Part shown: positions 1 through 64,000 of the stretch, piece after piece | Layout: the number at the start of each line of letters is the position of its first letter | How positions within the stretch are numbered: position 1 is the stretch's first letter | Source: Terfezia claveryi | Taxonomy: Eukaryota > Ascomycota > Pezizomycetes > Pezizales > Pezizaceae | NCBI GenBank assembly: GCA_015179025.1 | Contig: WHUX01000154.1 | Span: forward strand, 62,001 to 126,000 | Reading direction: 5' to 3' | DNA length: 64,000 nucleotides | Position numbers and translations under genes: made by a program | The notes under the pieces: generated by a model | Database searches by the model: none | Told to the model about the DNA's origin: nothing | The model's input: the letters and a program-made list of their open reading frames with translations, nothing else

Positions 1-51
1 ATAGCTGTATCTCGCTGACACTGAATCCCCCCCCCCTCCCCCCCACAACAG

Positions 52-299
52 CTCTCCTTTAAAGAGGTGCTCAAAAGCCTCGATATCGACGGCGGTCTCT
101 TCGTCCCCGAATCCATCCCCTGCCGACCTCAAACTCGTTTACCGCCGGTCCACGCTCACCTTTCAGCAACTCGCCTACGAGATCCTCTCCCTATACATTT
201 CTCGACGGAGATACCCCCTGCCGACCTCAAAACTCTCATTGAGCGATCTATTCTACCTTCCGTCAACTCGAAATCACCCCCACCGTGCTCCTGTTCAAA
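52..299 (+). pseudogene. threonine synthase (THR4-like) N-terminal relic
   Basis: The reading frame that starts at 52 gives LSFKEVLKSLDIDGGLFVPE, which matches the start of fungal threonine synthase (the SFEE..GLA.DGGLF.P region). The family's next blocks are all present but lie in different frames: LTFQQLAYEILSLYIS, then EIPPADLKTLIERS, then YSTFRQLEITPTVLLF. At least three frame changes are therefore needed within about 240 bp, so this is a broken copy. Upstream at 13-51 there is a branch-point-like CTGAC, a pyrimidine run and ACAACAG, which looks like an intron 3' end, so the copy probably came from genomic DNA and more of it may lie left of the window. Similarity stops near 299. Threonine synthase is the PLP-dependent enzyme converting O-phosphohomoserine to threonine; none of the PLP-binding part is present here. 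Confidence 0.62.
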
Positions 300-569
300 A
301 GAGGGCGCGCTAGGCTTCGCCTTATGCAAGCTGGCCGCGGCTAAGAGATGCACAAGAGACAATCCGAAGTTGCCTCCTCTGCTATTAATATTTAGTATAC
401 CATCCATTTGCCTTAATAAGAGCTGCGACTCTACATGGCATAGATTGGTATTGGGACTTAAAAACCGATGTCGGAATCTCATTCCAAGTATCCTGCTAAT
501 ATGAGAGCAGTAACTATTAGCTACATTCTATAATAGTGTAGACGAGGTTTCCACATACCTCTGCTTCAC

Positions 570-1060
570 TGCTTCTAGTCCACCACATCTAGTCCACCAC
601 GAGTTCGCAGAATATCCAGATACTTCTGATAGAGACGGCGCTTGAGCTCAACCCATACATGCTCAATGGGATTGAGGTCTGGTGAATAGGGGGGATGGTC
701 TGTAACATGTTTCGAAGAATGCAACAATTTGCTTAGCCATACTCCGTATGAATGGGAGAATTTGTCATGCTAATACTGGATCCAAAATTCCTTCAGCGTA
801 CATTTCTTCTCAACTTTTGCACCCAATACGCTGCATTTTTTTTCATCTTAAAGGCCTCCTGCCGTGTCTTACCTTGTCGGCTATATTGCCCATATGTACG
901 GTAGCTCTTATGCAGAAGAGCCGCGCCGAGCCTGCATCTAATCGCGGCCTGTTTTATGCATCCCGGATACGTTCTGAATGGCACTGTATGTCCAGTATAT
1001 ATCCCCCACGGTTCTGCAGGCCTTCCCCAATATATTCTATAGGCCAACTGCCTTCCTAGT
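570..1060 (-). mobile_element. Tc1/mariner transposase C-terminal relic
   Basis: On the minus strand the stretch around 620-700 encodes YSPDLNPIEHVWVELK, the signature around the third catalytic acidic residue of Tc1/mariner (IS630-type, DDE_3) transposases. Just upstream at about 730-785 is SMTNSPIHTEYG, corresponding to the usual QDNAPIH block with the second catalytic Asp replaced. Frame changes separate the blocks, and no inverted repeats or TA duplications are evident. It is a dead fragment. The stretch from about 800 to 1060 is probably the same element, but I recognise no motif there. Confidence 0.7.
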
Positions 1061-1923
1061 GAAAATTACGACCGTCCCGGATATCCAACTCGCACCCACC
1101 CCGCTCGTGCCGGTATATCGCCCATATTCAGTATCCACCGTCCAGAGCATATACGCCTACAACGATGCCCCGCCCACCTACATATATGTTCATCACCGAG
1201 GATTATAGCTTTATGGCCATCGGTAGAAGTATATTTATTATAGTTACAGTATGGTTGTAGCTCGAGGACGTTGAAGTTCGATCATGCCTCTAAGCACCAA
1301 CCATATGTTTATGTTGCCTAATATCGAGTCAAATTCGTAGCCATCTTATACGATAGGCTTCACTAGTGCCCGCACACTCAAGGCCATTGTCAAAATGGAT
1401 CTAGAGTATAATATAGATCTACTGAAGGAATAGGTTTAACTAACTGTTTATGTTAAACTGAGCGTCTGTGCGAGATGAAGGCTCTCACGCTCCTAGCCAA
1501 TTATCTCATGAGTTGGCTGAGAGGTGGTTGCTCGGAGGTTCAAATGTGTTGTTAATGGAACCACGCAAACTAGGGATCTGCAGTTGGAAACCATCACAAA
1601 AAGCAATCACAGCTGGTATACCTGCACCCAATGCAAACCCTGTACATGGATTACGAAACCCTGGAAGGTGCGCTTAGAGTGCAGGAATATTCCCAATTTG
1701 GTGAGTCTATGGACTCCTTCGGCTTCACCTTGTTGCTGTTCCTGATAGGCTCCATGCGGTTTCCTCCTCCCGCATACTGCGGCATCACTCATGAATAGCC
1801 TAGAAGCCCCCATTGTTTCCAATGTGCTGGTTGATATAAAGCTACCGGTATGTCCCAGCCAGCCCCGAAGGTCTCAAGATTCAGCTTGCAACTGCAAAAC
1901 ACCTCCTGCTCTCCGAACGAAAT
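1061..1923. other. intergenic, no gene recognised
   Basis: This stretch holds only short unconvincing reading frames. The last 100 bp or so should contain the promoter and leader of the carbonic-anhydrase-like gene that starts at 1924. I see no clear TATA element or repeat. Confidence 0.4.
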
Positions 1924-2951
1924 ATGTTGAATTATTGTATGTTCGGGCTTTATGCCCTCGGCGCGCTTATATCAAAAGCCTCGGCGGCGTCATATCCGCA
2001 TGACCAAATTCAAAATCCCTTTGTGAAAACCTCATCTGGCCTGGAGGTTACAGGAGATGGGAGCGGTGAGCTTTACTGGGATTACACCGGTGGTACAGGT
2101 CCATTGCTCTGGACCAAGCTCAATCGAAAGGAGTGGCCTTTGTGTCAGTCCGGCGACCTACAGTCTCCAATCAACATCGATAACAAGATGAAACCCAGTG
2201 GTTTCAGGTATGAGTGGGCGGCACCATTACGTGCTTGCTACAACATGACGAATACTGGACGCACAATTGAGTTGAGGCCGACATGTCCATCGATAGGCGA
2301 GAGGGATGTTGTAGGGATTATGATTGAGAACGATTGGTTCAACCTCGATGGTATCACCTTCCATACCCCAAGTGAGCATCGATTTTTGGATGAATATTAT
2401 CCAATTGAGGCGCATTTCGTGATGAAGAGCCCGAAAACAGGTAAGATCACGACTCCACACAAAAGCGACGTCTCCGGATTAGTGGATGTGTAGTTGATTT
2501 TGGAAATAGGGCGTTACGCTGTCCGTGGGGTTTTCTTTGACGTTTCAAATATCCATGAGTCCGACTTTTGGAGTGGAATATCCCCATACCTCTATAGTGT
2601 CCGCAATACCGGTGCCTGGATCAAACTCCCGGCTGTCAATACCATGTATGTTCTTGATCCTTAAAGTATAGACATAATTCAAGATCGATTGTGGCTAATA
2701 ATGTCACGTTTAGGAACATCATGAAGGAGTTCCAGCGGGCTGGCATAAACAACAAGGTATACAATTACCAAGGTTCCCTCACTACACCACCTTGTAGTCA
2801 GAACGTAATCTGGGATATATTGAGTATACCACAACCTGTCTCCGTGGAAACATACAATTTGCTCAAGCGAATCATAAAGTTCAATGCTAGATATACTCAG
2901 AATACCCCTGGAAGGGTGAATCTGCTTTCGGAGGCTTGTCAAAAGAAATAG
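1924..2951 (+). CDS. alpha-carbonic-anhydrase-like secreted protein with a substituted zinc ligand
   Basis: Three exons (1924-2440, 2510-2645, 2714-2951) joined by 69-bp and 68-bp introns (GTAAGA..ATAG; GTATGT..TTTAG with a CTAAT branch site) give 296 residues. The N-terminus (about 1-22) is hydrophobic and looks like a signal peptide. Alpha-CA landmarks occur in order: QSPINID, FHTPSEH, EAHFVM, VRGVFFDV and YQGSLTTPPCSQNVIW. Alpha-CAs hydrate CO2 with a zinc held by three histidines. In the usual FHFHTPSEH block the first ligand is replaced: the sequence reads ITFHTPSEH, with Thr145 in place of His, while His147 and His164 remain. The fold is therefore well supported but classical catalysis is doubtful, as in the vertebrate CA-related proteins. 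The gene is otherwise intact. It could be extracellular or cell-wall associated, which is inference from the signal peptide. Confidence 0.9.
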
Positions 2952-3961
2952 TGGTATGGTGTGCTATAATCTGTCAGCAAGCCAAAATAAAAAATTGCAG
3001 TCTCGTTGCATGTACCATCACATCATCCACTTCCCTATACTATTCTATGTCTTCAAGTTAATTTTCTTCTGAGACTCTCTCTGCGTATCCTGGCATCTAC
3101 TCCATCCAGAAAAAACTCGAATTAATTGAAACTATGCGAGTGCGAACCCAGCTGTGGGTTCAGTTACCTAAGCTTTCTTCTCAGTTTTATTCTTTTTGAA
3201 ATATATACAGCAACATACTATTCTCCGTTGCAGGGCAAGCGTAGAGGCACCAAACTTTGAACAATTCAGCCATGTCAGGTTTACAGGCCTTCTCCAATTA
3301 CAATCATTGAATCTCCGCCCTTAGCTTAACTAAGTAAGAGAGGGGGTTTAACACAACATCAATTACAACCTGGTAAAACCACAAATCAATTGGTTTAATC
3401 CCCAGCTCTTCAAAATTCTTCCAGCACATCAAGATATACTATTACTTTGCTAGCTGCCAGGCATGTCATTGCATCAAATCAGGTAGTGAACTGATAAAGG
3501 CTGTAGCAAATGCATTCTATATAGCCACTTCAAGACCCCAGAAGAGACTGGCCATAGGAGTAAGTCTCTCCTGACAACCCCATTGCATGTCAATCACAAG
3601 GAGAGTGTTATAAGTTAGGCATGTAATTATATGTATTTATGTATGTATGTACAGTATGTGTATGAATTTGCCCAAACTGGCACCTACCTATAGCTATTAG
3701 ATTATATATACTTTACATAGTTTTCAACGAGATTATATTATGTTTATTCAATCAAAAGGCATTTAGTCTAAACTGTTATTGGACTTTTTTATACTAAACA
3801 AAAAATAGTCTGGTTGGCACAAGCCTCTCGCCCGAGCGGGCAGTTGTGGATCTCTTGGCAAATAATCCCCGTTGCTCATATGCTCACCAAAGATCGGGAA
3901 ACAACAGTTGGTATGTACGATCTACTTAGGGAGAGAGATATCCAGACCTTCTACTTGACCA
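2952..3961. other. intergenic, AT-rich, with one short dispersed repeat
   Basis: No gene is seen. At about 3807-3855 lies a copy of the dispersed motif TAGTCTGGTTGGCACAA followed by a CGCCCGAGCGGGC hairpin. The rest is AT-rich, with TATGTATGTA-type microsatellite near 3630-3650. The final 60 bp should carry the promoter of the next gene. Confidence 0.4.
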
Positions 3962-4613
3962 ATGGCTTCAGATAATACGAACCTTACCGAGCATGCCACC
4001 ATGGATAGCTTTCTCACATCCGGCACTCGCCCTGCTTTTGGCATATCAAAACCCATTATCACCGTTGGGCTCACCACCTCTCCGCTTTCAATAACCACAG
4101 TTCTCGAAAATGTGAAGGACCCTGGCGCTGGTGCTATCGTTTTCTTCGCTGGTAGCTCCCCCCCTCATGTACAGAACCTCTCTCTACCTATGGTATACCG
4201 GCTGATATTAAATATTCAAAGGTACAACTAGAGATAATTTCGAAAACCGCCCAGTATCACACTTGACTTACTCCGCTTATCCACTCCTTACACTACGCAC
4301 CATGTCCTCCATTGCAGCAAGTATGGTAGAGAAGCACAAGCTCACTGCCATCTATCTAATCCACCGTCTGGGCGCGGTTCCAATTGGTGAGGAAAGTATC
4401 CTAGTTGCAGTAGCAGCACCTCACCGAAAAGCTGCATGGAGGGCGGGAGAGGAATGTCTAGAAGTCGTGAAAGAGAAAGTAGAAATATGGAAGAAAGAGG
4501 AATTTGCGGACGGAGAAGGCGTATGGAGAGAGAATAGAGAGGGGTTAGTTGCCGAGGAAGGCGAGGTTCGCGGAGAGCTTCCTGAGACTCCCGCCACCGA
4601 TAACACTAGTTGA
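3962..4613 (+). CDS. cnxH: molybdopterin synthase catalytic (large) subunit, MoaE/MOCS2B/CnxH family
   Basis: Two exons (3962-4151 and 4222-4613) flank a 70-bp intron (GTAGCT..CAAAG, with a CTGAT branch site). Splicing restores the family block [19 protein letters not shown] at the junction, which fixes the intron. The product has 193 residues. Further family features are [40 protein letters not shown] and the Lys-rich active-site segment VEIWKKEEF. MoaE-type subunits combine with a thiocarboxylated small subunit (MoaD/CnxG) to insert two sulfurs into precursor Z, making molybdopterin for nitrate reductase, sulfite oxidase and xanthine dehydrogenase in the cytosol. The Glu-rich C-terminal tail (about 170-193) goes beyond the bacterial core. 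No small subunit is visible nearby. The gene looks intact. The symbol follows the Aspergillus orthologue. Confidence 0.93.
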
Positions 4614-5511
4614 GATATTCACAACCGTGTACAAAAACCAGCTTTCCATTAGCCATTCTACAGAGCATAATGTTGTAATCATTGTTTTTCAACCACTACA
4701 GTACCGACAGTCTGTTAGTTGGGCTCGTAGAATCAAAGGGGTGTTTGTATATGGTCAATTTAGCTGACTAGGCACCAATCTCCGTGTCTGCAAATAGATG
4801 AGTCACGTATTATAAACCGTTCATGGAAGTTATATCTTATCCTGTATACGTATGATGTTCGAGGACATATCAAGGTCTTGTTTCAATTGAATCGCGCTTT
4901 ATCGCTCGGCATGTATATTGTAGTACGACACAGCTTTGTAACTAAACTAGTAACGAGTAAAGCATTGGGGTCTCCCTCTCTCGGAACAGCAACAGACCTT
5001 GTTTTGATAGTACTTTTTATAGAGATCTCGATGGTACATAAGTATAGGTGGCTGGTATATATGATATATAGATTACTCTTCGTTGAATGCACAATGGTTT
5101 CAATCTCATATAAATGTAAGATGTGGGGGGAAACCCATAATCCTTTGTCGATTAGCACACATGTGCTAATCATTGACCCATTCGAACATCTGCCAACAGA
5201 TGCCATACATGGTATGTTCTGAGCGTTGTGACGTAGATAAAATATCTTATACATACTTGCCTGTTCATCCCCCCTCCCTGATTCCATGCGTTTTGCCCAA
5301 AATCTTGTAATGCGAAACACAAACTGCAAACTTTCTAAATACTTCTAAGAACAGAATGAGAAAGGAAACGAGCCAACTATCAGAAATCAACCTGTACTCC
5401 GTTCCAAAACGCTAACTTCGAAAAGAAAGCTTGCAGTCCACAACATGGGTAGATCACACCCATCCAAACTTAGTTCCCTCCTATGAAGAAGGGCAACTGC
5501 AAGCAAAAATA
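4614..5511. other. intergenic between convergent genes
   Basis: The stretch separates the plus-strand CnxH-like gene from the minus-strand gene ending at 5512. A 148-codon open frame on the minus strand (4883-5329) has no recognisable features and is probably chance. A small palindrome, AGCACACATGTGCT, lies near 5155-5170. No repeats of known type are visible. Confidence 0.35.
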
Positions 5512-7023
5512 TTACAATGCAAGCCCTATGACAAGGCCCCTGCATCCGTCCCACCCCTCTTTCCTTTCCCAGCACCTGCTTGGATGACGTTCCCTAAACC
5601 CTTCACCCCACACGAGCAAGTTTTGGCCTGGTTTTTTAACCGTATACCCTTCAGTTGCATACGGCTTCCCACCTTCATCTACCAGAAAAGCCTTGTGTCC
5701 AATCGGCTCATATTCCACTTTCCATGCACTACGAGGGCTACTATTTGAATCCAGCCCGACATTTAGCCCGTATGTGTGTAGGTACTCTGCTACTTCTTCC
5801 GCTAGATGCAAGCCTCGGCGAAGATATGCCTTGGGAACAAAATTGATTATCCAGTGCGGTGGTGGATTCTTGAAATGTTCGTTCCAGTCTTCAAGTGCGC
5901 GAATCAAAGTTTTGGATTGAGCAAAGAGTTGGGTCTGGAGGTATTTGAGGGAGAGTGGTGTTTCAATGATCTCTTGTGGATTTCCAGGCGCAGTAGTCCT
6001 ATAAAAAATCAGTATGATGTATCTCAATAACGCAAAAATGGCAACTACGTATACATACAATATGAACATACAGATCCCTGTGCCATTGTTCTTGATTCTC
6101 AGTGTTTCCACACCCGGACCCCATGAGGAAATCCTATGGCTACCAATCTTTTGGCAATACTTGGCATGAAGTGTAGGAATAATATTTACCTTCCCCCTAT
6201 CTGTGTACAGGCGGATTCCGCCTATTTCGGCTTGCGAGTTCTGTCTTTTAGATCCCTTGACTCTCATGGATATCTTCCATCCTCCAACGTCTCGGAATAA
6301 ATCTTTGAACCTCTTCGCGAGTTCTTCAAAGAACTTTATACCTCCAACAACTCTTATGCTCATAGAACGCTTCTCCCCCAAGGTGGATACTGGTGGGGGA
6401 TGCATGTACCGGACCGAGAGCGGGACCAGTTGATCCGGATCCCTTGAACTAACCGGTATTCCAACCGATGGTGTAGCAGCATACTGAAACCCAGGAGGGG
6501 ACTCTGTAACCTGAGACTCTAGTTCTGCATCAATATTATCTCCTCCAGGAATGCTACTGCGTCTGAGGCATCTTTTGAAAAATTGAACAGGGGAGTTCCG
6601 GCCCATGCTGCTTGCAAAACTAGATTTTCTACGTCGATGCTGCTTGGTTGTTGAAATTGTGAGAGTTGGGATTACTTGCAATGTACTTTGCGTTCGTTGG
6701 GTACATTGTGTTGCGTAGGAGGAGACGCTGAGCTGACGCAGGCCATAAGCAGGAGTGTAAATATGGGAATCGAGCCTCCCAAGACCATCAGTATCGTGAT
6801 GATCTATACAAATACTCGTGTCATGTGAATATCTATAGATTGCTGGAGGCGGAGTGATATTGACAGACGGTACGTCTAATTGTGTCTGGATATTGGGTAC
6901 AATCAGCTTTCCGGGAAAGCTCTCTCTCTGCTCTCTGGGCATAGCTATGTGCGAGATAGGAGGCCGCTGTATCACGGTCGACGTTGTTGCACGTGCACGC
7001 TGGGTATTACTGCGCAGCTCCAT
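5512..7023 (-). CDS. hypothetical protein, long single open frame, possibly one 60-bp intron
   Basis: A 503-codon open frame begins with ATG at 7023. I do not recognise the family. Residues 1-220 are low in complexity and rich in Ser, Thr, Pro and Arg, hence probably disordered. The middle (about 235-310) is more ordered, with EELAKRFKDLF and WKISMRVKG. The C-terminal 170 residues (FVPKAYLRRGLHLAEEVAEYL onward) look like a folded domain with Trp- and Gly-containing turns. A hydrophobic run (about residues 322-346) could be read as a membrane helix. However, its DNA at 5999-6058 (minus strand) is AT-rich, starts GTATGT, has TACTGAT and ends TTTTTTATAG. That is 60 bp, so removing it keeps the frame. 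I think an intron is more likely than a transmembrane segment. Confidence 0.6.
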   Translation of the reverse strand: MELRSNTQRARATTSTVIQRPPISHIAMPREQRESFPGKLIVPNIQTQLDVPSVNITPPPAIYRYSHDTSICIDHHDTDGLGRLDSHIYTPAYGLRQLSVSSYATQCTQRTQSTLQVIPTLTISTTKQHRRRKSSFASSMGRNSPVQFFKRCLRRSSIPGGDNIDAELESQVTESPPGFQYAATPSVGIPVSSRDPDQLVPLSVRYMHPPPVSTLGEKRSMSIRVVGGIKFFEELAKRFKDLFRDVGGWKISMRVKGSKRQNSQAEIGGIRLYTDRGKVNIIPTLHAKYCQKIGSHRISSWGPGVETLRIKNNGTGICMFILYVYVVAIFALLRYIILIFYRTTAPGNPQEIIETPLSLKYLQTQLFAQSKTLIRALEDWNEHFKNPPPHWIINFVPKAYLRRGLHLAEEVAEYLHTYGLNVGLDSNSSPRSAWKVEYEPIGHKAFLVDEGGKPYATEGYTVKKPGQNLLVWGEGFRERHPSRCWERKEGWDGCRGLVIGLAL

Positions 7024-7590
7024 TCTCGATGAACGTCAAATGAGGGATTGATGAAACTTTTGAATTATTCAAAAAACCATTTCTTCTGAGGGATGAGACG
7101 AGACAAGTCGATCGTGGCATGGGTTCAGGTTAAAATTTCAAACTTACGGTACCTATGTTGTTATAAGCATACAACTTACCCGCCACTTCTTTCCTCGATC
7201 ATCGATCAGCCCAAACATACAATCCACTTTATGTAGGTATTCACATGGGCGGAGCGCTAATGTAGACCCTTTTATTATCACGACCTTTTTTTTCCTGCAC
7301 TCTGCTCGCTTAGGCATGTATGTACCACGCAAGGAGTATGTACTTAGGTACTTGTAGTCCCAGCAAAAAGAGTTCGCAAATTCGGCGTGGACTCGGCTTA
7401 TGATCCTAGCAAATCTGTAACATCAGACACGCGGCGGCGACCAGCAATGAGATTCGCCCAAGAACTCTATTGCCGAATTTTATATATATCCTGGACTTTA
7501 CATATGTTGTAGCGCAAATGTTTTTGTTACCTACCGTACTAGGTTAAGTACCTATAAGGAACCATTGCCAGCTTCCGTGAAGAAGCCTAC
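7024..7590. other. intergenic, upstream region of the 5.5-7.0 kb gene
   Basis: No gene is seen. The region contains short microsatellite-like runs of TACCTACATACATA type around 7580-7620 and several TAGGTAC words. It presumably includes the promoter of the minus-strand gene starting at 7023, but no motif can be assigned. Confidence 0.3.
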
Positions 7591-8013
7591 CTACATACAT
7601 ACATACCTATCAGTAGGTAGGTACCTGTGAACATCAGCAGCCCTCCATGTATGTATGTTACCGATACAAATCGTACATGTCTGTGTATGCATGCATGCTG
7701 GAACACGGCTCAGGGATGCATGCATGATGCAGTTGATATTGCCTTTTGGAATAAATGCGGGGTAACGGAAGACCGGTAATTCTAGAAGTGTTTCATTCGC
7801 ACCAATCCCTACAGTAAGTCGTATACCGGTATGCTTATCACCGCCACTAGTGGCTAGAAGGGGTTTAGTATAAGCCACAAACGCAACTTCAGCACAGAAA
7901 TTGACTCCCGCATACGTTAGCAACTCATAGGTAACACCGGAACAATGCCTAAGAAACTGTACAGTTGGAACATTGAACTTATACGATTCATCGCTGAGAA
8001 CCACGAGCCCCAT
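7591..8013 (-). CDS. uncertain hypothetical ORF (140 codons)
   Basis: An ATG-initiated frame from 8013 encodes MGLVVLSDESYKFNVPTVQF and then a mixed hydrophobic/polar sequence to about residue 100. The last 40 residues are translated from TACATACATACC-type microsatellite and are not credible protein. I recognise no domain. It may be a small lineage-specific gene, the 3' part of a degraded gene, or chance. A small hairpin element (8168-8259) lies just upstream. Confidence 0.25.
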   Translation of the reverse strand: MGLVVLSDESYKFNVPTVQFLRHCSGVTYELLTYAGVNFCAEVAFVAYTKPLLATSGGDKHTGIRLTVGIGANETLLELPVFRYPAFIPKGNINCIMHASLSRVPACMHTQTCTICIGNIHTWRAADVHRYLPTDRYVCM

Positions 8014-8167
8014 CTCTTTGTATCCGCTATATTATTATTATAATTGGCTATATATCTATTCATCCACTGCTTTATAACGTTGGTCATTCACTAGCGTGTC
8101 TTGGCCCGCCATTGCGTGTGTAAATTACCTACATATAAATGTCGATATCTATAACATACCCCATTAT

Positions 8168-8259
8168 CTGAGGATAAAGACCCCTTGTCTCTCTATTTGG
8201 GTCTCTTCCATTATAGCTATGGAGCAATGTATGGAGAGACAGGGGGTCTTCATTCTCAG
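8168..8259. mobile_element. 92-bp hairpin MITE-like element
   Basis: The ends are inverted copies of about 26 bp: the left end runs CTGAGGATAAAGACCCCTTG and the reverse complement of the right end runs CTGAGAATGAAGACCCCCTG, both then continuing TCTCTC. Only about 40 bp separate the arms. A related, more diverged hairpin occurs near 14630-14722, and one end-like copy lies near 14958. This fits a very small foldback MITE; no coding capacity is present. Confidence 0.5.
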
Positions 8260-8539
8260 TACTCTGATATTGTCTCAAAGATATGTATATAAAACAGGTA
8301 CTTATCGAATCGGCAGAGCTAATCCGTCCACGGGCTGTAGCTGCAGTAAAGAGCCCCCCTTGTGCAATTTATCTTCGAAAGTTTTCGCCATTTTCGTTAC
8401 CGAATCTAGGCCTTCCAATTTTCACCTGGTAAGTCATCGCCCGATGCAACCATGAGGCCACGAGACCACCCCAATTTTGAGATATCTAAGCAACTAATAA
8501 TAATTATATAATAAAAATTCACGAGAATGCTCTCAAGAT

Positions 8540-9660
8540 CATCTACATGCTCTTGGGATATATATATAACTATACCACTCCTTGTCGCTTTCATCGGAAG
8601 GGACGTAGATCTACCCATATTCTCAAGCATAGCAGGGTCCAACAGCTCCCAGCAATGGATAATACCATTACTTTCGGCTTAATAGTTTCTGGGTTACTCG
8701 ACATATTGATGAATTCTGGATAGTACTTGTAAAGGTTTGCTTTGAGGTGTACCCAGACTTGCTCAACATAGGTATGCATTGGGGCATTGTCTTGCATATT
8801 CAGAATATCCAGTCATTTCTGGTACATAATTATGCCATTTTAGCCTCTGGATTTCCACCATAGGGCCGTTCTCTGCACCAGCAAAACAAGCCCATACCAT
8901 CTGGGTAAACTGCTCCATACTCTTTTTTTGGGGGTCAATACGATCCTTCTTCCATTTTTCTCCTGGTGTGTGAATACCAAAATAGGCTTTGCTTTCGACG
9001 GAACATTCATCCAATTGACCTTAAGCCCTTGTTCCTCCGTCCAATCCCTATGTACAACAGCCCAAGCGAGTCTCTTAACTACAATTCTAGGAGCTGCCTC
9101 TGAGCTGCTCGCCATTTTTTGATGTTTGCATCTGTCAGTGGTCCCTGTAAGGTTCTCCGGCCCAATTGATAGCTAACTCTCCCAATGTCTGACGCCTTTC
9201 TGGCAAAGCCGCTCGTACAATTCTCTATGTATCCTTATGGAAGTCTCCCGTGGCCTCCCAGCTGGTGCGGACTTCTATTTGATTTGATGCGTGGCTGCAA
9301 GAATGGACTGGATCGTGTTTTTGGGACCCTGCTAGCACGGGAAATTTGACCATAGCTCCCGGCTCCTAGTGTTGAAGTTGAAGTGCGGGGCCTGCAATCG
9401 CACGGCAGCTTATGGCATGGAGCTACGTATAGGCAAATTCCTGCCTTTTTTGACCAAACCATGCACGATAAATTTCGCGCACCACCAAATTAAGTAGAAA
9501 TCACTATCCATACCGCATCTGTTTCCTGCTTTTCCATCAAAGGTTCCCAGAGCTTCGAGTATCTGGTTCATTTGCCCTCTGTCCTAATATTATCAGTCCG
9601 TTACACTAGATAAAATATGGGAGTAGTGACCATTCACTCGGAGTTCTTGGAAAACCCTGT
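8540..9660 (-). mobile_element. degenerate Tc1/mariner-like transposon
   Basis: Minus-strand blocks of an IS630/Tc1-mariner transposase appear in different frames. Between 8840 and 9120 are GPLTDANIKKW and VHRDWTEEQGLKVNW (first catalytic-Asp region, with HRDW in place of FSDE). At 8763-9014 are DECSVESKAYFGIHTPGEKW and QMVWACFAGAENGPMV. At 8591-8797 is QDNAPMHTYVEQVWVHLKAN, carrying the second Asp. Reading needs several frame shifts, so it is inactive. At 9638-9660 the reverse complement reads CAGGGTTTTCCAAGAACTCC, a typical Tc1/mariner inverted-repeat end; I could not locate its partner confidently. This is a different copy from the fragment at 570-1060. Confidence 0.7.
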
Positions 9661-10002
9661 ATAAGATTATAATTATTGAGATCCCGGAGTGGCTCAGGTG
9701 AGCATCTGAAATCCTCGCGTTCCAAATTTCTTGCATGGCGTCCAATCGTGTAGTCAAGATAAATTCATGGAAGTTGAAATGGTCAATCAATAGGGTTTAT
9801 GGTGAACCCAAAGCAGGGAAGATAAGAGATATAAGTTGGCTCTATAGATACACGATTCTAGAATGTGAATGGCTACATTGCATAATATTGCGACAGGTTT
9901 TGATTTATGAGGATATTACGAACATAAGAAACGCTTTGAAACCAAGAATAACCGATACCGCTAGTAAATTTAGGTATATCGATAGACTCTGTGACTTGTC
10001 AC
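9661..10002. other. 3' flank of the SDR gene, no gene recognised
   Basis: An open frame on the plus strand (9735-10019) overlaps the end of the dehydrogenase on the other strand and has no recognisable features. I treat it as chance. The stretch presumably holds the 3' untranslated region of the SDR gene. Confidence 0.3.
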
Positions 10003-11085
<1,083 letters not shown>

Positions 11086-11599
11086 AACTGCCGTAATTTC
11101 GTCGATTTGGAATTTTGGTAAACGAAGGGTATACGGTATAGTGTGAGGGTTGTCGTTCTTGACGTCAAGCCGCAGTTGTTGAAGTTTAGCATATGCAGTA
11201 TTATTGGTCAACGGAGGTGCCGAGGTTAGGCACAGCACGCTTATCGATAACTTGCATGATCGCATTACCGTACCAGAATAATTTCGGTACGGGTACATAC
11301 ATAGAAACATGTGGAATCTAATGTACATATATGTATGTACACATATGTGGTTATACATAGCATTAGTCCTGATGAATGGCTGTCTGAACCATTATACGTA
11401 CAATACGATGTGGCAATGAATCAGTATGCGCATATATGCATACTGAAGTTCTTATCTTCAAAAATCTAATGACGAATTAGGAACACACAAAATGGGGTAT
11501 ATACTCTACTAAGGTATCAGTATATATGCAATTTTAAACAGCCTCTATGCATTTACATTACGAGCTGATTGAAGCATACCAATGCTCCTCGCCCGAAAT
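11086..11599. other. intergenic, SDR promoter side and MFS 3' side
   Basis: No separate gene is seen. ATATGTATGTACACATATGTG near 11325-11350 is palindromic microsatellite. The region lies between two minus-strand genes, so it should hold the SDR promoter and the MFS 3' untranslated part. Confidence 0.3.
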
Positions 11600-13539
11600 T
11601 TATACTTCTTCCATTGTCCTACTCCTCAGTTTATCCCCACTCGATGCATTTACATTGATATCTGCCTGTTGTCTCTTGCTGGCTTCCCTCCGTGCCATCT
11701 TCTCTGCATCCAACCTCGCCTCCTCCTCCATCTGCCTCAACATTGGACTTCGTAACCTTATTTTCTTCCCCCATTTATAAAAAGTCCATGGAATAGGAAT
11801 AATAAGAACAGCTATTAGCCCCACCAGTGTGCCTGCCCAATTCGGTCCTAGACGTGTATACATTTGACCCCCAAACAACGGTAAAACTCCCCCAGAATAC
11901 TCCTAGCCACTGTATTTCCCGCCAATGCACTTGCTGCACATCTTCCATAAGAATCCACAAGGTAAGCATTGGAATGGAGAAAAATCAAAGCGTTACTGAG
12001 CCCATAAGGTACACCTGCCAGAATGGGCCACACCCAGTGGATTCTTGTTGGATAGCAAGTCCATGCAAACCAAAGCATTGAAACGGGTGATAAAATCGCA
12101 GTAACACAAAGACACGCAATCCTAGCTTCCGGAGGACGCTTTCCAGTGTCGGGGTCCACCTTATGCATATTATACACCCTGCGGTTAAGTGGGTCGAAGG
12201 CAATAGCACTGCAGGCCCCAAGACCCATCCCACCGAAGGCAAACCCCGTAAAGGCTGGTGACCAGCCACGAAGCTCACTGAAGATTATAGGGTATCCAAC
12301 GAAACTAAGATATAGGATCGCATAGATAATTGCCACATAAATCTCCCAGAATATCAATACCGGCTCCGTGACTCCCATCACAATAGGCCTTTTCACATTG
12401 GTTCCAATGAGCTTCCAGAACATCTTACTGCCAGTTTTGATCGGAGGATAATCTTTGTTGGGGCAAAACCTGCTTCTGTATCTCTCGTCGCCCATCTCCT
12501 TCCTCAGACGTTCGGCTTTGTGTTTAAGGAGCGTCGGTGCATATGTCTCTGGTGTGGCCAATGCAATCAAAAAGCAAACCCCAAGGAGAATAAACACGAC
12601 CCAGTTGATCCACTTCCATCCAAGGCTCTGATATATAACGCCCCCTATTACTGGACCCAAGACTGTGCCATTCATTGGCGCAAGAAAGTAGCAAGAGAAG
12701 GCAAAGGCTCGGTAATCCTCACCGAATATGTCCCCGAGAGTTCCTGGTGCGTTTGCGAGGCTAACAGAACCCATGAATGCTCCAATGAATCGAACAGCAA
12801 GAATAGTGCCATAGTTGTTTGCAAAGCAAGCTGGCAATACCAAAATAAAAGCGAGTCCGAGGGTGAGGATGTATACCGGCCGTCGTCCATACAGCTCAGA
12901 CATAGGTGCTAAAACAAGGGGCCCGAATGCCAATCCTATATTATAGGAGTTGAATGAGCAGGTGCATACCTAAACACTGATTGGAACGATTGGTGGAGCT
13001 TACCAATCATGAAGACCGTCATCCCAAGCGCGAGGATAGTCTTCGATGTTATCCCAAAGTCTTTCATCATGCCCGGCCCCCCAGAAAGAAATGATGTTGA
13101 GTATAAGACCCTGACGGGCGCAAGAAGAATTAGCCGTTATTATTACATGCATGATCACAGCTTCAAGTAATACTTACACAATTGTTGTCTGAAACGACAC
13201 TCCCATTAAGATACAGGCCCTAATCCACAACGCCCAGTTTTGTGGGTTTTCAGGGTCATCGTAGCCATCCCAGTTTACCTCGAAATGCACTTCGTTGTGT
13301 GTCTCTTGGGTATCAGAGGCGGGATCTTCGTTACCCTCGCCCGTCACACTTTCTTCCTTCGGTTCTCTTTGAATTGCTACCAGGCTAAGCTCAAATTCCT
13401 TCTCTAATATCGATACGATTCGTTCCCAGTGTTGTGATGTCGAAGCTGAACTCGCCGAAGATAAAATAGTTGTACTACTTGACACTGTAGCGGAGGGCGA
13501 CGGGTCCAGTCTATTGTTATATACATGTGTTGCAGACAT
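11600..13539 (-). CDS. MFS transporter, DHA1-type drug/H+ antiporter family, frameshifted near the C-terminus
   Basis: Exons 13539-13178, 13110-13004 and 12935-11600 join in phase (GTAAGT..GTCAG; GTAAGC..TATAG). The first 100 residues form an acidic, Ser-rich cytosolic tail ending in NPQNWALW, where fungal DHA1 proteins enter helix 1. Motif A is seen as APMSELYGRRPVYI. Helices 3-12 follow, with RFIGAFMGS, GPVIGGVI, the long central loop (HKAERLRKEMGDERY) and RGWSPAFTG. At 11889-11893 the reading frame breaks: it runs out in EFYRCLGVKC, while the expected GVLPLFGGQMYTRLGPNW continues in another frame. One extra G in a run of five G (minus strand) would restore it, so either a sequencing slip or a genuine recent mutation is possible. 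Such transporters sit in the plasma membrane and export drugs or metabolites; the substrate is unknown. Confidence 0.88.
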
Positions 13540-15273
13540 GCTTGTAATACGTGGAAGCTTGCACTACTAACTTTTCTGCTATAACTATGAGATTGGCTTT
13601 TTGCCACGATTTTCCTAACTTAGGTAGTCAGATCTAGAATTTTGGAATTGATTTTTCGTGTATTCGATCTGGCTTGATTGAAAATACAGTGCTCATTGGT
13701 CAATACGCGTTCATTTGATGCGTCTTCCAAAGGCACTCTTGACTCTCAATATTCGACGCCTTTAGTCAATTAGATCGCGGAAAATGTGTATGCTGCTTAC
13801 GAGCTGTTGGGTGCAGGAATACCTGCATTTAAATAGTTCACCCAGAACTATAAGGCAGAAAGATTACTTGGATTGACAGACCAAATTCTACCTGTGCGTC
13901 AGGGGCCGAATATCCGGCTGCGAAAAATTACTATACTCTACTTAGTAGGTAGCCATGGCGTGGGGAAACTACTTTGCGAAGCAGGGATATAAAGAAAAAC
14001 AGTGATTTTCCTGTTGAGAAGGGACTCTGGTTTAAACTCTACAAGTTGATTCAAGCATCTGTAGTCTATACTTCAAGGGATTTTCATCGCTCTCAGAAAT
14101 TACCAGTGGGTGTCCCGCCGTCCTCAGTATCATAGGTATACTACCTAAGAAGTAGCATTATCTGACAACCCTGCAAGTCTCACTACTGACAGTCTTTTTG
14201 ACAACATGATCCTCAATATGAATTACCATGGACGAATATTGGCAGTACTATTACAGAGAACTGCCATAGTGAAACCTCTCCACACCACGCGGCTCCGTTA
14301 ATCGGTAGTATCGTGTAGATCGACCCTTATACCAGTATAAGAGGGCGCAGTCTTGTATCAAAGATACAAGAAAGGTACTGCTTCGCTGGAAAAGGAGCCC
14401 CCTTCTCTCTTCTTTTCCTGTATCCCCGAAAGAAAGTGACTTCCTCCTTTTCAACTAGTTGTCAACTGAGTGCTAAGCTTTTCAACTAGTATTCACAGGA
14501 TATCAGGAACAGTAAGGAATGTGGAGTTGTGGAGCCGTTCGCAATACAAGATGCCTAGGTACCAAATGTGCAAGAGTATAAATAACTTAAAATAAAGCTG
14601 CCTTCGAACCAAATTATCTGGGAATCAAGAACCCCTGTCTTCAAACAAATTAACGTTTCCAGAAAATGAAAGACCCCCTGCTTTAGTATGGAGAAAAGAC
14701 ATGGGTTCTTCATTCTCAGGTAATGCGGTCCGGAACTCTGGCTGTGATAAACGGGAGAATGAAACGACCTGTTCTAAGTAAGACAGCCAAAGTCCTTTAC
14801 GCTTAGGCTGCCAATTCAAGGGCCTTACGGAGTAAGTAGTCTGGCTTGCACTAGCCCCTCGGTAGAGGCGGAGTAAGCTCCCTTCGGTTAAGTCGGCAGC
14901 GGTCCGGCGTAGAAGAGTTGGTTCCTAGTTACCCTACCAGTACCGGGAAAACTGGTGAATAAGACCCCTTGTCTGTATCTGAATCATACTCTCAAAATCA
15001 GAGTCAAGGACGCTATCTGCCCACAATTAGTAACGCGCCCATGGACTTTATAATATACTGTAATAACTGTGATGTTTATAAGATCCTATACGGTACGTAC
15101 CTATATCTCATATTCGGAAATGTGACGCTGGCATGTATATAGCACAGACTAGCTGCATTACCCTGAGATCGGCTGCATCACCCTAAGATTTGCAGCTGTA
15201 CTGTTTAACTGCATCCCACAACGGGTAATCTATCCTGTATTTAGATCTAGATAACTTCTGCGTATATTTGATA
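13540..15273. other. intergenic with diverged short hairpin repeats
   Basis: No gene is recognised. Around 14250-14480 are nested short palindromes (TATACCAGTATAA; TGTATCAAAGATACA). Around 14630-14722 lies a hairpin related to the 8168-8259 MITE, with AAGAACCCCTGTCTT facing GAAGAACCCATGTCTT. At 14838 is a degenerate copy of the TAGTCTGGTTGGCACAA family. The first 150 bp should contain the MFS promoter. Confidence 0.35.
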
Positions 15274-16048
15274 CAGGCAAACCTGGCTATAGTGAACATC
15301 GATATAGTGAAAACCGGCTGTACGGAAGGGATATTTGTCAGAACATTCCTGCACGCAGCTAAAGTACCCTGGCTATAGTGAAACTAATCGGTATAACGAT
15401 AGTGAAGAAAATTCCGCACTTAATAAATTAAATTATAGCCAATGTGCGCTAATCTAACTACAAATTAAATGGAAGCCAAGGGCTTACTTGGCGACGCTAC
15501 ACTAGACAGGAATAGGGAACCACCGGTAGAGGGGACAAGGGGACTGGAGAGGGATATTCCGAAAAAACACGGGGAACATACTTGATGTATACAATACGAG
15601 AATGACAATTTCTCGAAGATTGGGAATAGCTCTGGTCGCTACTTCATTTTCACTGCACTGGCTCCCTCAGGTGCCTTTCCACTCAAGAGTAACCGATCGG
15701 ACTGCTTTAAGATTGTGCACATAGTAGATAATGGCACTGCATTTCCCTCGCGATTTCGAAAGATCTTGCAGAATTCATACAATGTCATCTCTCCAGACCG
15801 CGGTCCTTGAACCTGTCGAGCTTGACATATCTGCCATTTTTCTAAGGCAGTACGCCCATATCGGCGGTGAGGAGGCAGGTTGCAATATTATCGAGCTGAA
15901 GTAGAGAAACACAAATTGACTAGGTACATCCTAACTTCGCACTTCTCCCTTTACCCTCGCAGGCACGTGACATCCTATTATAGCGAAACCTTCTATAACG
16001 AAGGAAAGGAGTCGGAATCTTGGCATTCGTTATAGCCAGGTTTGCCTG
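15274..16048. mobile_element. pogo/Tigger-like non-autonomous DNA element
   Basis: The ends are inverted copies of CAGGCAAACCTGGCTATA, flanked on both sides by TA (15272-15273 and 16049-16050), the target duplication of the Tc1/mariner/pogo superfamily. The end sequence resembles Tigger/pogo termini, which begin CAGGCATACCTCG. The TATAGTGAA word recurs just inside the left end (15288-15420), as subterminal repeats do. The 775-bp interior has no transposase frame that I can identify, so it is either a MITE or an internally deleted copy. Confidence 0.75.
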
Positions 16049-17708
16049 TAACTGTACTATGCAATCGAGTGCAAAAACAAGGGTTCAATTCAGAGTCTTT
16101 GTATAGTTGGCACTTTAGGTCAGTATTGTATAGGGTCTTATATAAATCTGTATGGCAACTGCATGTACCGGTACTCATGCATACGCCGAACACTATTTGA
16201 GTTTAGAGAAAGGGGAAAATTAGGTGAGGTATTCCTGATTTAAGTTAGGTGTGTAAACCATGATAAATCCGAATCGGAATAAAAACAGAAGGAATGGATA
16301 TGTGTTTTTGAACAGGGTGCTAATCTAGGGTGTGCTGAGGGCTGCAAAGCGCTGTACCTGGTGTTGCTATTACAATTTTTCTTGAATTCAGTCTGTTTAA
16401 TTTTTGGCAGTTGGGTGATAATGCATGAGTTGGTTTAGAAGACGAAGTTTGTACCTTTTTTTTTTTGAGTATTAGACCAGTGTTTTCTAATATCCGTTTG
16501 GATTGCTTTATCGTCTATGGTTGTGCATGCTGAAAATAGCACCCCATACCGGTATGGAGATTGCCGGGCCGTTCCGGGATGGCATATATGTGCACTCAGC
16601 GATGAACGAAGGCAAATTGAGTGGAAACCGAGTCTATGCTCAAAGGGTAATTTCATGATACCTCTCGTTCATAGTACTATAGGTCTAGTTCTGTCTAGTT
16701 TTTTTCTGCATGCAGCAAAGTATCACAAACATGTTACATCATGCTCCAAAGCCACTTGTTTCCCATCATTATTTTCCTTCCATCGCAGATTGATTGCTGG
16801 AAAATCGCCTGCTGGTTTGGGTCTCGCAGGTATGCCTTAATTCTGCGATACCGAGGTAGTTCTTGTTAGTTACCATGTACTTGTATTGGATATTAAGGAA
16901 TTACTTCTCAAAGGTCACCTGGGATTTACTTCAATAATTGTGCTTCGAGATCGAGTGAAACCTAGGGGGTGAAACTGATCCAAATCAATAGCACCATTAC
17001 TGACATTATGGTAAGGGCGGGAATGTCGTGGTATGTTGGTAATGTCACGGTATGTTGGTAATGTTGGTAATGCCGCGGTGTGCTCTGGTAATGTCAGTGT
17101 GCAGAATATGTTACGTTGAACAAGTGTGTTGCGCTGAAGAAAATTCTCACGAACTAAAGGTTTCAATTCCGTAACGGACCAGAACATTTCTCTACATAAT
17201 AACTTTCATTTCGGGTATACCTCTACTGAGTATTTCTTTTTGGATAGGTCGCCTATGTTATCTCCGATGTTCTTTGACCACAAAATAACCTTCATATCGG
17301 ATATGTCCCTATTTAGTAATTATAATGTCGCTGTGGCCGCTGTGGTGTTGTGGTAAATCCCTGTTGCCATCCGTGGCATTGAATCCAGTAACGGACCAGA
17401 ACATATATACTTTATTAGATACTTCAAAGATAGCTACATATATTATCAGTATGAATATGTTCTAGTAGCACGAGGCATACAGAGCCTTTGCAAACAAACC
17501 ACACTCCTGTGCATAAGAGCAAGGATAATAATCGGGATTGATATTTCCGCTGTTACCGCAAATCATCTCTATTCATCATGACGAACCTACTAAGTAAGAA
17601 TGAGGAAGCCTAACTGTATTCTATGATTTTCGCCCATAAATGAACCACCTAACATATGTGGCATTTTTTTTTTTTTTTTTTATAGTCTGTACGTCTATGA
17701 AGCCTAAG
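16049..17708. other. intergenic, with a GTTGGTAATG minisatellite
   Basis: No convincing gene. At about 17010-17100 is a short array built on TATGTTGGTAATGTCACGG. The word GTAACGGACCAGAACAT occurs twice, near 17170 and 17390, suggesting a small local duplication. A run of 18 T precedes the MULE near 17664-17681. Short open frames (for example 16435-16656, minus) have no recognisable features. Confidence 0.3.
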
Positions 17709-20573
17709 CGGGATGCTTCCGGGCAGGCCAAACCCACCGGCACCGGCCAGTGGCTGGTGCGCGCTATGCAACAAGTAATGCAGGCTAGCTATGGCTGACC
17801 GTACTACACCAACACTTCATACACATAACGCTTCATTATAACACGGCACTCTGACCACTACAACGCTCTGACAACAACAAACATACTGACAACAACAACA
17901 CCAGGACCTCTCTCGATGGCTCATCAGGCCATGGTGTCAGAACTTCCGGCCTGGGCTCCACACCCACGGCTTGATCCTGCTCTTATTCCGGCAGTTCAAT
18001 CTGCAGTCAATTCCATCACTGTTTCTCATTGTCAGGCACCAACATCTGGAGAAATCTTTGACAACCCAGATGCAGCATTCGCTCAGCTTCAGGACTATGC
18101 ATTTGTTATGGGATTTGCAGTAGTAAAGACTGTAGGTTCTATTACTACGGGTCAGGTTCATTATGCTTATATTCATCATAGGCAGTGCCGAAATTATCGG
18201 GATTTACAAGACATTCAACTACATAATCCAGATCAAAAGCTTGATGGGCGACCATTAAGGTAGCGAAGGACAAAGGTAAAAAAACACTATAAATTAATTG
18301 TAATGATATGTACTAATGAGAGTAGACTTAAGCAAAAGAGTGTAAATGGGCGATGTCAGTGTCTTACAACTTGATTCAACTAGGATCTCCAGATCGACAG
18401 TGGGTACTGGTAGTCCCAATACAAGACAATAACTATATACATACATATGAGATGGTTCCAAACCCATTTACTTATCTGATTCACCAATACTGGCATAAGG
18501 AGTTTATAGAAGCTCGAAGCCAGGCAGCTATTCATCGTGAGGCTGGGCTTTCATATAACCAATCTACTCAGCTTTTACATCGACAGGGCCTAGAAATATC
18601 CTCTAACGGCTTCTATAATACATAAAGGTCCTCAGCAACACAGTTTTTGACTACAGATAATAGGATTTGTAATCTCCTAGAAGTTTTAGACAAGGCTGGC
18701 TTTCATACTCATACTAGATATGCATTAACTAGTAATTCTACAACAGGTAGTATTACTACATGCTATCTTTTGCAAATCTTCTTCACAAGCCCGCACCAGA
18801 TAAATCTTGCTAGGAGATTTGCATCAGACTTTATTATGGAAATAGATGCAACCTTCACTACAAATTCTCTCAATATGCCTTTATTCAATATCATTGGGAT
18901 TACAAATACTAGAAAGACATTTTGCTTAGCTCTTTCATTTATTCATAGTGAAAGCTCAATAGATTTCCAATTTGTATTTGATGTAGTAAGAACTCTATAA
19001 CCCCTTATTAAGTTGAACTAGTAAATACTAATACTTTCTATTATAGATGGATGAACTTATTTTCCATGAAGTTCTACGTCCAAGCGTTGTACTTAGTGAT
19101 CAAGCAAAAGACTTAATCACAATACTTCCTTCTATTTGGCCAAATGTTTAGTATTAACTATGCGAGTGGCATATTTTCAACAATATCAAAAAACATCTTC
19201 TGATAAGCCAACATTATAAAAAGGAATAGCTAGAGAGCTTATGCTCTTTAGTATGGATCTATATTCAAAATGTTCATTTGAAGGATGTTCCTATTTGTCG
19301 ACAAAAGTTACTAAATGCAATAGTCTTTAGAGAACGATAATATATTTAGGAGCATATCTACCCAAAGGAGACACAGTTTATTAGAGCTTATACAAGGCAG
19401 TATCGCAATTTAGGAGCAAATTCTACACAGCGCAATGAGTCTATGCATCCTGTTATCAAACAGTTTCTCAGACCTCAACTGAACTTAGAGCAAGCTGCAG
19501 CAAAACTAGTACAACAACTAGATATTCTTGCAAGAAAGTTAGATGCAGAAGAAGGAAAAAACAGGACACATAAGCTATATCTTATTGATGAAGAACCATT
19601 TAAAAATCTAATTGGTAAAGTTACTCATTAGGCATTGGAACTTATAGAACCTGAGTATATTGCTTTCAAGCTAGCTCATAAACCTCCTGGTCTGGTATCT
19701 CCGGGTCTGGTATCTCCGGGTCTGGCATCTGAACTACTGGCCACTGAATGTTATTGTGAGATTAGATTTCGATATCTGCTTCTATGCCGACATATCTTAG
19801 TAAACCTACTACTAATACCAGGATCGGCAATCACATTAACAATCTTGCACCCACGTTGGCTTATTGATGGACCAGCTATTAATCCAACTTGCTAGAACTT
19901 TCCTACTCTGGATATCTCTGAAGTGTCATTTATTAATTCAGCTCAATCTACTGGCTTTGTAGACTGGCTTCAAAATAATGGATGTGAGCTCTTAATAAAC
20001 AATCTGCGTCTACAACAACAATTTCAGCGAACACTAAACAGTGAAGATGTGGAGCGATATGCCCAACTACATCAGCACGTAATACAGCAGCTACAAGCTC
20101 AGTTTACTCACAAGCGTCAGTTAAGTATTCCTAGAGAATTCCAATCTCAGATACCTAACAACTACTAATTGCCAGTTGTCCCACATCCAGCGAATTTGGG
20201 ACCAGAAGATAATCTTGACCTGGCACCCGAGGCTTTTGTCACATCAACTGCACTGCCAATTTTGCAATCTAAGAAGTCTCATGGATCAAAGTGGTCTAGA
20301 GCTTTAACCGGAGTGGAGGTAGCAGAGCGATTTAGCAAATGCCAGTGCAAGTGCCGTGTTCAAAAGGCTGCTACCGGGAATTCTAGAGAGATGGGCATTG
20401 AAGGCATACCTGTTTAAGAGATGCAAGATATCATTATTCTTAACCCATGAGCTTGCAAAATTTTTTGTTGTATATAAGTACCTAGTGAATGAAAGTATTA
20501 CATTTGCTTGTTGCATAGCGCGCACCAGCCACTGGCCAGTGCCGGTGGGTTTGGCCTGCCCGGAAGCATCCCG
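17709..20573 (+). mobile_element. Mutator-like element (MULE) with 67-bp terminal inverted repeats
   Basis: The two ends, 17709-17775 and 20507-20573, are inverted copies starting CGGGATGCTTCCGGGCAGG, with a single difference seen. Both are flanked by the 9-bp direct repeat AAGCCTAAG (17700-17708 and 20574-20582), the target duplication typical of Mutator elements. The interior (plus strand) carries a broken MULE transposase, described in its own entry. Near-identical ends and a perfect duplication indicate a fairly recent insertion, or mobilisation by another copy. Confidence 0.88.
17916..20420 (+). pseudogene. degenerate MULE transposase
   Basis: Plus-strand blocks between the MULE ends: 17916-18263 (MAHQAMVSELPAWAPHPRLD, then a FAR1-like N-terminal part), 18353-18625, 18647-19000 containing ASDFIMEIDATFTTNSLNMP and FNIIGITNTRKTF (the MULE core around the first catalytic Asp), and 19443-19631 with NESMHPVIKQFLRP and LEQAAAKLV. 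At 19923-20420 is the C-terminal part with basic residues and a Cys cluster (CQCKCR). The blocks are separated by stops and frame changes. One stop, in the context ACATAAAGG near 18624, would be Gln (CAA) in a typical frame, that is a CpA-to-TpA change. The product is certainly inactive. Confidence 0.72.
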
Positions 20574-20589
20574 AAGCCTAAGGCTATGA

Positions 20590-21359
20590 GATGGCCCCGT
20601 TCCCTCATTTCAAAAGACTCGGTATACCTACAGGACAACGGGCTGCATAAACGCCCAGCCTCCCGAACCTAAGAAAAGTGAAATAAACCCCTACCTCCTC
20701 CGCCACGCCCTTAACCGGCCTCACCCCCATGTATATAAGACTTCCCCCACCACGCCCCTTAATCAGCCTCTCTCCATATGTAAAAGACTTCCACTGCCAT
20801 GCCCGTCTTGGCCCTCCCCTTAACCCCTCCCCCATCATGCCCCTTACCCAAGTTCTAATTTGGCGAAGAAAGATTCAGCTAGATCTACTGTGACCTCCTT
20901 CTCTGCCTCTATTACCCTTCTTGCCTACCTCTTCTTCTCATCAACCTCCTCCCAGGTGCTCCACCTCCTACCTATCCCTTCCCTATGAGAGCAGGCCAAG
21001 GCCACATGCCTGCCTGTTTCCTCATACCTTCCGCACTTCCGGCAGGTAGGGTCCACTGAATCATCCAGCCGAGCTCTCCAGGACTGGAGATTGCCCTTCC
21101 CCATCCTGCAGTACACGTAGTTGATTCTTGCCTTTCTATTCCACCGGATCACCCTGTCTTTCTCCATTCCAGCTACCCACCTCTCCTCCTCCCTTCTCCT
21201 TCTCCATTCCTATTTTAACCCCCCTTCAGTAATCAAGGGGTGGTCAGGGTACTCCAAGTCTGCCCCTTCTTTTGCTAAAGAGTCAGCCAGCTCGTTGCCC
21301 TCAATACCTATATGGGCTTTTGTCAGAATAAATACCCAGTCACCCTTTCTCCGTTAAGC
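20590..21359 (-). mobile_element. 3' end of a Tad1-like non-LTR retrotransposon (LINE)
   Basis: On the minus strand 21220-21330 encodes TKAHIGIEGNELADSLAKEG, the C-terminal helix and catalytic-Asp region of the RNase H domain found in fungal LINEs. At 20925-21167 follows RKARINYVYCRMGKGNLQSW and CRKCGRYEETGRHVALAC, the terminal CCHC-type zinc knuckle. Downstream (20600-20900) is a GC-rich untranslated tail with degenerate repeats of a CTTATATACATGGGGG type. The 5' part (endonuclease, reverse transcriptase) is absent, as usual for 5'-truncated LINE insertions. The neighbouring copia LTR abuts its upstream end. Confidence 0.75.
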
Positions 21360-21661
21360 TGTTTAACCTTTCGCTTGGTTCACACTTCTTTACTATTTTC
21401 AGTATTATACATGCAATCACTCTGCTCATGGTTTAGAGCATTTACTGCTTGCGGTCTTTCATGTTCTTCTCATCTCATGTGATAAGCTCGGTCTTTACCT
21501 ACAACTCATGTATTTAAAGCCCTTGTTCTCCCAGTACAGATAAGTAGGAATAATACACTTGAATATACTCGTTCAGCTACTCACTGCCACGATAAAGACT
21601 CTGCTTCACAGTTCTGCTCACTTCTCCCACCTTGTTCTATCTAACCTGGGCACCTCGCACA
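21360..21661 (+). repeat. 5' LTR of Ty1/copia element 1 and half-tRNA primer site
   Basis: A putative LTR begins TGTTTAACC at 21360 and ends CTCGCACA at 21661. It is followed at once by GGTTATGAGCCCGGGC, which is complementary to the anticodon stem-loop of initiator tRNA-Met. This is the half-tRNA primer site used by copia and its relatives. No second LTR is present because the element is cut off at its 3' end, so the LTR start is inferred only from the TG and the junction with the LINE. Confidence 0.55.
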
Positions 21662-24600
21662 GGTTATGAGCCCGGGCTGACCATTGCTCCGAGCATTTTA
21701 TTACCCACTAGTGTTGTCAGAAATATCATTTGAGTTAGCCTACCCCCGCGTATTTCGAACCCCTCATACATGCATCAGCATCAGCACCTAGCATCATGTC
21801 ATCGTCATCGTCGTCGCAACTCCCAGGTTCATTTACGAATACCCTTCCTTCTGTTCTATTGAAAGACTTAGAAAAATTGGCTGGTCAATCCAATTTTCTC
21901 TGATGGCGGTCAACCATTCAGAAGGTCCTCAAATATCAGAAGGTCCTAGATATTACCAGGAACAAGCAGGAAACTCCAACGACTGATGCAGCAGCTGATG
22001 CCCTAGATATGAAGAACTTGTAAGCACTCCTTATGATGTAAGCAACAATTTCGCTCGATCAATAGTATCTTATTAGCGAATGTGAAACCGCGAATCAGGC
22101 ATGGTCTAACCTCCACGATGCCTTTGACCGGTAGAATACAATCTCTTCATTCTACCAGATGCGCCTCATGAATGATCTCCAACAGTCAGAGACCAATACC
22201 ATTTCTGACTATGTTCATCAGTTTGGTACTCTTTGGATGCAAACACATAGCAGGTTCTCTAATTCTACTGATGAACTCTTCAAGGTACTTAAGCCGGTAT
22301 ATGAAAATGATACTGTTAAGACTGCTATGTTCCTTGCCTCCCTTCACTCATCTCTAAATGACATTGTTGACAATTTGAATACCAAGAGCAACCTCACATA
22401 TGCAGATGCGACCGCTCAACTACTCGCCATGCATTCTTCTAATGTCGATACTGCTAAAGCCTTAAATGCTATCCAAAAACGCAAAGGCAAATCGACCAAT
22501 CATATTTCTTCTTCTTCTACCTCGCATCGCAAGCCTAATCCCCCTGAACAAGGTAAGACCACTCCTCCTAGTAAGGGTGAATGCTCATGGTGCAAGAAAA
22601 ACGGACACAATTATGCAGGACATGTTCACACTCAGTGCAATCGCCTGAAAGAGCACAAAAATAACTCAAACTCGAGCCAAGGTACTGCAAACCTTGCGAG
22701 CTCTCAGATTGGCGAGTCAGTTGAACATGGTGTTGCATTTCTTACTTCTACACCTTCGGTTGTCCCTTCTGTTTCTTCTTCAGTTGAATACGGTGTTGCT
22801 TTTGTCGCTCACACTGTTTCTCCCTTTGTTGTTCAGAGTGATGGTTCTGCTTATTTGGATAATGGTACAGATATATATCAGGTATGGATCCTTGATACTG
22901 GCGCCTTACATCATATCACAGCTGACATATCTTGCATCACTAACTTAGTGTCATGTATAGTGGACATTAAAGTTGGTGGTGGATGCACTCTTAAGAGTAT
23001 CTATACGGGATCTGTTAGGTTGTCAATGGTTGTTGCTGGTTTGGAGGTCTCCTTTGTCCTTGATGATGTATTGTACATTCCCGATTGGAATAATGCAAAC
23101 CTAATTTCCTGGTGCAAACTTGATTCACTGAATGACTACTACCTTATAGGCCAAGATGGAGTACTTGAAGTAAAGCTCAAGAAGAATCATAAAACTATCC
23201 TACATGCTCCGCTTGGTGCTTATGTTTATACACTGGAGTCTCGCATCTCCAAAGGGCAAGTATATCTTTCAGCGATCCAGTTTTGGCATGAAGCACTTGG
23301 ACATTCATCTCCGAAATTATGGGTCAAAGCATCATATACAGATTCTCAGATTTTACCGAAGTCTTCTTCCGAATTCTATTGTCACAAATGCGCTGTCTCA
23401 AATCTCAAACGCTATACCCCATCACCAGTTAACCATTTATTAGAACATCCCTTCGACCTTGTTCATGCTGACTTATCAGGGCCTATAACACCAACCTCTA
23501 TTGGCGGCGCCCTCTACAACTTCTCTCTCCTAGATGATTACTCTCGGTTTGGATTTACTTACTTTCTTAAGAATAAATCTGAAGCAGTAAAATACTTTAA
23601 AGATTTTTGCTAGAAGATAAATAACCAAACAGGCTGATATCCTCGAAATCTGCGAACAGATGGAGGTGGAGAATTCTGCAACCATGAGCTATGATCCTAC
23701 TGCTCTACCAATGGTATCGTTTATCAGGTGGCCTCAGCATATCAGCATGAGTCTAATGGCGTACTCGAACGCTACAACTAGACTCTACAACACATGGTTC
23801 GACCTGCACTGGCCGATCTACCAAAATTTCTATGGGCCGAATACTACAACTGGTGTAAGGAAGTCACATTCCATTTCCCAATGAAATGTAACTCCCGTTA
23901 CATACCAACTTTTAACCTAGTGGAATAGGATATTATCAGGCCACCAGCATCGGCTGGCAGATAATAATAAAGGTATAGTAACTCATGTATTTCATTATAG
24001 TAATGAGCGTGACCATTGGAAGGGTCACGCAATACTTGTAGTTCTATTTCCTAGTAGTTTCTGGCAGTTTCTATCATGTTGATTTCAAATCATGTAATGG
24101 GTTAGATGATGGCGCACTGCCCCAGCACTGCCCCAGCACTGCCTCACTGTGGACAGTATATAGTCCCCTGAATTCCCCTTTGTTGGAGGAGCGAAAAAAG
24201 TCAGTTTAAGCCAGTAATAGAAACAGAAACAGTATAGTAGAAATAATAACAGTATTGAGCTATTAATTCTGGGCCCTTTATGGGCCTGTCTCCCTCTATG
24301 TTCCAATAACAAGTAATAGGCCGGTCGGGCCTATCTTCTACAACTAGAGCGACAATAGAATATATACAGCAAGATATACTTAAATAGAAGCTATAGGTTC
24401 CGTGCACCTATAGTTTGCTGTAGTAAACTCTAGTACTGCCGCCCGGCAGTAGAGAGTTGGTTATGAAGCACGCCGCCTTACTTTACATTTTTTAATATAC
24501 TTTACTTTACATTTTTTAATAGGACATAGTACTTTATTATTTAAGTCTCAAGTGGTAACAATAGCAAGCTTCTATGAAAAGTAATAGATGTATCTACCTC

Positions 24601-27056
24601 TATTACAATAGTATGAAGTGTTATAACTAAACTCGAGACAAAGAGTTTATTATAATAGCTAAAGGTTACAATAAAAAGTACTTGTCAATAGGAAGTTATT
24701 AAGTATACAACTTATACTTCAAGATTTAGATACATATTTAAAGACTTGGTTTTTCCTTGCCAAAGTCAGACTTGGTTTCTCTTCACCAAAGTCAGTACAA
24801 TTGAATTGGTTACTCAATTGTAAGGTCCCACATTTTCTGGTAATGTGCGACAAACTTAATAACTTGTGTTGGAAAGGTTGGAGGCCTGACCGAACAGTTA
24901 TTTATTATTGTGTGGTATCAACAAATCTTATCAGTATAACAACATATATTTAAACAACAACTTGCGACAAGGTAAAGCTTTAATTTTTAAGAGTAGGACT
25001 CTCTTTTTTGAGGGAGCCATATAAGGAAGTCACATTCCATTTCCCAATGAAATGTAACTCCCGTTACATACCAACTTTTAACCTAGTGGAATAGGATATT
25101 ATCAGGCCGCCAGCATCGGCCGGCAGATAATAATAAAGGTATAGTAACTCATGTATTTCATTATAGTAATGAGCGTGACCATTGGAAGGGTCACGCGATA
25201 CTTGTAGTTCTATTTCCTAGTAGTTTCTGGTAGTTTCTATCATGTTGATTTCAAATCATGTAATGGGTTAGATGATGGCGCACTGCCCCAGCACTGCCCC
25301 AGCACTGCCCCACTGTGGACAGTATATAGTCCCCTAAATTCCCCTTTGTTGGAGGAGTGAAAAAAGTTAGTTTAAGCCAGTGATAGAAACAGAAACAGTA
25401 TAGTAGAAATAATAACAGTATTAAGCTATTAATTCTGGGCCCTTTATGGGCCTGTCTCCCTCTATGTTCCAATAACAAATAATAGGCCGGTCGGGCCTAT
25501 CTTCTACAACTAGAGCGACAATAGAATATATATAGCAAGATATACTTAAACAGAAGCTATAGGTTCCGTGCACCTATAGTTTGCTGTAGTAAACTCTAGT
25601 ACTGCCGCCCAGCAGTAGAGAGTTGGTTATGAAGCACGCCGCCTTACTTTACATTTTTTAATATACTTTACTTTACAACTGGGCTGTTTATATTCGGAAT
25701 CGGCTTCCCCATTCTACACTCAAAGGCAGAACCCTCTTTGAAGTTCTCAACAAAGCCAAACCTACAATAAAGCACCTTCGTCCCTTTGGTTCTCCAGTCT
25801 TAGTTCATATCCCTATTGAAAAACAAGGTGCTAGATCTAAGCTATCACTAAGAGCTTTGGAAGGCAAATTTGTTGGATATACAGGAACTACGCATATGTT
25901 CCGAGTATATATACCATCCCTAAGGAAAGTAGATACCTATCGGCAGGTTAAGTTTATTCCGTCAGATGATACAACCTCGCTTGATTTTTATTTACCACCA
26001 GATATCTCGCTATCTCCAAATCTATCACTATCTCCGACACAAGAAGTAACACCCATTCGCTCTTCTACACCTCCTGCTTTAAGTATGCCAGGAATATTTA
26101 ATACACCTGTTGCATCTCAGCAATCTCAACTTCAAATAACAGAACTCAAAGATAACTCGGATTCTGAGGAAGTTAACCAACAACCCTCTAGAGAGAGCTT
26201 GCGTCCTATTACTCCTCCAACAGCTTTACCTGATCCAACTCCCCCTATAGTGCAGCCTAAAGCCAAGGCTAAGGCACCAAATTCTAGCAACCAGAATATC
26301 GACTTTCGGTCACAACAACTTCGAGTTTCTACAAAAAATCGCAACCTACCGAAACAATTTGATGATATATCTTGGACTAAAGGACAAGCTAATATAGCTA
26401 CTGGACCTTCATCCTATGCTGAAGCTATACAATCATTAGATAAGGACAAATGGGTTGAAGCTATGTTTCAAGAGTATCAAACGCTAGTTGATCAAGAGGT
26501 ATGGTCGGTATATGAGAAAGAGGAGCTTCCTAGTGGTAGGAAGCCTGTAGGTTCATGATGGATATATACTATTAAGCTGAGAGAAGATAGATCTATAGAG
26601 AGGTATAAGGCTCGACTTATGGTTAAGGGCTACTTACAGATAACCGGTATCGACTATAACGAAACGTTCGCACCAGTGACACGGTATGATTCCTTACGTC
26701 TCGTTATTGTCCTCGCAGTCCAACTCAACCTTGATACTACACAGCTAGATATTAAATCTGCATTTACCTATAGATCTCTAGACGAAGAAATCTGGATCAT
26801 ACCTCCTCCTGGTATCGGTCTAGATGGCAAAGTCCTTTTACTCTTAAAGGCACTCTATGGCCTGAAGCAAGCTCCTAAACAGTGGTATCTTAAGCTATCA
26901 ACTGTTCTTAAGGAAGCCAGCCTTATTCCATCACACTTTGATCCCTGCGTTTTTATTCACCCTACTAAGCTTCTATTCATCTGCTTTTACGTTGATGATA
27001 TCTTAGTTGTTGGATATGCCTCTAAAAACTCAACGTTGTATACAAGGTTACACAAG
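21662..27056 (+). mobile_element. Ty1/copia retrotransposon 1, broken and 3'-truncated
   Basis: Gag starts near 21797 (MSSSSSSQLPG). It continues through LNDIVDNLNTKSNLTYADA to a zinc knuckle, CSWCKKNGHNYAGHVHTQC, in the 484-codon block 22159-23613. The same block holds the protease signature WILDTGALHHITAD, the GAG-pre-integrase segment (HEALGHSSPKLW) and the integrase start (DLVHADLSGP, SLLDDYSRFGF). The integrase is then interrupted by a small LTR element (23854-25677) and resumes with HLRPFGSPVLVHIP and KVDTYRQVKF. Reverse transcriptase follows at 26440-27056 (TFAPVTRYDSLRLV, QLDIKSAFTYRSL, LYGLKQAPKQW, CFYVDDILVVG). Stops occur where Arg or Trp is expected (for example near 22021, 22132 and 26557). 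The rest of RT, RNase H and the 3' LTR are missing. Confidence 0.9.
23854..25677 (-). mobile_element. TRIM-like small LTR element, copy 1, nested in copia 1
   Basis: Two 658-bp direct repeats (23854-24511 and 25020-25677) flank a 508-bp interior with no coding capacity. The outer ends are TGTAAGG and TTTACA, flanked by a perfect 5-bp duplication, ACTGG (23849-23853 and 25678-25682). Removing element plus one duplication restores the copia integrase frame EYYNWAVYIR. Read on the minus strand, the interior begins TGGCTCCCTC immediately after an LTR, a plausible tRNA primer site, so the element's sense strand is minus. The LTRs differ at about 15 sites, all transitions by eye. A second copy lies at 59529-61121. 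Confidence 0.88.
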
Positions 27057-27080
27057 TAAGGATACAGTAGGAAAGAAATG

Positions 27081-28125
27081 TCAGTTATTGGCCGACCCTT
27101 GTGCATCTACTGCACACCAAACCCAATTCCAATCCAAAGCCGCAATCCTCCGCGCAGGCCAATGCGTACTCCAATCGTCATTTTCCAATGCTTCTGAGGC
27201 TTCTGAGGCTTCTGACGCTTCTGACGCTTCTGAAGCTTGTAAGCTTTCCAAACTAGAAGACGACCCCCAGAGCTCGCTTGGAGAGCCAAAGCTTTCACTA
27301 TTGGTTGAGCAGGATGCGCCTGAGGAACCACTATACTCCGAATCCACTGCACACTCTTCAACATTGTCCGCAATCATATCCACTTCCACGTCCGTGTCGC
27401 TCTCGCTAGATGTGGGAGTGTTCCATTGTAGTAAAGAGCATCTCCAAGTCCAGTCGGGCATTGCGTAGAAGTTGATAATCTCTGGAGGTCTACATGGAGT
27501 TAGCCTGACATTGTGATTAGATGCAACATCAAGAACATGCCTTCGGGAAGGTAGAAGCGAGATGCGCTCCCCACAACATTGTACTATTATTCTGGGCGAT
27601 GGGTGCCATGGTTGGGGCACAAATACACGACGTCGAGACACCAAGGCGTCTGGTATTCGATGGGTCTCGGAAAGCACCTAGAATAAGGTAAGTTACGGCT
27701 CAGATGTTCTTCGGCCCAGTGTCAACTTACAGATGGAAATTGACAATTTTCGCATATACCCCAGGATAATGCACCCATGCCATTGGTAGTTGGTCGGCAG
27801 AGAGTCAGGTAAAAGTTGAAAAGAGTAACCCACAATAAATCGTAAAGAGTGTAGTCGTCTAGGTAAAATGGATCCCAAGTAGACGTGGCCCAGGGCGTAA
27901 GTGGTACCGACCAATCCAGATCAGCTCAAGGAGTACTTGGGCTGCTACTCGAGACTCAATCCTGCTTGGGTCGAATCGTTCCATAACCAACAGCGTAGCC
28001 TCAAATTTTACCAATTCACTGCTACCCAGGCTCAGGAAATATTGTAGTCCATTGTCCTGCTCCCACAACACTCTGAAGCGTTCAAACGACTCTTCATCAT
28101 CCGGGTTGTAATAGTTCTCCGCCAT
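27081..28125 (-). CDS. hypothetical protein gene or relic, with Ser/Glu-rich tail
   Basis: An ATG at 28125 starts MAENYYNPDDEESFERFRVL, which continues to LLELIWIG near 27905. The likely continuation (TYALGHVYLGSILPRRL, through ILGYMRKLSISI) is in another frame. A GTAAGT..TTCTAG intron at about 27678-27731 leads to VLSETHRIPDALVSRRRVFV and an acidic, Ser-rich end with five EAS repeats (about 27185-27240). I do not recognise the family. The frame change near 27905 suggests either an unrecognised splice or a broken gene. It lies immediately beside the truncated end of copia 1. Confidence 0.35.
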
Positions 28126-28289
28126 ATTGTTAGGCTAATATGAAATGGCAATACCTACATACTATATATATATATAGTTTTATTCATTTATTTTATTTTT
28201 TATTTTTCATTTTTAAAAAAGAAAAAACTCGTTGCTCATATTCGATGACTATTGCCTATTCTAGGAATTATCTGGATATTGTAATACCG

Positions 28290-28465
28290 CATCTACTGGC
28301 GAATAACGATCCTTGTCAGTTCTCTGACTTTCGCTGCAGACATCATTATTAGCAAGTCAGTGAGCATGTTACCACCACCTGTTTTGCACTCGGACATCAC
28401 CTTTACTGCATAAGCTCGGCCTATGTCATTAAACTGACAAGGATCGTTGTTCGCCAGTGGATACA
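28290..28465. repeat. imperfect inverted repeat (hairpin)
   Basis: The left arm, CTACTGGCGAATAACGATCC near 28291, and the right arm, whose reverse complement reads CCACTGGCGAACAACGATCC, both continue into TTGTCAG. About 110 bp lie between the arms. It may be a small foldback element or an inverted duplication. Neither flanking duplications nor coding capacity are evident. Confidence 0.45.
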
Positions 28466-28782
28466 GTATCCTGTTTACGTACCTCTTTATTCTACTTTAG
28501 ATCGGTACATACTAGTTACTCAGTAGCCTTATTTCAATCTGGCCTACATACCCAGTAGTGTGCTAAGATCTGGTGGCTAATGCTGCTTAGCTTGTGAAAT
28601 CTATACCTGTTGGGTGAAGTTGCTTAGTTAAGCCTCAACAGAAACACTACTTAAGTATGCCGCCCAATTTGAAATTACGCTACCGAATAACTGGAGCTCT
28701 ACGGTATGTGACCATATTCGGTAATGCTACGAAATACCTACGCCTGCTTGGGATAACCGCAAGTACCAAACTGCTCAGCAGT

Positions 28783-29185
28783 GACCAGTCCGTGACAAGT
28801 CAACTAGTCCGTGACAAGTCAACTATTCCGTGACAAGTCAACTAGTCCGTGACAAGTCAATAGTCTGGTTGGCACAACACCCTCCTCACAAGTCAACCTC
28901 TACGAGGGTCTGATCGAGACTAACAAGTCAACTAGTCCGTGACAACTACGAGGGGTAGTGCAACCAGACTAGTCAACCAGTACGTACCAACACAATCACT
29001 CAGTGATAAGTCCGTGACAAGACGATCAGTCTGTGACAAGTCAAGTGCCAACCGACTAACAAGTCAACGAGTACGTGACAAGACAATCCAATCCATGACA
29101 AGACAGTCAATCCGTGACAAGACAACAAAGTGATAAGTCAACTAGTCCGTGACAAGACAAACAATCCGTGACAAGACAACCAACT
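28783..29185. repeat. minisatellite with 19-bp unit containing TCCGTGACA
   Basis: About 15 irregular copies of AGTCCGTGACAAGTCAACT are seen, some degenerated to CAATCCGTGACAAGACAA. A copy of the TAGTCTGGTTGGCACAA palindromic family (28858-28977) is embedded inside. The core TCCGTGACA recurs in arrays of different flanking sequence at 31003-31075, 33743-33780, 34806-35000 and 43655-43692. Confidence 0.8.
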
Positions 29186-29414
29186 AACCGCCGGGTGATT
29201 CCAACCGTATCAAACTCCCAATCGTGTAGAAGATACCTCCACATGTAATGACCAGCCACATACCGATCAGGTATTGGCTTTTTTTCTTCGCTCTAAGTTG
29301 CATAGTCTTATCTCGTTTCTGAGACTCCTTTACTTTAGCAATAGAGACATCAAGGGGCTGGAGGGTGGACCATAGCCAGATAGTGGCCATAGCAATGGTA
29401 GATAAAATCCGCAT
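29184..29414 (-). CDS. possible small membrane protein (76 codons)
   Basis: ATG at 29414. The product has a hydrophobic N-terminus (MRILSTIAMATIWLWST), a basic middle (QKRDKTMQLRAKKKSQ) and a second hydrophobic helix (YLIGMWLVITCGGIFYTIGS). This is a two-helix pattern with a positively charged loop. I do not recognise it. The C-terminus runs to the edge of the minisatellite, so it may be a truncated gene. Chance cannot be excluded at this length. Confidence 0.35.
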   Translation of the reverse strand: MRILSTIAMATIWLWSTLQPLDVSIAKVKESQKRDKTMQLRAKKKSQYLIGMWLVITCGGIFYTIGSLIRLESPGG

Positions 29415-29878
29415 GTCCTCGCTGCTCCTTCAACTACAGTAACAGCAATCACTACGCTACTTCTTCAACTACCGTAATCCTCATCCTCAAGATCTCACAC
29501 ACCGAACAACACTATGCATACCAACTCGAGCACAGGAATCCTAGAGCAAAGCATGGCCCCAAGGTATGAACTTCTCATACTTAGTTTCTTGCCCAATATC
29601 ATCGTTTTGCAGTTATCCCGCGTAATCTTGGTATTTGCGATTCTGGGCTTAATGGGCTTGCCCAATTGACCGGTTGCACTGGATAGATTCTGATCGTATT
29701 TTCATTGCTCCCTGGGGACTGAGCTTTTGGAAGCCATAGGCAACTGCACGTGCCAAAAGCACTCGGCTTGTAGTGGTAGAAAATAGTTAAGGCTCCAGTG
29801 GACAGAAATAGGCGCTATAGCGGTGTGGTGGGCACATCACTTGAAAACAACAGGACCTTGTTATAAGCCTGCGGCTAA

Positions 29879-30415
29879 TCCGAATTTTACTCTAGTGATC
29901 TTAGGAACCGATATCCGCGGCGCTACCAGTCTCGCAGGCCAGTAGAAGTCCCTGCCACCCCAAGCGAAGCACCTACAGATGGTGAGGAAGTTGAAGACGA
30001 TTTTCCTAGCGAGCAGCCGGAGAACAAGGAGAATGAGAAGCCCATCCCAAGCACGCAATATGAATTATCCCAATTTATTACATCTGCTTCTGCCTTCCAA
30101 GAACGTCCCATGATTTTAGACCCCGCCCCTTCTGGTTTCTGCCCAGTGAAGCCCCGTTCCCCATTGCGAGTAATAAGTCATTTGCCTGATGAGGATGGGG
30201 ATGAGGTTGCTCCCCTCAGGACTATGGACGCTAAACAGCGGCACCTCCGCAAGCAACGAAGGGCTCGCGATCGGAAGCGGAGGGAAAAAAGGAGGGCAGG
30301 TCTAGGTAGACAGCCTGAGATGGTCAGCTCAATGGAAGGGCATCTTATCGGGCCTGGCTGTTCAAATATCCATATTGCCCATATTGGCCCTATAACCATG
30401 AATTTTAAGAAATAA
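29879..30415 (+). CDS. hypothetical protein, C-terminal exon, acidic then strongly basic
   Basis: An open frame runs from 29879 to the stop at 30413-30415. A TTTACTCTAG acceptor at about 29885-29894 suggests that it is the last exon of a split gene. The translated part has an Arg-rich start (RNRYPRRYQSRRPVEV), an acidic stretch (DGEEVEDDFPSEQPENKENE), a Pro-rich segment and a very basic helix (KQRHLRKQRRARDRKRREKR, near residues 118-137 of the frame). It ends GPITMNFKK. I recognise no family; composition suggests a nuclear or nucleic-acid-binding protein, which is inference. An upstream ATG frame at 29514 (51 codons) may or may not belong to it. Confidence 0.45.
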   Translation, partial: SEFYSSDLRNRYPRRYQSRRPVEVPATPSEAPTDGEEVEDDFPSEQPENKENEKPIPSTQYELSQFITSASAFQERPMILDPAPSGFCPVKPRSPLRVISHLPDEDGDEVAPLRTMDAKQRHLRKQRRARDRKRREKRRAGLGRQPEMVSSMEGHLIGPGCSNIHIAHIGPITMNFKK

Positions 30416-30882
30416 TAAATCTGGTTTATTTGGAATGCATCTATGCGCTTAGTGACACATGCTCGCTTAGTAGTAATACAAGTCACATTTTCCTTTTTCG
30501 GTTCGTGACATCCAAGTTTGCTTGTAGTCTCGATCGTTTGCTTGCATACAAAGAATGAATGCATGCCTTTGTTCAATTTCCCCCTTTGTTCAATTTGCCC
30601 CTTTGTTCACTTCAACTCGCCGTAACTTGTGAGGCATCTGAGAATCTCATTCATTTCTCACAACAAACATTGACAGTTCAACCCACATAAATTGTGCTCA
30701 CGATAATTCAGGGGTAAGTGCTTTAAGTTCTGTAACCGGAGACCAGCTATGCAAGTCGCGGGTGGAAAGATTACTGACGGAGACATCACAGACATTTTAA
30801 CCCACATAACTTGGCCTCAGAATATTCAAAGGTTGTGTCCTTGCGGGTTGCCTGAATTGGAAAGATAGTGTAATTCGCTGAA

Positions 30883-31269
30883 TTGTTGAAGTCTCACGCT
30901 GCGTCCAGTATAATACCCACTATTGGCTATCGCCAGCGCCGGTTAGAAGGCCTCATTTCTGCAGGTATGTGCTCCAAGGTCGTGCGTGATCCAAAGTGCT
31001 CCAAGGGCTGTATCACGGACGGTGTCACAGATGGTGTCACGGACGGTGTCACGGACGGTGTCACGGACGGTGTCCAGGACGTCCATAGATCTGACAAGAA
31101 AGCGTGTAGCCAAAAAAACAGACTATCAAAGCAAGGGATCACAATGGTAGGCCCCGTACAGAAAAAGAAGACGCCATCGAAGAGGAACACAACATCCGGG
31201 AATCGAACAACAGATAAACGCAAACGGAGAAAGACTTCTGTGACAACTGTGCAGTCACGCCTATCCTAG
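30883..31269 (+). CDS. hypothetical ORF spanning a TGTCACGGA array; exons uncertain
   Basis: The frame stays open across a 12-bp array (31003-31075) that would translate as repeated VTDG. A good donor (CTGCAG then GTATGTGCTCC, near 30960-30970) precedes the array, so the repeats may be intronic, as they are in the H3-like gene at 33733-33809. Downstream of the array, MVGPVQKKKTPSKR and TTDKRKRRKTSV (from 31144) form a very basic segment with a possible own start codon. I recognise no domain; basic N-tails of this kind are found in many nuclear proteins. Confidence 0.3.
   Translation: MLKSHAASSIIPTIGYRQRRLEGLISAGMCSKVVRDPKCSKGCITDGVTDGVTDGVTDGVTDGVQDVHRSDKKACSQKNRLSKQGITMVGPVQKKKTPSKRNTTSGNRTTDKRKRRKTSVTTVQSRLS
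31003..31080. repeat. 12-bp tandem repeat GTGTCACGGACG
   Basis: About five copies of GTGTCACGGACG (one with CACAGA). The 12-bp unit preserves reading frame, which explains the open frame. The array shares the TGTCACGGA core with other arrays in the island. Confidence 0.85.
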
Positions 31270-31636
31270 CCGCGCCTGCCCCAGCCCCAGTTACGCCAGT
31301 AAACCCATATGAGAAGTATGCGGAATTTCCTTGGGGCTCAAAAGAATTCGACCCAGACAAAGAGTTTAGTGGAGGTCGTAAAGTTTGGGGAACATCAACC
31401 AATCCACACACCAGAAAAATCCGGGAAACTCAGAAAAGATTGCTGGGTCCACTTCTAGCGTTCGAACGAGCCAAGGACTGGAAGCGCCAAAAAGTTAACA
31501 GGGCTCTCAAAGCTGGCGTGGCGGAGAGTGAGCATGCCACTGTTACCGGTGCACCAATTGGGACGAAGAGGAATCAGCTCAGTGATGTGCAACGGGCAAG
31601 TTCGAATGACTTGTCCAAAAGACCTGGGAGGTAATG
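31270..31636 (+). CDS. hypothetical ORF fragment upstream of the acidic-tail gene
   Basis: An open frame gives an Ala/Pro-rich start (APAPAPVTPVNPYEKYAEF), FPWGSKEFDPDKEFSGGRKV, then RETQKRLLGPLLAFERAKDW and RQKVNRALKAGVAESEHATV. It stops just before the ATG at 31634. It could be the 5' exon of the following gene, but I found no intron that joins the two frames in phase. No family is recognised. Confidence 0.3.
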
Positions 31637-32472
31637 TTAGTTCGGAAGAAGGCGTATATTTTATATCGCTGGTATGGGCTCTCCCAAGCGCAGAAGAGGT
31701 TTTATCTTGAGCTAGGCGAAGGTGATAATATACCGGCATTTACAATTCCAGAAGGTCATTTGGAAGAAACGGGAACAAAGCCAGTAAATGAGTTTAGCGT
31801 CGTTGTTAGTGTTGAGCCCATTTCACGCCAAGCATACGCACGGTTCGAGGGCCCAATTGAACAGCCACATGCACAGGACGATGCAATTGCCATAGCTGAT
31901 CGGATCATACAGGAAATGGAAATAGCTGAAGGGGGTGCGGAAGATTGTTTAAGTGATGCAGTTGAGGATATTGAACCCGTATGTATCTCTCCCTTCAGAA
32001 GTGTGATATATTATTCACCATAGCATAGGACTCCGAGGATGAAAGCGATGGCCAGGTTCTAGAGGACGACCTTTCATCATCTGACGCTGAGGCCGAGCTT
32101 ACTGATTCCAACGATGATGCCAAGGTATATTCGGTAAAGGATAGCGTAATCGAAACTCCATTATGGCCAGCATCGAGGCTACGTCAAAAAGGATTGCCTC
32201 ATCTTGGTGGCGATTCACCCCCAGGACTTATCCCGAGCGACACAGATGATGATGATTACGAGGATGTGGAGGGGATTGAGGAGAATGAAGTGGAAGAAGG
32301 GGATGAAGAGAATGAAGAGGGTGAAGAGGGTGAAGAGGATGAAGAAGATGAAGAGGGTGAAGAGGATGAAGAGGATGAAGAAGATGAAGAGGATGAAGAG
32401 GATGAAGAGGATGAAGAGGATGAAGAGGGTGAAGGAGAGGATGATGTCGAGGGAGAAGAACAAGATGAATAA
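31634..32472 (+). CDS. hypothetical protein with long polyacidic C-terminus
   Basis: Exon 31634-31978, a 50-bp intron (GTATGT..CATAG, 31979-32028) and exon 32029-32472 join in phase to give 262 residues. The N-terminal 115 residues look globular (KKAYILYRWYGLSQAQKRFY, FTIPEGHLEETGTKPVNEF, SVVVSVEPISRQAYARFEG). After the junction the sequence becomes acidic (DSEDESDGQVLEDDLSSSD). It ends in some 70 residues of almost pure Glu/Asp encoded by a GATGAAGAG-type repeat (32270-32455). Long acidic tails are common in histone chaperones and other basic-protein binders, and a divergent histone lies 830 bp downstream on the same strand. A functional link is only a hypothesis. I recognise no conserved domain. 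Confidence 0.5.
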
Positions 32473-33302
32473 CGACCACGTATGGGGTGTCACGGAGCTT
32501 ACACTTTGTCACGGAATTTATATTTTGTCACAGATCCCTATGTTGTCCAGCAATTATTTCTCTATTTCCTTGTCGTCTGATGGAATGTTTGGTATTGGTT
32601 GTTTGATATATCATTGTGGGTCAGGATTGTTGATTTATTGTTCTTTTGGATACAGCAATAGGTTAGTATAGACTAGTCGCTAGGTGGACAATAGAGTACT
32701 TAAGGTATAGTCTGGTTGGCACAAGCCCGGTATATTAGGCTAGTGGTGCAGGCTTAGACTGGGGTACAACTCACGAGTCGGCTTACACTAGTCCCTCGGT
32801 GTTCTAAGGTTGCATATGAGACAGATAGGTATATATATATACTCTAGTATATATCGCCTCCCAGCTTGTCTGGTCTCCTCCGGTAATCCCAGCCCACCTG
32901 CAGGCAAAAGTAACCCATATGCGGCCCCGTTAAGGGGGCCAAAATGAGTCAGTCCCCAGGGGGAATTTGGCAAAAGGCGAGTTAATCTGCCACGACGATG
33001 CTTGTTCAGCTTAATTGTGTACACGACTAACAGCCTAACAGCTAGTTGTCGATATCCTTTGTCGGGTTTCGTTTGTCGATATCCTTTGTCGGGTTTCGTT
33101 TGTCGCGTTTCCTTTGTCGGGTTTCCTTTATCGATGTATCTAAGCTAACTTGAGGGAACGTGCAGGCAAACTTGGATTCATTGTTTGATAGTTAGGTCTG
33201 GATCCCCACAACGCTCTGTGTTGCTTCGTCTCGTATAAGATCATCACTATCGCCCCTGGGTCACCAAGTTCATCGCCTCCTTTAACCAGCTAACATATAA
33301 GA
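32473..33302. promoter_or_regulatory. upstream region of the H3-like gene, with tandem repeats
   Basis: No gene is seen. Directly downstream of the acidic-tail gene the word TTGTCACGGA or a variant occurs three times (32490-32535). A copy of the TAGTCTGGTTGGCACAA family lies at 32708. At 33047-33135 is a tandem repeat of about 27 bp built from TTTGTCGATATCC and TTTGTCGGGTTTC. It ends about 170 bp before the ATG at 33303, a position where it could act in the promoter. This is positional inference only. Confidence 0.4.
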
Positions 33303-34234
33303 ATGGTAAGAACAAAGCAGGTTCCGAAGAAAAACCCCGGGCAACCAGCGAGGTCACAAGTCCCTAGGAATATAAAATCAGTCGTGCCCCCCCAAAAAGC
33401 GGTGGCACCAAAAACCATAAGAAAGCGGTCACAAGGACGTTAGCATTCCATTCCATGAAGCATTCCATTCCATGAAGTAAAAAGGACTAATCTAACTGTA
33501 TTATCAGTCAGCCTCGTACGTCAGATTAGGAATCAACAGAGAAGCGTTGACCTAATATTTCCGAAGATTGCATTCCGCAGGCTGTGCAGGGAGATTGTAC
33601 AAGACGTGAATAGGGATAATAACGACAAATACTCGCAGTTCATAGATCGGAATAATGTGGAGCATATCCAAGTGAGGGCAACAGATGCCATACAGGAGGT
33701 GGCGGAAGCATATATGCATGAGTATTTCACCAGTAAGTCAAAATATGTCACGGATGCTGTCACGGATGCTGTCACGGACAAATATGACTAATCACGAATA
33801 CGGAAAAAGCGGTGAACCTGATTGCAACACAAGGCGGTGAAACACACAATAGACAAACAATCCTACAGCGGGATGTTAGACTATGGCATAAAATTCAGGA
33901 GAATATATTGGCCGGGGGTAATGTGCCGGGGGCATTTCCACATGTACCTCTTGTGAGCCGACGAATGCCCCAAAAAGCAAAAAGAGGACGCCGTGCAGTA
34001 CCGAGACCAGCCGGAGGAGGAGGGCCAGCAGCAGCAGCAGGGGCAGGAGGAGCAGCAGCAGCAGCAGCAGCAGGAGCAGGACCAGGGGCAGGGGGAGGAC
34101 CAGGGGCGGTGGTAGCAGCAGCAGCAGCAGCCGGAGCAGGACCAGGGGCAGGAGGAGGAGGAGAAGCAGCAGCAACGGTGGGGGCAGTAGCAGGCGGAGG
34201 GGCAGCAGGAGGAGGAGGCGCAGGTACCCAATAA
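33303..34234 (+). CDS. divergent histone H3-family protein with extended loop 1 and Ala/Gly-rich tail
   Basis: Exons 33303-33438, 33508-33732 and 33810-34234 join in phase (introns of 69 and 77 bp with CTAAT branch sites) to give 261 residues. After removal of Met the N-terminus reads VRTKQVPKKN, so K4 and K9 align with H3 ARTKQTARKS. The alignment to canonical H3 is gap-free to D77: K36, G44, R49, R52, S57, K64, F67, R69, L70, R72, E73, Q76 and D77 are kept, while K14, K27 and K56 are not. Alpha-1 is followed by a 14-residue insertion in loop 1. Alpha-2 is IQVRATDAIQEVAEAY, against LRFQSSAVMALQEASEAY. About four extra residues in loop 2 precede alpha-3, RQTILQRDVRLWHKI. Beyond the fold come a basic patch (RRMPQKAKRGRRAV) and about 90 Ala/Gly residues encoded by a GCA/GGA repeat. 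Extended loop 1 recalls centromeric H3, but identity as CenH3 is unproven. Confidence 0.85.
33733..33809 (+). repeat. intron 2 of the H3-like gene carrying TGTCACGGA repeats
   Basis: This 77-bp intron begins GTAAGTC, contains three units of 12 bp on the pattern GCTGTCACGGAT, then a GACTAATCAC branch site and a GGAAAAAG acceptor. Removing it joins EYFT to TVNLIATQ, which matches the alpha-2/loop-2 transition of H3. The same core is found in neighbouring non-coding arrays. Confidence 0.75.
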
Positions 34235-34784
34235 TCATTCCCTTGTGTTAGCATACCGTACATCACCTAGCAGAAGGTTCACTGTTACTGAGGATGAAAT
34301 ATATAGTTACAAGAACGACCACAACGTGGGGAGGTTTACATCAACGGTCGAAGAGGGACCGCCCTGATGTTATACGATTCCGGTTTAGATGTCAATTACC
34401 AAGGAACACAGATACCCGAACGCCTGACAGCCAAGGTAAATATTGGAATCTTTGGTGAATTAGGTTCCGGTACCCGACTTCCTACCAGTTGAACACCATC
34501 CCACCAGCCAAGTGCTTTTTTTAGGGAACGTTTAGGGCATTTGGTTTTGCTTTGAAGAGTTTTTTTTTTTTCTTTCTATGTTGTATAGTTGTATGAATTG
34601 ATTTACGGGGGATTATTGGTAAACTCAAGTGAGGTTAGGAAGGATTTTTCAGGTTTTGTAGGATGTGGGAAGGATTTTTGTTATAGTCATGGTGACGGGT
34701 CTTGTGATTTATTTAAGGTATATTAATATATTTCTTAACCGATATTTGGGTAAGGATTTTGTTTGGCCGTGTAGTACAGATTGC
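34235..34784. other. 3' flank of the H3-like gene
   Basis: No gene is assigned. A frame at about 34309-34490 reads GEVYINGRRGTALMLYDSGL and might be a 3' exon or fragment of another gene. I could not connect it to the H3-like gene with a credible intron. The rest is AT-rich. Confidence 0.3.
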
Positions 34785-34799
34785 TAGTATTGTTCGTCA

Positions 34800-35050
34800 G
34801 CGGGTGGGAGCAATCCGTGACAGTGCAAGCAATCCGTGACAGTGCAAGCAATCCGTGACAGTGCAAGCAATCCGTGACAGTGCAAGCAATCCGTGACAGT
34901 GCAAGCAATCCGTGACAGGCAATCTGGCATAGTGAAAGAAGCAAGGAATCCGTGACAGTGCAAGGAATCCGTGACAGGCAATCGGGCACAGTGCATACAA
35001 TCCGTGATAGTGCAAGGAATACGAGACAAGCAATCTGGCACCGTGCAAGC
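34800..35050. repeat. 19-bp minisatellite GTGCAAGCAATCCGTGACA
   Basis: Six regular units (34806-34915) are followed by several degenerate ones, to about 35050. Because 19 is not a multiple of three, all three frames read as rotated versions of the same peptide. This creates long but meaningless open frames on the minus strand. The unit shares TCCGTGACA with the 28.8-kb array, which also has a 19-bp period. Confidence 0.85.
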
Positions 35051-35179
35051 AACCCGTGAAGGTAGAAAGAATCGGTCATACAAAGACAACCAAGATATAG
35101 GAGAACGGAATGAGGGTGTTAAACGTGATGAGATTATAGAAGAGTCGGGACAAAACAATAAAAAAAAAAAGGAAACAGG

Positions 35180-35337
35180 GTAGGCTTGGCGAGTAATCTG
35201 TAGATCACCGATTAATCGCGAGTCGAGTTGTAGGACAGGAAAGCCGACTCGGCGAGTTGTTGAAACTCCAAAACTCGCTCGCCGAGGCGGGTCTTGGCGA
35301 CCAGGTCCGAGTTGTACTCGCCCCGTGGCGCACACTA
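35180..35337. mobile_element. partial foldback/hAT-like element end
   Basis: The right end, CGCCCCGTGGCGCACACTA (to 35337), is related to the termini of the element at 35990-36607 (TAG.GTGC.CA..CG). The body is rich in ACTCGCC/GGCGAGT words, as in that element. I find no matching left end or target duplication, so it is probably truncated. Confidence 0.45.
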
Positions 35338-37243
35338 TCCATAACCTCTCCTCCTTTTTTAGCTCGGCCAGCTCCTCCAGGACCTCTGCATTTCCCCTGA
35401 TAGCTTCCACTACCTCCATCTCCGTTCTCGGCTCATATATCCTCTTCCATGAGCTCCGCCTGTCCTCCCCCTCTGAATCTCCCTCCTCCCCTTCTATCTT
35501 CTGGTCCTCCTTGACCTTGTCCTGGCCGTGTCCCTCTACTAGTTCCTCTACTAACTCCTCAACCTCCTCCACTGATAGGTCAGTAGGTGGGATACTGTCC
35601 GAAGCCCGTTCTAGCCCCTTCTCCATCTCTTCCGCCCAATCCTTAAGTGCTCGTGGTTTCTTCCTTAACCATTCTCCCTGACTCTCCCCCAGATTCCAGG
35701 CTGGTGGAGTAATCCCGAAGATGTTTGCACTAATGTCCTCCAACCCCCATGGGATAGCCGGCTCCATCAAGTCGACACCCAACTCCTGCCCTAGTACCTT
35801 TAGAGGTTTTGCCTCTAGGGGTTCTAGCTTGCGCCTCTTACCCTTTTTTTTTATATTTTTATAGTCGGAATCCCCCTCCTCATTAACTTCCTCCAACCTA
35901 GCTACCCACTTTGCAGGCTCTCCTTTGGTACCATTCCCCTTGCCTTTTGGGGTCATCAGCATTCAGTGATGTACCATCCCAAATATCACTAGCGTGCGCA
36001 CCGAGGCGAGTTTTCCCCGCGCCGACTCGCCAAGACTCGCGCCGACGGCCGAGTTTTGCCCCACCCTCCAACTCGGCGAGTTGGCTACATAATTCTCTGG
36101 AAAACTCGCGCCAGCGCCGAGTAGCCGACGAGTACTCGCCAAGCCTTTTTGTTACGCAGAATAGGCTGGAAGCCTACCCTTGCCGACCATATATACATGG
36201 AATTCATGCATGCACGGCCTCTATATTGTGTATTCGCGGCCTCTATATATATATGTAAATCTGGCATTCGCGGCCTCTATATATACATGGATTCGATATA
36301 TACTAGCCGTGAATGCACGAACTCCATGTATATATATAAGCTACGAATGCATGATTTCCATGTATATATATAAGCCGCGAATGCACGAATTCCATGTATA
36401 TATATAAGCTGTGAATGCACGAATTTCATGTATATATGAGCTAGGCTTCTAGCCTATTCCCCGTAACAAAAGGGCTTGGCGAGTACTCACGAGTAGCCGG
36501 CGAGTCGGCGCGAGTTGGCTTCTCATTGATTGCCATCGGCGCGAGTCGGTGTCGAGTAGGAAAAATAGTTGGCAAACTCGCCTCGACTCGGGCCGATGTG
36601 CACACTAAATATCACCCCTCCCATCACCTTGGCGGGTCTGACTGTGATGCTCTCTAGCATACCATCCTCCTTGAGTGCTGTCTGATAGTCCACCTCATAA
36701 CCGTTGAGCTGTCCATTGGCCACCCCGTCCTGGATAGCAATTGCTCTAGACAGTAACTCAACCGCTCTGTCTACAGATTGCTGGTCAGTTACCCTGATCA
36801 CCTCTTCCTTTTCCCTAAGGTCTCTCTCAGCCTGAGAAATATACCTACTTTAGTCCCCCTCGCCCTGCCAATTCTCCCTTGCTTGTTCCGTATTTGACAC
36901 TGCTTACTTGAGAGCCTTCACCCCCCTTTCGCTAAACTCCAGAATTCCAGCCTAGCCGGTCACGTTCTCCAGAACATACTGCCTTCTCCCCTTCACCCCC
37001 TCCTCACTACAAAATTCCAGAAGCAGCTTGCAGCTGCCCTTGCCCCAGTTCTTGATGGGGCCGAAGATGACACCCCTTGAAGGAGGTGCCATAGTCAGAA
37101 ATAACTGCCCTGGAGCTAGTTATATGTGCTAAAAAAGAAAACTTAACGGATCTTGATATGATTGTTGCCCTGTCAACAATTAATTCCAATACGTAGACTT
37201 TGACTAGTGGACCAGGCCAATCCGGTTGGGGTGGTTGCCACAT
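35338..37243 (-). pseudogene. degenerate retroelement ORF1/gag-like reading frame, interrupted by a hAT-like element
   Basis: Minus-strand protein blocks, in order: APPSRGVIFGPIKNWGKGSC (near 37040-37090), YVLENVTG, QAERDLREKEEVIRVTDQQS, then the block 36523-36801 (SVDRAVELLSRAIAIQDGVA, VRPAKVMGGVIFS). After the inserted element come WDGTSLNADDPK and the long block to 35338 (PAKWVARLEEVNEEGD, LSVEEVEELVEELVEG, SSWKRIYEPRTEMEVVEAI). In-frame stops and frame changes separate them. The acidic, coiled-coil-prone character suggests a structural ORF1/gag protein of a retroelement; I could not assign the family. The open frame extends left of 35338 only through an inserted element and a minisatellite. 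Confidence 0.5.
35990..36607. mobile_element. hAT-like foldback element (618 bp)
   Basis: Ends TAGCGTGCGCACCG (left) and TAGTGTGCACATCG (reverse complement of right) are flanked by the 8-bp duplication AATATCAC (35982-35989 and 36608-36615). TAG-type ends with 8-bp duplications are characteristic of hAT elements. Long subterminal inverted arms are visible: GTACTCGCCAAGCC, then TTTTGTTACG and AATAGGCT..AAGCCTA, near 36130-36180 and 36430-36490. The centre is an AT-rich repeat of CATGAATTCCATGTATATAT type. No coding capacity. It interrupts the ORF1-like relic. Confidence 0.72.
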
Positions 37244-38813
37244 ATCTTAGTCAGAGAAAAAGCCCCGCACTTAAGGGTGGTGGAGTTCGAGAACTTGACC
37301 CTTGAGGGATTGCGTGTTTCTGAATAGAAGGAATAGGAAAATTAGTTGGCCTTGCTCGTACAAGCATGCTAAACAACTTAAGCTTGTCTACGATGTTGGG
37401 GTCGCCCTAGGTGTCGAGTTCGTCCAGTCACTCAGTCCTTGGGAGTTGATGTCGCGCATATGAACATATGTGGCATGTTATTACCTTTATAGGGGGTAGA
37501 AAACAAGAAGCATTCAAGAATTAACACTCACCCTTGGATATGATTTGCTTCCCACATCTAGATATTCAAGTTTGGGTTCTGCCGCAAAGGGCTAGGTAGT
37601 CTATCAGTTCTGTGTTTCATAGCTATGCTAGAGGATAGTACATTTGTAGTATGGACTGCTCAAAACTTTGCTACCAATTTTATTTAATGGAACATGATGT
37701 ATCAGGTTATACTGCAGACTTCTTGCTTGTTTTGAGATATATGGTAGGCTCATAGCATTAAAACAGCGCTGAAGTGAAATTGGGCTATTCTCAGATTCAT
37801 ATGCAATATAGTATATATACATTATATACATGTACATATATAGATATAGAATATCTACTCATCTAAATGGGGGGTCTTGAAGTCTTATGTCATAGGTATA
37901 TAAGCCTGTAATAAGGATCGCTGATTACTCCTTAATTGCCAATGTGAGTGTTAGACTGCATAATACTGCAGTCCTAAAACACGTGTAAGTTATAGAGCAA
38001 TATACCGTAATATGTAAAATATGCATCTAAGAGTACGGTCGATAGATTTGGTAATAATGCATGTCATGTAATCTAAGAATATGACTGTCATTCATTGGAT
38101 TCAGAAATGAAAAAGCGTCGTTTCCAAATGTGAGGCGTACGTATATTGTGAGTCTTCCCACAGCGAGGACCAAGGTATAGAACCCCCAGCTGCCCCTATC
38201 AGATACCCAGTACGTGTAATGGATTATATAATGTCCATAATAAGAGGGTTCTGATTTATACCTACATTTTTTCTAGTTTTAGTCCATGGCTATTACCAGA
38301 AATAACCACACTGAACAATTCTTGTATTAAAACCTCCGTAACCGGTAACTGTGAACATAACTTCAACGTAAGTCCACAGTTCTATGAGTGGTATTATGGA
38401 TGTTTGTCTTAGCAGTTTAGTGGGTGAATTAACGTCCCGCATAAATATTGTAATTCGATCAAGGGTAATCGGGTCAATGCCACCAAGTAAGTTTCATGGA
38501 CTAATCCTGAATCAATAGAAATAGCCAGCTTGCTGAAGTTTTTCTCCCACGAACACATCTTACGAACAACTATATCGCAGAACACACAATGCCACTAACA
38601 GGTAGCTATAAAGAAAGTATAGAGCATAGTAAAGCTATTTCATAGCAACTTTTTTTTTTTTCCCCCAAAAAAAATAATAGTCTTATACCCGCAATCAACC
38701 TAAGTTGTGATGGGGATTCATAGCAACTGGAATCGAGGCGAGGTAAAAGCGAATCAGTCTACATATCCCTACATAGTTCTTCATAGCCATAGATTGAGTC
38801 CTTAGGGTTGAAA
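37244..38813. other. intergenic, AT-rich
   Basis: No gene or recognised repeat. Several hundred bases are AT-rich with TATATACATGTACATATATAG palindromes near 37815-37845. A run of T, C and A homopolymers lies at about 38651-38680. The last part should hold the 3' untranslated region of the GMC oxidoreductase. Confidence 0.35.
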
Positions 38814-41245
38814 CTAGTTGTCCGACATTCCCAACCCAAGCTCTTTGGCGACAATCTCCGCAGCTTTACCGCCGAGCAGCAGTGCAGTGCTATATGTATT
38901 TGCGCCGACATTCTCTGGACATATTGAGAGATCTTCAAACGGCTTGTCAGTAAAGGACATCAAAGGTATAGCTTCCATGTGTAAGAACACAGCCATTGAA
39001 GCTACTCACCAGCTACCTTCAACCCCTGTACTCCGTATACATTCAAGTTTCCATCTACAACTCCGCCTTGTTCCCTAGGTCTCATTGCAGCCGTTCCTAG
39101 CCAGTGCCATACAGGAAAGAAGTTTGCTTTCACCCATTCCCCAATGACCTTATTATCCTCTTCGGTGTATACCACTTTGCTATTTGCAATCTCGACACGC
39201 TGTTCGGCTGTAGGGTACTCAACGCAACGTGCTGCGGAAGCCTCCGGAAAAGGTGGATGGAATTCACGAACTTCGCCACGAAAACTGGGCATGCGCCGCG
39301 CAAACTCACGTTGGTGCTTGTAAGCTAGGATATGTGGTGGCAAGTCGCGAGGATCAAACAGGTATTGTGGTCTGAATTTTGGGAAGGCGTTGATGCTGGA
39401 GCTGGTAATATGGATACTCCCTCGGGAGACAGGGTACAATATGTATGGGATGAATATCTTATAGGAATACTCTGGAGTAAGAAATGTCCATTGTGGGTCG
39501 TTTATAGGACGTTCGAGAAAACAACTGATGCTAATATTTCACAGACATCATAAACCAGTTAGAATCTATTTTTGCCGGCCACAGAGCCCTTTCGAGCGAA
39601 CTTACAATAGAGACTTATCAGGTGCGTTGAGATAGTATACATTCCATAACTTACGGAAAGCAGGCCCCATCTCCTGGAGCTCCTCCTCAGTAGGCCTTAT
39701 CCTCCCCGCGCCCCCAATGAAGTTCATTGAATGTGGCCCTTTACCACCTTGCTTGAAGTCTTCATCGGCCTCAAGCATTGCCGCGGGATCATCCCTCAAA
39801 TAGTCGTTATAGTGCGGAAGCGTGTCCTTGTCGAACCTGTAGAAATATTGACTGCCAGCCAAGTGGTCTTGTAAATTTTCACCCACCCCCGGAAGGTCAA
39901 CCAAACACTCCACGTTGGCCTTTCGTAGTATTTCTGGAGACCCAATCCCGGAGCGTTCGAGAAGTTGTGGAGTATTGGCTGTTCCAGCCGTTAGCACAAC
40001 CATCGAGCGGGCTCGGATTGACCTGACAACAGGATGTGAAGGCGCATTCGCGTTTGTGGTTTTCGAGCCTACACTTTGAGGCCTGCCTAAGGGTAAATCT
40101 AGTTTTATCGGCTCTGTGACACTAGTGGTGTGGCTATGGGCAATTTCGACCCCCGTAGCTCTACCTCCGCTGATTATAACACGCACGACTCTGTGCTCGC
40201 AGAGAACGGTGAGGCCATTATTAGAGTGTTCAGAGATATTAGGGTGAATGTATCTGTGTGCGGGGTCTTGACGATGGCCGGTAACTGGGTCAATCCACTT
40301 TGGCCACTCCTATGGTACCTCAAACTAGGTGGTTAGCCATTGGGAAGTTCAGATGATACACTTATTTGATAATCTTCAAGTAAATATAGATATTGGTTAT
40401 ACTCACCGAGAAGCCAGCCCCATTTCTCAAATTCTGCATGTCAGCAGCAATAGGGTACCCCAGTTTTTGTGCTGCATGATAGACTTCACCAGCATTTGGA
40501 TCACTCTGTTCTCTGAAGTCAGGCCCATGGGATACTGCAAAAGGCCCCGAGAATCCATGGACACTCTGGTCGGGATTTGGATCACGTGTAAATTGATAAT
40601 TTTCGATCTATCAGTATTTATAGAGGTTAGTTGATTATTGTTCCGGGGCAACTTCACAATATGAACCGGTTGCCACAGGGTTCTACCTTACGAAGAATTG
40701 GTACCAGGTCCTCTGCATACCATCCTTCCGTCCTCCAATCATCAAAGTCGCTATCACAAACTTTGTCAGTATTTCATAGCTACTTTGCACTTCAGTTGCG
40801 GGAACAAATACACACCTTGCACTTGCCCGTGTATACATCATGAAATTCACACTTCCTCCTCCACCGAGAATATTTGGAACGGCTACTTCAATCTCTCTTC
40901 CGCAATGGTCTAAATTGCCTTTGATACTGTTGAAATAACCCGAGTTGGGATTGAGATTGGCCCAATACCGCCCAGGGCGGACCACATTGGGGTCATTGTG
41001 GTTATCACGCCCGGACTCGATAAGAAGAATTGAAAGACGTCGGCCTTCCTGACGTGCCGTTTCACAGAGCCTACCCGCAAGAACGCATCCGGATGAGCCA
41101 CCTGTAACGTATGGTCAAATTAAGAACTCTTTTTTCTAGGTGGTGACAAAGTGAGTAAAGGTGAGAATTATGGCAAAGACCTACCTCCAACAATTATGAT
41201 ATCGTATTCATCGCCAACGATCATGGGATCGTTTGCCAGCGGCAT
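38814..41245 (-). CDS. GMC oxidoreductase, alcohol (methanol) oxidase type
   Basis: Seven exons (41245-41185, 41101-40816, 40750-40687, 40607-40407, 40309-39606, 39530-39010, 38932-38814) join in phase to 651 residues; alcohol oxidases are usually about 660. The first splice builds the FAD-binding motif YDIIIVGGGSSGCVLAGRL. Next come PNILGGGGSVNFMMYTRASA, SDFDDWRTEGWY, NGAGFSEWPKWIDPVTGHRQ, the second GMC signature (GTANTPQLLERSGIG), IRPTEEELQEMG and RPINDPQWTFLTPEYSYK. The catalytic His is in VWHWLGTAAMRPREQGG, and the C-terminal Asn in LSICPENVGANTYSTALLLG. The family oxidises short primary alcohols to aldehydes and H2O2 using FAD. Peroxisomal members end in a PTS1 tripeptide; this one ends GMSDN and shows none. 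The real substrate is unknown. The gene looks intact. Confidence 0.92.
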
Positions 41246-42490
41246 CTTGGAATGTGTAAGGACTAGTTCCGAGCTTATAATATAGTGGATGGCAGGACTG
41301 GGAGATAGTTCCACTTGCTTTTAAAGATGGAATTTAACTCCGTTTTCTTCTTTCTGCGACGATGTTGAAGGTTTCAATTTGGCAGAACCCACGAAGGATC
41401 TGGTACAAATGGGTAAAGCGAGGTCTCATCCCAGGCCTTGCGGAAGAAAGTGCGAAGAAAGTGCGAACGAGAATATGTATACACCTGAGGCTATCGTCCT
41501 AGGCCTCGGTATCGCTAGTTCTGGTAATTGGTCAATTAGCCGACCCTTCTTACAGAAGTAATGTTCGAACTCTCGTTCCCTGATGCTAGATCCGGTATAA
41601 TTCAGCATGAGTGAGACGGGAGCTTGCACCAAAGCAACTCAAAGGTAGTCTCGTGCCTGAAAGGTTCTTTTCCACATTCCTAATTGGGATTACTGTAACG
41701 GGCTTGGCAGAATATGATGTAACTGTATAATAGGTATGCAGATATATACCGAATGATGTTGCTCTAGGCACACATCATGATGCAGCAATTCAAGGCATCA
41801 TCCTTCTAACCCCACACCAACCTCCATATAGTAGTACAGTGCACTAACATTATGATCGATATTGTGGTACAATAGATTACCACATGGTTGCATCAGTTGG
41901 CATTCCTGGGTAATTTGGTGCATTATGCTGCTGGACTCGTTCAGTTGCAGGACTCTTCACAGGTCTGTTGCTCTCAACCGAACATACTTCATTAGGTACC
42001 GGTAAGTTGTTAGCCCCATATATTTCCCAATCTTAACAATCCATTTTTTTGAGGTCTTAGGCTATCCTTACAAAATTCATATCTGGGAAAGCGGTAGGCT
42101 TCTGGTGATATGGGAATATGAGTATTATATAACAGCTCAGAACGAGATATATATTTAGTACTAAGAGGTTTTTTATTTACTCTTATCATGGGCTTGGTCT
42201 TACACTGTTCTTGGCCTTTTTTTTTTCTGTTTTCGTTTATACCCGTATTCGGCCCAAGATCATGATGGGGCTCCGAAGCCTCCCTTAAAAGGTTCGACCT
42301 ATGCTTTCGGAACAAGAAGTGAAAAGGCTACGTACAACTGCATGTCGCCAACGTAAAGAACTGTGAAAGACCCAAATCACCAACCCAAGTAACCCTGCAA
42401 CCCTAACCTCCGGCCTCCTTCCTCTGTCAAAATTATATACTTCCGTAGGCAGCCAGCGTCCTCAAACCTTCATCACCAACCGACCGCCCT
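41246..42490. other. intergenic, upstream of the GMC gene
   Basis: No supported gene. The first 150 bp should contain the GMC promoter. Short open frames (41379-41561 plus; 42010-42315 minus) have no recognisable features. No known repeat is seen. Confidence 0.3.
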
Positions 42491-43120
42491 GTACATGGAA
42501 GGAGACCGGACTAGTAAGGAAAAATACTACCAAGCTGGTAGCCCCGTTTATTTTCCTATGACCTCCCAGGAGCCAACGTGCCCCCATGATCCCCCATTTC
42601 TGTTTTCTTCACATCATGTATTGTATGTATCTGCCATGGATCGGTGGCAGGGTATTCCATGCACAGAAACTGCCTTCGTGTCGACGTCTTCCTCGGAATC
42701 AACTGGTTTTTTGGCTTTTTGTATTTGGCAGTCGGGGATTTCGCTGCTTTAGGTCCTACCGGGCGTCTGGCTGTTTTTTGGTGACGGGAGGTATCACCGC
42801 GACCTCGTCCTTTACCACAACCTCTAATTCCTTCTCGTAATCAGATAGGTCCTCATAAGGAGATAACCTTCCCTCATCGAGCATTTCTTCATCCTCTTGA
42901 ATCTTTTTGGCAAATTGTGTAAATCACCCGCCGGCATGCTGTCCTTGGCCCTCTCTTTCCCCTTCCCCTTCTCCTTGTCCTTCCGCCTTCTCTTCCTTTC
43001 TATCGCCTGTTCCAACTCCCCTACCTCTGCCACCTCTACTACCATTATTATTAACTCCATTGAGGCATCTTTGACCGGAGATGCCTGTACAGTACGGTCC
43101 GCCATTTCCACTCCCCTCCT
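42491..43120 (-). pseudogene. degenerate ORF, Lys/Glu-rich, retroelement-like
   Basis: On the minus strand 42824-43111 encodes VVEVAEVGELEQAIERKRRR and KDKEKGKGKERAKD. It continues after a frame change as DEEMLDEGRLSPYEDLSDYE and VKDEVAVIPPVTKKQPDA. The highly charged composition resembles gag/ORF1 regions elsewhere in the window, but I cannot name the family. A gypsy-type LTR begins 60 bp beyond it. Confidence 0.35.
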
Positions 43121-43176
43121 AACTGTCTGCTAACATTAGGGAAGTTCTCAACCCCTCTAGTTCTTCCCTAGCTATG

Positions 43177-43800
43177 TGTAACAATTGTCTCTCCCTGGGT
43201 TCTGTTTTGAGAGTCGGACAGATTCTTGTCCGACTCTCGTTATTGTCCTTATTGTTCATTGTTATCTCTCTTCGTTCCTGTTTTGAGAGTCGGACGGATT
43301 CTCGTCCGACTCTCGTTATTGTCACCATTGTCTTTGTCATCACCTGCGATCGCAGGTGATGGGGGGATTGTCAGGGCCTTCGTGTTGCCTATCTCGGGAA
43401 GCTTATTCCCATTGTCAGTCTTGGCTCGATAAGCCAATATGTATATATAGCTCCTTGCCCTCGTACTGTCGTTGGATCCCTATCCAACGTCTTGTATACT
43501 CAATACAGACCTTGCCTCCCTCCCACGCTGGTGCACCTTCCTCGTGCACCCCCTTGCCTCATTGTCCAAGCTTTACAGCGCAGCTGCCCCCAACGTCAGA
43601 CTCTAACACACGCGGCAAAACCTCCGCGTGTCTTCCACCGATCTTGCCCTCCGTGACATCGTCCGTGACATCCGTGACAGGTGTCCGTGACAACTTCCCC
43701 TTGCCCCCTAATCACACACGTAGCCTCTCCTACGTGTGCGACTCCCCCGCCCATTGCCCAGGTGTACCCCTTGGTCGCCCCCCCCAGTGCCCCCGTTACA
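43177..43800 (+). repeat. Ty3/gypsy LTR (solo or remnant)
   Basis: The sequence parallels the LTR at 61122-61698 in the same order: an inverted pair near the start, TTGGATCCCTATCCAACGTC (TTGGATCTCCATCCAACGTC in the other copy), AATACAGACCTTGCCTC, ACACACGTAGC, AGGTGTACCCCTT and a CGTTACA end. A putative TG start is at 43177. The first 170 bp contain two copies of a segment with GAGAGTCGGAC facing GTCCGACTCTC, a strong hairpin. Three 17-bp units built on CGTTACACTATGCC follow at 43794-43840. No internal region with gag is attached, so it may be a solo LTR. Confidence 0.65.
43655..43692. repeat. short TCCGTGACA cluster inside the gypsy LTR
   Basis: Four copies of the CCGTGACA word occur in under 40 bp (CTCCGTGACATCGTCCGTGA and onward). 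This part of the LTR is absent from the other gypsy LTR at 61.1 kb, so the cluster is an addition. It shares its core with the arrays in the 28.8-35 kb island. Confidence 0.6.
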
Positions 43801-43839
43801 CTATGCCCCCGTTACACTATGCCCTCGTTACACTATGCC

Positions 43840-44215
43840 TCCAACTGTAAACTCTCCTCTTCCAAGTTCACCACCTGAGCCTCAAGCCTTTCGATCTGGA
43901 TGCATTCCGCCCTGCTTCCCAATCTAAGGTTGAGTGCTTCTACCTTCCCCCCTGCTGACGCTGAAAGGATCTCGGTTGGCCCTGCCTCTTGAGCATCCAA
44001 CAAATTTAGCTAAAAATTGAAATGTTATAGCTCTGCCTTCAGCCTGGGTATCTCTCCCTTTTGTATGTCCTCCTAAACTCCACCCGATCTAGCATCTCCT
44101 GTAATTCCCCACTGTTTGTTTTCGAATTTTCTAACAATGCCATCCTCTCCTTCTCTAAATTCTGTATCCTCTCCTCCGCATTTGCCTCAGCAAGGTGTTG
44201 TCGCTGAAAAAAAGA
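43840..44215 (-). pseudogene. degenerate coiled-coil ORF fragment
   Basis: The minus strand reads AEERIQNLEKERMALLENSK, LQEMLDRVEFRRTYKREIPR, LNLLDAQEAG and ERLEAQVVNLEESLQLEA. The heptad-like Leu/Glu pattern suggests a coiled coil. At least two stops interrupt the frame. It is likely part of the gag/ORF1 of an unidentified element. Confidence 0.35.
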
Positions 44216-45636
44216 TGGTTGTGTTATTAATCACTGGAACATCGAGAATGTTAATACATCTTAGAGATCGATTGCTTCTTACTCTGGTTAGCATACATGA
44301 CCCACGCCAATATACCAGTTGGTCAACTGAGGCGCCGGATTGCAGTTATCGGTATACGTACTTAGATTTATATACATAAATTACCTAAATCATAGTTATT
44401 GTACTTGCTCAATCTGGAGATTAGAAAGTTCTTATTTATGCAGAACTGCTCGTACCTCAATTCTGCCAAGACTATAACCAAACCAAGTATGGCAGTGACT
44501 TCTACATCTGGCAGTTACCCTTGTTTGGATTCCTCCCCATACCGTACTACGTTCATCGTCGAACTTTGAATTAAGGCACGATGTTACTCTCCTGTGCTGT
44601 CAAAGACAAGTAGCATACGGTAAAGCGGGATCAGTATTCAACTAATAACTTTCTGACTGAAGATGTGCAAATATATAGGTTGAGTCATCAGGACGTCAGC
44701 CTCGTATATACAAAGTAGCATATAGTCTCATGCCAAGCCTCTACGAGCAAAGTTAGCTTCGCATTTGCTGAGAAGAGTCTTGATTCTTAAAGCAAGTAGC
44801 CCGTTGCCGTCAACAACAATTTCTGAAGCTCCGTTGCCAGGAAAACATCGTCGACGTCAACGCTACTTGCGACAAGCGACCTAGCCTCGACCTTAACTCT
44901 GTTGTGATTTGTAGTAATTTGGTTAGTGAGATAGAGATTAAATCACACCACTTGAATCTTTTATTTATGTTGAACTTGTGAACACCTCGACACCTAGTAC
45001 TTGAACATATAAAATGGCAGCCCCTGCCAATAAAGCAGGCTAGACGATGGCCGCAGCAATGATGATGATTTTGTTGACATCAATGCCTTCACAGATGAAG
45101 TGATCAAGCGTGAGAGAGCTGAAGGACAATGAAGAAAGCACTACCTGATTGGAAAGTGACGTGCAGACTACGAAACGCCTGGATCTGATGGCGAAAATGC
45201 CATGAGTAATATGTTGATGAGAGTAAAGGAGGAACCATTCTTATTGACATGGGATAATATCAATCGGAAGATAAGAACTTTGTATGAACTTGGGAATAGT
45301 GCTCTATATACCATAGCGACTATCATTTTCCTCTTACCCATATCCACCATACGGGCCACATCGTGACCATTCCAGAGATCTCATGGAATTCCAGCCTGCC
45401 ACTCTCATAGTTCGATTCCATAAAACTCTAATACTAGTTTCTTAATGTGTTCCATACTGCAGATGTGTGAAGCAAACTTGTTGCGCTCATTATAGTCAAC
45501 GGATTCGCAAAGTCTTTGGCTTTCTGCCGAACCTTTAAACTCGTTACTCAGTAAATCTGGCCCCAGTTCATCTAGATGTATGCTTAGGCTTTGAATTCCC
45601 GGTGCCATTTCGGTCGACCGCCAGCTCAATTGTCTA

Positions 45637-46110
45637 GGAGTTCAGACATCCCGAGCATGCGGAGTTCAGAGATCCTGAGCATGCAAATTCAGACATCCCG
45701 AGCATGCGAATTCAGACATTCTGAGCATGCGAATTCAGACATCCTAGGCATGCGAATTCAGATATCTCGAGCATGCGGAGTTCAGAGATCCCGAGCATGC
45801 AAATTCAGACATCCCGAGCATGCGAATTTAGACATCCCAAGCATGCGGAGTTCAGACATCCCAAGCATGCGGAGTTCAGACATCCCGAGCATGCGGAGTT
45901 CAGAGATCCTGAGCATGCAAATTCAGACATCCCGAGCATGCGAATTCAGACATCCTGAGCATGCGAATTCAGACATCCCGAGCATGCGAATTCAGACATC
46001 CTAGGCATGCGAATTCAGTTATCTCGAGCATGCGGAGTTCAGAGATCCTGAGCATGCAAATTCAGACATCCCGAGCATGCGAATTCAGACATCCTGAGCA
46101 ATCGAGCTGC
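45637..46110. repeat. ~23-bp satellite array, forward orientation
   Basis: About 20 units of the pattern ACATCCCGAGCATGCGAATTC with variants: CCCG/CCTG/CCTAG in the middle, AATTC/GAGTTC at the end. Each unit contains the palindrome GCATGC. Long open frames across it are artefacts of the repeat. Confidence 0.92.
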
Positions 46111-46354
46111 CTGAATTGGCATATGCTCGAGATATCTGAACTGGGGGACAGAAACTGATTGAGTTTGTTCAAGTCGTCGACGTCAACTGTCATACAATTT
46201 CTAGGTGTGCCAAGTCATCTGCCTGTCAACGTCAACGCTCATACAATTTTGTATGAGGGTTGACACGGTTTTGTCAATGCTGTCAACGCTGGTACACTGG
46301 GCTAACTCTTCGACGTCCTGAAAGAGTGCAGTGACAACACTGCTCTGAATTAGC

Positions 46355-47065
46355 TCGCTCAGAATGTCTGAATTGGCTCATGCTCAGGATGTCTGAACTC
46401 CGCATGCTTGGGATGTCTGAACTCCGCATGCTCAGGATGTCTGAACTCCGCATGCTCGGGATGTCTGAATTCGCATGCTTGAGATGTCTGAATTAGCTCA
46501 CTCAGGATGTCTGAATTCGCATGCTCAGGATGTCTGAATTCGCATGCTCAGGATCTCTGAACTCCGCATGCTCAGGATCTCTGAACTCCGCATGCTCAGG
46601 ATGTCTGAATTCGCATGCCTAGGATGTCTGAATTCGCATGCTCAGAATGTCTGAATTCGCATGCTCGGGATGTCTGAACTCCGCATGCTCAGGATCTCTG
46701 AACTCCGCATGCTCAGGATGTCTGAATTCGCATGCTCAGGATGTCTGAATTCGCATGCTTGAGATGTCTGAATTAGCTCACTCAGGATGTCTGAATTCGC
46801 ATGCTCAGGATCTCTGAACTCCGCATGCTCGGGATGTCTGAATTCGCATGCTCAGGATGTCTGAATTAGATCATACTCGAGATGTCTGAATTCGCATGCT
46901 TGAGATGTCTGAATTAGCTCACTCAGGATGTCTGAATTTGCATGCTCAGGATGTCTGAATTAGATCATACTCGAGATGTCTGAATTCGCATGCTCGGGAT
47001 GTCTGAACTCCGCATGCTCAGGATCTCTGAACTCCGCATGCCCAGGATGTCTGAATTAGCTCGAG
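46355..47065. repeat. ~23-bp satellite array, reverse orientation
   Basis: About 30 units of GATGTCTGAATTCGCATGCTC and variants, the reverse complement of the first array. Together the arrays form a large inverted repeat around a 240-bp spacer (46110-46355). The spacer contains GTCAACGCTCATACAATTTTG-type words related to left-arm sequence near 44810-44860. Confidence 0.92.
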
Positions 47066-47489
47066 ATGTCGTCTGAATTAGTATAAGCTTGACGTATCTG
47101 CGTTAGCATATATTTGAGTGTAGTTGCTTATGTGTGATTTCATACGTAAAACCTACGTTTGGCTATGCAGCTCGGTGCCATCAACCAGCCACCGTGTTGC
47201 CGGGAGCTCCATACTAAAAACTAACTTATTTCTCCAGACCCTTCGTGGAGTAGTCTGGTTGACTACCGGTGGAGGGTGTTGTGCCAACCAGGCTAAGGTT
47301 GGCAACGCGCAGGTTGGTTGACGTCAGGCATAAAATTTACATGTTGGTTGACGCCAGGACTAAAAATTACGTGTGGGCTCAAATCCGTTGCACTTAACTA
47401 ACAATAAATGCATAAAGAACCAAGACTCTTCTCAGCAAATGCGAAGCTAACTTTGCTCGTAGAGGCTTGGCATGAGACTAAGTAGCATA

Positions 47490-48203
47490 TACATGTACAA
47501 TTTCTCCCAACACCTCCTGAAGGCAATTTTCGGAATAATTAGTTTCTGCTGTTCCCTGACAATCGAGCGTGATAATGCACTTAGTATTTACTATCCAAAC
47601 GGGCTGGTATTGATCTTACGTCCTTGAATTGGTGTTCTGCTTTTGTCTTGCTGGTTAAGCCACCTTAGTTCCCGGCCCACCTGGGCGCACCATAGTCATA
47701 TTTCTGCGTGATGATTATGCATTAACTTCTCTCGGTACCTAATTGGCCACGCCGGACGTCATGATGCTCCTCTTTTGGGATCCTTGATACACGACTATGC
47801 AGAGAGGTCGCGTATAGATTTCAAAAAAAAAAAAAAAAAAAAATGCAGAGAGGTCCTTTTTAGGGCAAATACGATACAAACGGAACTAGCAGTTTCGGTC
47901 TATACGTGACAATGTGCGTTCTATCATCCTAAGTACTGTATAAATTGTTACATGTATATCCGGGGTAAAAATTGCCTTTTTCACGTTTAACTCGCGCGCT
48001 TGTATCTGGGTGCCTATGGTTATATAAGGAGATAGGCGATAAATATTCTACACAGATCTAGGAGCATTAAAAAAACTGGACGAAGATATCCATAATTATC
48101 AATTACCATTGGATGAATAGCTTGCTTATTCAAAGAAATGAAAGTGTAACAATTTATCCACCTTTGCCTCTGGCAATTTGACCTCAATAACATATCCCCT
48201 CCC
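47490..48203. other. intergenic, 3' side of the mannitol dehydrogenase gene
   Basis: No gene is seen. An A20-like run occurs at 47822-47843, near TGCAGAGAGGTC repeated on both sides (47798 and 47844). That suggests a poly(A)-containing insertion with a short duplication, possibly a SINE or processed-transcript scar. It is too short to assign. Confidence 0.35.
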
Positions 48204-49460
48204 CTATGCAGTCGACGAATTACGGCGACTTTGCAGTTTTTCCAGGTCTTTATAATTCCACATTATATGCCCGATCTCAGCATCATCTTCAGTCCAGCCA
48301 GTCAATTCGATCGCTAACTTCTCGACCCCGTCCCTTTTTATCCGATCCCGCAATTCAACACTCTGTGGATCATCATCGTTCTCATATCTCATAGCAGCCG
48401 CAATTCCTCGACACAAATGCTTATTAGGTAGCTCGTAAACCTTACACAGCTGAGCTGGTCCAACAAATCTATCATTTCTGCCCAGCTTCCTCAGCGGTTC
48501 ACGCCCCACACGGACACATTCATCCTTCAAGTGCGGATTGCGGAATCGATTTATGATCTTATCAATGTAGGCGGCATGGGCATCAGTGTCAAAGTTGTAT
48601 TTTCGTTCTAACGCCGCACCTGACTCTTGCATAGCATGACGAACATTCCGCGCAATCTCCTCATCATGGATGGACTCGGAGATTGTATCGTAACTTTTCA
48701 GAAACCCGAGATATGCCGTCATCGCATGACCGGTGTTAAGAGTGAAAAGCTTGCGTTCAACATAGGCTTCTAGACGGTCTGTAAGTCGCATTCCTTTGAC
48801 TTCTATCAGGAATGGTGGGTTTCCTTTCAACGCCTTCCTTTCAACAATCCATTCATGGAAGAGCTCCACGTCGACATCGAGAGTTGGGTGGTCAATTGGT
48901 GCGTTATCGGCGGAAGGAGGAGGCACGATTCTGTCCACGGAACAATTTGGAAACCCAATATATCCCTCCAGGTACTTCCTGTCCTTCTCACTTTCCATGT
49001 TACCCAAAACCAACTCCTTCAATAATGATGAAGCACCAACTCGATTTTCGCAGGCAATGACATTAAGATATTCTGGTTCTTCCCCTGGCTCCTTTCCCTT
49101 CCCACGTGCTTGCTCTCTACGCTTTCGTTTCTCTGAAAACCCTCTTGCCAAAGTTGGTGCCACATATTTCAACACATCAGGTCCGACCGCCGTCGTAATT
49201 ATGCTCGCACTGACAATCTCTTCAATAATACGCTGGTCGTTGGAGTTGCACCCAGAAATGTCTGTTCCGGAGGTCGTAGTTGTTTCTGCACCATCGGGGA
49301 GGAGGATGTGAATGTGATATTCTTTCTCTTCGTTAATGGCATCGATAAGAGGTTGATTGACGTCCGCAAAGGTAACGTGATAACCGGATTGTGTGAGAAG
49401 GGCCCCGATAAAACCTCTTCCAATGGACCCGGCGCCGAACTGCAATGCTCTGGGTGCCAT
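48204..49460 (-). CDS. mpdA: mannitol-1-phosphate 5-dehydrogenase
   Basis: A single uninterrupted exon gives 418 residues when the ATG at 49460 is used. An in-frame extension upstream starts only with TTG, so I chose the ATG (MAPRALQFGAGSIGRGFIG). The N-terminal Rossmann motif QFGAGSIGRGF binds NAD(H). Further family landmarks are TTAVGPDVLKYVAP, VIACENRVGAS, FPNCSVDRIVPP and the long-chain mannitol dehydrogenase motif KLFTLNTGHAMTAYLGFLKS. The enzyme interconverts mannitol-1-phosphate and fructose-6-phosphate in the cytosol, the main entry to mannitol in ascomycetes. Insertions rich in Lys/Glu (about 110-125, KRKRREQARGKGKEPGEE) make it somewhat longer than the roughly 388-residue Aspergillus enzyme. 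The gene looks intact. Confidence 0.95.
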   Translation of the reverse strand: MAPRALQFGAGSIGRGFIGALLTQSGYHVTFADVNQPLIDAINEEKEYHIHILLPDGAETTTTSGTDISGCNSNDQRIIEEIVSASIITTAVGPDVLKYVAPTLARGFSEKRKRREQARGKGKEPGEEPEYLNVIACENRVGASSLLKELVLGNMESEKDRKYLEGYIGFPNCSVDRIVPPPSADNAPIDHPTLDVDVELFHEWIVERKALKGNPPFLIEVKGMRLTDRLEAYVERKLFTLNTGHAMTAYLGFLKSYDTISESIHDEEIARNVRHAMQESGAALERKYNFDTDAHAAYIDKIINRFRNPHLKDECVRVGREPLRKLGRNDRFVGPAQLCKVYELPNKHLCRGIAAAMRYENDDDPQSVELRDRIKRDGVEKLAIELTGWTEDDAEIGHIMWNYKDLEKLQSRRNSSTA

Positions 49461-50404
49461 TGCGTACAAGATGAGAGATGTGTGGATGCTGTTACTTTCG
49501 ACACCAATGCCTTTTCGTGATCTGGAACTTGAACTAGAGTTAAACGCTGTGAGAAGCTCAGTCGAGGCTACTCAACAAAATATAATTGAGGCTGATGAAA
49601 CACAGGAACCAAGGGTGAATAATTTGTAAATCTGTGGTTAGGAAAATAGCAAGTATAAATTGACCTATCCCTTGGGTGATGACATCGCTTGCCCCACTGA
49701 CCAAGGTCCTCATTATGACGTCATGCCGAAACGTCTGCCCTGATTTGCCTCACTCAATAGTATACTTATACCTAATATGATAATTCTGATGCGCGTCATG
49801 CGGCTCTTGTATGAATAAGTATAGTCTCGATCAGACCTCGTAGAGGGTATGAGTATGTCCTTATACGGTACCTAGCTGGGACTGTTCTGCCAAGGTTTGT
49901 TTTCAACTTGCAGCCTGAGACACTGTCCTAGAGTAATAGGCGATCTACGACTACCTATGTAAATAGATATTACCTGATGTCCGGTGATGAGGAAGAATAT
50001 GTGGCCATTTTTAGATTTCTTAACAGAACTGTGAATGCAACCGTTTATAGTTGCAGAGTAGAAGCCTTATATGTATATCGCTTATGGCAGTAGAACACAA
50101 TTAATAAAGATTTTTTTTTTTCCTTTTTTTTGAAGTATATACCTATGAGACGGCCTCGTTAAAGAATTGGTACTTATACGGAGACAACGGACTCGTCAAC
50201 GTCCTGCCTTAACCTTAAGGTAGTCTGGTTCCCTTAACCGGCCTAGCCTGGTTGGCACAACCCCTCGGTAGAGGTAACCGGCCATGCCGTGCCAACCAGA
50301 CTAGGCCATGCCCCTAACCGAACCGGCCCTTTCCTGGTATAGTCTGGTTTTTACTCTCTTGTGCCAACCAGACTAAGTATTAGCCCCCGCCCTCGCAAAA
50401 TCAT
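49461..50404. other. intergenic, with a cluster of short palindromic elements
   Basis: The first part includes the promoter of the mannitol dehydrogenase gene. At 50219-50376 are several copies and inverted copies of the TAGTCTGGTTGGCACAA motif in succession, some enclosing CCCCTCGGTAGAGG. No gene is seen. Confidence 0.45.
50219..50376. repeat. cluster of TAGTCTGGTTGGCACAA palindromic elements
   Basis: Within 160 bp occur TAGTCTGGTTCCC, AGCCTGGTTGGCACAACCCC, GTGCCAACCAGACTA, TAGTCTGGTTTTTAC and TTGTGCCAACCAGACTA. These form two or three nested foldbacks. Other copies lie at 3807, 14838, 28858-28977, 32708 and 47252-47300 (the last inside the satellite foldback element). They fit a family of very short MITEs. 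Confidence 0.65.
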
Positions 50405-50760
50405 ATTACGTTGAGGTTGGAGAAGAATGTCTCATGTCTTCCTAGCTGCTCTACCTCCTCCCGTTCTTTCCTCTATAAGAATACACTAGAGCTAACGTGC
50501 CTCCTACAAGAGGATCCACTGTATCGTCCAATTGCACTCACCAGTCTTGACCTGCAATGAACGCAGTTTATCCTCGCTCTTCACCCTTCCACTCCCCGCT
50601 CCTAACCACTTTCCTCTCTCTTTCTCGCCTCTTTCCTATTCCTGCTTTAATCACCCTTCCGCAATCAGGGGGTACTCCGGGACTACGTCATCCGCTAGCA
50701 TTAAATTAACAGTAACAGTGCTAATGGGCCAAATGCAAATCCACTTTCGATAATTCCCAC
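50405..50760 (-). mobile_element. LINE 3' fragment, degraded
   Basis: The segment parallels the LINE tail at 20.9-21.3 kb in order, for example GATCCACTGTATCGTCC against GGTCCACTGAATCATCC, and ATCAGGGGGTACTCCGG in the region of ATCAAGGGGTGGTCAGGG. It is shorter, with internal deletions, and no frame remains open. I treat it as an old copy of a related non-LTR element. Confidence 0.45.
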
Positions 50761-51014
50761 TAAGCAGTAGCAACACAAATTGAATTCAATATACTTTCAT
50801 CTTCATGGCTCGCATTCTTTTTGTTGAAAGACTGCTCATCGTGTGGGCATTCCAGATCAGAAGATGGCTGATGACATACTGGATTTGGAATACCGTGGGA
50901 TGCACAGCCTTGAATTTCGGGAAGAACATCTGTAAATTGATATTGATTCAATAGAATGTTTTCATTGGGTGTTACAGTTTGCACAGCAATCATTATACTA
51001 AATATGCCTGTCAT
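50760..51014 (-). CDS. uncertain hypothetical ORF (84 codons)
   Basis: The frame encodes MTGIFSIMIAVQTVTPNENI and ends with a His/Cys-containing stretch (PNPVCHQPSSDLECPHDEQS) that could be a degenerate zinc finger. No family is recognised. It is probably part of the decayed transposon stretch that follows. Confidence 0.2.
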   Translation of the reverse strand: MTGIFSIMIAVQTVTPNENILLNQYQFTDVLPEIQGCASHGIPNPVCHQPSSDLECPHDEQSFNKKNASHEDESILNSICVATA

Positions 51015-52463
51015 AGCAGGCTGATTCTCAAACAGCTAGTACATCTCTATGAAAACATATATAGTTCTTGATAAGTTATTTAACTAATTCTAGCATACCA
51101 TACTCTCAAGCTATAGCAATAGAGCATTAAAGACATGTATAATTCAAGGACATTAGTATTCACCAAGTCTGTCTATCATAGAAGTGGACCTTATAGTGTA
51201 ATTTTTGATATACTTAAAATAAAGAATTCCAGGCATATAGGTAAACTGTTCTATAGAGTTCTTTATCATGATTCTGATTATGAAGTAAATGAAGAGTATA
51301 TTTAGGCATATATATAGTCTACTATATATATTATAGGCATTCTTATAGCTACTATATAATAAATATTAAAAAACAGCTAGACTATACAAAAACATATATA
51401 GACCTTTCCCAAATAGGAAGGCAGAAAAGACTTGTTTATTAAGGTTTCTATTTGCAACTGGAAAGTAATATAGAAGTGTAGGTGCAATATCTCAAAACAC
51501 AAATGTCAATATAGTTATCAAGAGAATGTATAACTAGCCAACTGAAATAATGTCTTCAGTAAAAAGATTATTGATATAACTTGCAAGAACATGTCTATAG
51601 AAGTTTACATGAACAATTATCTAGATGATTTCTCCACTGATAAATGATTATGATTGTTCTATAGCAGAAGCTGATATAGTTAATTTCACTACTATAGATG
51701 AATTGTCTTAAACTTGATACTAAAAATTAGATTAGCTTTATTGGGAAGCTTAGCTTAGGAAGGCGAGGGATTGGTTTTTTTTTTTAAATACTCAGTACTT
51801 CTATATAGTCTTATTAGAGAGGCTATAAAGAGCCATGTAGAAACCCAGTAGATTCAAGGGAGAGGCAAGTCTACCAACCCCATACAAACTCAAATATACA
51901 AACTTATAGAAGGCCCTATGCTATCATTAATGGAACTAGCTAATGACTCAGAAGCCTAACTAGTACTTGACTGTAAAATGATAAACTTGAAGGACTAGAA
52001 GCTAAGATAAACTAGAAATAACCAGGTAGAAAACTAATGAAACTGAGATAAATGAAACTGAAATATAAGGGGACATCAGTAAGAAAAAAGTGGCATCTAG
52101 ATGCATGGCCCAGTGTCCAGATGCGAGAGCTCGGGCAAGTGCGTCCTATATGTCCTATGCGTCTGGACGCCTGGCTGCGTTACAATACAATCAGGATGCC
52201 AGAAGCATACCTGTAAAGTATTGTTAGAGGGACTGGACAATTAGATTAGATTAGATAAGGATCTAATCTAATCAGATAATCTCAGGCTAGTAATGTATAC
52301 TACAAAGTAGATTACTAATAGTATATTGTTGAGTCTCACTATTAAAGTTATTACCAGTAGCATAAGATTACTGTAATAGGTAAAGTAGTATAGGAGTGCC
52401 AAAGGCACTTAGAAATTAACCAGTGGAACTTCTATATTGATTATACTCTAACTATGTTCTGAG
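51015..52463. other. AT-rich decayed repeat region
   Basis: The stretch is very AT-rich with no open frame of note. Traces such as FIKVSICNWKVI on the plus strand near 51435-51475 hint at an eroded transposase, but no motif is firm. The composition is what heavy C-to-T mutation of repeats produces. The copia 2 insertion follows. Confidence 0.35.
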
Positions 52464-52992
52464 TATTAAAGTGGATAGATTATAGTAACGGACAGCGTAA
52501 AGGTAGCGTAGTGACCAGCGGAGAGTTTACTGAGCAAGCTAGAGTCACAGGAGTGCGAGGACGATATGGGGATTGAGGACGAGTGCAGTGGGAGTTCAGT
52601 GTGCGTGATTTTATTAAACTATCTAGAGAGCGGGTGGACACCAGTCTTAAGTACATGAATATGGAGAGTAAACGAACCATATAACAACCTAACTTAAAGA
52701 GGAATAAACGTAGAGAAATCCATAAGTAGAAAGGTTGTATGCATGTAATATTCAAGTAAGACAGTGTGGGAAATAACGAGCATGGATATATAAACATGTG
52801 AGTATAACCGTACAGTAACTATGCAGAGTAAGCTGCAGGTGAAACATGATATACCACTCGTAATAGAAAACTAGATAGATAATAATAGAAAGGATATCGT
52901 AATAGAGAAACATATAACAATATAAGTTAATATAGATGCCGAAATAGAAAGTAATAACGACATAGGAAGGGCACAGAATGTATGCCACAACA
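52464..52992 (-). repeat. 3' LTR of copia 2
   Basis: A 529-bp repeat, nearly identical to 57370-57896 with mostly scattered substitutions and small indels. Read on the minus strand it begins TGTTGTGGCATAC and ends CCACTTTAATA. Confidence 0.88.
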
Positions 52993-53167
52993 CTCTCTCT
53001 CATTCTGTAAGCCCGAAACTATTAGTATGATAGTGGTGGAGTACAGGAAGAAGACCTTTAGTCATAAGGTCAGCGTGGTTTTCATCGGTAGAAACATGAC
53101 TGAGGGTAAATGTCTTGAGGATGAGTTGTTCTCTTGTGAAATGATATGCAACGTCGATGTGCTTCGT

Positions 53168-56100
53168 TCAAGGATTGTTGACGAGGGTTTCTGCAACGTT
53201 GATGGAGGTAGTGCTATCTGCGTGTAGATGGACTGGAATAGAGTGTCCAAGTTGAGAGAAGGCATGTATATACCAGAGTGCCTGACGAGCGGTTGTTGAG
53301 AGTGCCATGTACTCGGATTCAGTGGTGGAGGCAGAAACAGAGTTCTGCTTCTTTGATAACCAAGATATAGCACAACCGTTTAGTAGAAAGACATAACCAG
53401 TAACAGACCGACGGGTATCACGACAAGCAGTATAATCAGCATCAGAATAACCAACAAGTGACAAAGAAGACGAAGAGGGAGAACGTTCATAAGTAAGAGA
53501 CAGATTATGAGATCCAACAAGATAACGGAAAACCCTTTTAACAGCTGTATGATGAACCTTTAGAGGATGAGAAGAAAAGCGTGAAAGAAAGGAAACAGAA
53601 AAGGCAAGATCAGGACGAGTACAAGTAACAAGATACATAAGTGAACCAATCATCTGTTGGTATAAGGTACGTTCATGAGGAGGTTCTGAACCGTCAGCCT
53701 TAACCAGTTGTACTTTGGGGTCGATGGGAGTGAGAACTGATCGACAGTTGTTAAGTCCAAAGCGTTCAAGGATATTGGTGATGTATTGTCGTTGGGAGAG
53801 TTGAAGTCCTTTGTCTGTAGGGATAATTTCGATGCCGAGGATGTATTTGAGACCCCTTTGATAGTAACAGTAAAGTAGGACTTAAGATGATCAATAACAA
53901 TCTTAATCTGAGGAGCTTTGCCTACTGCAGTAATGTCATCAACATAAACAACAAGTATTACCTTGAGTTCCATGTTAATAAATACACAGGGTCGAAGGGG
54001 AGAGATATGAAGCCGAGTTCAGCAAGTGCAGAGGAGAGACGTTCAAACCACTGTAGAGGTGCTTGCTTTAATCCGTATAAGGCTTTGTGAAGTCGAAGAA
54101 TCTTGCCATCTAGACCAATACCAGGAGGAGGTAACATCCAGATTTCTTCGATTAGATCACCATTCAGGAAAGCTGACTTGATATCAAGTTGATCCATGTC
54201 CAAAGAGAAGTGAATTGCGAGGGCAATGATGAGTCGTAAGGAGTCGTACCGTGTCACTGGTGCGAATGTTTCATCATAATCAAGGCCTTCTTGTTGAGAA
54301 TAGCCCTTTGCAACAATTCTTGCTTTGTGACGTTCAACAGATCCATCTGCATTGTGCTTTACCTTAAATACCCACCTAGAACCAACAGGTTGTCGACCTG
54401 AGGGTAACTCTGATATATCATGGACCGTCCATGTCTGAGCATCGATTATTGACTGGTGTTCCTCAAGCATAGCTCGTTGCCATGCATCAGCATCAAGGGA
54501 GGCCATAGCTTCTTTATAGCTATTAGGTTCTGCCACAAGTCTAGCCCAGCCAGAGTCAGTATAACGATCGGGTTGTTTCCGAGTTCGTTGAGGATATGAC
54601 TTGTAGTCCAGCTTAGGAGTTTCTGGAGGTTCGGCAAACTCTTTTGAGCGACTTGACTTAGGTGCAGCAGGTGTAGAGGCTCTTGTGCGTCGAGGGGGAG
54701 TTGAGGGACCAGCAATAGGAGGATCGATAGCTCTCTCTAACTCAGAATCCTCATCAGAGTGCTGTTCGTACTCTTGTAGATTTGATGGAGGAGGAGGGAG
54801 AGGTATAGATGGAGTTGTAGTGGTGTCAGGAGTGGTAGTGGTAGGTGTTGGAGTAGAAGGTCGGAGCGGTACAGGTGGTGTTGATGGAGTTTCAGCTGTA
54901 ATCGGAGGTAGAGGAGGAAAGTGTACATCGACAGAGGTATAAGATGATGACGGTTCAAACTTAACTTGACGATAGGTATCTACCTTTCGTTGAGATGGGA
55001 TATAGATACGAAACATATGACCTGATTCCGTATAACCAACAAGATGTCCTTCAAGTGCTCTGGCTTCGAGTTTTGAGCCAGCAGGTCGTTTTTCTTCAGG
55101 AATGTGAACATAGCACTTGGAATAGAAAGGACGAAGGTGTGAGAGAGTTGGTTTGATGTTGAAGAGTGCCTCGAATGGGGTTTTTCCATTTAGTGCAGAG
55201 TGAGGCAGTCTGTTTTTGATATAGGCAGCCCAGTTAAAGGCTTCAGCCCAGAGGTAAGGACGTGCATCGTCGAGAGAAGGTCGAACCATACTAGTTAAAG
55301 TTTGGTTATAGCGTTCTGCAACGCCATTAGATTGATGGGAATAGGCGGCGGTAGTCTGGTGCTTTATTCCTCGTTCTTCGAAAAAAGCTTCCAATTCCTT
55401 GTTGACATACTCACCTCCTTGGTCAGTTCTGAACGAGCGAGGATATCGTTCAGTTGTTGTATTAACCTTTTCACAATAGCTTTGATAAAGCGAGCAGCAT
55501 CACTCTTTTTATAGAGGAAGTTCACTTCAGAGTAGCGAGTTGTATCTTCAATAAAGGTTAGTAGATACTTGCGTTTCCCAAGAGATTCAACCTTGAAGGG
55601 ACCCATGAGATCAGAATGGACGAGATCAAAGGGTTTTGTTCCTTTTGGTTTGTCGACGGATGTAGGCACTGACTGCTTGGAGTTGTATTTGGCACATGTA
55701 TCACAGAAGTGGGAGGTTGGACGTTTGGGAAGGAGGTTGCCATCTTCGTAGATTTCACTGGCGTTTGACCAGAACCGTGTTGAAGAGTGACCAAGGGCAC
55801 GATGCCAATAGTCTGTGGCAGCCATGTAAATCTTTCCATGACGAACAATAGGATATACTTGGTAGGATCCGTGATCAAGTGAAGCAGAAATAACAACCGA
55901 ATCATCAATTTTTCTCTGTATCTGTAAAATACCATCTTCACCCAATAAACGAAAACGTCCCAGCTCATCGATTTTCCTCCAAGAAATTAAACAGACCTCA
56001 TTCCAATCCGGCACATACAAAACATCAGAGAGGCTAACATGAATCACACTTCCAGCAACTTCGATATCCAAAGAAACATTCCCTTGATGTGTGGCCCACA

Positions 56101-57299
56101 TCACTCTTCCACCACCAACCGTGAGGCCTACATGGCAACGGACTGGATCGAGAAGATGAGAGAAGTCAGCAGTGATATGGTATGAAGCACCTGTGTCAAG
56201 AATCCATACCTCATATGTAGTGTAGTTAGCGGATACACCAGAATGGGAGGAAGAGGAGAGTTTTGGAGAGCGGAGGAGGTGGCTTTGACAACCATAGCTA
56301 CGCCATTGTCATCATCGAAGAGTTGTTGAGCAGCAGCTGCTCGGTGTAGGACAATCTCCTTACCAGAAGGAGAAGGGTTTTGGGCATTCGAACGATTGGT
56401 ATTGTGCTTCTTGAGTTCTTGACAGGTCTTGAACGTATGACCTTGGAAGGCTTGCCTTTGGACTGGCACCAACTGCAATTGTTTCCCGAGACTGGAGCCG
56501 TTTTGCCTTGACGTGGAGGATTAGGCTTTTTGTTCGGCTTGTTGGAGGTATTGTTGTTCTCTCTTTTATTGAAGAGAGCTTTGTTCTTGGAGACAATTTC
56601 GAGGGAGGAGGAGGAGAGTTCCAGAAGACGAGTTCGAACATCGAGGTATGTTAGTCCTGTCTTTGATTGGAGATTGTCAACAATATTCTCGTAAGTGTCA
56701 GGGAGTGTCATCAGGAGGTGGTGAGCCTTGATATTGTCATTCTCAAGATAGCGTGCTAGATGCTGGTAAGGGGAGGTAGCTTCGGTCTCTTTGAGCCTGT
56801 CAATGAGCCGGCGAATTTGAGTATCATAGCTGTTGACATGTGTTGTCATAGATTCCCCTGGAGGCATAGAGATAGCGAATGTTTTGGATATAGCATCCCA
56901 GAGAGTAGTATCGTTTCGTCGATCGAATCGTTCCTGTAAGCGTACCCAAGCTTGTCGTGCTGTAGTTTGTTCGGCAATAAGTCCTGTGAGTGAGATATCA
57001 ACAACAGACATGAGAAGAATTTTTGCTCTGGCATTTCTCTTGTTCCACAACTTAAGCAGTGCGGCATCAGTGGGGACAGTAGTGGATTCGTCAAATAGAT
57101 CTTCATAGTCATAAGAATCAATGATTAATTCAACTTGTTTAGACCAGGCATGATATCCGGAACCATCATCTGATAACCGCTTGATATTATCAAGCTTGAA
57201 GGAGAAGGGAGTGAGGGAAGAGGCAGCACCGGAGGAGGAGCCGCTTGCACCAGCAGTGTCAGACATGTTGTAGGATGATTGCGCGAGATGGAAATCCAC
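53168..57299 (-). pseudogene. copia 2 gag-pol with frameshifts
   Basis: Gag runs from MSDTAGASGSSSG (near 57266) through WVRLQERFDRRNDTTLW to the zinc knuckle CSWCQSKGK, where the frame shifts near 56455. Protease (WILDTGASYHITAD) lies at about 56200. The GAG-pre-integrase segment (HRALGHSSTRFW) and integrase (DLVHSDLMGPF; after a second shift near 55420, GIKHQTTAAYSHQSNGVAER) follow. Next come the Pro/Thr-rich linker and reverse transcriptase (RWVFKVKHNADGSVERHKAR, TFAPVTRYDSLRL, LDIKSAFLNGDL, LYGLKQAPLQWF). A third shift near 53965 separates VVYVDDITAVG, and a fourth lies between 53650 and 53870. RNase H (GYSDADYTACRDTRRSVTGY, STTESEYMALS) completes the frame at 53168. All catalytic motifs seen are intact. 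Confidence 0.9.
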
Positions 57300-57369
57300 A
57301 ATATATGAAGGAGTAGAGGTATAGACTCGATTATGGTAATAGAGAGGTTAGAGCTCCGGGCTCATAACC

Positions 57370-57896
57370 TATTAAAGTGGATAGATTATAGTAACGGTTA
57401 CAGCGTAAAGGTAGCGTAGTGACCAGCGGAGAATTTACTGAGCAAGCTAGAGTCACAGGAGTGCGAGGACGATGTGGTTGAGGACGAGTGCAGTGGGAAT
57501 TCAGTGTGCGTGATTAATTAAACTATCTAGAGAGCGGGTGGACAACGGTCTTAAGTACATGAATATGGAGAGGAAACGAACCATATGACAACCTAACTTG
57601 AAGAGGAATAAACGTAGAGAAATCCATAAGTAGAAAGGTTGTATGCATGTAATATTCAAATAAGACAGTGTGGGAAATAACGAGCATGGGTATATAAACA
57701 TGTGAGTATAACCGTACAGTAACTATGCAGAGTAAGCTGCAGGTGAAACATGGTATAGTACTCGTAATAGAAACTAGATAGATAATAATAGAAAGGATAT
57801 CGTAATAGAGAAACATATAACGATATAAGTTAATATAGATGCCGAAATATTAAAGTAATAACGACATAGGAAGGGCACAGAATGTATGCCGCAACA
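57370..57896 (-). repeat. 5' LTR of copia 2
   Basis: A 527-bp repeat, begins TGTTGCGGCATAC on the minus strand and ends CCACTTTAATA directly before the half-tRNA primer site. Differences from the other LTR include several indels and substitutions (for example CGGACAGC against CGGTTACAGC). Confidence 0.88.
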
Positions 57897-58025
57897 CCTA
57901 CTGGATATTCCACCCCTTAGAGTCGAAATTGTAGATCTTCTCAGCTGGGTACTTTTCCTACTCTTTCCTCTTTATTGCATGCAAAGCTCTCTTTACCTCT
58001 TAATCCATATCCTGATCTTTAGCTT

Positions 58026-58920
58026 CTATACTTTGAATCCCTTCTGCATGCGAGGGAATATACACTTTACAAAGCTGGCAAGATTTTGACTCAAAGAGTC
58101 AGAATCCTCTATAGGGTCCATATACTCTTCTGTTGAATCAAGGAAGTCAGCCTCGAAGTATGCACCATCATTTGCTGGTGGACTGTCTGCAACCGAAGGC
58201 ACCAAAGCTGAATCCCTATGAAGGATAACTTGTACCCGAACAGGTTTTGATGAGGTTAGCTCTAAAAAGGCTTGCACCTCTTCATTAGTTTGCAGACGTT
58301 TGGTAGGAGAGATTGCGTTGCTTGGGCTTGGGTTCTCTAGTGCCCTATAGATTGCCTGCACCTTCCTCCCCACTGGGATTCTTTCTTAGATCTTGTCCAC
58401 AATTTCTAAAAGAGATACCAATCTCAAAATAGTAACACAGTTACTCAAAGCTTCATTCTATTTATACTCCCTACTAACATTATCCTGTACCTCATTGCTA
58501 CGGGCTAGATCAATAAGGAATAGCCTTACAGGCTTTCGGAAGCCCTCCTGACTATTGTTCTCTACATTTTGACTAGTTGCATCAGCCCCCCCAAATTGGA
58601 TATCTAGAGCATTAGCAGCCAAGTTTGCTACTTGGGCTAATGCGTACCCCTGCTCCATGTCTCTGGCCTTTTTGAGCATGTCTTGCAAAATCTTATCGAG
58701 AGTAGTCTCAGCCGCTCTTTTGATAGCCGCTACCCTATTTTAGATTAGAGCAATTCCAGATACAGGCTGCCCAGTCTCCTACTGGGCATAAGTTTTGAAT
58801 TGATGCCAGAAGGCATTACCAGCCTGCCTTTTCCTCATTATCTCATTAATCCGTGCCCACCCCTTGACCCTGTTTCTCCATTATGAGTACTGGGGGTCAT
58901 GCTCGCCCTACACTAATAGT
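58026..58920 (-). pseudogene. unrecognised reading frame, broken
   Basis: Minus-strand blocks: [20 protein letters not shown] and [10 protein letters not shown] (58790-58880), then 58458-58688 ([40 protein letters not shown]), then 58026-58373 ([60 protein letters not shown]). The blocks are in compatible order but separated by stops (TAG/TAA where Trp or Gln codons are likely). I recognise no family. The copia 2 element lies immediately to the left and may have cut it. Confidence 0.4.
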
Positions 58921-59528
58921 GCTTTTGCCTGGCTAACTTCTTATACTGTAGATATTATTTAGATGAACTACATTGGAATTTTAAATACCCCTATTAGAAA
59001 CTATGCTTTAAGAAGTACTTATATTATTTATGTTAGTTGTTAGTTAGTTAGGTATTAACGAAATGGGAAGTAGTGATGGCAGAAAAGTATTGAAGTTATG
59101 ATTATGGGAAGTATTGTAAATAGTTAATGAGAATAATTAATTCATGGATCTATAGGGGTATTTATGGACTTTACAAAGTTGGATATAAGACTAGGCCATG
59201 TTTGCTTAGTCAGCAATCAACATGGCTAGTTACTTCAGTTCTTTATGGCCTGTATAAGGCCATGACCTTTATGTTAATTATTAGACATATTTGCTTCAAG
59301 TGGTCGGCAATCCACATAGCCATCTATGACCTGCATAAGCCTATAACCTGCATAAGACTATAACCTTTATGGTAATATCTAGCACCTGTGTAATGACTTT
59401 CAAAAGCCCTCTAACCTTATAAGTTAGAATCTGGATGTACTATATACTTTCTATTATGCATGGATATTGTGATACTACTATATTTCATAGCATATAGTAA
59501 ACAGAAATAGAGTACATAACAGCAAAAT
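58921..59528. other. AT-rich stretch, no gene
   Basis: No supported gene. The words CATAAGGCCATGACC/CATAAGCCTATAACC repeat loosely near 59245-59365. The small LTR element copy 2 begins at 59529. Confidence 0.3.
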
Positions 59529-61121
59529 TGTAAAGTAAGGTAGCATGCTTCATAACCAACTCTCTACTACTGGGCGGCAGTACTAAAGTTTACTACAGCA
59601 AACTATAGGTGCATAGAACCTATAGCTTATGTTTAAGTATATCTTACTTGCATATATTCTATTATCGCTCTAGTTGTAAAAGGTAGGCCCGACTGGCCTG
59701 TAACTTGTTATTAAAATATAGAAAGAGATGGGCTTAAACGGGCCTAGAATATAATAGCTCAATACTTTATTATTGGTAGATATCTACTACTCTGTTTCTG
59801 TCTCTATCACTGGCTTGAATGCTCCTCCAACTGAGGGGAATTCAGGGGACTATATACTGTTTAGAGTGGGGCAGTGCTGGGGCAGTGCTGGAGCAGTGCA
59901 CTATCCTCTGACCTATTATATGATTTGAAATCAACATGATAGAAAATTCTAGAAACTACTAGGAAATATAACTACAAGTACTATGTGACTTACTAATTAA
60001 GTCATGCTCATTATTGTAATGAAATACATAAGTTACTATACCTATTATTATCATCTGCCAGCTGACACTAGTAGCCTGATAATATCTTATTCCACTAGGT
60101 TAAAAGTTGGTATGTAATGGGAGTTATATTTTATTGGGAAATGGAATATAACTTCCTTACATGGCTCCCTCAAAAAAGAGAGTTCTACTCTTAAAAATTA
60201 AAGCTTTACCTTGTCGCAAGGTGTTGTTTTTAAATATATATTGTTATACTGATAAGATTTGTTGATACCACACAATAATAAATAACTGTTCGGTTAGGCC
60301 AGCTACCTTTCCAATACAAGTTATTAAGTTTGTCACATTTTATCAGAAAATGTGGGACCTCAGAATTGAGTAACTAATTCAATTGTACTGACTTTGGTAA
60401 AGAGAAACCAAGTCTGACTTTAGCAAAGAGAAACCAAGTCTTTAAATATGTATCTAAATCTTAAAGTATAAGTTGTATACTTAATAACTTCCTATTGACA
60501 AGTACTTTATATTTTAACTTTTAGCTATTATAATACACTCTTTGTCTCAATTTTAGTTATAACACTTCATACTATTGTAATAGAGGTAGATACGTCTATT
60601 ACTTTTTATAGAAGCTTGCTATTGTTACCACTTAAGACTTAAATAATAAAGTACTATGTCCTATTAAAAAATGTAAAGTAAGGCGGTGTGCTTCATAACC
60701 AACTCTCTACTACTAGGCAGTAGTACTAGAGTTTACTACAATAAACTATAGGTGTATGGAACCTATAGCTTCTGTTTAAGTATATCTTGCTTGCATATAT
60801 TCTATTGTCACTCTAGTTGTAAAAGGTAGGCCCAACCGGCCTGTAACTTATTATTAAAACATAAAGGGAGATGGGCCCAAACGGGCCCAGAATATAATAG
60901 CTCAATACTTTATTATTAGTAGATATCTACTACTCTGTTTCTGTCTCTATCACTGGCTTGAACGCTTCTCCAACTGAGGGGAATTCAGGGGAATATATAC
61001 TATCCAGAGTGGGGCAGTGCTGAGGCAGTGCTGGGGCAGTGTACTATTATCTGACCTATTACATAATTTGAAATCAACATGATAGAAAATTCCAGAAACT
61101 ACTAGGAAATATAACTACAAG
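59529..61121 (+). mobile_element. TRIM-like small LTR element, copy 2, 3' end removed
   Basis: The 5' LTR is 59529-60161 (633 bp), followed by TGGCTCCCTC (primer site), a 510-bp interior and a 3' LTR from 60672 to 61121. The 3' LTR is cut in mid-repeat by the gypsy LTR. It is the same family as 23854-25677 but in the opposite orientation. Copy 1 LTRs are longer because they begin with an extra 24-bp duplication (TGTAAAGTAAAG and an A-rich run). No coding capacity is present in either copy, so movement would need proteins from another element. Confidence 0.85.
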
Positions 61122-61698
61122 TGTTACAACCATATTCTTCGTCTTGATTTGATACTTGAACAGGCTTGTTCGGGTGTCATGCTGTTCTGACACTCGAACA
61201 GACTTGTTCGGGTGTCATCAATAAGTGATTGTTATCTTAGCTTCCGAGATAGGAATCTTGGGAAGCTTATTCCTTCTACGGCCTTGGCTTAGAATTATGT
61301 ATATATATCTTCATCTCTCTACTCTCTTGTTGGATCTCCATCCAACGTCTTGTATCCTAATACAGACCTTGCCTCTCTCCGTGAAGGTGTACTCCCTTGT
61401 ACACCCCTCTCGTCTTGCCTCGTCCCATGAACAACTCTGCAGTACAGCTGCCTTCCCTGACCCTAACACATGTGGCAACTGCCTCCACGTGTCTCGTGCC
61501 CCTTGCCCTCTGCCTCTCTTGCCTCTTGCCCTTGCCACCTACCTCAGCCTTCTCCTGGTCACACACGTAGCATTCCTACATGTGTCTTACCCTAGCCTTT
61601 CCTCAGATCACATACGTAGCGCTCCTACGTATGCGATTCCCTCTTGCCACTGCCTAGGTGTACCCCTTAGTTGCCTTGTTCCCAGAGCCCACGTTACA
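61122..61698 (+). repeat. Ty3/gypsy 5' LTR
   Basis: Starts TGTTACAACC exactly where the small LTR element breaks off and ends CCCACGTTACA. It contains paired ACTTGTTCGGGTGTCAT segments, a TATA-like TATGTATATATA and TTGGATCTCCATCCAACGTC. Gag begins at 61734. The second LTR of this element is not in the window; a related LTR is at 43177-43800. Confidence 0.65.
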
Positions 61699-61733
61699 CT
61701 ACGTTAGATTACTCTGATTAACCGGTACGCTCA

Positions 61734-62642
61734 ATGTCTACCCAAGACACCACTCCTGCACTCGCAGTCAGATTTCGGGCCTGGCAAGCCCTACCCATCC
61801 CTATGAACCAGGCCAACTTCGGCAGCTATCGCCAGACTATTATCGATATCTATCTTGCCGCAGATGCATTAGGTCAACAGCTGGAATCAGCCATACATGA
61901 AGGACAACAAAAACAGACCAGGGCCAATGACGAAGTCACAATACTCACCAAAGACCTCCTCTCATACTAGGCTGACCTCGCCTCTTGCCAAAACAACCTC
62001 GCGACCGTCCAGAACAACTTAGTCAATGAAAGACAAACCATTCAGACCCTGAATAGAGCCCTGGACATGATCGGATCCCAAACAGCCCCAGCACCCCAAG
62101 CATCCCAGACACCTAAAACCCAAGATCTCCCCACTCTACCAAAGTTTAATGGTGACAGGACTTACCTGAAAGCCTGGAAAAATTCCATCAAGATCAAACT
62201 GAATGGGGATACTGCAAAGTTCCCTACTGTTTAGCACCGATTAGCCTATGTATATGGCCTACTGGAGGGCATAGCTTTGGACCAGGTCCAACCCTATGTG
62301 CTCAATGACCACTTCAACCTCCCTGACGTTGCTGCTTTATTCATAATCCTCGACCACGCTTTTGGAGACCTAGATCCCATGAGTACAGCCACTCGTACTC
62401 TCCGAGAATTAAAACAGAAAGGTCATGACCTCTCAGTGTATGTAGCCGAATTCTAAAGATTGGCAGTAGAGGTGGAGTGGAACGATCGAGTGAAGTGGGA
62501 ACAATTCAAAGAGGGCCTCAATATTAAGCTCAAAAGGGCCCTCCTGCAATCTCCAGATGTCAAAACTCTCGACGAATATATTGATCAGGCATCGAAGATG
62601 GAGCAAAAATTGGCTAGGTTGAGAGCCCTCTCCATATTCTGA
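61734..62642 (+). pseudogene. Ty3/gypsy gag with three nonsense mutations
   Basis: From the ATG at 61734 one frame reads MSTQDTTPALAVRFRAWQAL through a coiled-coil part (NNLATVQNNLVNERQTIQTL). It continues through the Retrotrans_gag core (LPTLPKFNGDRTYLKAWKNS, LAYVYGLLEG, LRELKQKGHDLSVYVAEF, WNDRVKWEQFKEGLNIKLKR) to LARLRALSIF. Three in-frame stops, at 61968, 62233 and 62454, each stand where Gln fits (CAG/CAA to TAG/TAA, a CpA to TpA change). Gag packages the element RNA. The zinc knuckle, protease and pol that should follow are not seen; the sequence beyond 62645 is unrelated or too degraded. Confidence 0.8.
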
Positions 62643-63020
62643 TAGTCCTGGTATGACTAACCAACTATTGCATACCTCTCAATGTCCTCGGTACTGGGGT
62701 ACCCATTGGCCTTGACCCCAACTTATGTAAGTGTGTCCTTATTATCTGATTCATTATCCTTACAATCCTACTGTAACTAACCTTCTTGTAGTAACTTGTG
62801 TTCCATTATTGGCTTCTCAATTTCCTCCAAAGTCCCTTTAGCATTTGGGTACAGAAGTACTGAGAATATAAAAATATAATTCAATGGTATACCGTTATTA
62901 ATAAAGGCTATGCTGAACTCTTAGTCTTTTTGTGGCAAATTTATTTACAGCTTCATAACCACAGTACTTGTTCATAAACTTTTACTTCAATTCTCATCAC
63001 ATTCTATACATTTGGCTCCT
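62643..63020. other. AT-rich stretch after the gypsy gag
   Basis: No open frame or repeat is recognised. The expected gypsy protease and polymerase are absent, so the element is truncated here or heavily mutated. Confidence 0.3.
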
Positions 63021-64000
63021 ATATATTCTAGTCATATAACTTATTCCATGTATTGAAATCAATCCTATTATTAACTAACCAGACCCTGTTAATCTCTAAC
63101 GGTATCACATGTGCCATTCCCTCTATGTCCGAAATCCTAATAACTTGCATTGCTCCGTCATCCTCATGTTTCTCCATCTGAATCATTCCCTTCTCACTAT
63201 GTGGCATACTAGAACCCTTGATTCTAAGTAACCTCATATATGCTACCTTATGTATTCCTTGCATCCTGTCCCAGATCTTGAAAAGTCCCTCCACTCTAGC
63301 TACAGTCCAACCATCGAGGTGGCCACCGCTATCCCATAATCATGGCCTCCTCTTCACCCAAATCCAATCTGCTCTTACATTTCCCCGTCTTCTGAAGTCC
63401 CGATCCCCTGTCTAGCACATATGATAGATTTGTATACCATCTCCTTAAAATTGTTGCACTGGTACCAAAACCCTACTGTAGTACTCCCTTCCATAGTTCG
63501 CTACCTCCTCCATGTTCAGTTGGTAATCTTCAGAATTACTGCTAAGCCATAGGTAATCTCGAAACCTGCCGACCAGGTGTAGTATTTGCAGAGCTGTTGT
63601 AAGGATGGACAGGGGTTCTGTGGTGCATTCCATACCTGCTGTTGGCCAGTTAATTTTAGATGATCTTTATTCTTGACTGCACCTTTAGTATCCTTTCTTA
63701 TTGACACAACTAGAGCTTTAATGTTATAGTTAAACTTCACCTTCTTATCCTACGCACATAAATTTAACTCCAGCATTTTGAATACATGGTCTCTTGCATG
63801 CGTGTCAAGAATCTGGACAGTTGCATTAACCCTATTTGACTGTTTGTAGGCTTCTTTGAGTGGCTTGTGAAGGGCTTCTGTAATCTCCATTGAATACTAT
63901 GGGAGGCTTCTAAATTGAATGATCTGTTGTGAGTAATATATAAGCAAATGCAGCTTAGGGTAGTTGAATTTACCTGACCCAGTATATTGGTTACAAGGCC
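63021..64000 (-). pseudogene. Plavaka-like transposase C-terminal fragment
   Basis: The minus strand reads YSMEITEALHKPLKEAYKQS, RVNATVQILDTHARDHVFKM (63775-63890), then further pieces to 63445, then WDSGGHLDGWTVARVEGLFK and RMQGIHKVAYMRLLRIKG. It ends MEKHEDDGAMQVIRISDIEG, MAHVIPLEINRVWLVNNRID and FNTWNKLYD (to 63028). The ending (VNNRID..TWN.LYD after a VEG..H.IP block) and the ITE..HK..K.AY block resemble the C-terminal half of large fungal transposases of the Plavaka type (CACTA/EnSpm-related). Several stops and frame changes are present, and it continues beyond the window. Confidence 0.5.

Follow-up and report, generated by a model that had tools for sequence, protein, structure and literature searches.

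A hAT transposon of the desert truffle Terfezia claveryi carries, and may be using, its own histone H3-like protein

Histone H3-like genes carried by hAT DNA transposons have already been published for Dothideomycetes, in 2013 and 2019, and in the parts of these reports available to us no role is demonstrated for them (PMC3538342, PMC6710886). A hAT element of Pyrenophora tritici-repentis carries H3L, which was described as neither canonical H3 nor centromeric H3 (CenH3) and for which ESTs were reported (Manning et al. 2013, PMC3538342), and H3-carrying hAT elements were found in Pseudocercospora fijiensis and five other Mycosphaerellaceae (Dhillon et al. 2019, PMC6710886). Another DNA transposon with additional coding capacity is VANDAL of Arabidopsis, which has VANC anti-silencing proteins (PMC10398659, PMC5735166). 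Both fungal papers treat the H3-like genes as captured host genes; the truffle case described here comes from a distant class and adds diverged subfamilies and evidence of selection. The occurrence in Pezizomycetes, to which the desert truffle Terfezia claveryi belongs, and the selection evidence appear to be new here, as neither appeared in the literature searched: among open-licence PMC articles on histones and transposons, titles and the starts of abstracts gave no report of a hAT-borne H3 in Pezizomycetes and none of selection on a cargo H3, and by the same parts of the text none of the articles listed on Terfezia and transposable elements (including PMC13152902) dealt with a hAT-borne H3.

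The window, by which we mean the whole stretch of 64,000 nucleotides analysed (contig WHUX01000154.1, positions 62,001 to 126,000), contains an H3-like gene with the following parts.

33303..33438, plus strand: exon 1, N-terminal tail (splice model, compared among copies)
33439..33507, plus strand: intron 1, 69 bp, phase 1, GT-AG; position and phase the same in subfamilies B and C
33508..33732, plus strand: exon 2, alpha-N, alpha-1, enlarged loop 1 and alpha-2 (PDB alignment, copies)
33733..33809, plus strand: intron 2, 77 bp, phase 1, GT-AG; position and phase the same in subfamilies B and C
33810..34234, plus strand: exon 3, loop 2, alpha-3, basic patch and tail, with TAA at 34232-34234
34013..34231, plus strand: Ala/Gly tail, 73 residues

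A preliminary description of this locus had proposed that splicing of two consensus introns gives an open protein, and this holds with its coordinates: both introns are GT-AG, and the spliced frame runs without interruption for 261 aa. The exon model is not a product of chance, because many other copies, diverged subfamilies among them, show the same three exons. The profile check suggested there gave a significant match to Pfam Histone (PF00125; E=1.5e-11, score 45.1 bits, cutoff 26.4), and a phmmer search of PDB returned 164 sequences at E<=0.001, of which the best 60 were all H3 types, with H3 chains aligning to the window protein across residues 1-150. Judged from sequence, the histone fold is nearest to H3. 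Helices alpha-1, alpha-2 and alpha-3 match those of H3, and loop 1 is longer by 14 residues and loop 2 by 4, as had been described, although the alignment over residues 1-77, said to be free of gaps, contains small ones. A structure model of exon 2, of low confidence (pLDDT 64), suggests that alpha-1 is longer than usual and leads into a loop; its fold matches were not significant, and 12 of the 17 were chains of nucleosome or CENP-A entries.

The two ends of the protein depart from canonical H3. Where H3 has ARKS (the K9 context) the window protein has PKKN, and in place of the canonical ARTKQTARKS it begins with VRTKQ. This N-terminus, correctly noted for the window copy, is not the rule: among 17 copies compared the protein starts with M-A in 11 and M-V in 5 (the window copy included), and exon 1 is unrecognisable in one; a split copy (C253), a 39-base piece (L020) and repeat fetches of the same copies were left out of this comparison. 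The K4 and K9 contexts had both been considered retained, and this is so for K4, with ARTKQ exact in subfamilies A and B only, but not for K9. The unusual C-terminal extension is present; its Ala/Gly part, put earlier at about 90 residues, has 73, of which 61 are A or G, and the low-complexity tail to which it belongs differs between subfamilies, being Ala/Gly in A, Pro/Ala/Glu in B, and His- or Ser-rich in C.

The gene lies within a copy of a large DNA transposon.

27024..35337, plus strand: hAT DNA transposon copy, 8.3 kb, left (transposase) side lost (delimited by comparison with other copies, the nearest matching at 97-99%)
29888..30412, plus strand: third conserved ORF, 175 codons, with KEN-box-like NKENEKP (72 own-genome matches; counterpart in subfamily C)
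31144..32472, plus strand: companion gene with basic N-terminus, conserved core and acidic C-terminal exon (32029-32472); exon borders putative
35316..35337, no strand: 22-bp terminal inverted repeat on the right, the exact inverse of the left end of the copy on C773

The left limit of the window copy, 27024, was common to comparisons with the copies on C773, C21 and C246, and the right end is sharp and lies at about 35337 in most copies. On its left side the copy abuts a Copia reverse-transcriptase fragment, and about 4.3 kb of the complete form are missing. That complete form, found on C773 (772295-784890, 12.6 kb), has 22-bp inverted repeats identical at both ends and the target-site duplication TGAGTATT. 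An 8-bp duplication was seen in 7 of the 8 copies with both ends checked, perfect in six and with 7 of 8 bases in C21, and C44 had none; the duplication of C778 was read by eye. Transposase pieces occupy the left third of the C773 element on the minus strand and match Dimer_Tnp_hAT (PF05699, E=9.7e-12), whereas the transposase with this dimerisation region is absent from the window copy. A BED-type zinc finger sought in the transposase gave a weak Zn_ribbon_12 match alone (18 bits against a cutoff of 27). The membership of the element in the hAT superfamily is secure.

In the complete form the transposase is encoded on one strand and the small ORF, the acidic-tailed companion and H3 on the other (plus) strand. 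The genome has at least 40 near-complete right ends of the element (40 of 128 candidates scored), and a protein search of the same genome gave at least 181 matches to the H3-like protein, many of them at 80-98% identity and with the same exon pattern. At 32 of 76 H3 places the opposite strand has a transposase piece no more than 20 kb upstream, at 5 a piece occurs only in another arrangement, and 39 have none, contig ends and truncation being seen among these. The distance between H3 and transposase is 8.3-9.8 kb in 15 of the 32, in near and distant subfamilies alike. The 76 H3 and 100 transposase places were selected from lists of exon-2 and domain matches; these lists give minimum numbers, as 150 of 204 H3 candidates and 150 of 198 transposase candidates were scored. 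Over the 2117 sites compared in 33182-35337, the window copy departs at 2 from the majority reading of 12 copies, implying that it is young; it is a recent insertion that has no transposase end and keeps its H3 frame intact. Of 443 changes in 12 copies checked for RIP, 373 are C>T or G>A, with the highest rates at CpG (7.1%) and CpA (4.0%); strong RIP was not seen in these copies, and the bias is mild and RIP- or deamination-like.

Set beside the described elements, the truffle transposon shares with those of P. fijiensis and its relatives the hAT type, the H3-like sequence, the 8-bp duplications and a high copy number (hundreds in the latter), but the latter elements are 9.5 kb long and their copies are described as intronless and inactivated by RIP (PMC6710886), whereas the truffle gene has three exons, a mild C-to-T bias and selection between subfamilies. 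Two H3 copies are described there, one of them with a 16-aa insertion that may be the same as the truffle loop-1 feature (PMC6710886). The truffle elements that were read carry one H3 each; three candidates for a second gene (C512:165903, C771:4994 and C152:2459) turned out to be decayed single copies of subfamily C. The P. tritici-repentis element is 5.6 kb long and known from near-identical recent copies, compared with 12.6 kb for the truffle complete form, and the insertions reported for its H3L lie in the N-terminal tail (PMC3538342). Selection between subfamilies, which the truffle element has, is not reported in the part of that paper available to us (PMC3538342).

The H3-like genes of T. 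claveryi fall into four subfamilies.

Subfamily A: includes the window copy, C21 and C246
Subfamily B: C32, C45, C390, C219, C140 and C131
Subfamily C: C355, C253, C165, C343, C331, C149 and decayed copies
Subfamily D: C512

The length of loop 1 and the insertion in loop 2 are common to the four aligned rows, introns 1 and 2 lie at the same codons and in the same phase in A, B and C, and exon 1 of D has a broken frame in the one copy read. All four have the tail motif RN[IV]K[ST], and all four lack the ARKS sites. The K4 context varies: ARTKQ is exact in B and in the majority of A, C mostly has AGTKQ, and D has ATTKT. Between subfamilies, Nei-Gojobori omega of the H3 fold, computed from one sequence per subfamily, is 0.13 for B-C, 0.12 for B-D and 0.18 for C-D, and the low-omega pattern disappears out of frame; pairs with A have pS of 0.75-0.81, at or near synonymous saturation, against pN of 0.26-0.30. 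The core of the companion, compared between A and C over 185 codons, gave pS 0.78 and pN 0.20. The H3 fold and the companion core are under purifying selection between subfamilies. Of 15 comparisons with the window copy within A, one is without synonymous change; the other 14 give pN/pS values between 0.20 and 1.74, and 9 of these ratios are below 0.7; L008 was left out of the 15, and L029 and L030 are near-identical and so hardly independent. Across the 177 codons compared, the reading frame and the splice sites are intact in only 3 of 17 copies of subfamily A (window, C21, C246), and most copies are broken, with many stops. Selection between subfamilies together with decay within A fits a gene on which selection would act while an element is active and would cease once a copy has inserted.

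The companion travels with H3. In the window copy it is split among three frames, while its main exon on C773 is one frame of 356 codons, and its acidic exon has 77 D/E against 5 K/R in 147 aa. A protein search found relatives in T. claveryi (BGX38DRAFT_1271474, BGX38DRAFT_1275589), Terfezia boudieri, Tirmania nivea and metagenomes. No known domain was recognised in the companion: the domain-family search of P0007 gave no family, 19 members of the companion set matched 8 families with one weak match each, no PDB relative was found by sequence, and the best fold match (E 2.1) came from a poor model (pLDDT 50). As no family or fold was recognised, it is the acidic tail that suggests a chaperone role. 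The third ORF has a subfamily C counterpart 45% identical over 137 aligned codons, with pS 0.63 and pN 0.39 on a gappy alignment; its NKENEKP, which we take to resemble the KEN-box consensus, may provide this transposon protein with a cell-cycle degron.

The locus had been introduced as a divergent H3 variant in a repeat island, with the enlarged loop 1 named as a hallmark of CenH3, and the core of the window protein is indeed slightly nearer to host CENP-A, with 40 identities among 93 aligned residues, than to host H3, with 34 among 88. However, the genome has a separate canonical H3 gene (C153:8707, 98% over residues 33-118) and a separate CENP-A-like gene (C773:158050, 70% over residues 36-133), the enlarged loop is common to all four transposon subfamilies, and in a tree of 26 rows the four transposon H3s cluster with five metagenomic relatives (100/99); this group sits on a long stem and is separate from host H3, from the CENP-A pair and from the CENP-A and H3 rows in general. 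The point where this group attaches is unsure, given the long-branch warning. Since dozens of copies of the gene exist, carried by a transposon that has termini of its own, it is not a single-copy host variant; that reading is already refuted by copy number, and a host H3 or CenH3 variant lying in the repeat island by chance is very improbable. What stands of the earlier reading is that the gene is H3-like, divergent and no retrocopy; a host H3 variant, or a CenH3-like one, is not supported. It could also be supposed that a hAT element caught host H3 long ago and that the gene has since been a neutral passenger, amplified and decaying. This is how similar elements were read (PMC6710886, PMC3538342), those of P. 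fijiensis as bearing a captured host transcript (PMC6710886), and the spread of pN/pS within A and the many stops agree with it. Against it, the fold is under purifying selection between truffle subfamilies, the loop insertions and the tail motif are conserved, and 9 of the 14 ratios within A are below 0.7; moreover, no host gene of the transposon-H3 type was found in the genome, and the host H3 gene, read by eye, is unbroken across both intron positions. We regard passive carriage as quite unlikely.

The H3-like gene is cargo of a large T. claveryi hAT transposon, and we consider it moderately probable that its protein helps the transposon; that the protein matters to the element we infer from the selection between subfamilies. 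Only element lineages with a working H3 would keep spreading, and single inserted copies would decay. The H3 made by the element would pair with host H4, the acidic companion perhaps delivering it, and the two would form chromatin resistant to heterochromatin marking. K9/K27 silencing enzymes read the ARKS sites. Because these sites are missing in all four subfamilies, a conserved lysine motif stands instead and an acidic partner travels along, such anti-silencing chromatin is the likeliest mechanism, but it is a tentative guess, made somewhat less probable by the fact that A and B alone keep ARTKQ exactly; the partial K4 context of C and D speaks against the explanation. VANDAL with VANC is similar in being a DNA transposon with an extra protein countering host silencing, but VANC is no histone and is reported to bind element DNA, and its function was shown whereas that of the truffle H3 is guessed (PMC10398659, PMC5735166). 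The main rival to anti-silencing would be a direct part of the H3-like protein in transposition, by binding transposon DNA or transposase or by steering targets. That H3 is constantly found together with transposase and companion, in several subfamilies, and that its fold is under selection would suit this; on seven contigs (C7, C31, C190, C198, C214, C277 and C346), however, facing hAT termini with the same inverted repeat, complete in appearance, lie 2.6-3.1 kb apart. These pairs are probably non-autonomous derivatives, and as they are too short to hold all the genes, H3 can probably be dispensed with in cis and any role would be in trans. We hold a direct role in transposition to be rather unlikely. 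A wider joint reading, in which a hAT lineage has borne its own H3 and acidic partner as functional components since before the split of Pezizomycetes and Dothideomycetes, the published cases are decayed members, and H3 chromatin evades host K9 silencing, seems doubtful to us. Relatives of the histone gene in other transposon subfamilies look preserved by selection, so the element may be putting a histone of its own to use; that a transposon keeps a histone for its own benefit is now directly testable, and the element offers a way to study evasion of heterochromatin by an element that supplies the very histone to be marked.

A protein search with the single H3-like sequence returned no relatives, and one with the four-row alignment returned 79 proteins at E<=0.01; at the top were mostly metagenomic relatives with a loop-1 insertion, and most others were ordinary H3. 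The metagenomic proteins P0027-P0030 and P0032 have the same kind of loop-1 insertion, and two of them (P0028, P0030) keep IKTIV in the tail and lack ARTKQ. P0090, from a MAG of the lichen fungus Peltula sp., is an H3 with extra residues before TNL of loop 2, either another odd H3 or a gene-model artefact. A viral origin was rejected, there being no relative in IMG/VR.

The window also has Copia-type retroelement stretches at 22135-27056 (plus strand) and 53171-57347 (minus strand), whose scanned ORFs match Pol_BBD, RVT_2, SH3_retrovirus and rve; the former breaks off where the hAT copy starts, at 27024. Ordinary genes near the island, all on the minus strand, are those for a short-chain dehydrogenase (10276-10686), an MFS transporter (11851-12969), a GMC oxidoreductase (39605-40309) and mannitol dehydrogenase (48207-49571). 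Two arrays of 23-bp units (45641-46100 and 46344-47057) look like one unit in opposite orientation.
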